From the IMG/VR virus record IMGVR_UViG_3300025117_000638, positions 1 through 28,784 of that record: a stretch of DNA of 28,784 bases; one strand, given 5' to 3'. The stretch comes from a virus. The notes under the pieces were generated by a model. The model saw only the letters and a list, made by a program, of their open reading frames with translations. It made no database searches and was not told where the DNA came from. Both the position numbers and the translations under genes were made by a program. Below, piece by piece: positions 1-28,784 of the stretch (within the stretch, counting starts at the first letter, position 1; every line of letters starts with the position of its first letter).

Positions 1-1127
1 AGCGTAGTCAGGCTTGCCGTCAGGCTGGATACCGGCCCCTCGCTCAGGCGCAGTATAGCCGCCCCCGCCGTGATCTGCAGGTCCTCCCAGTTGGCCTTGA
101 GCTGCTTGAGCTTGGTAGCCGAGTCCTCCATCATCTTGGCCACAGCGATACCCGCCTCGCCTGCGCTCTGCGCAATGCCGTCCAGTGCCGAGGCGAAATC
201 ATCGCCCCCCTTGCCGGTAAGGGCCATGATCGGGCCAAGGGCCTCCACGCCGCCGAACAACAGGGCCTGCGACTCGGCGCTACCCGCCGTAGCACGTGCA
301 ACCTCGTCCAGCATCCCCGTCAGGCCCTTTGCCTTCAACGCCTCGGCGTTGAAAACAAACCCTAGCCGCTCTGACTCCTCTGCCGCCTCGGATGACGGCT
401 TGACCATGGCTGACACTACTTGCCCCAGGCCGCGCATGGCGCGCGTGGTGGGCACGCCTTGCAGGGTGAGGGCGACGGTAGCGGCCAGCACTTCATCAAG
501 GCTAATGCCTGTCTGCGCCGCTATGCTGGCCACGTAGGAAATACCCTGCGACAGCTCCCCTACCGTGGTTTTCCCCATTCGCATTGAGGCGAACAGCTTG
601 TCAGAGACCTGTGTAGCGCTTCCGGCCTCGGTCTTCCAGGCGTTCAGGATGGTCGTCAGCCCGTCGGCCGCCGTGGCTACGTCGGTAACACCGCCCAGCG
701 CTAGCTGGTTGCTGACGCGTAGCAGGTCGGTTGCCTGAGCGGCATCGGTTGCCCCGGCGCTGATGATCTGGTAGAGAGCCTTCGCCTCGGTGACGTGGTC
801 GCCACCGAACTCACGGGTGAGAGCGCGCACATTGGTCGTGAGGGCAGCCATGCCTGAGGTGTCCTTGAGCAACGTGGACACCTCCGACATGGCTGCGCCG
901 AAGTCGAGGGCGGCGCGTGCCGCCTCAGTGAACTGGCCTTTGATGGCCCGGAAGCCGACGTAGGCACCCAGGGCGGCACCCAACTTGGTGAAGGTCCCAT
1001 CAAGCAAACCGACGGCCTTGCCTGTCTCTCCCGCCTTGCGCCGCAGCTCGTCAAAGGACCTCCCTGCAGCAAGGGCGCCCGCACGGGTGCGGTCAACGAT
1101 CTTGACACCGAAGGTGGCTTCGCTCAT
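1..1127 (-). CDS. Tail tape measure protein, N-terminal part (runs off the left edge)
   Basis: The reading frame is open from the ATG at 1127 to the window edge, about 375 codons. It starts MSEATFGVKIVDRTRA and continues with a long alanine-, glycine- and leucine-rich helical sequence. The stretch with the ALYQIISAGATDAAQA and NQLALGGVTDVATAADGL segments is typical of the TP901-1-type tape measure core (PhageMin_Tail). These proteins span the tail tube lumen, set tail length and assist DNA delivery. The ATG overlaps the stop of the preceding chaperone ORF by 4 bases (ATGA), and its place directly after the chaperone pair is the normal siphovirus order. The C-terminal part lies outside the window, so total length and any peptidase or membrane segments cannot be judged. 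Confidence 0.9.
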   Translation of the reverse strand, partial: MSEATFGVKIVDRTRAGALAAGRSFDELRRKAGETGKAVGLLDGTFTKLGAALGAYVGFRAIKGQFTEAARAALDFGAAMSEVSTLLKDTSGMAALTTNVRALTREFGGDHVTEAKALYQIISAGATDAAQATDLLRVSNQLALGGVTDVATAADGLTTILNAWKTEAGSATQVSDKLFASMRMGKTTVGELSQGISYVASIAAQTGISLDEVLAATVALTLQGVPTTRAMRGLGQVVSAMVKPSSEAAEESERLGFVFNAEALKAKGLTGMLDEVARATAGSAESQALLFGGVEALGPIMALTGKGGDDFASALDGIAQSAGEAGIAVAKMMEDSATKLKQLKANWEDLQITAGAAILRLSEGPVSSLTASLTT

Positions 1128-1429
1128 TCCGGGTCTCGCTTCCTGTTGCCCTTGCTGGTCTTGCCCTTCTTGTTCGGCTTCTCCGGGGCCTTCTCAGCAG
1201 TGTGCTTCAGGTACTCCGCATCAAGAGCTCGCAGCATGGCCAGCAGGTCCTCGAAGTCTCCGTCACCCGTCCAGCGGAATCTCTCGGCGTAGCGGTCGAT
1301 TGCCTCGAAGGGAATCGGCCCGGGCGCGGCGCCAAACCCCGTCCCGATGATCGGCCTGGAGAGCGTCAGGGTTTGCCATGCTTCCCATACCGGGTGAAGG
1401 TCGTTTCGCAGCATCGGCCGTTCGTCCAT
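1124..1429 (-). CDS. Tail assembly chaperone, downstream (T-like) part, probably made by -1 frameshift
   Basis: A 101-codon frame beginning MDERPMLRNDLHPVWEAW, with a Lys/Arg-rich C-terminus, lies between the first chaperone ORF and the tape measure. This is the position of the lambda T / HK97 gp14-type extension. It is in the -1 frame relative to the ORF at 1453-1947. That -1 frame is open without a stop from the A AAA AAC site at 1537-1531 into this ORF, reading LVAVLHWQLEW and onward. The ATG at 1429 has no convincing ribosome binding site. I infer that the main product is a frameshift fusion of about 274 residues (139 zero-frame plus 135 shifted). Independent initiation at 1429 is possible but less likely. 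Confidence 0.75.
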   Translation of the reverse strand: MDERPMLRNDLHPVWEAWQTLTLSRPIIGTGFGAAPGPIPFEAIDRYAERFRWTGDGDFEDLLAMLRALDAEYLKHTAEKAPEKPNKKGKTSKGNRKRDPE

Positions 1430-1452
1430 GAACGGCGTCGGCCTGCCCTGCT

Positions 1453-1947
1453 CTACTCGGCGGTCGTACTGCCGGCGCCGGGCTTCGGGGAGCGCCCCCC
1501 ACTCGAGCTGCCAGTGGAGGACGGCGACGAGTTTTTTGCCGCCTCCTCAAGGGCCTCGGCCCGGTAGACTTCCAGGGTGCGCGACAGCTCGAACACGTAG
1601 GATCGGAAGTCTGGGAGCTCGCGCAGGACCTTCATCTTGTTCGGCAGCGTCGGCTCGAGTGCGTTGCCGTCCTCGTCCGTCACTCCCTCCCAGTCCGTGA
1701 TCGTCGCCTCTGCCATCGCCCGCACCAGCAGTTCAGTATCCTGCTCCGGGGACAACGTGCCCCGGTCGATCTGTGCCTGTAGGGGGCGCTGCAGCCGGCG
1801 CACCACCTCGCGGTACTTCGGACTCGTCAGCCGGGCAACCTTCACATGCACTCCCGGCACGACATCGCGGACCCAGACGCCCTCGGCTTCGACCGTCTGG
1901 TCCGTCTTGAACTGGCTGTACAGCGGACTGCGCTTCACGTCTTTCAT
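1453..1947 (-). CDS. Tail assembly chaperone (G-like)
   Basis: 164-residue protein beginning MKDVKRSPLYSQFKTDQ. Its size, acidic helical character and position between tail tube and tape measure match siphovirus tail assembly chaperones, which coat the tape measure during tail polymerisation and are not found in virions. I chose the ATG at 1947 because GAAGGGG lies just upstream; an in-frame start at 2001 would add 18 residues with no family-like character. The low-complexity Ser/Gly C-terminus (after Ala-Lys-Asn) lies downstream of the slippery site and is present only in the unshifted product. Family assignment is by context and layout rather than a diagnostic motif. Confidence 0.75.
   Translation of the reverse strand: MKDVKRSPLYSQFKTDQTVEAEGVWVRDVVPGVHVKVARLTSPKYREVVRRLQRPLQAQIDRGTLSPEQDTELLVRAMAEATITDWEGVTDEDGNALEPTLPNKMKVLRELPDFRSYVFELSRTLEVYRAEALEEAAKNSSPSSTGSSSGGRSPKPGAGSTTAE
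1531..1537 (-). other. -1 programmed ribosomal frameshift slippery site
   Basis: On the minus strand the heptamer A AAA AAC is in the correct X XXY YYZ phase of the chaperone ORF (codons GCA AAA AAC, Ala-Lys-Asn). A -1 slip enters a frame that stays open through the downstream chaperone ORF to the TGA at 1126-1124. Frameshifting at this position is a conserved property of lambda-like G/GT gene pairs. The frame logic and the heptamer are seen directly; efficiency is inferred. Confidence 0.8.
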
Positions 1948-2017
1948 GGCTCTCGCCCCTTCGCAGGTTGAGGGGGCCGGGGAGGCCCTGCGATGCCCCA
2001 TCCCGGCCCCCAGAGGC

Positions 2018-2036
2018 CCGCAGGACTACCCTGCGG
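2018..2036. other. Intergenic hairpin between tail tube and chaperone genes
   Basis: A perfect 7-bp stem (ccgcagg / cctgcgg) with a 5-base loop lies in the 152-base gap downstream of the tail tube stop. No U-tract follows on the transcribed strand, so it is more likely an mRNA-stabilising or processing structure, or a weak terminator, than a classical intrinsic terminator. Confidence 0.5.
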
Positions 2037-2099
2037 AGCCGCGGAGCCTCCGGTTTCAGCCCCCTACGTAGGCCGTCCCCAAAGACCCCGCCGCAGGCA

Positions 2100-3275
2100 C
2101 TATGCCACGACCCGGCAGATCTGGATGGTCTTCTCCAGGGACGTGGCGCCGAAGGAGCCGCCCGCATCCGCGGCGAAGTCGAAGGCCAGCATCTTGTCCG
2201 TGTCGATGCCCGGAATGTCCCCAGGCTCCCCGCTCAGGGCCACCTGCGGCAGCTCGATGTGGTACCGGTTGCCGTTGCCGTCCGAGAGCGCGAAAGCCAG
2301 GGGGAACTTGGTGAAGGCCAGCATATCCCCCAGCACCGCCCAGGAGTCGTCATCGAGGTAGGTCTCGATGTTCCCGGTCAGGCTCAGGGTGCCAAGGCCA
2401 ATCCCCCGCTTGGCTAGCTGGCCAAGCTGGGTCTGTGGACGGGTGGCCGTGGCCACGGACAGCGAGGCCTGAAACACGTCCCAAGCCACCGCTGTGTTGT
2501 CGATCCAGACGTCCGTGAAGGCGTCCACCTCGCTCATGACGTCGTTGCCAGCCGATGCTGTCACACTGCCGTTGCCGGCTTTCGCGGCTGCCTGGGCGAT
2601 GCTCTTGCCCTGGAACCCGAAGGTGCCGTTGATGATGGCCTTGGGAGAAATCGTTATCCCCCAGTTGCCGATCCTGGCCCCGGTGATGAGGAACAGCCGG
2701 TTCGTCAGGTCCAGGAACTCCTCCTGCAGCGAGTAGCTGGGCGTGTTCGTCCCGTTGCGGATCTGGCTGGACTTGAGCGTGATCGTCGCCCCGCTGCCCT
2801 CGTCGGTCAGCGTCCCGCCCGTCACTGTCAGGGAGTAGGTGGAGAGCGCCGTCACCTTCCACCAGCCAGCGTTGGCCGGCGAGCCACCGACGTAGACCCA
2901 CTGGCCCTTGGTGACGCCGGTCGTCAGGTCCGTGACGGTGCTGGTGATGTAGTTACCGCTGGACACGAAGGCGATGTCCGTGCCCGAGATGTTGACGGCA
3001 GCGCTCCAGTCGGCGTCGGCGCGGATGCCACCGCGCAGCAGCTCGTCGAAGGCCCCAGCGCTCCACTCCACGTTGTAGGTTGCGTTCGCGTCCGCGCCGA
3101 CGCGCTTCATATCGGCGGCCTGCGCGTCGCTGCGGATCTGTGCCGAACGGATTGTCTCCAAGGCGTGGGCCATGGTGCCACCCGTGAGGAGCAGTTCGGT
3201 AAACGCCGCGGCCGGCGTCGTGCCCCAGTCTGCCTCCCGAAGGAAGGAGACCTGGATGCGGTTAGAGTCAGACAT
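2100..3275 (-). CDS. Major tail tube protein
   Basis: 391-residue protein beginning MSDSNRIQVSFLREADWGTTP. This kind of N-terminus (bulk beta protein opening with a 'W G T T P' motif) is common in siphovirus major tail proteins of the phage_tail_3 / tail-tube type. Its place between the tail terminator and the chaperone pair supports the call. A Ser/Thr/Gly-rich middle part (about residues 95-170) may be a surface-exposed inserted domain. The ATG at 3275 is preferred over GTG at 3278 because AGGAGG is 5 bases upstream of the ATG. The gene is flanked on both sides by gaps with strong hairpins, unlike the tightly packed neighbours, which fits a separately tuned, highly expressed structural gene. 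Confidence 0.8.
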   Translation of the reverse strand: MSDSNRIQVSFLREADWGTTPAAAFTELLLTGGTMAHALETIRSAQIRSDAQAADMKRVGADANATYNVEWSAGAFDELLRGGIRADADWSAAVNISGTDIAFVSSGNYITSTVTDLTTGVTKGQWVYVGGSPANAGWWKVTALSTYSLTVTGGTLTDEGSGATITLKSSQIRNGTNTPSYSLQEEFLDLTNRLFLITGARIGNWGITISPKAIINGTFGFQGKSIAQAAAKAGNGSVTASAGNDVMSEVDAFTDVWIDNTAVAWDVFQASLSVATATRPQTQLGQLAKRGIGLGTLSLTGNIETYLDDDSWAVLGDMLAFTKFPLAFALSDGNGNRYHIELPQVALSGEPGDIPGIDTDKMLAFDFAADAGGSFGATSLEKTIQICRVVA

Positions 3276-3292
3276 CACAGCCTCCTGGTAAT

Positions 3293-3309
3293 GCCTCCGG
3301 TCGGGAGGC
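3293..3309. other. Hairpin just upstream of the tail tube ribosome binding site
   Basis: A perfect 6-bp stem (gcctcc / ggaggc) with a 5-base loop sits about 12 bases upstream of the AGGAGG of the tail tube gene, in a gap of about 100 bases. It could protect or process the 5' end of the tail tube mRNA. A role is inferred from the position only. Confidence 0.45.
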
Positions 3310-3374
3310 GACTAAGTGAAAGGACTCCGGTGTCGCGCAGGCTGTCCCTTCGCAGGAGGACCCGACCCCGTCCA

Positions 3375-3785
3375 TCACGCAGTCACGTCGTCGTACTCGT
3401 AGGGCGTTTCTGCGTTGTACTGGAGCCACTGCTGGTCGTTGCCCACCCGGAGAAGGCCAGTAGCCTTCAGGCGCAGACCAGAGATGGTGACTCCCCTCAT
3501 GGCTGTCGTGACGCTATCTCCTAGCGCCAGGGCTGCCTCATCACCCGCACCTTGCGGCGTGAAGACCTGCACGATCACCAGTCCCCTGTTCCTCCACAGC
3601 CGCGTCCCACCTATGGCGGCCTGCTGACTGTGGGGATCGGGGACCACGGTCACCCGGACCCATGCAGTTCCTGGCGTCGGGGTGAATGCCATGTTGGGAT
3701 AGGCCACTCGCACCGCGGGCTGTAGGGTTGCCCACTGGACGACGAACCGGTCCATGATAGCCTGGTAGGTCGCTGTGAAGCTCAC
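3375..3785 (-). CDS. Tail terminator-like protein
   Basis: 136-residue protein starting MSFTATYQAIMDRF, with the mixed alpha/beta pattern and length of siphovirus tail terminator (lambda gpU / DUF4128-like) proteins. It contains a WVRVTVVPD strand and a GLVIVQVFTPQGAG strand that fit this fold. These proteins form a hexameric ring that stops tail tube growth and presents the head-joining surface. The start is GTG at 3785, which overlaps the stop of the preceding gene as GTGA. It sits between the HK97-gp10-like gene and the tail tube gene, the expected order. The assignment is from pattern and synteny. Confidence 0.7.
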   Translation of the reverse strand: MSFTATYQAIMDRFVVQWATLQPAVRVAYPNMAFTPTPGTAWVRVTVVPDPHSQQAAIGGTRLWRNRGLVIVQVFTPQGAGDEAALALGDSVTTAMRGVTISGLRLKATGLLRVGNDQQWLQYNAETPYEYDDVTA

Positions 3786-4171
3786 CGGAACATCCCCTCT
3801 ACGCTGTTCAGCGTGACCCGTAGCATCCCATGCGGAGCCCGCCCTGAGTGCCCGCGCTCAAGGGCGCCAATGTAGGGCAGGTTGTTGTGGATCCAGATGG
3901 ATTCACCCACACCCACCCTCCCGATGACTGCAGCACCTCGCAGTATCGTCCTATTGCCGTCTTTGTCTGGCAACGTGATTCCCACCCTGGGCCTGTCCCC
4001 GTTCGTGACTTGCCAGTTACCCCGGGCCGTCCCGATCTTCACTGGCGTCATCCCAACCACCCCCCGCAGTATATCCAGAGCGATCTTGCACTTGACCTTC
4101 TGGACCTGGTCCCCAAGCAGGTCCCCCCAGCTGGAAATCTCCAGGCTGAAGCTCTGGAAGTCATCCTGCAC
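3782..4171 (-). CDS. HK97 gp10-like tail completion / head-tail joining protein
   Basis: 129-residue protein with the segment TPVKIGTARGNWQV and the C-terminal IHNNLPYIGALERGHSGRAP motif. Both are characteristic of the HK97 gp10 / tail-completion family: a 'P.rTG.L..nW' segment followed by 'N...Ya..lE.G.S..aP.gm'. The family acts at the neck when tails join DNA-filled heads. The start is GTG at 4171 with AGAGGG upstream. It follows a short, possibly coding gap and overlaps the tail terminator start by 4 bases. Confidence 0.8.
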   Translation of the reverse strand: MQDDFQSFSLEISSWGDLLGDQVQKVKCKIALDILRGVVGMTPVKIGTARGNWQVTNGDRPRVGITLPDKDGNRTILRGAAVIGRVGVGESIWIHNNLPYIGALERGHSGRAPHGMLRVTLNSVEGMFR

Positions 4172-4194
4172 GGGTCACCCTCTTTCTCCAGACC

Positions 4195-4299
4195 TCACCA
4201 GGGACAGCCAGGGCCCTGATGCCGTAGTGCGCCCCCCCAGGGAGGAATCCCCACCCCAACAAGGCCGCTCAGCCTGTACAGGGCACTACAGACGCTCAC
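4195..4299 (-). CDS. Possible 34-residue peptide in the connector gene gap
   Basis: The only open frame in the gap between the head closure and tail completion genes begins with GTG at 4299, overlapping the head closure stop as GTGA, the coupling style used throughout this operon. It encodes a short Gly/Pro/Trp-rich peptide with no recognisable domain. It may be a chance frame in a GC-rich leader region. I include it only because of the coupled start. Confidence 0.2.
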   Translation of the reverse strand: MSVCSALYRLSGLVGVGIPPWGGALRHQGPGCPW

Positions 4300-4673
4300 G
4301 AGCCACCTCCGGTTGGCCGGCAGTGGGCCGAGTAGATCACGTCTACCCCTCCAGGGGAGGTCCGGGTGACGCTCAGCACCTCCAGGATCTCCGCCCCGTC
4401 TACGACCCGGCAGGAGGGTGTGGGCGTTACCGTCAGGCCCTCGGCTGCGATCAGGTACTTCCGGTCCCCCGACTGCACCAGCGTCCCGTCGATCTCCTGT
4501 GCTTGGAACTCCGTCACCACGGCCCTGGCAGCGTAGTCCGTGTTCGTCACGACCGGGCGGTAGGCCTTAATGGGGGCCGTCGTCGTCTGGACCCGCAGCG
4601 TCACCGCCTTGCCCTTGCTCTGGATTAAGGCGCCTGCCTTCGCCCGCAGCCCGGTATAGAAGGCCGTACTCAT
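4296..4673 (-). CDS. Head closure (stopper)-like protein
   Basis: 125-residue, beta-rich protein beginning MSTAFYTGLRAKAGALIQSKG. Its C-terminal half (IAAEGLTVTPTPSCRVVDG, then a valine-rich strand) resembles the small beta-barrel stopper proteins that close the connector after packaging. It is coupled to the upstream adaptor gene by an ATGA overlap and lies exactly where the stopper gene is expected (adaptor, stopper, tail completion, terminator). Identification rests mainly on synteny and size. Confidence 0.65.
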   Translation of the reverse strand: MSTAFYTGLRAKAGALIQSKGKAVTLRVQTTTAPIKAYRPVVTNTDYAARAVVTEFQAQEIDGTLVQSGDRKYLIAAEGLTVTPTPSCRVVDGAEILEVLSVTRTSPGGVDVIYSAHCRPTGGGS

Positions 4674-5179
4674 GCCACCCTCGTCACTGGCACAATACTG
4701 CCGTCGCCGCTCACTGACAAGGGCTCAAGGAGGCGCTTCACGTAAGGGAAGTCGGCTTCCGGGGAAGCCCAGTCCAGGTAGACCACCTCGATCACGTCCA
4801 CCTTTTCCGACTTGACCCCACCTCCCCTGGCGAGGCTGGCATTGAGTGCGGCGTCGATGTGGGCCTTGGCCATCTCTGCCACTGCTGCCTTCACCTGCCA
4901 GGGAATTGTGGTGTCGGAGATCAGCCGGCCCTCGTCGTCGTAGCAACTCTGCCGCGGCCAGTCGAGCACCTGGTCGGTAGTATAGATGAGCCCGCCCCAG
5001 AGGAAGTGTTCATCCACCCACTGGGTCGCATACCGCAGGGCGGCGTCCTTGGCTGCATCCGATGCCCCAGTCCAGGCGGCCGGGCTACCGTGATTCGCCC
5101 AGTAGGCGGTTGCGTCTGCGCGGGCCAGGTAGCTGTCCGCCCCCGTGACAACCGTTCCATCTTCGACGACCAGGGCCAT
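4670..5179 (-). CDS. Head-tail connector / adaptor protein (DnaT_2-like family)
   Basis: 169-residue protein starting MALVVEDGTVVTGADSYL. The N-terminal pattern (V.dGt.v..AdSYla..da..Yw...G), followed by an alternating helical domain with CYDDEGRLI, matches a phage family usually labelled 'putative DnaT-like ssDNA-binding protein'. Its gene position and fold suggest a head-tail adaptor. A strong GGAGG lies just before the ATG at 5179. It follows the coiled-coil protein gene by one base. The DnaT label in databases is probably historical; the connector role is an inference from position. Confidence 0.7.
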   Translation of the reverse strand: MALVVEDGTVVTGADSYLARADATAYWANHGSPAAWTGASDAAKDAALRYATQWVDEHFLWGGLIYTTDQVLDWPRQSCYDDEGRLISDTTIPWQVKAAVAEMAKAHIDAALNASLARGGGVKSEKVDVIEVVYLDWASPEADFPYVKRLLEPLSVSGDGSIVPVTRVA

Positions 5180-5180
5180 C

Positions 5181-5648
5181 TCAGCCTCCGCTTGCCTTCA
5201 CGGCGTTTGCGGCTGCGGCGGCACGGGTCGCCACGGCCATGTCACCCTCGGTTGCGGCTACTACCCGCTGCCGGGCCTCGGCCGCAGCCTTCTCCCGTGC
5301 CTCGTTCTCCTCGGCTTCCCGGGCCTCCAGGTACCCCTGGATCAGGGCCCTGGCGTCCTCGTCTTGCTCCATCAGGTCGCGCACCCGCTGCGCGAACGCC
5401 ATGGTCTGACGCATCTCCGACTCCAGCGCCCGTAGCAGAAGGAGCTGTCGGTGCTGCCCGTCGCGGCCGCCGGAAATCTGCATCACCGCCGTCAGGCCCT
5501 CCTGCATCACGTCAACAACGACGCGGGCCCCAGGCGCAGCCGTTGGCAGTGGATGCCGTAGCACAGCAGGCGCCGGCAGCACAGCTACCGGTCTCACCCC
5601 CGGTTCCCCGGGCCGTGGATGCCGTTGCGCTCGATTGCCGTCAGCCAT
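5181..5648 (-). CDS. Uncharacterised phage protein with C-terminal coiled coil
   Basis: 155 residues: a Pro/Ala-rich N-terminal third, a middle helix (QLLLLRALESEMRQTM) and a long charged alanine- and glutamate-rich helix (about residues 70-155) likely to form a coiled coil. AGGAGG lies 8 bases before the ATG at 5648, the strongest ribosome site in this area, so it probably re-initiates translation after the glycan cassette. No family recognised. It sits at the border where the virion connector genes resume, so a minor virion or assembly role is possible but unproven. Confidence 0.65.
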   Translation of the reverse strand: MADGNRAQRHPRPGEPGVRPVAVLPAPAVLRHPLPTAAPGARVVVDVMQEGLTAVMQISGGRDGQHRQLLLLRALESEMRQTMAFAQRVRDLMEQDEDARALIQGYLEAREAEENEAREKAAAEARQRVVAATEGDMAVATRAAAAANAVKASGG

Positions 5649-5660
5649 CGCAGTGACCTC

Positions 5661-6416
5661 CTAAGTGAGAGAGCCCTTCACCTCGCGGATGCCGTACTTG
5701 GCCTTCACCAGGCTCCAGAACTCGCCGTTGCGCTTGTGGCGGTAGGGTGCGTAGGCCGGGTTGCTGCCAGGGATGTGGTTGATCAGCGTCCCTGGGTAGT
5801 AGCCGACTCGCAGGTCGGCCCGCGTCGCCCTGCCGTCGTAGATCGGGAAGCCGTTACTGCGGCAGCGCAGGAAGAAGTCATGGTGCTCGCAGACCTTCAG
5901 GCGCTCGTCCCACAGCACTCGGCGCACTGCCTCTGCCCGCCCGACCCAGAAGTTCCAGCAGATGTCCACGTCGATGGGGCACCCGTCCAGGCTACGCAGT
6001 GGCGACAGCCGTAGTACCCCATCGACCAGGCGCATGCGGCCCTCGAAGTGGGCTGGGCTGCCGTCATGGAGCACCAGGCCGCCGGCGATGTCGAACAGGC
6101 CCTCCTCTACCATCCGCACCAGGGGCTCCACGCGGGTGCCCGGGATCATCACGAAGTCGTCATCCAGCAGCACGAAGGTCTCGGTCTCAACCTCGGCCAG
6201 GAGTGTGTTTCGGCCGACTGACAGCCCTACGTCATGCGGCAGCTCGAGTAGCCGGGCATCAAATACGCTGCAGACGTCCTGCACCCGGGCATGGTCGCGG
6301 GCGTCGTCAGCCACCAGGGCCCTGGCGTTCGGGTAGAGGGAGCGTAGGCTGCGCAGCAGCCGCGCCAGCTCCTCCGGGCGCTCCAGCGTCTTGACTACGA
6401 AGGTCGTCCGGTCCAT
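5661..6416 (-). CDS. GT-A glycosyltransferase (GT2-like)
   Basis: 251-residue protein with a nucleotide-binding N-terminus (FVVKTLERPEELARLLRSL, then a valine-alanine strand ending in DD at 37-38). The metal-binding acidic motif DDDF is at residues 85-88. The acceptor half contains a 'D..WNFWVGR' segment (about 150-165) and an EHHDFFLRC motif, as in GT2-like and beta-1,4-GalNAc-transferase-like enzymes. It transfers a sugar from a nucleotide donor; acceptor unknown. It is paralogous to the gene at 8282-9007 (shared GLS.GRN, DDF and EH.DFF.RCR blocks). It begins ATG in a TAATG overlap with the preceding epimerase gene. It is the last gene of the sugar cassette before virion connector genes resume. 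Confidence 0.85.
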   Translation of the reverse strand: MDRTTFVVKTLERPEELARLLRSLRSLYPNARALVADDARDHARVQDVCSVFDARLLELPHDVGLSVGRNTLLAEVETETFVLLDDDFVMIPGTRVEPLVRMVEEGLFDIAGGLVLHDGSPAHFEGRMRLVDGVLRLSPLRSLDGCPIDVDICWNFWVGRAEAVRRVLWDERLKVCEHHDFFLRCRSNGFPIYDGRATRADLRVGYYPGTLINHIPGSNPAYAPYRHKRNGEFWSLVKAKYGIREVKGSLT

Positions 6417-7285
6417 TACGCCGCCATCCCGGCCTGCAGCTCTGCCGCGTGGGCCATGAAGTACTCCCAGGTTCGCACCAGCCCGTCCTCAAGGGCGGTG
6501 GTGCAGGCGAACCGGGCGTCCCGGTGGACGGGCAGGACTGGCTGCCGCTCCTCAGGGCCGTGCTCGACCTGGACGCCGATGTTGCAGCAGGTAGCACCTG
6601 CCTTTCGGCCCGTGGCGAGCAGCAGTTGCGCCAAGTCGAGCGTGCTCGTCAGGGTATTAGTGCCAACGTAGTGCCAGGGTTCGTCGTCCCACGCCAGTGG
6701 GTCATGCAGGCGCCGCTCGATGACCTCTGCCACATCATCGACGTAGGTGAAGTCGCGCAACTGGAACCCACCCCAGACCTTGAGGTTCATGGGCTGCCGT
6801 AACAGTAGTTGCTTCATCCACTTGGCGATCACCGAGGTCTTGTACAATGACCCCGGCCCGTACACGTTTGCCAGCCGCAGCACTGTTACCTCAAGCCCCC
6901 ACAGCTCACGCGCCATCTGGCACCACTGCTCCGCAACGTATAGGCTCCAGCCGTAGACTGAGGCACAGCGCTCGACGGAGGCGGCCGAGGCGACGATCAC
7001 CCGGCCGATGCGAGCCGCATTCGCTGCCCGCAGGACGTTGAAGGTGCCCGTGTCGTTGGTGCTCTGCGCCCGGCCCGGGTGGGCATTGCAGTCCCGCGCG
7101 CCAGTCTCCCCGGCGAGGTGAATGACGGCCTCGCAGCGGCGCATGGCATGAAGCACGGCCAGGGTGCGCACGTCCTGATGTCGGTCGTCAGCCACGTCAT
7201 AGGGTATGGCGGGGCCCGCGAGGCGCCACATGAGGGCGCGGCCGATGAAGCCGGCGCTCCCCGTGACCAGGATCTTGCCGTTCAC
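6416..7285 (-). CDS. NAD-dependent epimerase/dehydratase (extended SDR) with altered active site
   Basis: 289-residue Rossmann protein: the dinucleotide-binding loop GSAGFIG is at 9-15, followed by VIHLAGETGARD, SAAS and a family-typical C-terminal block with LRLANVYGPG and FTYVDDVAEV. It belongs to the extended SDRs that epimerise, dehydrate or reduce nucleotide sugars (GalE/RmlD-like). Oddly, the catalytic YxxxK reads YGWSL at 111-115, so the lysine that activates the tyrosine and binds the nicotinamide ribose is leucine. The enzyme may have lost SDR catalysis or use another residue. The start is GTG at 7285, overlapping the glycosyltransferase stop (GTGA). Its stop shares one base with the next start (TAATG). 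Confidence 0.85.
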   Translation of the reverse strand: MNGKILVTGSAGFIGRALMWRLAGPAIPYDVADDRHQDVRTLAVLHAMRRCEAVIHLAGETGARDCNAHPGRAQSTNDTGTFNVLRAANAARIGRVIVASAASVERCASVYGWSLYVAEQWCQMARELWGLEVTVLRLANVYGPGSLYKTSVIAKWMKQLLLRQPMNLKVWGGFQLRDFTYVDDVAEVIERRLHDPLAWDDEPWHYVGTNTLTSTLDLAQLLLATGRKAGATCCNIGVQVEHGPEERQPVLPVHRDARFACTTALEDGLVRTWEYFMAHAAELQAGMAA

Positions 7286-8271
7286 GTCACGCTTCCTTCC
7301 AGGGCCTTCTCAAGGACGCCCAGTAGCTCACCGGCCCGCTGCTCTACCCCGTAGCGCTCATGCACCAGCTGATACCCGGCGTCGGCGATGGCCTGGAGCC
7401 GGTCCGGCTGCGCCAGCCACTTCTCGACGGTGCCCCGCAGGTTTAGGTCGTTCAGTGACAAAGGTACCATGTTCACGTCCGGCTGCCACCCCAGGTCGCC
7501 CATCTCGTCGATCCAGTCGCAGGCCAAGGCCGTCCGACAGGCACATATCTCGTAGAGCTTGGTGACCGGGTAACTGTAGACGGAGGTGCAGGCAAAGGCC
7601 ATGCGGGCTCGCCCAAGCTCGCGGGCGTAGGCCTCTCCCAGCGGCCAGACCTCAGTCGACCCGGGTTTTTCCACTGGTTTCGGAAGGCACTTGTACCCAT
7701 CGAAGCCAGTCATGGCACGGTGGATCCGGTCGCGGAGGGCGTAGACTACCGGGTGGCTGGTACCAGTCGTGAGGCAAGCCACGTCGCGCGGCAACTCGTA
7801 GTCCCGGTATACCGCCTGATCAACCCAGTACGGAAACCAGGCAATCTGCACCTGCGAGCTAGCCCAGATGTCGGGGTGGTACCGCCGCATCCCCTCCCGG
7901 TAGATCGGTAGGAACAGGCGGAAGCCGAACCGGGCCCAGGCCGCGCCGGCGTACTCCTGCACCATCTGGCCGTGCATGTCGCCCAGGAACACCGCCTTGA
8001 GGGGCCGGGTGATGCGCTCCCAGGGCTCGGTCATGTAGGAGTACATCGCGTCGCACACCACCACGTCGCAGCCGTTGGCCTGGTTGATGTCGAGGATGGG
8101 CACGCAGGGCCGCTTGGACAGCATGACCTGCCGGCACCAATCCCCCTCAGTTTCTTCGTAGTGCCGGCGCACCACAGTCACCTCAGTGCGTCGGCCTACC
8201 GCCTCCATGAGCGGGCCATAGTAGTCGATGGTCCCGACCGGTCGGTGGTTAGTCAACCAGAGAATCCTCAT
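7282..8271 (-). CDS. GT-B-like glycosyltransferase (GT4/CgeB-type)
   Basis: 329-residue protein starting MRILWLTNHRPVGTIDYYG, a typical GT-B N-terminal Rossmann strand. The C-terminal donor domain carries SVYSYPVTKLYEICACRTAL, matching the 'P.K.fE..acG..vl' signature of CgeB/GT4-like transferases, followed by a C-terminal helix with HERYGVEQRAGELL. It probably transfers a sugar to a growing glycan or protein. The neighbours are two GT-A enzymes and an epimerase. Its ATG lies in the second copy (in transcription order) of a 14-bp tandem duplication; the first copy contains an ATG that opens a four-codon frame ending in TGA. Confidence 0.8.
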   Translation of the reverse strand: MRILWLTNHRPVGTIDYYGPLMEAVGRRTEVTVVRRHYEETEGDWCRQVMLSKRPCVPILDINQANGCDVVVCDAMYSYMTEPWERITRPLKAVFLGDMHGQMVQEYAGAAWARFGFRLFLPIYREGMRRYHPDIWASSQVQIAWFPYWVDQAVYRDYELPRDVACLTTGTSHPVVYALRDRIHRAMTGFDGYKCLPKPVEKPGSTEVWPLGEAYARELGRARMAFACTSVYSYPVTKLYEICACRTALACDWIDEMGDLGWQPDVNMVPLSLNDLNLRGTVEKWLAQPDRLQAIADAGYQLVHERYGVEQRAGELLGVLEKALEGSVT

Positions 8272-8285
8272 CAGAGAATCCTCAT
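8258..8285. repeat. Perfect 14-bp tandem duplication at a gene junction
   Basis: The unit cagagaatcctcat occurs twice head to tail (8258-8271 and 8272-8285). In transcription order, the first copy overlaps the upstream glycosyltransferase stop as ATGA and encodes only Met-Arg-Ile-Leu before a TGA. The second copy provides the start of the real downstream gene (again Met-Arg-Ile-Leu). Because 14 is not a multiple of 3, the duplication displaced the original coupled start. Confidence 0.9.
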
Positions 8286-9007
8286 TGCGCCACCGTCCAT
8301 ACTACCCGCTCCCAGCCCCACCGGCGCTTGACGATGTCCCAGAATTGCGCCGAGCGATTGCGAAAGGCCGCGTAGCCTACCGGGTGTTTGGAGTCGTGGA
8401 TGCAGCTGACGCTGGGGCAGTACCCGACGCGCACCCCTGCCAGCCGGCAGCGCCAGAAGAAGTCCTCGTGCTCAATCATCTTCAGCGGCTCGTACCACCG
8501 CAGCTCGCGCAGCACCTCTACCTGGGCCACCATCCAGTTGAGCACGATGTGCATGGGACAGGTCTGCCTGGGGTTGGGCCGGTACAAGTGCAACTCAGCG
8601 CCTACCTGCTCCATCAGGCCCTCGTACCGCTGTAGGGTGCCGTTGGGCCTCACCAGGCTGCCGCCGAGGAGGTCATAGTCCCCCAGCTCCGAGCAGAAGC
8701 GTTCCAGCTTGGTAGCCGTTGTGAAGACGAAGTCATCTTCAGCAATGGCGATGAACTTCGTGTCAGCCTCGTCCGCCAGGCGATTGCGGCCAGCGGACAG
8801 CCCCGAGTCGAAGTCCATACGGATGCAGCGGGCGCCAAACTCCTCACACAGGCCCTCGGACGACTGCCGGCCGTCATCGGCGACAAGCACCGGTAGCTCG
8901 GGGTAGAAGTGCCGCACGCTCTTCAGCAGGCTGCGCAAGCACTCCGGCCGGTCGAAGGTCTTGATGCCGAGGGTCAGGTCCTTCATGGCTTTGCCCGTGC
9001 TCCTCAT
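8282..9007 (-). CDS. GT-A glycosyltransferase (GT2-like), paralogue of the gene at 5661-6416
   Basis: 241-residue protein with the GT-A layout: GIKTFDRPECLRSLLKSV at the N-terminus, the VADDG loop near 42-46, GLSAGRN near 69-75, the acidic metal motif EDDF at 90-93 and IEHEDFFWRCRLAG in the acceptor half. Each block has a counterpart in the gene at 5661-6416, so the two arose by duplication and may add successive sugars. The ATG at 9007 overlaps the sulfotransferase stop by 4 bases; a second ATG eight codons in (8986) is an alternative start. The product probably acts in the cytoplasm on a lipid-linked, free or protein-linked acceptor, which the sequence does not reveal. Confidence 0.85.
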   Translation of the reverse strand: MRSTGKAMKDLTLGIKTFDRPECLRSLLKSVRHFYPELPVLVADDGRQSSEGLCEEFGARCIRMDFDSGLSAGRNRLADEADTKFIAIAEDDFVFTTATKLERFCSELGDYDLLGGSLVRPNGTLQRYEGLMEQVGAELHLYRPNPRQTCPMHIVLNWMVAQVEVLRELRWYEPLKMIEHEDFFWRCRLAGVRVGYCPSVSCIHDSKHPVGYAAFRNRSAQFWDIVKRRWGWERVVWTVAQ

Positions 9008-9636
9008 GGCACTACCTGTGCCAGCCGGTTCTCGGCCGCAGCCGGGTACTGGTCGAGGGCTACTGGGTCAGCTACGCCTATCCACCGCATCATCTCCCGC
9101 TGCTTGGCTTGCGAGTTGAGATCCCGGGTGGGCCAGATGTGGAAGGCCCCTGGGTACCGCCTCTGCCACTCCTGCGCCAGGGTATGCACCAGGCTCCAGT
9201 ACATCGTCGCTGTCCGGCTCCGTGGCGACAGAAAATCAGGCACCTCGGCCAGCCAGCCCGTCCCCGACATGACAGACTGCACAAACCCGTCACAGTCGCG
9301 CTCCAGGTGGACCACCGCAGCCCCGTACTCCTCGATCAGCACGGACACCAGCGGTAGGTACCAGGGTCCGATGTCGCCGACGATCTTCTCCCCCTCATCC
9401 CAGGGGCCGCGCACCTCCACCCCGGCCTCCCACAGGGCGTCCGCTGGCCGCTCTCTCTGGGCCGCCTCTCTCCAGCGAGCCACGGCCTCTCGTAGGGGGA
9501 CATCCCCGCCTACCCACGGCAGGCGCAGCCGCTCGTGGGTCAGGCCACACCGCGGCTGTGCCAGCGCGAGCACCCGCAGGCTCTTACTGCCGCAGCGCCC
9601 CGTCCCCGTGCCGAAGGCCAGTCTCAGGTCGTTCAC
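9004..9636 (-). CDS. Sulfotransferase-like P-loop protein, copy 2
   Basis: 210-residue protein with the N-terminal motif GTGTGRCGSKSL (residues 9-20). This has the form of the 5'-phosphosulfate-binding loop of PAPS-dependent sulfotransferases ('G..R.GT..L'). Conserved blocks follow: WEAGVEVRGPWDEGEKIVGD, an IGPWYLPL segment, HLERDCDGFVQS (in the place of the usual 3'-phosphate-binding R..S region) and EWQRRYPGAF. It is paralogous to the adjacent gene 9633-10307 but lacks about 15 residues in its middle. The start is GTG at 9636 in a GTGA overlap. Predicted role: transfer of sulfate to a glycan made by this cassette. A different P-loop transferase such as a kinase cannot be excluded. Confidence 0.75.
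   Translation of the reverse strand: MNDLRLAFGTGTGRCGSKSLRVLALAQPRCGLTHERLRLPWVGGDVPLREAVARWREAAQRERPADALWEAGVEVRGPWDEGEKIVGDIGPWYLPLVSVLIEEYGAAVVHLERDCDGFVQSVMSGTGWLAEVPDFLSPRSRTATMYWSLVHTLAQEWQRRYPGAFHIWPTRDLNSQAKQREMMRWIGVADPVALDQYPAAAENRLAQVVP
9356..9432. repeat. 77-bp near-identical segment shared with 10036-10112 (copy in sulfotransferase 2)
   Basis: This segment matches 10036-10112 at 75 of 77 bases; the two differences are a/g changes near the middle. It encodes the strongly conserved WEAGVEVRGP to IGPWYLPL region. The rest of the two genes is much more diverged, so either strong constraint or recent gene conversion is needed to explain the block. Confidence 0.85.
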
Positions 9637-10307
9637 GGGCCCACCTTCGCCAGGCGATTTTCGGCACGGTCGGGGTAGCGGTCAAGCGTCACTGGATCAT
9701 CGACCCCTAGCCACTGCATCATCTCCCGCTGCCTCTCCCGCAAGTCGAGGTCCCACATCGACCAGGCGCGGAAGCCCTCCGGGTACTCCCGCACCCATTC
9801 CTGCGCCATCTCATGCACCAGGTCCCACCAGTGTCCCGCCGCTTCGGCCCGGTTGCCGGGGAACTTCGGGATGCAGGTCAGGTAAACGTCGCTGGCTGGA
9901 GCTACTCCGGCGTCGGGGTGGAGGGAGAAGCAGTCCCAGGAGCAACGCAGGGCGGAATCGACGTAGGCGGAACGCTCGCGCTCCAGGTGGATCACCCGGG
10001 CACCGTGGCGCTCAATGAGAGCCGGGACGAGGGGCAGGTACCAGGGTCCGATGTCGCCGACGATCTTCTCCCCCTCGTCCCAAGGGCCGCGCACCTCCAC
10101 CCCGGCCTCCCAGGTGGCTTCGCCCGGTCGGGGTCCGGCAGCGGCGTCCTGCCACAGTTGCAGGGCCTCCGGCAGTAGCGCCTGGCCGCCGCTCCAGGGT
10201 AGATGTAGCCGCTCGTGGGTTACGAAACATCGCGGCTGTGCCAGCGTGAGCACGCGAAGACTCTTCGTCCCACATCGCCCCGTGCCAGTGCCGAAGGCCA
10301 GCCTCAC
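9633..10307 (-). CDS. Sulfotransferase-like P-loop protein, copy 1
   Basis: 224-residue protein beginning at GTG 10307, which overlaps the aminotransferase stop as GTGA. The N-terminal GTGTGRCGTKSL (residues 6-17) fits the 5'-phosphosulfate-binding loop of PAPS-dependent sulfotransferases. Near residue 115 an HLERERSAYVDSAL segment occupies the usual R...S 3'-phosphate-binding position. The middle part, with CSWDCFSLHPDAG and YLTCIPKFPG, has no counterpart in copy 2 and may set acceptor specificity. No PAPS synthesis genes are seen, so the host would have to supply PAPS. Assigned from motif and context; biochemical activity is inferred. Confidence 0.75.
   Translation of the reverse strand: MRLAFGTGTGRCGTKSLRVLTLAQPRCFVTHERLHLPWSGGQALLPEALQLWQDAAAGPRPGEATWEAGVEVRGPWDEGEKIVGDIGPWYLPLVPALIERHGARVIHLERERSAYVDSALRCSWDCFSLHPDAGVAPASDVYLTCIPKFPGNRAEAAGHWWDLVHEMAQEWVREYPEGFRAWSMWDLDLRERQREMMQWLGVDDPVTLDRYPDRAENRLAKVGP
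10036..10112. repeat. 77-bp near-identical segment shared with 9356-9432 (copy in sulfotransferase 1)
   Basis: Second member of the 77-bp pair, offset by exactly 680 bases from the first. Both lie in the same codon phase of the two paralogous sulfotransferase-like genes, so they are homologous coding blocks and not an inserted element. Confidence 0.85.
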
Positions 10308-11422
10308 CGGGCAGCCTCCAGGATGGTAGAGATGATGGCCTGCTGATCGGCCAGGCCCAGGCTGGAGCCCGAAGGCAGGCAAAGCCCGTCTCGGTTCAGC
10401 TTCTCCGCGACCGAGCCACCGTAGACCCTGTTCCCTGCTAGGCACGGCTGCCGGTGCAGGGGCAGGAACAGCGGGCGCGAGTCGAAGCCCCGGGTCTGAA
10501 GCAGGCTCCAGACGTCCTCCGCCGTGGCCCCGAAGAGCTCGGGGTCGATCACGATACCGGTCAGCCAGGCGTTGCTGCGCGTGCCTGCGGATTCCCCCTG
10601 GAACCGGATGCCGGGATGCTGCAAGGCTTGCTGATACCGGGACCTCACGGCGCGGCGGCTGGCGATCCGGGACGGCAACTGCATGAGTTGTCCCTGTCCC
10701 ACAGCAGCCAGTAGGTTGCTCAGGCGGTAATTGAACCCGACCTCCTGGTGGAGGTACTGCGGCCCCGGCTCCCGCGCTTGGGTCGCCAGGTGGCGGGCGC
10801 GGTCGACCAAGTCCGTCCGGTGCCCGGTCACCAAAGCTCCGCCGCCGCCAGTGGTGATGATCTTGTTGCCGTTGAAGGAGAAGATGCCCAGGTCTCCAAG
10901 GATACCGACCGAGGCGTCCCGGTAGGTAGCCCCCAGGGCAGCGGCGGCGTCCTCGATGATCGGCACCCCGTAGAGCTGACAGGCGGAGCGGATGGCATCC
11001 ATGTGCGCCGGCTGGCCGTACGCATGCGTCACGGTGACGGCAGCAATGGCCCCCTGATGCTCGTCCAGGGCCTCCTGCAGCAGCCCGGCGTCCATGCACC
11101 ATGCGTGGGGCTCCGCGTCGATGAAGAGGGGCCGTGCCCCCAGGTGCACGGCCGGGCCGACGGAGGCGATGAAGGTCAGCGTGGAGCAGGCCACCAGGTC
11201 GCCGGCCCCGATGCCGAGCACCCGGTAGGCCAGGTCGAGGGCAGCGGTCCCCGAGCAGGTCGCCAGTGCCGCCGCGGCGCGCGTCTGCGTCTGCAACTCC
11301 CGCTCGAACCTCTCCACGTACGGTCCCAGCGGAGCGATCCAGTTGGAGTCGAAGGCATCGAGCAACAGGGCACGCTCGACAGGCCCAACATCAGGCGGGG
11401 ACAGATGGCTACGGAGACTCAC
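10304..11422 (-). CDS. DegT/DnrJ/EryC1-family sugar aminotransferase
   Basis: 372-residue PLP enzyme of the sugar aminotransferase family. It shows ATCSGTAALDLA (about 53-66, cofactor phosphate contacts), the IIEDAAAALGA block with the PLP-ring aspartate at 158, and FSFNGNKIITTGGGG with the Schiff-base lysine at 187. Length is normal for the family. The enzyme aminates a 4-keto nucleotide sugar, most often using glutamate. It lies between an acyltransferase and sulfotransferase genes, downstream of a dehydratase that could supply its 4-keto substrate, as in PglE/PseC routes. The start is GTG at 11422, overlapping the acyltransferase stop (GTGA). Confidence 0.92.
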   Translation of the reverse strand: MSLRSHLSPPDVGPVERALLLDAFDSNWIAPLGPYVERFERELQTQTRAAAALATCSGTAALDLAYRVLGIGAGDLVACSTLTFIASVGPAVHLGARPLFIDAEPHAWCMDAGLLQEALDEHQGAIAAVTVTHAYGQPAHMDAIRSACQLYGVPIIEDAAAALGATYRDASVGILGDLGIFSFNGNKIITTGGGGALVTGHRTDLVDRARHLATQAREPGPQYLHQEVGFNYRLSNLLAAVGQGQLMQLPSRIASRRAVRSRYQQALQHPGIRFQGESAGTRSNAWLTGIVIDPELFGATAEDVWSLLQTRGFDSRPLFLPLHRQPCLAGNRVYGGSVAEKLNRDGLCLPSGSSLGLADQQAIISTILEAAR

Positions 11423-12042
11423 AGGGCTACCAGGTCAGGGTCCAGCGCCCGGTCAGTTGCGAACTCCAAGCCAGGGCGCTGCCCGAAGGGCTGGGGAAGC
11501 TGGCGGGCATAGTGGGTGCTCCCAGGTGAGATGTCCTGCTGCACGACGGCACCCGCCCACACCTTGGCACCCGGCCCGATGCTGCGGTTCGGCACCACTA
11601 CAACCCCAGTTCCCAGGACTGCCCGCGCCCCCACCTTGACGCCGCCTGCCAGCAGGCACCCCGGCGCCAGGTTGGCAAAGCTGCCGATCTCGCAGTCGTG
11701 GGCGATGCTGGTGTGAGCCTGCAGCACCGCACCGTCCCGCACAACGGCCTTGCCAGCGACTGTAACGAACGGCTCGATCAGCACCCCGAAGCCTACCTCG
11801 GCGCGGGATGAAACCTGCGCCAGGGGCGAGATGAGGGTCAGGGGAGTCCGGCAGCAGGCGAGAATCGCGGCGATGGCGTTCTCCACCATGCTCGGCGTCG
11901 ATCCAAGCGGATAGAGCAGCACGTCCTCCGGAGCGTCCCACGGGTGCTCTATGCGGCCCACGTACTCGTAACCCGGCCTGGCGTCGCAGATGTCCCGCAC
12001 GGCCAACTCAAAGCTCCCGTAACCGAGGCAGGCGATCTTCAC
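11419..12042 (-). CDS. Left-handed beta-helix sugar O/N-acyltransferase (PglD/NeuD-like)
   Basis: 207-residue protein. The N-terminal Rossmann-like part (VKIACLGYGSFELAVRDI) is of the PglD/NeuD nucleotide-sugar-binding type. From about residue 75 come hexapeptide repeats (isoleucine/valine-glycine periodicity: GVLIEPFVTVAGKAVVRDGA and later SIGPGAKVWAGAVV) with the catalytic-type histidine in TSIAHDCEIG. PglD-type enzymes N-acetylate UDP-4-amino sugars; NeuD-type enzymes O-acetylate sialic acid. Next to a 4,6-dehydratase and an aminotransferase, the PglD role is more likely. The start is GTG at 12042 (GTGA overlap); a longer frame to 12105 only adds a shadow of the upstream gene's end. Confidence 0.88.
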   Translation of the reverse strand: MKIACLGYGSFELAVRDICDARPGYEYVGRIEHPWDAPEDVLLYPLGSTPSMVENAIAAILACCRTPLTLISPLAQVSSRAEVGFGVLIEPFVTVAGKAVVRDGAVLQAHTSIAHDCEIGSFANLAPGCLLAGGVKVGARAVLGTGVVVVPNRSIGPGAKVWAGAVVQQDISPGSTHYARQLPQPFGQRPGLEFATDRALDPDLVAL

Positions 12043-13073
12043 GTCGTTGCCTCCGCGTCGTCCGACACCAGGCGGGCAAGGGCGGCCCGCACATCTGCGG
12101 GGCACCCGTCTGTGATCGCCATTTTCAGCCCGAAGAACTTTGAGTCAGTTGTCAGGAGTGGCTGCGGGTACGGCTGGCGGCAGATCAGCAGGTCGTCAGC
12201 CGGCTCCGTCACCTCGTCTTGGTAGAGGGGTCGCTCTGACAGTTTCTCCACCGGGGACAGCTGGGTGTACAGGACCGTCTCGGAGCGACCGTGCAACTCC
12301 ATGACCCGCTGGGCCAGATCGGCTATCCGCACCGGCGGGAACAGGGGCATGGTCACAAGCGGAGCCTGGGACAGGGCCGCAGCCTGGACTGCGGCCCGCG
12401 CCGCCTCGCTTACCGTCACGAAGTGGCGCTCTACGTCCGGGTGGGACACCACCAGGGGCAATCGCTGTTGCAGCCGGGACTCGAAGATGGGCAGGACACT
12501 GCCACTGCTGCCAAGCAGGTTGACGAGGCGCAACACCGTGACCTCCAGGCCGGCTTGCCCCCGGAAGCCATAGGCCAGGCGCTCGCAGACGTGCTTGGTG
12601 GCCCCGTAGACGCAGACCGGGGACACGGCCTTGTCTGAGGAGATGAGCAGTAGGCGCCGCACCCCGGCCGCCTTTGCGGACGAGGCTAGTGCCGCCAAAC
12701 CACCCACGTTGTTCTTTACCCCGGCTCGGGGCATTGCTTCGACCAGCCCGACGTGCTTGTGGGCGGCCGTGTGAATCACCACCTGGGCCTGCGTGAGGCT
12801 CAGCAGGTCCCCCACTTGGCGTGCCATCGTGACGCTGCACAGGTGCGTGCTTGCCTCGGGCACCTCCCGCGCCATCTCGTACAGGGCCACCTCGGAGTGG
12901 TCGCAGCAGTGCAACTCCTCCACCTGCCCGGCCAGCAGGCGGCAGATGGCGGTCCCCAGCGTTCCGGCCCCCGTGACCAGCACGGAGTAGGGTGCCAGGG
13001 CAACCAGCGCAGCACTGAGGTCACAGGGCACCTCGTTGCGGTCGAGCAGGGCGCGGACGACATCAGGGCGCAT
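12039..13073 (-). CDS. UDP-sugar 4,6-dehydratase, CapD/FlaA1 (PglF/PseB-like) SDR
   Basis: 344-residue soluble protein. The NAD-binding TGAGTLG loop is at 34-40; IHTAAHKHVGLVEA at about 100-113 is the hallmark 'H.AA.KHV..vE' of the polysaccharide-biosynthesis dehydratases. SSDKAV (D147, K148) and YGATK (Y156, K160) complete the active site. These enzymes convert UDP-GlcNAc to a 4-keto-6-deoxy sugar. The membrane domains of large PglF/WbpM proteins are absent, as in FlaA1/PseB. Tyrosine at 156, eight residues after K148, resembles the FlaA1/PseB arrangement rather than the methionine of WbpM/PglF. With the aminotransferase and acyltransferase downstream it forms a three-step amino-sugar route. 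Confidence 0.9.
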   Translation of the reverse strand: MRPDVVRALLDRNEVPCDLSAALVALAPYSVLVTGAGTLGTAICRLLAGQVEELHCCDHSEVALYEMAREVPEASTHLCSVTMARQVGDLLSLTQAQVVIHTAAHKHVGLVEAMPRAGVKNNVGGLAALASSAKAAGVRRLLLISSDKAVSPVCVYGATKHVCERLAYGFRGQAGLEVTVLRLVNLLGSSGSVLPIFESRLQQRLPLVVSHPDVERHFVTVSEAARAAVQAAALSQAPLVTMPLFPPVRIADLAQRVMELHGRSETVLYTQLSPVEKLSERPLYQDEVTEPADDLLICRQPYPQPLLTTDSKFFGLKMAITDGCPADVRAALARLVSDDAEATT

Positions 13074-13530
13074 GGGTGTCTCCCGATAGCAGCGCTACTA
13101 CTCTCGGCCGGTTGAGGTTCTGGCCCTCAAAGGCAAGCAGGCGGTCCAGGAACGGGCGGTCGCACCCCTCCACCAGGGCTGTGAGCTTGTTCCGGGGTAG
13201 CCGCAGCAGCTCCTCCTCAAGGCTCTGCTGGGCCCGGAGCACGACGCTGGGCTCGGGCTCAGGTGCGGGCTCAGGTGCGGGTAGGAGTGTCGGCACGGGT
13301 TTGGGTGCAGGTGTATCAGGCTGAGCTTGCGCCATCACTGCGTCCTCACTGAGGATTCGCACTGTGTGATAGCGCGTCAGGATACGTGAGGCAACCTCGG
13401 CCTCCCCGTTGGGGAGCGTGAGGCAGCCATTCTCGAAGTACCAGCCGGTTACTACCTGGCAGTCTGGCGTTGGCTGCGGCAGGAAGCCGGTGTAGCCTGC
13501 CAGGGCCCCGTAGGCCTCAAAGGTCTTCAC
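13063..13530 (-). CDS. Uncharacterised protein sharing an N-terminal domain with the product of 14187-15197
   Basis: 155 residues from GTG 13530 (GAGG upstream; overlaps the methyltransferase end by 14 bases). The N-terminal 55 residues (KTFEAYGALAGYTG, WYFENGCLTLPNGEAEVASR, ILTRYHTVRIL) align with residues 2-52 of the larger protein two genes upstream. A Pro/Ala/Glu-rich linker and a C-terminal helical part (ELLRLPRNKLTALVEGCDR) follow. No known family recognised. Its position inside the glycan cassette, directly after a methyltransferase, and the domain sharing suggest both proteins bind the same partner, perhaps a virion protein. This is an inference. Confidence 0.7.
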   Translation of the reverse strand: MKTFEAYGALAGYTGFLPQPTPDCQVVTGWYFENGCLTLPNGEAEVASRILTRYHTVRILSEDAVMAQAQPDTPAPKPVPTLLPAPEPAPEPEPSVVLRAQQSLEEELLRLPRNKLTALVEGCDRPFLDRLLAFEGQNLNRPRVVALLSGDTHAP

Positions 13531-14179
13531 CGCGGCCTCGGCACATGGCATACATCTCGGACCCCAGCCACGGGAAGGCTCGCCGTAGCGGGCCGTAGGA
13601 CAGCCAGCGGATACCCCAGGGTGCATCGACAAAGCGCACGTCTACCTCCCACACCTCCCAGCCCTGATTGGCAAGCACCTGCACGAGAAGGTGCCGGTCG
13701 TAGCCCTGCAAGTGTCCCTCTGGTTCACCCTGCAGCTGGCGCCGGGCTGCCCTCCAGAAGCGTCGTGGTCTCAGGAGGTTGGGGGTCATGATGAGAGCCC
13801 AACCGGCCACCCGGCGCATCTCCCGCAGCAGCCCAACCGGGCTCTCGACGTGCTCGATCAGGCCGGTCGCCACTGCTACGTCAATGGCGGCATCTGCGAA
13901 CGGTAGGGCGAGGGCGTCCCCGACCTCTATTTCGGCAGTAGGGGCGTGGGTGCGGGCGATGTCCACCAGTGCAGGATCCAGGTCCACCCCATAGCAGCAG
14001 AAGCGCTCGTCGCCCTCCAGGCTCTCCAGGAACTCACCCATGCCGACGCAGCAGTCCAGCACGCGCAGAGGGCAGCCCCCAAGGGCTGCGATCTCCTCAA
14101 GCTGCCGGCGCACGATAGCGTGCCCTTCAAGCCGCGAGGGCAGGCCCCGGGTCCGGTCGATGTGGGCAGTCCAGACCAC
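13517..14179 (-). CDS. Class I SAM-dependent methyltransferase
   Basis: 220-residue protein with the SAM-binding motif I VLDCCVGMGEF (40-50), the acidic ribose-binding motif YGVDLDP, a GDALALPFADAAID motif and an 'ATGLIEHVESP...LLREMRRV' block, as in Methyltransf_11-type small-molecule methyltransferases. Such enzymes methylate sugars, lipids or other small substrates; the EHVESP segment is common in sugar and polyketide O-methyltransferases. It begins at GTG 14179, 7 bases after the upstream gene. In this context it could methylate the glycan or its precursor. The cysteines in motif I in place of the usual glycine are a little unusual. Confidence 0.85.
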   Translation of the reverse strand: MVWTAHIDRTRGLPSRLEGHAIVRRQLEEIAALGGCPLRVLDCCVGMGEFLESLEGDERFCCYGVDLDPALVDIARTHAPTAEIEVGDALALPFADAAIDVAVATGLIEHVESPVGLLREMRRVAGWALIMTPNLLRPRRFWRAARRQLQGEPEGHLQGYDRHLLVQVLANQGWEVWEVDVRFVDAPWGIRWLSYGPLRRAFPWLGSEMYAMCRGRGEDL

Positions 14180-14186
14180 GGCCTTC

Positions 14187-15197
14187 TCAGGCCGCCTTGG
14201 CCCTCAGGGCCGTGGTCAGCTTGCGTACCACGTCCTGCCGCGGCCGGGCCTTGCGGCTCTCGGCCTCCAGGGCACGCAGGACAAAGTCCCGGGACAGGCC
14301 GCTGATGAACTGCTCGTCCTTGAGGGCCCGGCGGATGTCGCGCACCGGCTGCACGACGAACTTCTCCGCGGTCATCTCCGGGTCCGTCACCTGCGGCGCC
14401 AGGATGTGCTCGGGTACCTTCACGCCAAGGCGGTTGGCGAACATCTCCAGCACCAGCGGCCTACGGTCACTGCTCGCCATCTCGGCATCGTAGGCAGCCT
14501 GGACGAGCTGGCGCGTGAACACCCCGATCATCTCCTCGTCAGTGAGCAGCTGGCGGATCTCCTCGGGTGCCTTAGTGAGCAGCCGGGTCACGAGCCCGCT
14601 ATCCAGCTCAGGCTCATCGACGGCCGCCGGCGCCTCCGGCGGTGCTACGGTCTGGCCCTCCACGTTGGGCGGTGAATCCTCGGTGCCTCTGGCCACTACC
14701 GGGTGACCGTCCGGGGCCTCCAGGTGTACGCCGGTACGCGTCAGGTGCTCGGTCTCTGAGCCCGTGCGGTTGGGGTCCGGGGCGGCAGGATTGGTCGGGA
14801 TGTAGCGTAGCCGGCCTTCCGGTATCCCGGCCTTCTGGTAGGCCTGCACGACGGCCTCGCAGCCGTCGGTGACCAGGACGCCGTCGACCTTCTGCTGCAG
14901 GTCGGTCTCCAGCGTCCCAAGCTCGTCAGGATGGCGCACTACCAGTGCCCGGCCGGGCCAGGTCTCTCGCGCCACGGTCTGGGCGCGGCTGCGCCAGTCG
15001 TTGCTGGCCTTGGGCCCCCAGATGTGTACTACCATGTCGTCGGTCTCCAGAATGCGGACAGTGTGGAAGCGGCAGAGGATGCGGGCTGCCGCATTGGCCT
15101 CGGCGTCCGGGAGCTGAAGCCGCCCCTCGACGAACCACCAGCTCGCTACCGAGCCGGTGATGTTCGCCAGCGGGCCATGTGCCTCAAAGGTCTTCAT
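14187..15197 (-). CDS. Uncharacterised 336-residue protein with the shared KTFEA domain
   Basis: Starts at the ATG at 15197 (GGAG upstream). Residues 2-52 (KTFEAHGPLANITG, WWFVEGRLQLPDAEAN, ILCRFHTVRIL) match the N-terminal domain of the product of 13063-13530. Residues about 55-140 contain a segment with VDGVLVTDGCEAVVQAY and GIPEGRLRYIPTNPAA. This loosely resembles the donor-domain junction of GT-B transferases ('advvl..S....v..y...G.p..ri.vIp.g'), but there is no complete glycosyltransferase. The C-terminal 150 residues are helical and charged. It is the first large gene after the capsid genes, so a capsid-associated or glycan-acceptor role is possible. No confident function. Confidence 0.7.
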   Translation of the reverse strand: MKTFEAHGPLANITGSVASWWFVEGRLQLPDAEANAAARILCRFHTVRILETDDMVVHIWGPKASNDWRSRAQTVARETWPGRALVVRHPDELGTLETDLQQKVDGVLVTDGCEAVVQAYQKAGIPEGRLRYIPTNPAAPDPNRTGSETEHLTRTGVHLEAPDGHPVVARGTEDSPPNVEGQTVAPPEAPAAVDEPELDSGLVTRLLTKAPEEIRQLLTDEEMIGVFTRQLVQAAYDAEMASSDRRPLVLEMFANRLGVKVPEHILAPQVTDPEMTAEKFVVQPVRDIRRALKDEQFISGLSRDFVLRALEAESRKARPRQDVVRKLTTALRAKAA

Positions 15198-15221
15198 CGC
15201 AGGTCGCTCCATGTTCGGGTG

Positions 15222-15485
15222 CTACTTTTCGGTCGTGACGGTGATCTCAGGCGTGCCGGTAACTACCCGGGTAGACCGTGACTCGCTACGGTAGTTCCGG
15301 TCGTGGCACTCCTCCTCGATGATGTGCCCGCCCTCTGCCTTGGTGATGCGGAGATTCAGGGTCTCGCCGTCGGTAGGAGCGGTCACCTTGATCCGGCTAC
15401 TGGCCGGTGACGGGCTCGGCAGGCCTAAAGCTGGCCTGGGCTCGGCGCGGCGGACACCGGTCGGCATGGAGAGCTTGCGCGGCAT
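15222..15485 (-). CDS. Small uncharacterised protein downstream of the major capsid gene
   Basis: 87 residues: a basic Pro/Arg/Ser-rich N-terminus (MPRKLSMPTGVRRAEPRPA) and a C-terminal beta-like part (TLNLRITKAEGGHIIEEE ... TPEITVTTEK). AGAGAGGA lies before the ATG at 15485. It follows the capsid gene after a 117-base gap containing two strong hairpins. A flexible basic N-terminus with a small beta domain could suit a capsid-binding decoration protein, but no family is recognised. Confidence 0.65.
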   Translation of the reverse strand: MPRKLSMPTGVRRAEPRPALGLPSPSPASSRIKVTAPTDGETLNLRITKAEGGHIIEEECHDRNYRSESRSTRVVTGTPEITVTTEK

Positions 15486-15510
15486 GGCAGGTCCTCTCTC
15501 TGCGAGGTGA

Positions 15511-15557
15511 GAGGCTTGCGGGACGGGTACCGGGCGGCCCCGCTCCCCGCAAGCCTC
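15511..15557. other. Strong 12-bp-stem hairpin between the capsid gene and the next gene
   Basis: Perfect inverted repeat: gaggcttgcggg at 15511-15522 and its complement cccgcaagcctc at 15546-15557, with a 23-base GC-rich loop. It lies just upstream of the AGAGAGGA of the small gene at 15485. No U-tract follows, so an RNA-processing or mRNA-stabilising role, or a partially acting terminator that lowers expression of downstream genes relative to the capsid gene, is more likely than an intrinsic terminator. Confidence 0.6.
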
Positions 15558-15571
15558 GGTGTGCAGATCAG

Positions 15572-15595
15572 GCGGGCTGCTCGCAGACAGCCCGC
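15572..15595. other. Hairpin 8 bases after the major capsid stop codon
   Basis: Perfect 8-bp stem (gcgggctg / cagcccgc) with an 8-base loop starting 8 bases downstream of the capsid TAA. Such structures commonly protect the 3' end of abundant mRNA from exonucleases. There is no U-run, so full termination is unlikely. Together with 15511-15557 it forms a double stem-loop region. Confidence 0.6.
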
Positions 15596-15602
15596 GGGAC
15601 CC

Positions 15603-16514
15603 TTAGTTGGTGACCCCCGTCCCGGCCGCAAGGCCGTTCAGGTTGAACAGTGCGAGCCCACAGTACCAGAGCACGCGGGTGATGTGCTCATCGCGCGTCT
15701 GGTGCTCCCCTACGTCCTTGATCACGATGCCGCCGTCGTTGGCAGCCGTCAGACCTGCGATCCCGATGCTCTCGGAGCCGTCGTCGAAGGTGCCAGCGAG
15801 GACCGTGGTGCAGTTGGTCAGCGACCCTGCCGTCTGGTTGACCGGGATGTAGTCGTTGCGGAAGATCGGGATGCTCCGGTACGCCGGGACCGTTGCACCG
15901 TTCGGCAGCTGCACCACCTCCGTGACGGAGGCACCGCCGAGGGAGCGCACCAGGTTGAAGAAGCTGCGCCGGGTGCGCGCGTTCATGGCGAAGTAGTCGA
16001 CCTCACCGTCCTTGTCCGTCACCAGGTCGATGAGGTTGTCGAGCAGGGCGAAGCTGAGCGCCCCGTCCTGTGCGACGATCTTGGTGGCGTCCACGAGGGC
16101 GAGCAGCCCGGTGAACTGGTTGTTGATACCGGTGCCATTGACCAGCATGTCCTGGAACTGGCGACCGGCCGACTTCGCCTTGCTTGCTACCTGTGAGCCG
16201 GTCTGGTCGGTGTGACTGGACCGGGTAGCCTGGATCAGGCCGTTGACCTCCGCGTCCCCGACGATGGTTGTCAGGGCGCTGGTGACGGAGGTGAAGGTTG
16301 CAGCGGCCTTGCCGGCGACGATCTCCGTACCGACCGTGCCCAGCTGCACCGCACCCAGCGCATTCTCTCGGGTGTACTGCAGGGCATTACCATCGATGGT
16401 CTCGAACGGCAGTGCCTCGTACATCTGGTTCACGGTGATCACGTTCTCGATCACCCCGGCGATCAACTCGTTGTCGCTGAGTTTCGCCGACTCGACCAGC
16501 GTTACTGATGCCAA
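15603..16514 (-). CDS. Major capsid protein (HK97-type fold)
   Basis: 303 residues, starting MASVTLVESAKLSDNELIAG. It matches the HK97-like coat family in order: an N-terminal arm (VIENVITVNQMYEALPFETI), an E-loop-like segment (TRENALGAVQLG), a long spine helix region (EVNGLIQATRSSHTDQTG, FQDMLVNGTG), and an 'A...RTRRSFFNLVRSLGG' helix with the typical C-terminal P-domain strands (IPIFRNDYIPVNQTAG). The start is TTG at 16514, with AGGAG eight bases upstream and no in-frame ATG nearby. It lies between scaffold and connector genes and is bracketed by hairpins. A protease gene is not seen, so processing is unlikely. Confidence 0.9.
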   Translation of the reverse strand: MASVTLVESAKLSDNELIAGVIENVITVNQMYEALPFETIDGNALQYTRENALGAVQLGTVGTEIVAGKAAATFTSVTSALTTIVGDAEVNGLIQATRSSHTDQTGSQVASKAKSAGRQFQDMLVNGTGINNQFTGLLALVDATKIVAQDGALSFALLDNLIDLVTDKDGEVDYFAMNARTRRSFFNLVRSLGGASVTEVVQLPNGATVPAYRSIPIFRNDYIPVNQTAGSLTNCTTVLAGTFDDGSESIGIAGLTAANDGGIVIKDVGEHQTRDEHITRVLWYCGLALFNLNGLAAGTGVTN

Positions 16515-16533
16515 GGTCTTGTCTCCTGTGCTT

Positions 16534-16579
16534 CAGGACCCGAGCTGTCGCCGGCGGTCGGCGTACTGCCGCGGTCCTG
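16534..16579. other. Hairpin just upstream of the capsid ribosome binding site
   Basis: A 7-bp perfect stem (caggacc / ggtcctg) encloses a smaller 4-bp stem (gccg / cggc). It fills most of the 69-base gap between the scaffold stop and the capsid AGGAG. Position suggests a 5' mRNA-stabilising element or RNA-cleavage site for the capsid transcript. Confidence 0.5.
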
Positions 16580-16583
16580 CGGG

Positions 16584-17387
16584 TTAGGCAGCCTCGTTAC
16601 GCAACTTGCTGAGGCCGTCCGTGATCTTCTGCAGCGACGTCTTCTCGACGCCCTGCCGCACCGGCGCCGGCTTCCCGGCCGGACGCGCCGGCTGGTTGCG
16701 CCCAGTGCCCCTCGCCTCCTCGCTATCGAACGCGTCGGCAAAGTCCTGCTGGGTCTTCATTTCGGCCACGCGCTGGCTGATGGTCATGATGTTGCCGGCA
16801 GCGTCGGCAATGCGCGGGTTGCGCGCGTCATCGAGCACCACCGCGTAGTACTCCTCCTGCCCGTCATCCAGCTTGCGCGTCTTGATGTCACACTCAGCCA
16901 TGAGGGCCGGCTTGAGTAGCCTCAGGCGGCCCTTGTGCTCCGTGATGGCGCTGACCACGGCCGAGTCAATCAGGGCCTTGCGCAGGCCCGCGTCGAGCTT
17001 GGTAATGGTCCCGGTCGCACTGCTCAGCTCCTTTTCATGCGCGGCCTTCATCTGTGCCGTCACGCTCTGCACCCGCTGCTCCGCCATCTTCGCGGCTTCG
17101 CTCTGCGGGTCGATCTTCTCCAGCTCGGCCACCCGCACCTGGGAGGCCTCAAGCTGTGCCTTGGTCTGCCCGAGCTCGCGCCGTACTGTCTCGGTATCGG
17201 TACGGCTGGCACTTACCGTCTGCTTCAGGGTCCTCGCGTCCAGCAGCTCAAACCCGTCGGCCTCCGTAACGGTCAGCAGGTACTTCCCCTTGTGCGGGCT
17301 CTTCTCGTCGGCAACCGTCTGGTACTCCTTCTTCATCTCCTCCGAGAGACTGCCGTGCTCGGCTGCCGTGATCAAGGCCTTTGCCAT
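16584..17387 (-). CDS. Capsid scaffold protein
   Basis: 267 residues from the ATG at 17387 (GGAGG eight bases upstream). The middle (about residues 45-130) is a long charged coiled coil with LKQTVSASRTDTETVRREL and QTKAQLEASQVRVAELEKI. The C-terminus is basic (GRNQPARPAGKPAPVRQG, then a short helix ending LRNEAA), as required for coat binding. Position directly before the capsid gene is the standard place for a scaffold. A longer frame to 17441 is not needed because the internal start has the better ribosome site. Confidence 0.85.
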   Translation of the reverse strand: MAKALITAAEHGSLSEEMKKEYQTVADEKSPHKGKYLLTVTEADGFELLDARTLKQTVSASRTDTETVRRELGQTKAQLEASQVRVAELEKIDPQSEAAKMAEQRVQSVTAQMKAAHEKELSSATGTITKLDAGLRKALIDSAVVSAITEHKGRLRLLKPALMAECDIKTRKLDDGQEEYYAVVLDDARNPRIADAAGNIMTISQRVAEMKTQQDFADAFDSEEARGTGRNQPARPAGKPAPVRQGVEKTSLQKITDGLSKLRNEAA

Positions 17388-17557
17388 CTCTTGTGCCTCC
17401 CAGCTATGCCCAGGATCACCCCGGGTCTTCGGCGTGTCCACCCGGCGTCGGAATCGCTCCGGCCGCCAGCGGGGCGCCTACGGTGGGCCGGCCGACTCGG
17501 GATCTCCCCGGCGCCGACCGGATGCCGCCTGTGGGGATCACCCCCGCCAGGCCGTGG

Positions 17558-18682
17558 TCAGTTGTGTGATGGTACCCGGACGTTGAGCCGGTCAAACACG
17601 TCCGCCTCACGCGTACGCAGCTCGGCCAGCGTCAACAGCCGTCCCCGTCGGTCCACGAACGACGAGACCTCCATGCCACCCGCCGCGAACAGCTTGGCCC
17701 GCGTCGGGCCCAGTGCTTCCTTTACCGTATCCATGTCACCAGCCTGCACCCGTCCCCGCAGCCACTGGTTGTAGGTGGTGCGTGCAGGGACCTGCCCGTT
17801 CATCGAGGCCCGGGTGCCCTCCGGCATCTCCTTCAGGCCCGGGATACCAAGCTCCTGCCACGACTTGGTGATGGGGCTCAAGCTGCTTCGACAGCCAACG
17901 TGCGCTGGAGGTCCGGGCGGCCGTGGGCCATGGTCGAAGTAGAACTTGGTCTGGTCGAGGGACTGGCAGAGGGGTGTCGTGCGACTGTCGAGCGTCGCTA
18001 CCCATACCAAAGCCCCAATCAGCTCCTGGTTGGCCTGGTAGGTCAGCATACGGGCCTGGGTGCTGACGTGATTGGTAGCCGTACGGGCGATAGCCTCGGC
18101 CTGCCTGGTCATGCCGCGCGCCCGCTGCCCGGGCTGCAGGCCGAACACGTCCTGGCGTAGGCGCTGAACGATCTGCTGGGTCGTCTGGCCCTGGATCACA
18201 CCCATGCGGACCGCCTGCGTGACGGCACGCCCGGTTGACTCTGACAGGCCCTCAAACCACTCCGTCAGCGGTAGCCCGACGATAGGCTCCGTCAAGGCAA
18301 GCGCCTGTAACTGGGCCGGAGACGGCAGCACCATCTCCACCTCAACCGGCATCTCCTTCTTCACGGACCCCGCTGCCCACTGTGCTTCCTGCTGGGCGAT
18401 AGGCTCAAGGTCCCGCATAAACTCCTTGCCGACTCCCGAGAGGGTTGGATTGACCATCTCGGCGATGCCTACTGCCAGGTCGCGCAGCCGCTTCGTGGTG
18501 ACTGGGCCGGCGTCGAAGCCCCTGGCCGTGATGGTCTCAATGCGGGCCTGTACTCGCTCCAGCAGGTCCGGGATGGCAGCGCTCAACATGCTACGTACCC
18601 TGGCTGCCTCGTAGGACTGGAGGCGAGTGAGGTAGAGCTGGTGCTTGACCGCTCGCCGCAGGAGTTCATCGTTGACGCTCAT
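17558..18682 (-). CDS. Minor head protein, Mu gpF-like / SPP1 gp7-like
   Basis: 374 residues. The C-terminal half carries the Mu-F-like signature: ARTATNHVSTQAR, then WVATLDSRTTPLCQSLDQ, then PPAHVGCRSSLSPI, matching the 'aR.....n.a....y......g...W....D.rtcp.C.....g' and 'PP.H.nCrc...P' pattern with cysteines that may bind metal. These proteins enter the procapsid with the portal and assist assembly or DNA release. It starts with ATG overlapping the portal stop (ATGA) and precedes the scaffold after a 170-base gap that holds no clear gene. Confidence 0.9.
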   Translation of the reverse strand: MSVNDELLRRAVKHQLYLTRLQSYEAARVRSMLSAAIPDLLERVQARIETITARGFDAGPVTTKRLRDLAVGIAEMVNPTLSGVGKEFMRDLEPIAQQEAQWAAGSVKKEMPVEVEMVLPSPAQLQALALTEPIVGLPLTEWFEGLSESTGRAVTQAVRMGVIQGQTTQQIVQRLRQDVFGLQPGQRARGMTRQAEAIARTATNHVSTQARMLTYQANQELIGALVWVATLDSRTTPLCQSLDQTKFYFDHGPRPPGPPAHVGCRSSLSPITKSWQELGIPGLKEMPEGTRASMNGQVPARTTYNQWLRGRVQAGDMDTVKEALGPTRAKLFAAGGMEVSSFVDRRGRLLTLAELRTREADVFDRLNVRVPSHN

Positions 18683-20187
18683 GTGGCTGCCAGCGCGGGC
18701 CCAGCGCCCTCCTTATTGCCTGGTAGGGGCAGGGGGGGGATGAATGGGATGAGGTCGCGGTCGGCTTCGGCGCGTTCCAGCAGCTCCTCAATGTTGACTT
18801 CCGAGTCATACAGCCCGCGACTCTGCGCCTCACGCAGGTAGTCCTCGGTTGCAATGCGGCCACTCTCCGCGTCCTTCTGCAGCAGCTCGATCTCCCGGGT
18901 AACTTCCCCGATGGCACCAAAGTCCGTATTGACCTGCACTCCGACCTTCAGGTCAGGCCGCTTGATCCAGCGGCCACTCATCTGGAAGGCGCTCTCAAGG
19001 TAGTCCTGTAGGGCCAGTGCCATGATCTGCAGGGGGCTGAGCGTCTTCGCCTCCCCGATAGCCCGGGCCGTAGCGGTCTCGTTGCCAGGCTGCGGCACCA
19101 TCAGATCACCGGCGCCGCTCGCCTGCATCTCCTGTACGAGGTCCTGAAGGGCCTGGCGGCCAGCGTTGATGCCAGCGCCAGTGTGTTCGACGTAGCTGAC
19201 CTTGGCATCGGGGTTCTGATGCTTGAGGGCGACCGAGGGCCCGATCTCCAAGTACTTCATGTCCTCGTCGCTGAAGCCGGCCAAGAAGAGGATGGCGGCT
19301 CGCACTACGTGCAGGATGTTGTCCTGGTCGCTCTGGCTGTTCCAGTGCTTTTGGTTCAGGTAGGCCAGATCCTCAAGCACCGGGGCGGCAATCATGAAAC
19401 CCTGCCGGTTGGCATAGCCCGTCACCAGGTTCACCTCGCCGAGAGTCGTAGGGATCTCCGGGCCGGCCTGCCACTCCTTCTGCGTCAGGGTGTAGACTTG
19501 GGTCCACTCCGGGGTTACGACGCGAACTTGGCGTACCTCCTTCTGGCCCCATTCTCCGTCCCGCAACCAGCTCACCTCATAGACCCGGATGCGGTCCAGC
19601 ATCTCACGTCCCGCAACCCGGTCGCCGTCCCAGGCGATCAGGTCAAGGGGGCTCACCTGGGACCAGTAGGGGCGCAGGGCGAAGCGCCGCGCGTCCCCGA
19701 GCGTCAGGGTCCGCTTGCTGAGGGCCTGCTTCAGCTCCTCCGTGTCCGGGTACTCGGACATGGTGTGCGACTTCCCAAAGGCCAGCATGTCAGTCAGGCA
19801 GTCCCAGGCATAGGCGTTGAGGTCACGGCCCTGCAGGTCGACATCCTCAGCCCACTCCCTCACCAGGGGATCGGTGTCGTCCGAGAGCCTGATGGGCTCG
19901 CGGAACACGCGGCCAACGAGGAAGCGGATCGTCTGCCGGTAGACGTTGAAGAGGGTGGCGACGGAGAGGCGGTTCTTGTAAGCCTTGGGGCTCTCCTTGG
20001 GAAAGCGGTTCAGCCAGCGTTCGCCGGCGGCACGCATAGTAGGGGTGCCACCGAGCAAGTCGTTGCTGAGTTCCCACCGGCCCAGCATCTCAAGGTACTC
20101 ATGGCAAGGCGTGTCAACCTGCGGCCCCTTGCGCTTCCCCTGGGAGGTGCTGCGGAACTCGGTGGCGCGCTGTTGAAGCGTCGGCAT
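18679..20187 (-). CDS. Portal protein (DUF4055-like family)
   Basis: 502 residues. The pattern Y(L)E...W......G.......G...L...PKES...Y..R...A.LFN.YR.T......G.VFREP in the first 100 residues is typical of DUF4055 portals. A wing/stem region contains SPLDLIAWDGDRV, YANRQGFMIAAPVLEDLAYL and the portal-type 'LN..HW...SDQDNILH' segment. The C-terminal helical part with GRIATEDYLREAQSRG is also usual. Portals form the dodecameric vertex through which terminase pumps DNA. The ATG at 20187 has only a weak GGA-type ribosome site after a 186-base gap containing two hairpins. Confidence 0.9.
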   Translation of the reverse strand: MPTLQQRATEFRSTSQGKRKGPQVDTPCHEYLEMLGRWELSNDLLGGTPTMRAAGERWLNRFPKESPKAYKNRLSVATLFNVYRQTIRFLVGRVFREPIRLSDDTDPLVREWAEDVDLQGRDLNAYAWDCLTDMLAFGKSHTMSEYPDTEELKQALSKRTLTLGDARRFALRPYWSQVSPLDLIAWDGDRVAGREMLDRIRVYEVSWLRDGEWGQKEVRQVRVVTPEWTQVYTLTQKEWQAGPEIPTTLGEVNLVTGYANRQGFMIAAPVLEDLAYLNQKHWNSQSDQDNILHVVRAAILFLAGFSDEDMKYLEIGPSVALKHQNPDAKVSYVEHTGAGINAGRQALQDLVQEMQASGAGDLMVPQPGNETATARAIGEAKTLSPLQIMALALQDYLESAFQMSGRWIKRPDLKVGVQVNTDFGAIGEVTREIELLQKDAESGRIATEDYLREAQSRGLYDSEVNIEELLERAEADRDLIPFIPPLPLPGNKEGAGPALAAT

Positions 20188-20223
20188 TGAGATCCAGAAC
20201 GCGAAAACGCCCCGGCCGGCAAG

Positions 20224-20252
20224 GGACCTCCCGCCGTGCTGGTAGGAGGTCC
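20224..20252. other. Hairpin upstream of the portal gene
   Basis: Perfect 8-bp stem (ggacctcc / ggaggtcc) with a 13-base loop, about 40 bases before the portal start. The 20188-20373 gap otherwise contains no open frame with a credible start. Confidence 0.5.
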
Positions 20253-20305
20253 GTGCTGACCGAGGCGCTGGGTACGGTGCCCGGCAGTGATGTTTCCCCC
20301 AGGTG

Positions 20306-20329
20306 CCTGGCCGTCGCCAGACTGCCAGG
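20306..20329. other. Second hairpin in the gap before the portal gene
   Basis: Six-bp stem (cctggc / gccagg) with a 12-base loop, partly enclosed by a ccccc/ggggg pair (20296-20300 and 20328-20332; one G shared). It lies shortly after the stop of the small gene at 20374. Confidence 0.4.
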
Positions 20330-20373
20330 GGGCGCTTGAACGAGGGTCGCGGTTTCTTCTGGCTGCTGACCGA

Positions 20374-20583
20374 CTACCGACCCCTATGGGTCCCGCTGCG
20401 GTCAGGACAGCCCCGCGACCCTGAATCTCTGGGCTGCGGGCGAGGTGACTGGTCCCCGCCTCCCGCTGTCTGCATCCGCGACCTTCCCCACATGAACTGC
20501 ACAAGGGTCAGGAGGGTCAGCACCCGGCTGGCCTCCTGCTCCACGTCCTCCGTCACCTGGTGATTGTGGGCCGCGGCGTTCAT
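20374..20583 (-). CDS. Small uncharacterised protein (69 residues)
   Basis: Starts at the ATG at 20583, which overlaps the preceding stop as ATGA, with GGAAG upstream; ends at TAG. The N-terminal 35 residues are helix-like (VTEDVEQEASRVLTLLTLVQ), the rest is low-complexity Gly/Arg/Pro/Ser. No family recognised. Coupling to its neighbour makes it likely to be translated; the low-complexity tail may be disordered. Confidence 0.5.
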   Translation of the reverse strand: MNAAAHNHQVTEDVEQEASRVLTLLTLVQFMWGRSRMQTAGGGDQSPRPQPRDSGSRGCPDRSGTHRGR

Positions 20584-20750
20584 GCGATCCGCTTCCAGAC
20601 GTTGTGGCCCTTCACCCAGGTCTGCCGGTTGCCGTTTTCGTCCTGGCCCTCCCAGCGGGTGATGTAGCTGACCCGGAAGGCAGGACCGCCAGGGACGCAG
20701 CCGAGGAACCACGCCTCGTCTGCCTCCTGGCCCACAGCAACGTCCGCCAT
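20580..20750 (-). CDS. Small uncharacterised protein (56 residues)
   Basis: Encodes MADVAVGQEADEAWFLGCVP followed by a beta-rich, aromatic stretch with YITRWEGQDENGNRQTWVKG and a basic end. The frame continues upstream to a TTG at 20834, but that extension is Ser/Val-rich and would start inside a putative promoter region, so I prefer the ATG at 20750, although its ribosome site is weak. It is coupled to the next gene by ATGA. Compact size and composition resemble small early or accessory phage proteins; no function assigned. Confidence 0.5.
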   Translation of the reverse strand: MADVAVGQEADEAWFLGCVPGGPAFRVSYITRWEGQDENGNRQTWVKGHNVWKRIA

Positions 20751-20826
20751 TCTGCTGCCAGTCACGGACACGTCGGATCTGGGCACGGCCACCCCCACAG
20801 CGGGGACAGAGGGACGCTGCTCACTG

Positions 20827-20862
20827 TGGGACAAGGTAATGGGCTCTGTCCCAGATTGTCAA
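20827..20862 (-). promoter_or_regulatory. Candidate promoter with overlapping inverted repeat
   Basis: On the minus strand a perfect TTGACA (20862-20857) is followed after 18 bases by TACCTT, which keeps the three most conserved -10 bases (T, A and final T). An inverted repeat tgtccca / tgggaca (20847-20853 and 20827-20833) spans the spacer and -10. This would drive the small genes and the head operon. The -10 is imperfect, so this is a moderate-to-weak call. Confidence 0.35.
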
Positions 20863-20874
20863 GTGGGCGGGGCG

Positions 20875-21036
20875 TCAGCTGCCCAGGGAAAACAGCAGCA
20901 CGACGCTGCCGAGGACCAGGGCCAACAGGCCCAGGAGGGTCAGGTAACCTGCCAGGCCCAGGAACCACACCAGGCAGGCCAGGCCTCGGGCGGTGAAGGC
21001 CGAACAGCTCAGGTGCTCTTGTAGACGGTCCGGCAT
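20875..21036 (-). CDS. Small membrane protein (53 residues)
   Basis: MPDRLQEHLSCSAFTARG is followed by a long hydrophobic run (about residues 19-52: CLVWFLGLAGYLTLLGLLAL onward) that could form two short or one long transmembrane helix. It ends close to the membrane segment. The ATG at 21036 has AGGA six bases upstream; an in-frame GTG at 21057 would overlap the metallopeptidase stop (GTGA) and is an alternative. Holin-like size and topology are possible, but no lysis gene neighbours are seen, so I leave it as a membrane protein. Confidence 0.6.
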   Translation of the reverse strand: MPDRLQEHLSCSAFTARGLACLVWFLGLAGYLTLLGLLALVLGSVVLLFSLGS

Positions 21037-21053
21037 GGTTATCCTGCTGTTGT

Positions 21054-21548
21054 TCACGGCTTTGCCTCCTTCCAGGCAGTGCAGAACGCTTCGTCCTCCT
21101 GGCGCCATCCCGGGGCGGCAGCCAGGGCCCGGGCCAGCTCGTCGGTGGCCAGCTCCAGCTGCTCCTCGAAGCCCTCCCACCAGATGTCAAACTCCCGGTT
21201 GCTGAGCGCCCGTGAGGCTTCCAGGTGCTCGCCGCTGCGCTTCATCCCGTTCAGCCGGCAGTGAACCAACTCATGCAGGACGGTGACCCGCACCTCCTGG
21301 GGATCCGGCTCCTCGATTAGAGCACGGGCCACCTCAAGGCTCACTGCCTGCGAACCCGGATAGACCCGCGTGTGGGCGAGATCAATCCGGCTCTCATCGT
21401 GCTGCAGGTGCAGGACGTTGGTTTGGATGTGGAAGGTAAAGGCCCGCAGGCGCAGGCGCTCGCTCCAGGTGGCGACAAGCCGTGCAATCAGCTCGTGGCG
21501 GCCGCCGGACGGAACAAGCCGGCGCTTCTCAGGCTCCGGCAGGGCCAT
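21054..21548 (-). CDS. HExxH metallopeptidase-like protein
   Basis: 164 residues from ATG 21548 (TGATG overlap with the hydrolase stop). The zinc-binding motif HELVH is at residues 92-96 in the context VTVLHELVHCRLN, which matches small SprT/WLM-like or phage 'putative metallopeptidase' proteins. The upstream beta-region (FTFHIQTNVLHL, DLAHTRVYPG) and the downstream helix (GEHLEASRALSNREFDIWWEG, with acidic residues that could be a third ligand) fit a gluzincin-like core. Possible roles are virion-protein processing, host interaction or anti-defence; the sequence does not decide. Confidence 0.7.
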   Translation of the reverse strand: MALPEPEKRRLVPSGGRHELIARLVATWSERLRLRAFTFHIQTNVLHLQHDESRIDLAHTRVYPGSQAVSLEVARALIEEPDPQEVRVTVLHELVHCRLNGMKRSGEHLEASRALSNREFDIWWEGFEEQLELATDELARALAAAPGWRQEDEAFCTAWKEAKP

Positions 21549-22183
21549 CACGGCAGCAGCTCCTCCGTGAACTCCACCGTGCCGTTGTCGTCCCGGCATA
21601 GGGACAGCACGATCCGCACGCATCCTATCAGGCCCGTCTTATTCTTCAGTCGCTCCCCGAGGCCCGTTGCCGTGTCCAGCACGCAGGCGTTGGTGTTCAT
21701 GCCACAGACCTCAACAACCAGGCCCGGCCGCACCAGTCCGGCCCCAACCAGCCATGCGTAGACCTCATCGCCACCGTCGTTGCGGTCTTTCCAGAGCACC
21801 GGAGTGCCCGGCGGCAGCATGTCCTGAGGTGTAATGCTGAAGCCGTCACCACAGATCGTCACTACGCGACCAGGGTAGGTCGCGATAGCGCTGGCCAACT
21901 CCCTGATGTACGCCGGATCGTGCGCTGCCCGAAGGCCGAGCTGCACGTCCACGATGAGAAGGACGCGAGGGAGACCTGCAACCGGCGCGGCTGGGGCCTG
22001 GCTACCGAGGGACTGGCTGCTTGACTGCGCCCCGCCGGGCACTGCTGCCGCCAGGCTGCCCAGTTGGGCCGTCACTGACGCCAGCGTGATGCTGGCCTGG
22101 GTCACGGCCTGGGCCAGGTGGGTGGCTGCCTTCTCAGCCTCGGCCGCCAGCAGCTCTAGCCGGTGCGTATCCCCGGCCGTCAC
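21548..22183 (-). CDS. Isochorismatase-like cysteine hydrolase with N-terminal helical extension
   Basis: 211 residues from GTG 22183 (GTGA overlap; GGGGGA upstream). Residues 1-50 form an Ala/Leu helix (LELLAAEAEKAATHLAQAV) that may be a coiled coil. The hydrolase domain begins at about 72: VLLIVDVQ (catalytic-type Asp79), WKDRNDG (Lys132) and CGMNTNACVLDTA (nucleophile Cys167). This is the D-K-C triad of the isochorismatase/nicotinamidase superfamily. Substrates in this family include nicotinamide, isochorismate and carbamoyl compounds; which applies here is unknown. A frame extending to 22384 only reads a different gene out of frame and is rejected. Confidence 0.8.
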   Translation of the reverse strand: MTAGDTHRLELLAAEAEKAATHLAQAVTQASITLASVTAQLGSLAAAVPGGAQSSSQSLGSQAPAAPVAGLPRVLLIVDVQLGLRAAHDPAYIRELASAIATYPGRVVTICGDGFSITPQDMLPPGTPVLWKDRNDGGDEVYAWLVGAGLVRPGLVVEVCGMNTNACVLDTATGLGERLKNKTGLIGCVRIVLSLCRDDNGTVEFTEELLP

Positions 22184-22353
22184 CGCTTCCCCCGCTCGCC
22201 CTTGCTGCCCCGGTCCCGAATGCCGGCCGTGATCTTGGCGTCCTTGGGATTGGTGCTGTGGGCGACGGTCTTGCTGCGGCCCCCGGGGAGCTTCTTCACG
22301 ACGCTGTACTTCCCCGGGCCCCGCTTCTTCACGATGTGCGTACCGGCTGGCAT
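22180..22353 (-). CDS. Small basic uncharacterised protein (57 residues)
   Basis: Starts at the ATG at 22353 with GGGAG seven bases upstream. It overlaps the preceding gene by 25 bases and ends in the GTGA start of the hydrolase gene. The sequence is strongly basic (IVKKRGPGKYSVVKKLPGGR, then a Lys/Arg/Gly-rich tail) and contains a compact GKYSVVKKLPGG segment. It could bind nucleic acid, but no known domain is recognised. Confidence 0.65.
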   Translation of the reverse strand: MPAGTHIVKKRGPGKYSVVKKLPGGRSKTVAHSTNPKDAKITAGIRDRGSKGERGKR

Positions 22354-22601
22354 AGTGGTCTCCCAGTGCCCGTCTGGGCGGCAAAGCGGCTCAGCAGCTC
22401 AAGGGCTGAACCGTGGACCGTGGCAGCGGTGGCAGTAACGGAGCCGCCCGCCTTGGAAAACGTGATGGTGGACCGCTCGGGGCCGTCCCTGAGCCAGGCC
22501 CGGAAGCCCTGCACCAGCAACTCCTCGTCGGGCGAAGCCTCACTGCCGGTAAGGGCCGGACGCAGCCGGGCAGGGATGGAGGGGTTTCCGGGCTCACTCA
22601 C
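22329..22601 (-). CDS. Uncharacterised small protein (90 residues)
   Basis: Starts at GTG 22601 overlapping the large terminase stop (GTGA). The middle (ASPDEELLVQGFRAWLRDG, then STITFSKAGGSVTATAATVH) is helix followed by strand. No family recognised. The tight coupling to the terminase and a following small basic protein gene suggest a packaging- or head-associated accessory role, but this is context only. Confidence 0.6.
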   Translation of the reverse strand: MSEPGNPSIPARLRPALTGSEASPDEELLVQGFRAWLRDGPERSTITFSKAGGSVTATAATVHGSALELLSRFAAQTGTGRPLCQPVRTS

Positions 22602-23917
22602 AGGCCCAGCTCCCCCGAGGACGCGCCGCCGCCGACGACTGGGAAGGCCTGCGCCACGTAGTACCCGACCGCATCAGTGAGATGGGTCAGGATCCGGTCC
22701 TTGCCCTTGTCGATGGCCCCGGCCTTGTCCAGGTCCACGCCCTCGAAGTCGGTCACCAAGTGCGGGCAGCTGATCGGATCGGCCATCATGCGGACGACGT
22801 TGAGGATGCTACAGAGTCGGCTGTTGACGGCGTTAACGCGGGCCCGCTCGGAGGGGTTTGAGTGCGGCACGATGGCCTTCAGCCGGCCCCCGAACACCGG
22901 CCGCAGCTTGCCCAGGGCCAGCTCCCAGTCTGAGCCCTGGACCTTGGCTGTCCCCTTGGCGCCCCCGCTGGCGTCCCCGGCCAAGATCAGCGTCCCGTTG
23001 TGGGCTGCGTAGCGGGCTAGGAAGCGGTCGATCACCTTGGGCGTGTTGCTGTCCTGCTCGATCCACACCTCGTCGATCCAGCCCGTGCCGACCTCGCCGC
23101 TCGGCAGCGTCTGCTCCTGGCCGATCACCGCTACCCCGGGCCGCACGTTGAAGTCCAGGGAGAGGATCAGGGCACGGCGATCACTGTAGCGCAGCCGGTG
23201 CTTGGCGTGGACGTCCGTGCGCCAAGTGTAGTAGGCGGACCCCTGGTAGCTGATGAAGTCGGCCTCCATCTCCTGCCGGAAGCTCAGTGAGTCCATGTTG
23301 CGCCGGGCACTCTCGATCTCCTCCGCCGGTAGGACCTCCGAGCTGAGCCAGTGGTGATAGGCCCACTCGCTGAGCGCCTTCAGTCGGCTCTCCTCGCGCT
23401 GCGCTGCCTGGGCGATAGAGTAGGCGTGGTTGCGGCCTTCCGGCACTCCCTCCAGGTCGCACCAGCCGCCGCGGTCAGCCAGCGCCGGACGGATGTTCTG
23501 CTCCCAGGCCAGGGGCCTGATGTTGGCGAACTCGGTGATCCCGCCCCCGTCCCATGGTGAGCCCTCCATGCGCTCCGGCTTGTCGAGCCCGATGATGTGA
23601 ATGTCCGAGCCGCAATGCAGCCGCACCACCAGCTCCGACTCGCTCACGTCCCGCTGAAACTCCCGGGGGACAAACCGCTTGATGTCGGCCCAGAAGATGC
23701 GCTTGGCCTGGTCCCGGGTGGGTGCTCCAAGGAAGAAGTGCGAATCCGGGAAGGCGGTACCGTGCAGCGCAGCGGCGATCACCTTGGCCTTGAGGCGGAG
23801 CGTCTTGCCCGAGCGCCGGCCGGCAAATACCGCGTTGAACCGGGCCCGGCTGTCAGTGTAGCGCTCGCCTTTGGGATGGGCCTTGAGACGCGGGAAGTAG
23901 GGCAGCACAATGCCCAT
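22598..23917 (-). CDS. Terminase large subunit (ATPase and nuclease)
   Basis: 439 residues from ATG 23917 (TGATG overlap). The Walker A motif GRRSGKT is at about 33-39. A GGGITEF segment holds the Walker B-type catalytic acid (E129). The C-terminal RNase H-like nuclease shows three acidic positions: SLDFNVRPG (D255), LAGDASGG (D315) and THLTDAVGYY (about D415). The ATPase packages DNA through the portal and the nuclease cuts concatemers. It follows the small terminase candidate and precedes accessory genes leading to the portal. A frame starting at 24091 is longer but reads the small subunit gene out of frame, so the 23917 start is used. Confidence 0.93.
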   Translation of the reverse strand: MGIVLPYFPRLKAHPKGERYTDSRARFNAVFAGRRSGKTLRLKAKVIAAALHGTAFPDSHFFLGAPTRDQAKRIFWADIKRFVPREFQRDVSESELVVRLHCGSDIHIIGLDKPERMEGSPWDGGGITEFANIRPLAWEQNIRPALADRGGWCDLEGVPEGRNHAYSIAQAAQREESRLKALSEWAYHHWLSSEVLPAEEIESARRNMDSLSFRQEMEADFISYQGSAYYTWRTDVHAKHRLRYSDRRALILSLDFNVRPGVAVIGQEQTLPSGEVGTGWIDEVWIEQDSNTPKVIDRFLARYAAHNGTLILAGDASGGAKGTAKVQGSDWELALGKLRPVFGGRLKAIVPHSNPSERARVNAVNSRLCSILNVVRMMADPISCPHLVTDFEGVDLDKAGAIDKGKDRILTHLTDAVGYYVAQAFPVVGGGASSGELGL

Positions 23918-24489
23918 CACAGACTGTTCTCGCTGCGGCCGTGGGTGATGTCGTCCAGAGCATGCAGGTATATCTGAATCCGGCCGGCGTGGTCTTGCGG
24001 GTCTACCGGCCCCTTGCCCGCCGCCTCTAGGCCGGCCTGCTGCTCGACCAGCCGCCCGATGCGACCCAGGAAGGTGTCGATGATCCGCCACAGATCAGGC
24101 CGCCGGCGCCTGACCTCCTCGAACTGCCGCCGCTGGGAGCCGGAATCGTCCCGGCGTTGGATGATCTCGGCTACCTCCATGCCTGCCGTCTTGTCCTGGT
24201 CGGTGGCCCACTCGTAGTAGCAGGCCAAGGCGCGATCGAGCATCACGCGACAGACGGCAATCTCCTGAGTGAGCCCGTCGAGTCGGCCCGCCTCGTCCAA
24301 AGTGGCCAACTCCCGATCCGTGAAATGCCGCGCGTAGATGCCGTGATCCACCGGCCTCCCCTTGGGCGCATGCTGCGCCCGGTGCAGGCCGCACCAGCCG
24401 GTATCGTCGGCAGGCCGCGTGCATCGGCAGCCCTGCGTGTCCGGCCCTAAGTGCTTGCAGCGCTCAGGCTGCTTCTTAGCTCTCGGCAT
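23917..24489 (-). CDS. Putative terminase small subunit with Cys/His N-terminus
   Basis: 190 residues. The N-terminus has C11, C21, C23, C33 and H36 arranged as CxnCxCxnCGLH, which may bind zinc. A DHGIYAR motif and helical segments (LTQEIAVCRVMLDRALACYY) follow, with a long C-terminal helix. Proteins with such a short Cys-rich head and HGIYAR-like motif commonly precede large terminase genes in phages. It would recognise the packaging site. Its ATG at 24489 overlaps the radical SAM end by 14 bases. I base this mainly on position; no direct small-subunit motif is visible. Confidence 0.65.
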   Translation of the reverse strand: MPRAKKQPERCKHLGPDTQGCRCTRPADDTGWCGLHRAQHAPKGRPVDHGIYARHFTDRELATLDEAGRLDGLTQEIAVCRVMLDRALACYYEWATDQDKTAGMEVAEIIQRRDDSGSQRRQFEEVRRRRPDLWRIIDTFLGRIGRLVEQQAGLEAAGKGPVDPQDHAGRIQIYLHALDDITHGRSENSL

Positions 24490-25999
24490 CTTGCTGCCTC
24501 GGCAAACGACTTGACTTGATTGCCAGATAGCACTCCCTGTCGATCATGTCCACCCGTCGCTGATAGGCTTGCCACCGGCGGCGGAGGCCCGTTGTGGGCA
24601 CGTGGGTTTCGACCACCTGCCAAGGATAGCGCCCCTCGGGGGCAAGGGTGCCGCAAAGGTAGTCCAGATCGTACCCCCAGTGCTTTTCCAGATAGCGCGC
24701 AAAGAGGCGCGCCCCCACTCGTCCGGGGCGGCCGGTTTGGGAAGTCAGTTTCCGGTTGGCTGCCAGGTCACGAAGTACTCCCTCGACCCGTGCGTCACCA
24801 CGGACCGCCAGTTGCGCCTTGATGCGACTCAACGGCCCCCAAATCCGAGGCGTGAAGGCAATGGTCATTCTCCACCGCTTGGAGTCGTCGTGTCCGTGCG
24901 GCCACAAAGCCAGCTGGAAACGGCCGGTATAGTCACCGAACGGATCAGCGGCGGCGGCCCACTGAAGTGGCGTGTGCGGTTGCGTCAGGAAGGTGTTGAC
25001 GAAGGGCATAAGTGTCATGGAATTGGCCTCTGGTATCGCATTCAATCGCCGCAGGAGTTCGGTCCAAGCAGCGTAGTCCTCCTCGGTCTCGCCAGGCAAC
25101 CCGAGGATGAGATAGAACCGTATCCCCCGCTTGCCCTTCTCCGACTCGGCCACGAGCTTTTGACAGCCGTCCACAAAGTCTGAGTCGGTGATACCCTTGC
25201 CAATGGCCAGCCGCAAGCGCTCGCTGAGACCCTCCAAGCCAAACAGCACCGTGCCCTTGTGTCCTGGCCTGGTCTTCAAATTATCCCAGCGCAGGTCAGA
25301 TGCCGTGTTGGTCTTGCCGGCGGCAGCAGTGAAACACTCGATCTCATCATACCCGGAATGGGCCAATCGCTCCGGCGCAAACAGAGCGACATTTTTGTTC
25401 GGTCCCTGAGCGATCAGGGCCTTGATGTCTTCCGGCCTCCCCTCTCGGTATGGCTTCAGATAGCTCAGCGCACAGAAGGCGCACCTGTATCGGCAGCCTC
25501 GGGCTATCTCAATCCGCGTGGCTTTCTGCCCAGGCTCGACCATGGCTGTAGCCGAGAAGGCATCAGACCGCCAGCGGGTGATCTCTGTCTTTCCCGGCCA
25601 GTACGCCCCGGAGAGTTCTCCAATCATCTCCTCCTGCCCGTCTCTGGCCAACGCCAAGGCATCCGGCAAGAAGCCCTCCCCGTCGCCGATGCACGCCCAA
25701 TGGTAGAGCGATCCAAGGGAGACGAAGTTGTAGGCCTGGAATCCGCCGATGATGACCAATGGCTTGCGGCTCTTTGCCGGATCTACTCCGCAGCGCCGTA
25801 GGAACGCGGCGTAATCGTAGAGGTGTTCCCACCAGAACAGGGAGAATAGGAGCACATCGAAGGCGCCGGCGGTGCGTTGCCCCATAGACTCCAAGCGCAC
25901 TCCCTCCACGGTGCGCGCCTGCTCCAGGCACAGGTACATGCCGTAGTTCAGCGACGTTCGCCCGAACGTCCGATAGCCGACTCGCAGCGTCCTACTCAT
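24476..25999 (-). CDS. Radical SAM enzyme, cobalamin-binding-like N-terminus
   Basis: 507 residues. A Rossmann-like N-terminal half with VIIGGFQAYNF (about 82-92) and IGDGEGFLPDAL (about 104-115) resembles the B12-binding domain of class B radical SAM proteins, though the DxHxxG cobalamin motif is not seen. The radical SAM core has ARGCRYRCAFCAL with C169, C173 and C176 (CxxxCxxC, 4Fe-4S cluster), and a FYLILGLPGETEEDY segment typical of this barrel. The gene starts with ATGA overlapping the ParB-like gene. Its coding sequence is visibly more A/T-rich than its neighbours, suggesting recent acquisition. The reaction cannot be named; modification of nucleic acid or a cofactor are options. Confidence 0.9.
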   Translation of the reverse strand: MSRTLRVGYRTFGRTSLNYGMYLCLEQARTVEGVRLESMGQRTAGAFDVLLFSLFWWEHLYDYAAFLRRCGVDPAKSRKPLVIIGGFQAYNFVSLGSLYHWACIGDGEGFLPDALALARDGQEEMIGELSGAYWPGKTEITRWRSDAFSATAMVEPGQKATRIEIARGCRYRCAFCALSYLKPYREGRPEDIKALIAQGPNKNVALFAPERLAHSGYDEIECFTAAAGKTNTASDLRWDNLKTRPGHKGTVLFGLEGLSERLRLAIGKGITDSDFVDGCQKLVAESEKGKRGIRFYLILGLPGETEEDYAAWTELLRRLNAIPEANSMTLMPFVNTFLTQPHTPLQWAAAADPFGDYTGRFQLALWPHGHDDSKRWRMTIAFTPRIWGPLSRIKAQLAVRGDARVEGVLRDLAANRKLTSQTGRPGRVGARLFARYLEKHWGYDLDYLCGTLAPEGRYPWQVVETHVPTTGLRRRWQAYQRRVDMIDRECYLAIKSSRLPRQQDAES

Positions 26000-26682
26000 T
26001 CCGGCTTGACGATCTCGCCCTTCTTCCAGTCTCCCCAGTATCGGCGGTCCGGACGCGACTCATCGTCGGTGATGAAGGACAGATCGTGCTGTTGAGCGAA
26101 CTTATGAATCTCGTCCAGGAGCTGGGCACTCACTTTCTCCGCCGGGGCTCGAAGCACCAGGTCAATCCAATCCTTGCCGCCGGCAGCGCTTGTATCCCCA
26201 ACGGGGGAGGCCGGCTCCTCGTAAAACTCCGCGTTGAACGCATCCATGTCGAGGCCCGGCAGGTCCGGCAGCTCGAACGCAGCCAGGTCAATGTCCGCCG
26301 CCGACACGAACTCATACAGCCCCTGGGCCGAGACCTTGCCGTAGGCCGACACTGCCAGGAGGAGCTTTTCCTTGGCCTCACGCTCGTCGGTCGCCTCGAT
26401 CTCCACGCACGGTACGCCGCCCTTCACGCTCCACCCCTCCTGCCGCAGCACCCTGAGCCGCTGATGCCCGTCGAGGGTCTTCCAGCCATCCGGCGCGTGC
26501 CAGACGAACTCCGGGAAACTGAAGCCATACCGCAGCATCGACGCCTTGAGCTTGGCGTAGCCCTCCTCCGACAGGTCCTTGAGGGCACCCTGAAAGTCCT
26601 GCATCTCCTCGACGCCTAAGCGCAGCTCGCACTTGCAAGTGCAGTCCAGGACGGTGCCGTGAAGTCGCGAGGCCTTATCCAT
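25996..26682 (-). CDS. ParB/sulfiredoxin-fold-like nuclease domain protein
   Basis: 228 residues from the ATG at 26682. The N-terminus carries CTCKCEL, three close cysteines. A ParB-like core follows: EEMQDFQGALKDLSEEGY, a partner strand, then LDGHQRLRVLR (residues 70-80), corresponding to the conserved GxxR region of ParB-type N-terminal domains. The rest includes FELPDLPGLDMDAFN, commonly found in the phage ParB/DNA-methylase family. The canonical DNA-binding HTH of chromosome-partitioning ParB is not seen, so this is the short phage form. Coupled by ATGA to the radical SAM gene. Could act in DNA modification; this is inference. Confidence 0.75.
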   Translation of the reverse strand: MDKASRLHGTVLDCTCKCELRLGVEEMQDFQGALKDLSEEGYAKLKASMLRYGFSFPEFVWHAPDGWKTLDGHQRLRVLRQEGWSVKGGVPCVEIEATDEREAKEKLLLAVSAYGKVSAQGLYEFVSAADIDLAAFELPDLPGLDMDAFNAEFYEEPASPVGDTSAAGGKDWIDLVLRAPAEKVSAQLLDEIHKFAQQHDLSFITDDESRPDRRYWGDWKKGEIVKPE

Positions 26683-26700
26683 CGCCACTCTTCTCTATTT

Positions 26701-26874
26701 TTATTCCGCCGGGTGGAACGAGTGTGTTTTTTTCAGACTCGGGCCGCCTGTAGCGCCCCAGGATAGACGATCGCCTATCCTGGGTGGGTAGAACAAGGGC
26801 CGTCCCTTAGATCGGCCCTTCACGTCGGCGCTCTGTTCGTAGGCGGCCTGGATGTCCGGGTCGCGGTATTGCAT
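26701..26874 (-). CDS. Small ORF spanning a hairpin-rich region (57 residues)
   Basis: Reads from an ATG at 26874 (an in-frame GTG at 26880 overlaps the helicase stop as GTGA) to TAA. The start MQYRDPDIQAAYEQSADVKG is plausible protein, followed by a Pro/Gly/Arg-rich tail. The same bases form a near-perfect 28-bp palindrome and another hairpin, so coding and structural roles are in conflict. It may be a real but atypical small gene, or a non-coding leader; confidence is low to moderate. Confidence 0.4.
   Translation of the reverse strand: MQYRDPDIQAAYEQSADVKGRSKGRPLFYPPRIGDRLSWGATGGPSLKKTHSFHPAE
26757..26784. promoter_or_regulatory. 28-bp near-perfect palindrome
   Basis: A 10-bp perfect stem (cccaggatag / ctatcctggg) flanks an 8-base centre that contains cgatcg, so the palindrome is symmetric except for a single pair. 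In RNA it would make a strong hairpin; in DNA it could be an operator or recombinase/nuclease site. It lies between the helicase and ParB-like genes. No U-tract follows on the transcribed strand. Function is unknown. Confidence 0.6.
26797..26818. other. Hairpin with an 11-mer shared with 28333-28343
   Basis: Six-bp stem (gggccg / cggccc) with a 10-base loop. Its right part (26808-26818) contains tagatcggccc, which is repeated exactly at 28333-28343 in the gap on the other side of the helicase gene. Confidence 0.45.
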
Positions 26875-26876
26875 CG

Positions 26877-28238
26877 TCACATTGTCCTGTGGGCGGGTTC
26901 ACCGAACAGGGCTACGTCGTTTCGCCAGACGAGTTTGACGCTGCCGACGGCGCCGCGGCGGCACTTTTCGCAGAGGGCGTAGGCCTCGGCCATGAGGGTG
27001 TCGAGGGTCCCTTTGGCGGCGGCGCTGGTGCGCAGGTGGTCGTAGCGGCCGGGGCGGTAGAGGAGGATGACGTTATCGGCGTTCTCCTCGATGGCGCCGC
27101 TCTCGCGCAGGTCGTCGAGGCGCGGGCGTCGGTCGGGGCGATCCTTGGCGCGGGACAGTTGAGAGAGCAGCAGGACGGAGGTGTCTAGTTCGAGGGCCAG
27201 ATCTTTGAGGCGGCTCACGATAGCGGCCAGCTCGAGGTGGCGGCTTTCGGCGCCTGGGCAGTGGGTGCGGTGCAGGTGGTCGACGACCCAGAGGGCTACG
27301 GGGCGGTGTCGCCTACCGCCGCGCATCTGGCGCTCGATCTGGTCGATGGTGCGGCAGCGGCCGTAGCACCACCAGTCCAGGAGGGTGAGGCGGCGGCGGC
27401 TGTCCTCGATGCGGGCCATGGCATCGGCATCGAGCCGTCCCTTGCGGTGCTTGTCCGGGTCGATGGCCCAGGCGTCCACGGCCTCCAGGCGCAGGCCTAC
27501 CTGATGAGGCGGCTCTTCCTGCGTCACGTAGGCGGCGGCATGGCCGGCGGTGATGGCGGTGTGGAGGATCTGCACGGCCAGGGTGGTTTTGCCGACGGAG
27601 GTATCGGCGCCCAGGACGGTCAAGTCGCCGGGGCACAGTCCGTTGAGGCGGTCGTTCAGACCGTCAAAGCCGGTGTCCAGGCCGGCGAAGGCACGGCCGG
27701 CGGCGGCGAGTTGACGGCGGGCTTCGTACTCCCGGGTTGCCGCGGCTACCACTTCCCGGGCGGAGGCCTGCTCGTCCGAGTCGTCGATGTCCTGCTCGAC
27801 GAGCGCGCGCAGCTCCTCGCGGGCGGTGGACAGGGCGGGCGCACCGTCTCCGGCGTAGAGGGCGGTAGACAGGCGGTCGGCCATGCCGATGCCCTGGCGG
27901 GCGATGGCGTGGTCCCGGACGATGCGGGCGTGGCGCTCCGCGTTGGCCGACGTGCCTACCTCGGCGAGGATCCCGGCCAGGTACACGTCCCCGCCCACCT
28001 GGGCCCACTGTCCGCGTCCCACGAGGCACTCGCGCAGCAGGTGGGAGTCGAGGGCGCCCTCGGCGTCGTAGGTGTCGTAGATCGCCGCGAGGATGAGGCG
28101 GTGGGCCTCGACGTAGCAGTCGTCGGGCCGGAGGATCAGCCGGACAGCAGCGATAGCGGGGGCGGAGAACAGCATCGCGGAGAGGACGGCGCGCTCCATG
28201 GGCACGGAGTGAGGAGGGGCTGGGGACGGGGCGGTCAT
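26877..28238 (-). CDS. Replicative DNA helicase, DnaB family
   Basis: 453 residues. The N-terminal DnaB domain (about 10-105) contains EAHRLILAAIYDTYDAEGAL. The RecA-like core has Walker A GADTSVGKT (210-218), Walker B LWVVDHLHR with D320, VLLLSQLSR (motif H3) and the SGAIEENADNVILLYRP motif H4 region. It unwinds DNA 5'-3' at the fork as a hexamer. The ATG at 28238 is preceded by an AAGGGAAG stretch; an internal ATG thirteen codons in is less well placed. It follows the initiator-like gene after a 157-base gap that contains a hairpin and a small palindrome. Length matches the DnaB family. Confidence 0.93.
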   Translation of the reverse strand: MTAPSPAPPHSVPMERAVLSAMLFSAPAIAAVRLILRPDDCYVEAHRLILAAIYDTYDAEGALDSHLLRECLVGRGQWAQVGGDVYLAGILAEVGTSANAERHARIVRDHAIARQGIGMADRLSTALYAGDGAPALSTAREELRALVEQDIDDSDEQASAREVVAAATREYEARRQLAAAGRAFAGLDTGFDGLNDRLNGLCPGDLTVLGADTSVGKTTLAVQILHTAITAGHAAAYVTQEEPPHQVGLRLEAVDAWAIDPDKHRKGRLDADAMARIEDSRRRLTLLDWWCYGRCRTIDQIERQMRGGRRHRPVALWVVDHLHRTHCPGAESRHLELAAIVSRLKDLALELDTSVLLLSQLSRAKDRPDRRPRLDDLRESGAIEENADNVILLYRPGRYDHLRTSAAAKGTLDTLMAEAYALCEKCRRGAVGSVKLVWRNDVALFGEPAHRTM

Positions 28239-28273
28239 CGGTGAGGAAGCTTCCCTTGATGCCTCGCGGTGGC

Positions 28274-28284
28274 CCTATAATAGG
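28274..28284. promoter_or_regulatory. Small palindrome in the helicase leader
   Basis: cctat-a-ataggs symmetric element (CCTAT centre ATAGG) is the only A/T-rich point in the gap before the helicase gene and contains TATAAT on the plus strand. No matching -35 at 16-18 bases is seen on either strand, so it could be an operator or an isolated -10-like sequence. Low-confidence site. Confidence 0.25.
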
Positions 28285-28327
28285 TCAAGAATCGACGACG
28301 GCAGTCTTTGGTAGCAATACATAGGCT

Positions 28328-28343
28328 GGGCCTAGATCGGCCC
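28328..28343. other. Hairpin with 11-mer shared with 26808-26818
   Basis: gggcc / ggccc 5-bp stem around tagatc. The segment tagatcggccc is identical to part of the hairpin at 26797-26818. The two elements lie on each side of the helicase gene, which suggests a repeated regulatory or processing element. Confidence 0.4.
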
Positions 28344-28395
28344 GCCTTGGGCCGTTTCCTGCCATTCCAGGGCCATGCTGGGGGGTATGGACGGA

Positions 28396-28784
28396 TCACC
28401 GGTCGGCGGTCTCCTGGCGCAGGGCCTCGAGGCCGGAGAGATCGTCAGCCCGGGACGTGGACGGTCTATCGGTGGCCCGGGTGAGCCATCCGGCGAGGAA
28501 GCGCGCCATGCCTCGACTGGTCTTTCGCTTGCTGGCGTTGGTCTCGATCCACGCCAGAGCGTGACGGCATTGCTGAGCTACGTCGAGGGAGGGGAAGAGG
28601 GTAGCCCACTGGTCTACCTGCGCTTGGGTGAGGGTCCAGGTCGAGCCGTTTGTGCCCACTGTTGGGAACTCCAGAAACGGGATACCGACAGCGCCGAGTT
28701 GTTTCAGCTCGGCGCCTAGTGCGGTGGTCAAAGAGACGGGTACTGCAACAACACCAGACCCAGACCCAGACCCAGACCCAGAGA
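28396..28784 (-). CDS. Replication initiator / helicase loader-like protein, C-terminal part (runs off the right edge)
   Basis: The frame stays open to the window edge, so the TTG at 28731 is not a start. It reads a Ser-Gly repeat linker, then LTTALGAELKQLGAVGIPFL and the domain WTLTQAQVDQWATLFPSLDV ... LAWIETNASKRKTSRGMARF ... LAGWLTRA. This 'W......vdqW...fP.ldv....a..W...np.kRKT..gm.rFl..WL.ra' pattern is typical of the C-terminal domain of phage replication proteins and DnaT-like loaders that sit next to DnaB genes. The N-terminal, probably DNA-binding part lies outside the window. Its stop is 157 bases before the helicase start. Confidence 0.75.
   Translation of the reverse strand, partial: SGSGSGSGSGVVAVPVSLTTALGAELKQLGAVGIPFLEFPTVGTNGSTWTLTQAQVDQWATLFPSLDVAQQCRHALAWIETNASKRKTSRGMARFLAGWLTRATDRPSTSRADDLSGLEALRQETADR
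28755..28784. repeat. Hexanucleotide repeat encoding a Ser-Gly linker
   Basis: At least four perfect copies of cagacc in tandem, continuing into the edge of the window. In the minus-strand frame they read (Ser-Gly)n, forming a flexible linker between domains of the initiator-like protein. Such repeats can vary in copy number by slippage without breaking the frame. Confidence 0.9.

Follow-up and report, generated by a model that had tools for sequence, protein, structure and literature searches.

Virion glycosylation has been described in the mycobacteriophages Che8, Corndog, and Myrna (Freeman 2023, as cited in PMC12363180 and PMC12619734), and in Maravista, a member of the Che8 cluster, the glycosyltransferase (GT) genes are located close to the genome's 3' end (PMC11256854). 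Phage sulfotransferase-family genes have been reported from metaviromes, where their function was called unclear, or where they were considered putative auxiliary metabolic genes or suspected modifiers of nucleotides or proteins (PMC10580990, PMC8290583, PMC10829341). Similarly, a Mu-like virus from the Cariaco Basin carries SQD1, the UDP-sulfoquinovose synthase gene, which was interpreted as an auxiliary gene serving N-glycosylation in the host (PMC7785012). Phage sulfotransferases and UDP-sulfoquinovose synthases have thus far been catalogued as puzzling metabolic genes or have been assigned to host metabolism; our literature searches found no report of sulfation in phage virion glycosylation and no text connecting bacillosamine and phage auxiliary genes. 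Here we describe a locus in which sulfotransferases are linked to GTs and capsid genes, a linkage that offers one testable explanation, namely chemical coating of the virion.

The window, that is, the whole stretch of tailed-phage DNA analysed (28,784 nucleotides, IMG/VR record IMGVR_UViG_3300025117_000638), contains a cassette of 11 genes at 5661–14179, all on the minus strand, as are all features given below, and all with intact frames; 10 of them encode predicted enzymes. The first-pass annotation had the coordinates and strand right but counted ten genes and nine enzymes (the enzyme list given there itself sums to ten). Its placement of the cassette between the capsid gene and the head-tail connectors held: the major capsid protein (MCP) gene (15603..16514; phrog_212, E 4.8e-60; ∼67% identical to the MCP of Pseudomonas Abidjanvirus) lies upstream, and the genes for the head-tail adaptor Ad1 (4670..5179; phrog_477, E 3.5e-38) and the head closure protein Hc1 (4296..4673; phrog_161, E 2.1e-21) lie downstream. 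The flanks require correction, with two extra genes between MCP and cassette, encoding an 87-residue small protein (15222..15485; 42% identical to a relative in phage contig L003) and a 336-residue protein (lid1, discussed below), and with a 155-residue ORF between cassette and Ad1 (5181..5648) for which Pfam and PHROG searches returned no family match. The genes had also been described as joined mostly by 4-base overlaps. This is correct for CapD/NeuD, NeuD/DegT, DegT/ST1 (using the GTG at 10307 as the ST1 start), ST1/ST2, and GTB/SDR, and for ST2/GT2a only if GT2a starts at 9007; the remaining junctions differ, SDR/GT2b overlapping by one base and the others being gaps of 7–10 or overlaps of 11–35 bases. 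The cassette is presumably co-transcribed with the head genes. A recent host island was set aside as an origin, the cassette having a GC3 of 0.74–0.86 compared with 0.78–0.89 in the phage genes, and so was an assembly artefact, because contig L002 is identical from the capsid end up to the start of the methyltransferase gene and independent contigs keep the gene order.

Three cassette genes encode predicted sugar-synthesis enzymes. The first is a short form of a PglF/CapD-like UDP-GlcNAc 4,6-dehydratase (12039..13073; Polysacc_synt_2/CapD, 4.5e-53), with Campylobacter jejuni PglF/WlaL as its best PDB match (E 7e-45) and the active site SSDKAVSPVCVYGATK, in which a Tyr stands where PglF, in the aligned entries, has Met. 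The second is a PglD/NeuD-like hexapeptide acetyltransferase (11419..12042, GTG start at 12042 in a 4-base overlap; Hexapep, 2e-14; best PDB match PglD, E 1.3e-13). The third is a PglE-like DegT aminotransferase (10304..11422; DegT, 4e-82), which retains the pyridoxal phosphate Lys in NGNKIITT and whose best PDB matches (E 1e-72) are 1o61 and 4ztc ("aminotransferase"; C. jejuni PglE). The PglF, PglE, and PglD families of UDP-di-N-acetylbacillosamine synthesis are therefore all present, each best matched in the PDB to a Pgl enzyme. In addition, the cassette encodes a class I SAM methyltransferase (MT; 13517..14179; Methyltransf_11, 1.3e-14) and, by Pfam, the phage's own GTs: GT2a (8282..9007, start at 9007 or 8986; Glycos_transf_2, 2.5e-11) and GT2b (5661..6416; Glycos_transf_2, 3.8e-13), both of GT-A fold, and GTB, of GT-B fold (7282..8271; Glyco_trans_1_2, 1.6e-7).

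The two proteins first annotated as sulfotransferase-like, ST1 (9633..10307, GTG start at 10307) and its paralogue ST2 (9004..9636; 62% identical to ST1), are weak candidates by sequence and are backed by their predicted fold. Both lie under the Pfam cut-off (Sulfotransfer_3 E 0.058 for one and no match for the other), and Pfam and PDB sequence searches gave no clear assignment; a homologue in L003 scores above the cut-off (5.8e-7). The assignment came from fold prediction: the AF2 model of ST1 (pLDDT 83) has sulfotransferases as all of its top 13 Foldseek matches (E 8e-6) and aligns to TPST1 with Z 13.6 over 175 residues (rmsd 3.0). It also matches heparan 3-O-sulfotransferases (Z ∼11), a score that kinases reach too. 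TPST, the best fold match, sulfates tyrosine. A GxGxGRCG loop and R109...S117 are invariant across 25 ST homologues; by comparison with TPST residues, these PAPS-site-like motifs correspond to the 5'-phosphosulfate loop and the 3'-phosphate Arg/Ser pair, respectively. Overall, a PAPS-sulfotransferase fold is supported for ST1 and ST2 at the level of the model, and sulfation by the cassette is a supported prediction from this fold plus the recurrent linkage to SQD1. The fold alone does not identify the sulfotransferase acceptor.

SQD1 itself is lacking from the window. Viral homologues were found in L003, L162, and L164 and at about 100 IMG/VR loci; that of L003 has 1qrr as its best match (E 6.7e-86), and Y205...K209 (YxxxK) is invariant in four viral sequences. 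The slot held by SQD1 in L162 and L164 is occupied in the window by a short SDR epimerase-like protein (6416..7285; Epimerase, 1.4e-29), which has lost the catalytic Lys (YxxxK reads YGWSL). An ST lay within 8 kb of SQD1 at 5 of 79 SQD1 loci compared with none of 66 MCP-family loci, a difference not significant alone (p 0.06).

Consistent with the first-pass proposal of a cassette tied to head genes, related genomes carry it in an ordered and adaptor-linked form. In the IMG/VR contigs L162 and L164 the cassette is syntenic, NeuD-(DegT)-ST-GT2a-GTB-X-GT2b-Ad1, where X is SQD1, at identities of 31–50% to the window, compared with 29–49% for structural genes. NeuD is 50% identical in L162 and 47% in L164, and GT2b homologues (43–45%) directly precede Ad1 in both. 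Homologues of GTB occur in L003 and L124 and, clearly, in L162 and L164, DegT has a clear homologue in L164, and the L124 cassette holds a 50% homologue of MT. The closest relative, L003 (MCP 75% identical), has a cassette of other content after its MCP, comprising SQD1, two STs, several GTs, and methyltransferases. Cultured Salinibacter ruber phages, of an unrelated genus, have an ST-GT2 pair between capsid and neck genes (MCP(phrog_10)-ST-GT2-small gene-neck), L159 reads MCP-like gene-small gene-GTs-MT-SQD1-connector-tube, and L074 reads MCP(phrog_14242)-gene-ST-ST. Head linkage is not universal, because the large phages L078, L080, and L092 carry ST-SQD1-GT cassettes by replication genes and not by head genes. 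A GT2 was present in 12 of 18 ST-bearing records and in none of 36 ST-less MCP relatives, these being fragments of unequal length that are not phylogenetically matched. The cassette is not a chance assembly: most of its genes have homologues in other phages' cassettes, two of which conserve the order. Some searches came back empty. No MCP was found in L124, L162, L164, and others, either because those contigs begin inside the cassette or because the phages have other MCPs. IMG/VR searches with the window lid1, GTB, and DegT and a single L003 SQD1, run behind an exact-peptide prefilter that was too strict, yielded nothing beyond L002 and L003; this means little because an SQD1 alignment later revealed L162 and L164 with their clear homologues of GTB and, in L164, of DegT. 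Among cultured phages, there was no GTB homologue, and the SQD1 search gave only weak epimerase-level matches.

A domain encoded beside the MCP gene may connect the GTs to the head. In lid1 (14187..15197), a domain of the MCP-adjacent family phrog_6213 at the N terminus is followed by a private C-terminal part; it is 46% identical to an L003 protein, and against a profile built from relatives it scores E 0.0085 and the L003 copy 4e-7. lid1 is possibly a docking or acceptor protein. The eleventh cassette gene, the only non-enzyme, encodes lid2 (∼162 residues; 13063..13551, start at ATG 13551 or GTG 13530), a second copy sharing this N-terminal domain. A fold search with this domain found nothing comparable in the PDB; the other hits were weak ones to unnamed phage proteins. 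In L003, the MCP-adjacent domain (52%, E 6e-11) forms part of a lid-GT2-GTB fusion, and the domain of an MCP-adjacent small protein is borne by the Salinibacter phage GT2 (49%, E 2e-13) and by an L159 GT (33%, E 7e-5). That such fusions recur in three phage lineages unrelated to one another points to the head, more than to the host surface, as the target.

We posit that the cassette is a late-expressed operon for virion glycosylation and sulfation, and we consider it fairly likely that the phage's own head is what becomes glycosylated and sulfated. A glycan on the phage's own capsid or tail, as the first-pass annotation had suggested, best fits the L162/L164 synteny, the L003 cassette, the Salinibacter ST-GT2 pair, and the GT-domain fusions. 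The PglF-, PglE-, and PglD-like enzymes would convert UDP-GlcNAc to UDP-di-N-acetylbacillosamine or a close isomer; the soluble GT2a, GT2b, and GTB would transfer sugars in the cytoplasm straight onto a head-associated protein, the acceptor being either the MCP or the protein with the MCP-adjacent domain; ST1 and ST2 would then sulfate the glycan using host PAPS, and methylation by MT would cap it. In the relatives, sulfoquinovose made by SQD1 may give the same negative charge, additionally or instead. The outcome would be a head coated with a polyanionic glycan, which may shield it from antibodies, proteases, or adsorption traps, provide colloidal stability, or serve binding. The enzyme activities, sugar identity, acceptor, and benefit are all proposed on this basis.

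Alternatively, a sulfated or bacillosamine unit could be placed on host LPS, capsule, or S-layer, blocking superinfection or altering receptor status; the first-pass annotation had also raised display on the host to block other phages, and we regard this reading as unlikely. PglFED-type genes, DegT, and SQD1-like enzymes characteristically occur in loci for cell-surface polysaccharides, and ST relatives lie near NeuD- and DegT-like genes in Thiobacillus (L114) and in a GT-rich locus of Planctomycetales ZRK34 (L107). However, 19-residue hydropathy shows no membrane-like segment in any cassette protein, no flippase, polymerase, or lipid-linked initiating enzyme (polyprenyl-phosphate sugar transferase) is found among the cassette genes, the head-operon position is kept across unrelated MCP types, and GTs are fused to MCP-adjacent domains.

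Those head-domain fusions also argue against DNA hypermodification, in which the GTs, aminotransferase, and sulfotransferases would decorate modified bases in phage DNA and which we hold to be very unlikely. DNA glycosylation by virus-encoded GTs has precedent (Pyle 2024, as cited in PMC12619734), one metavirome paper raised nucleotide or protein modification as the suspected role of phage GTs and sulfotransferases that occur together (PMC10829341), and the window also encodes a radical SAM protein and a ParB-like protein. Nevertheless, these two genes were not found in L003, L162, L164, L124, or L159, and a thymidylate-synthase-type hydroxymethylase (PF00303 family) was found in none of the 18 ST-bearing records, many of which are fragments. 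About equally unlikely is direct sulfation of tyrosines or other groups of virion proteins by ST1 and ST2, with the glycan genes separate: the best structural matches are indeed tyrosylprotein sulfotransferases, but heparan 3-O-sulfotransferases match as well, the fold is silent on the acceptor, STs are fused to GT2 in L083 and Planctomycetales ZRK34, and an ST adjoins GT2 in the window, the Salinibacter phages, and L164. Least probable of all is moron cargo, in which the sugar genes would be selfish or transient and have no virion-tied function, because, although relatives differ in sugar genes (SQD1 compared with CapD and SDR), the frames are intact and core order and adaptor linkage are kept at identities like those of structural genes.

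Returning to modification of the phage's own head, we give an even chance to a broader proposition: that in several unrelated tailed-phage groups the head carries a coat of sulfated or sulfonated glycan, which phage enzymes make using a bacillosamine-type sugar or sulfoquinovose as well as sulfotransferases, and that the GTs reach the capsid through a domain taken from an MCP-adjacent protein. If true, the capsid would bear a polyanionic coat of a kind not known in bacterial viruses, and such a charged coat would affect adsorption, aggregation, immune clearance, and phage protein engineering. S. ruber M8 phages are in culture, and mass spectrometry of their digested virions has already been performed with a different aim (PMC11631230).

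Compared with known systems, the cassette is partly familiar. With the Campylobacter Pgl pathway it shares PglF, PglE, and PglD as the best PDB matches of its synthesis enzymes, but it is carried by a phage, its CapD is short, with Tyr for the PglF Met, and it lacks a PglC- or PglB-like lipid carrier or oligosaccharyltransferase step. Like the gtrABC O-antigen seroconversion cassettes, it is a set of phage-borne GTs; those cassettes, however, need a membrane flippase and a membrane transferase, whereas this one is free of membrane segments. The mycobacteriophages resemble it in encoding soluble GTs whose presumed targets are head or tail proteins, although the cited texts mention no sulfotransferase or sulfo-sugar synthesis. 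Whereas the Cariaco Basin SQD1 was assigned to host N-glycosylation, SQD1 in the relatives described here accompanies STs and GTs beside head genes, and where the metavirome papers offered unclear or suspected roles for sulfotransferases, the STs here are linked to GTs and head genes. Overall, what sets the window apart from the mycobacteriophages is a single operon, inside the head gene cluster, that is predicted to make, link, and sulfate a sugar.

The IMG/VR record is a linear sequence of 28,784 bases from a siphovirus-type phage, and all genes of interest lie on its minus strand. The gene for the major capsid protein (MCP; 15603-16514, phrog_212, E 4.8e-60) is followed by two small head-region genes (15222-15485 and lid1, 14187-15197), a cassette of eleven genes (14179 down to 5661), a 155-aa ORF, the head-tail adaptor Ad1 (4670-5179, phrog_477) and, adjoining Ad1 on the far side of the cassette from the MCP, the closure gene Hc1. 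In order, the cassette encodes a methyltransferase, lid2 (13063-13551), CapD, NeuD, DegT, two sulfotransferase-fold proteins (ST1 and ST2), the glycosyltransferases (GTs) GT2a and GTB, an SDR and GT2b. Ten of the eleven are enzymes, all reading frames are intact, and most junctions are 4-base overlaps. GC3 is 0.74-0.86 compared with 0.78-0.89 in the other genes of the phage, and codon use is alike.

The closest solved structures of CapD and the NeuD-like protein are Campylobacter jejuni PglF/WlaL (E 7e-45) and PglD (E 1.3e-13), respectively, and those of DegT are 1o61 and 4ztc (E 1e-72; aminotransferases by database label), which we take to be C. jejuni PglE. Together, the three enzymes may convert UDP-GlcNAc in three steps into UDP-di-N-acetylbacillosamine; the identity of the sugar is put forward tentatively because CapD has Tyr at the position of Met in PglF and because DegT enzymes vary in substrate. 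In the epimerase-like SDR (6416-7285), the catalytic YxxxK is replaced by YGWSL, and the enzyme may be inactive or altered. ST1 and ST2 (62% identity) are barely matched by Pfam. All 13 top Foldseek matches of the ST1 model (pLDDT 83, from 25 homologues) were sulfotransferases, and the best structural alignment was with tyrosylprotein sulfotransferase 1 (Z 13.6, 175 residues aligned); P-loop kinases scored about 11, as expected because the folds are related. The 25 homologues all keep a G-x-G-x-G-R-C-G loop and an Arg...Ser pair of the kind seen in PAPS-binding sites. The modeled fold does not specify the acceptor.

The nearest relative by capsid, L003 (MCP 75%, portal 58%), encodes after its MCP a lid1 homologue, an SQD1 homologue (UDP-sulfoquinovose synthase, E 7e-86), a fusion of GT2 with FkbM, a pair of STs, a lid-GT2-GTB fusion, a methyltransferase, a second GTB and an uncharacterized 259-aa protein (phrog_8198). 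The N-terminal domain of lid1 is common to phrog_6213; the middle and C-terminal part of the protein, comprising two helical segments that resemble each other, matches L003 only. Querying IMG/VR with the SQD1 alignment returned 103 loci (L123-L202 were kept). SQD1 homologues are widespread in environmental phages, but none of the 50,697 cultured phage records gave a convincing match. Two of these loci, L162 and L164, share synteny with the window, in the order NeuD, (DegT), ST, GT2a, methyltransferase, GTB, SQD1, small gene, GT2b, Ad1, Hc1, gp10-like, terminator, tube and chaperone, with SQD1 in the slot of the window's SDR and cassette identities (31-50%) on par with those of structural genes (29-49%). 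In a third, L124, a tape-measure-like gene is preceded by GT2s, GTB, a methyltransferase (50%), DegT, SDRs and SQD1. Thus, because the cassette sits with head genes in L162, L164 and L003, its genes are not scattered independently of them in this phage group, in keeping with the first-pass annotation, which had proposed a modified glycan on the virion or host surface.

Head linkage of this kind also occurs in unrelated phages. Among the cultured records, ST homologues were confined to Salinibacter ruber M8 phages (184 records), in which MCP (phrog_10), ST, GT2, a small gene and a neck gene follow in that order. Environmental locus L159 has, in order, a decoration-like gene, an MCP-like gene (both labeled by eye), a small gene, GT-like genes, a methyltransferase, SQD1, connector and tube. 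In L074, the MCP (phrog_14242) is followed by one gene, an ST and another sulfotransferase, and in L084, the MCP and a phrog_332 head-tail adaptor/portal-type gene flank the ST. Head linkage, though common, has exceptions: the ST-SQD1-GT cassettes of L078, L080 and L092 lie close to replication-type genes. Those of L078 and L080 (104-234 kb phages), by DNA replication genes, also hold GTs of the GT-D fold and of capsule-synthesis type, as well as methyltransferases.

Of 18 ST-bearing records, 12 have GT2 (PF00535), compared with none of 36 MCP relatives lacking ST (Fisher p 5e-8; 5e-7 without the window and L003), the two groups being fragments unmatched in phylogeny and length. ST and a window-type GT2 form a single protein in Planctomycetales bacterium ZRK34 and in phage locus L083, where a galactosyltransferase-like domain is also present; this argues for one product on which both sulfation and glycosylation act. 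The cellular ZRK34 fusion (L107:9848-11446), in a GT-rich locus of the chromosome, is 56% identical to that of L083, a likeness that hints at host-phage gene exchange. The main evidence for the head as the target is that, in three lineages, a GT bears the domain of a small protein encoded next to the MCP: L003 (phrog_6213 domain, 52%, E 6e-11), the Salinibacter phages (49%, E 2e-13) and L159 (33%, E 7e-5). About 40 relatives have a phrog_6213 homologue after the MCP. The predicted fold of this domain had no match among solved structures; docking and acceptor are candidate roles.

Most likely, the cassette would be co-expressed with the head genes, to the presumed benefit of the phage. Sugars would be made in the cytoplasm and transferred by soluble GTs, without a lipid carrier, to a head protein; ST1 and ST2 would add sulfate from host PAPS, and methylation would cap the chain. 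In relatives, SQD1 would supply a sulfonate group, so that two chemistries would yield the same charged product. The analysis establishes gene content, fold, synteny and fusions, and expression, activity, acceptor and benefit are inferred.

Modification of the host surface is a possible, weaker reading; no membrane segment was found in any cassette protein. Modification of DNA is also possible and weaker than a head target. In its favor, a survey that noted co-occurring GT and sulfotransferase genes led its authors to suspect that nucleotides or proteins undergo complex modification (PMC10829341); against it, a thymidylate-synthase-type hydroxymethylase was found in none of the 18 ST-bearing records, many of them fragments. 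Separately, a radical SAM protein (507 aa, PF04055 1.8e-11) overlaps a ParB-like gene (phrog_498) at 24476-26688 on the minus strand; the two might be a DNA-base modification pair, and neither was found in L003, Ab18, RcRudolph or the other relatives tested, cassette-bearing ones included.

A Cariaco Basin Mu-like virus with a UDP-sulfoquinovose synthase was interpreted as affecting host N-glycosylation (PMC7785012). The function of phage sulfotransferases has been termed unclear (PMC10580990), and we found no link between sulfation and phage virion glycosylation in the open-licence papers searched. Phage GTs are known to glycosylate virions in mycobacteriophages (Freeman 2023, as cited in PMC12363180 and PMC12619734), and mass spectrometry of Salinibacter phage virions is already published (PMC11631230), making the proposed head modification quickly testable.

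Follow-up and report, generated by a model that had tools for sequence, protein, structure and literature searches.

Three adjoining genes of a Mesyanzhinovviridae-like siphovirus encode a dehydratase, an acyltransferase and an aminotransferase whose best-matching relatives in the PDB are respectively PglF, PglD and PglE, the enzymes of UDP-diacetamidobacillosamine synthesis (PMC10653937). The trio may form a phage-encoded bacillosamine-type nucleotide-sugar route feeding a glycan, probably on the particle, an explanation which, taken as a whole, we consider about equally likely to be right or wrong. The window (the whole stretch of DNA analysed) is a 28.8-kb linear fragment, in which the trio was found to be part of a ten-gene glycan cassette running from approximately 14,179 bp down to 5661 bp.

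Gene content and location of the cassette

In addition to the trio, the cassette encoded glycosyltransferases, two sulfotransferase-like proteins, a methyltransferase and a second SDR. The capsid gene lies on one side of it and a head-tail gene on the other, and its glycosyltransferases are thereby linked to structural genes. The features below were compared with the closest relative, a sister phage (L004), and with a separate contig (L003).

15603..16514, minus strand: major capsid protein, context (phrog_212, 4.8e-60)
14187..15212, minus strand: MKTFEAxG-module protein adjoining the capsid gene, candidate particle protein (L004 homologue, L003 copy)
13517..14179, minus strand: class I methyltransferase, head of the cassette (PF08241/PF13489, about 1e-14)
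13063..13530, minus strand: ~55-aa MKTFEAxG-module protein, candidate particle protein or acceptor (module shared with 14187-15212)
12039..13073, minus strand: NDP-sugar 4,6-dehydratase of the PglF/WbpM class, soluble, without a membrane domain, 344 aa (PF02719)
11419..12042, minus strand: N-acyltransferase with a left-handed beta-helix, NeuD/PglD/PerB kind, starting at GTG, 207 aa (TIGR03570, AlphaFold, VIA)
10304..11422, minus strand: DegT-family PLP aminotransferase, PglE type, 372 aa (PDB, tree)
9633..10307, minus strand: sulfotransferase-like protein 1, with a GTG start that overlaps the stop of the DegT gene (P-loop motif)
9004..9636, minus strand: sulfotransferase-like protein 2 (AlphaFold model, L004 homologue)
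8282..9007, minus strand: glycosyltransferase family 2 (PF00535, 2.5e-11)
7282..8271, minus strand: glycosyltransferase, GT-B-like (Glyco_trans_1_2, PF13524, 1.6e-7; homologues in L004)
6416..7285, minus strand: second SDR, epimerase/reductase type (PF01370, 1.4e-29; best PDB matches weak)
5661..6416, minus strand: glycosyltransferase family 2 (PF00535, 3.8e-13)
4670..5179, minus strand: homologue of the annotated RcSimone-Hastad head-to-tail adaptor, context at the other border (37% to L072:16347-16685)

The frames of the dehydratase, acyltransferase and aminotransferase genes were all open and lay in that order on the minus strand, and neighbours shared 4-bp overlaps, showing tight linkage of intact genes; a longer acyltransferase ORF (to 12,105 bp) is an upstream extension. 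Their Pfam matches were far past chance level (Polysacc_synt_2, PF02719, 4.5e-53; Hexapep, 1.4e-14; DegT_DnrJ_EryC1, 4e-82), and all three proteins scored under the curated NCBIfam cut-offs. The open frames and Pfam matches bear out the initial annotation, which had named these three enzymes in this order; its three-gene scope overlooked the remaining cassette and its setting in a structural operon.

The two sulfotransferase-like proteins (9004-10307) were 61% identical and had a putative PAPS-binding P-loop motif (GTGRCGTKSL, with LERxxxxxxxS, in protein 1), and their sequence profiles were weak. An AlphaFold model of protein 2 (pLDDT 61) had 14 PDB matches at E<=0.001 in Foldseek, all of them sulfotransferases, and its homologue in the sister phage exceeded the PF13469 cut-off. 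The MKTFEAxG modules of the 13063-13530 and 14187-15212 proteins were 56% identical. The latter protein has a homologue at the equivalent place in the sister phage and an identical copy in L003; in the sister phage an MKTFEAxG module forms part of a fusion with a glycosyltransferase. The major capsid protein showed 64-68% identity to those of Pseudomonas Ab18-like and Rhodobacter RcSimone-Hastad phages. The protein at 4670..5179 carries the Pfam name DnaT_2.

At the site equivalent to that of the cassette the sister phage encoded a different glycan cassette (glycosyltransferases, sulfotransferases, methyltransferases and an SDR). L003 confirmed the capsid-side border as far as the methyltransferase gene, the starts and stops of cassette genes overlapped, and codon usage of the cassette agreed with that of the structural genes (r 0.987). 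For these reasons an assembly chimera is an unlikely origin of the cassette.

Relationships of the three enzymes

At family level the dehydratase appears to be a PglF-type UDP-GlcNAc 4,6-dehydratase. PglF was its best PDB match at 156.8 bits, around twice the bits of FlaA1 (75.2), CapE or Pen, and 33 of 40 near-invariant residues were kept. The active-site residues were found as Ser145/Asp147/Lys148...Tyr156...Lys160, giving SDK...Y...K; the TDK...M...K of PglF/WbpM was absent, and the compared PglF-class rows had Met or Leu at the Tyr position. SDK...Y...K is listed for the inverting PseB/FlaA1 and for Pen, and Met for PglF/WbpM, of which the WbpM M438Y mutant retains part of its activity (PMC8987622). 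With this motif the enzyme is not classed as a strict PglF; our claim is that it would work like PglF. The seven near-invariant positions that were lost include a G-x-R-x-G-E-K stretch (G271Q, R273S, G275V), and G184V is likewise a change at a near-invariant site. The protein is highly divergent, with a branch of 3.7 changes per site, and the retention of 33/40 residues despite this indicates constraint.

A C5-inverting dehydratase, with the pathway leading to a PseB-type (L-altro) or other sugar and no bacillosamine, would agree with the Tyr-type motif, and a tree in which the dehydratase groups with PseB was not rejected (p 0.319). We consider it improbable: the bit scores favour PglF over the inverting FlaA1, the N-terminal LLxR lead-in of PglF-class rows was present whereas PseB rows begin later, WbpM M438Y is still partly active, and the partner aminotransferase is of PglE rather than PseC type.

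The latter assignment came from several comparisons. The top PDB match of the aminotransferase was PglE (1.2e-72), the PLP lysine was present (SFNGNK187), 75 of 83 near-invariant positions were kept, and the score against the LegC-family model TIGR04181 was 333 bits (cut-off 420). In the tree the protein fell within the PglE-containing branch (SH-aLRT 98), apart from LegC, PseC, WbgX and the perosamine synthase RfbE, and by sequence it is a PglE-type enzyme. Phylogenetic placement, which had been proposed earlier as a check on the pathway, assigned the aminotransferase to the PglE clade; for the dehydratase the tree alone did not exclude PseB.

The acyltransferase scored 97 bits against TIGR03570, under the cut-off. 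Its AlphaFold model (pLDDT 88.6) matched PerB, PglB and PglD with Z of 26-27 (VIA), and His115, which is invariant, aligned with the family active-site His (His125 of PglD); the model predicts a PglD-type N-acetyltransferase fold with its catalytic His. PerB, PglB and PglD are 4-amino-sugar N-acetyltransferases. As PerB and PglB tied with PglD, the fold match does not tell the nucleotide of the substrate. His15, Asp35 and Asp36, which contact the UDP-sugar in PglD (PMC8040287), had no counterpart; the aligned stretches were GYGSFEL and VGRIEH. The statement that all catalytic motifs are intact holds for the catalytic residues of the three enzymes, but not for the seven near-invariant positions of the dehydratase or the nucleotide-sugar-binding residues of the acyltransferase.

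Likely product and destination of the glycan

A UDP-trideoxy-diamino sugar of the bacillosamine type is the best reading of the trio and probably its product. The PglE-type enzyme would place an amino group onto C4 and the PglD-type enzyme would acylate it, giving UDP-2-acetamido-4-acylamino-2,4,6-trideoxyhexose, of which UDP-diNAcBac or something close to it is the most likely form; its C5 configuration and acyl group are tentative. The PglF-PglE-PglD-type route first proposed gains from the PDB relatives, the aminotransferase clade and the neighbours of bacterial relatives, and is weakened by the Tyr-type motif, the PseB test and the changed acceptor site of the acyltransferase. Across 80 loci of bacterial aminotransferase relatives, a PglC-type sugar transferase was nearby in 44, a PglD-like gene in 21 and NeuB in three. 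NeuB/PseI synthase, NeuC/PseG hydrolase and CMP-transferase were all absent from the scanned proteins of the window, agreeing with the initial annotation on the synthase and CMP-transferase. Nonulosonate (legionaminic/pseudaminic) synthesis was judged less likely because NeuB was missing from these proteins and rare near the bacterial relatives, and a dTDP- or GDP-sugar route because the dehydratase is of the Polysacc_synt_2 type.

The SDR at 6416-7285 is possibly a second branch or tailoring enzyme. Were it to reduce the 4-keto product to QuiNAc/FucNAc, the aminotransferase and acyltransferase would serve a minor branch or another sugar; the SDR lies in the same operon, and giant viruses use one dehydratase for diNAcBac and Qui2N/Fuc2N branches (PMC10117803). 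Its weak likeness to known enzymes gives no pointer to a 4-reductase, however, and both the aminotransferase gene and the acyltransferase gene are coupled directly to the dehydratase gene, leaving this even less probable than C5 inversion.

The bacillosamine-type sugar would be built into a glycan by the nearby cytosolic glycosyltransferases, with possible decoration by the methyltransferase and the sulfotransferase-like proteins. Virion glycosylation appears the most likely use of the cassette. As the cassette lies within the structural gene run, with which it is presumably co-expressed, we favour, with some reservation, a particle protein as acceptor; candidates would be the capsid, the MKTFEAxG-module proteins or the tail. 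The same nucleotide-sugar route could instead supply a glycan for the host surface (LPS, capsule or S-layer), blocking superinfection or hiding the cell. Phage-borne glycosyltransferases that change host O-antigen are well known, and the bacterial relatives of the trio occur with initiating sugar transferases, as in surface-glycan loci. We regard this use as unlikely, though the strongest of the competing readings: the genes lie among those for head and tail, a class usually expressed late, the cassette proteins had no transmembrane-like segment, and the window proteins scanned contained no PglC-type initiating transferase, flippase, polymerase or membrane glycosyltransferase for lipid-linked assembly. 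Some phages have glycosylated bases, and genes for a radical-SAM protein and a ParB-like protein are present at 24476-26688, which would suit a sugar on a hypermodified base of the phage DNA. The radical-SAM protein was similar to B12-binding types, though, and matched no annotated DNA-modification gene, the cassette is at the capsid-tail border away from replication genes, and sulfotransferase-like proteins with several glycosyltransferases suit an oligosaccharide better; DNA modification is very improbable.

Comparison with known systems and other phages

Campylobacter jejuni PglF-PglE-PglD and Bacillus subtilis EpsC-EpsN-EpsM resemble the phage trio in their three enzyme families and operon-like linkage, and the phage aminotransferase is in the same clade as PglE. 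The phage dehydratase differs in being highly divergent, in having Tyr for Met and in lacking the membrane domain that its long bacterial relatives have; the acyltransferase has a changed acceptor site, and no PglC-type transferase was found alongside. The closest parallel is the Megavirinae clusters (Moumouvirus australiensis Ma467/Ma465/Ma466, Tupanvirus and Cotonvirus), which encode enzymes resembling PglF, PglE and PglD as well as glycosyltransferases and methyltransferases, also contain sulfate-related genes, and for which diNAcBac was shown in fibrils (PMC10117803). Those are eukaryotic giant viruses, whereas this is a bacterial siphovirus with its cassette inside structural genes. Mycobacteriophages Che8 and Rita have glycosylated capsids (Freeman et al. 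2023, as cited in PMC11256854), with phage-encoded glycosyltransferases tied to a particle-protein glycan as proposed here; the citing paper describes them for their glycosyltransferases. Cyanophages (P-SSM2 and kin) also carry SDR and DegT-like genes, but the sequences are distant (24-30%) and the PglF-D-E set was not found in them.

Among the 50,697 records of a phage collection none showed the full trio, and the searches gave no aminotransferase match above about 35% and no full-length acyltransferase; only five PglF-like records spanned most of the length, and these were unannotated, mostly short and bacterial-looking. A genome scan with the dehydratase gave no match. IMG/VR scans with the dehydratase, aminotransferase, sulfotransferase-like protein, portal and a 341-aa protein revealed no further cassette phage, although these used short exact peptides that miss distant relatives, so absence is not proven. 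No isolated bacteriophage among those searched has the set, though giant amoeba viruses do.

Tentatively, and with more doubt than attends the pathway itself, we suggest that a swappable capsid-tail cassette, convergent with giant viruses, lets the phage produce a rare diamino sugar of its own and, on its particle, a glycan that is sulfated and methylated, using a PglF-class dehydratase that has reverted to a Tyr-type site. If so, some tailed phages would make a bacteria-type diamino sugar themselves, beyond borrowing host sugars, and, like giant viruses, may use it to coat their own particles. The glycan of the particle would in that case vary among phages and could be read from the genome at a single site; it might affect adsorption, the stability of particles, or their recognition by antibodies and grazers. 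The small soluble PglF-type enzyme would be useful for studying what determines C5 configuration.

Genes and families of the putative amino-sugar trio

The window record is a linear sequence of 28,784 bp from an incomplete virus genome. Three of its genes, neighbours overlapping by 4 bases, make up a trio of putative amino-sugar enzymes:

13073 to 12039, minus strand: dehydratase, first in gene order
12042 to 11419, minus strand: acyltransferase, second
11422 to 10304, minus strand: aminotransferase, third

The initial annotation had named these three enzyme families in this order, which was borne out by the ORF positions and by concordant assignments across Pfam, NCBIfam and PHROGs. A PDB search gave PglF as the top solved relative of the dehydratase (7e-45; FlaA1, 5e-20). 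For the acyltransferase it gave PglD (1.3e-13), with Neisseria PglB on a par and PerB close, and for the aminotransferase PglE (1.2e-72; PseC-type chain 2fn6, 6.6e-15). The PDB entries are 5bjy for PglF, 2vhe for PglD, 1o61/4ztc for PglE and 2fn6 for PseC. On the best reading, the trio works like PglF-PglE-PglD of C. jejuni and EpsC-EpsN-EpsM of B. subtilis (PMC10653937).

The dehydratase, acyltransferase and aminotransferase were not seen together in any record of the phage collection. Five unannotated 'phage' records (OR844989, OR849864, OR846932, OR848126 and MT839298) carried typical bacterial PglF-type genes, 50-55% identical to a Chloroflexota one; these records are probably host DNA.

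Placement of the individual enzymes

The proposed resemblance to UDP-diacetamidobacillosamine synthesis held in phylogenetic placement for the aminotransferase and is probable for the dehydratase. In a quick tree of rows picked for similarity to the window protein, the aminotransferase fell inside the branch with C. jejuni PglE, with LegC, PseC, WbgX and perosamine synthase outside (SH-aLRT 98). When 84,980 species genomes were searched with the aminotransferase, 80 loci with relatives of up to 53% identity were returned, in Nitriliruptoraceae, Planctomycetota, Myxococcota and others. Flanks of up to 8 kb each side of these 80 contained a PglC-type sugar transferase at 44 loci, a PglD-like gene at 21, a PglF-like dehydratase at 17, a NeuC-like gene at 11, a dehydratase with the PseB query as best match at 10 and NeuB at three.

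The dehydratase, whose end branch measured 3.7 changes per site, paired in the tree with a PglF-type protein from Planctomycetota (38%), and a grouping with PseB was not rejected (p 0.319). The dehydratase kept 33 of 40 near-invariant family residues, including the catalytic Asp-Lys, and lost G184, V186, T210, G245, G271, R273 and G275. Tyr156 stands in place of the Met or Leu of PglF-class rows. A table of nucleotide-sugar dehydratases assigns SDK...Y...K to inverting enzymes, CDP-glucose dehydratase and Pen, although WbpM M438Y retained some activity (PMC8987622). The overall similarity of the dehydratase and its partner aminotransferase favour the retaining route.

The AlphaFold model of the acyltransferase (ACYLTRANSFERASE; pLDDT 88.6) was two-domain and PglD-like, matching PerB (Z 27.4), PglB (27.1) and PglD (26.4) in tied rows. 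His115 aligned with the family active-site His, His125 of PglD (PMC8040287); the UDP-sugar-binding Asp pair and His15 of PglD are not conserved in the window protein. By fold it is thus a 4-amino-sugar N-acyltransferase, the acceptor site of which must deviate in its details.

The cassette and its proposed product

Head proteins encoded in the window are portal, head morphogenesis, scaffold and major capsid; the tail terminator, tail tube and tape-measure proteins and the large terminase are present too. The capsid protein was nearest to those of an Ab18-like Pseudomonas phage (Mesyanzhinovviridae) and Rhodobacter phage RcSimone-Hastad, two isolates in which only about 1.3-1.4 kb separates the capsid gene from the next head-tail genes. 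The same interval in the window holds two proteins with a common ~55-aa module and ten sugar-related genes: a methyltransferase, the trio, two sulfotransferase-like genes, a GT2, a GT-B-like gene, a second SDR and a GT2. The cassette and the structural genes have the same codon usage (r 0.987). None of the cassette proteins has a transmembrane-like stretch.

The sulfotransferase-like genes (9004-10307) are tandem duplicates, 61% identical, both with the P-loop GTGRCGTKSL. A low-confidence model (pLDDT 61) matched only sulfotransferases at E<=0.001; the one copy searched had no match in the phage collection.

At the tail-side border, a 155-aa ORF (5181-5648) has a strong ribosome-binding site, a Pro/Ala/Arg-rich first third and no Pfam match. 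Upstream of the terminase, a B12-type radical-SAM gene overlaps a ParB-like gene (24476-26688); relatives of the two are nearly absent from the phage collection, and they could be a modification pair.

In the proposed route, UDP-GlcNAc would be converted to a 4-keto sugar, then a 4-amino sugar, then a 4-acylamino-trideoxy sugar. Cytosolic glycosyltransferases would transfer the sugar onto a particle protein, and the glycan would be decorated with methyl and sulfate; we infer the steps beyond the nucleotide sugar from gene content and location only. The best viral counterparts, which the cassette is read as resembling in operation, are the Moumouvirus australiensis, Tupanvirus and Cotonvirus clusters, diNAcBac having been found in Moumouvirus australiensis fibrils (PMC10117803). 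Particle glycosylation is already known for mycobacteriophages, according to work cited in PMC11256854.

Related phages at the capsid-tail site

Among 68 capsid-bearing IMG/VR loci compared, a 4.8-kb contig had capsid-side genes 100% identical to the window and ended within the methyltransferase, which supports the capsid-side border of the cassette. The nearest distinct capsid locus (75% identity), on the sister phage contig L004, has a different cassette in this position, of which over 8 kb (12562-20912) is covered; the contig stops inside it, leaving out the far border. The L004 cassette comprises an SDR, a GT2-FkbM methyltransferase fusion, sulfotransferases, a GT2 + GT-B fusion, a methyltransferase and another GT; its homologue of the sulfotransferase-like proteins exceeds the Pfam cut-off for Sulfotransfer_3. 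Across 49 records searched, many of them fragments, PF02719 was found in none and PF00535 in L004 only.

Two capsid-side window proteins, neither with a family match in the libraries searched, share the ~55-aa module MKTFEAxGPLxxxTG...RILCRFH (14993-15194 and 13333-13530). L004 has it in one capsid-side protein and as the N-terminal part of the GT2 + GT-B fusion (11369-11570 and 15970-16149).

Since L004 and the window differ in content at the same place, the capsid-tail site, judged by gene content, takes glycan cassettes of differing composition in at least two related phages.
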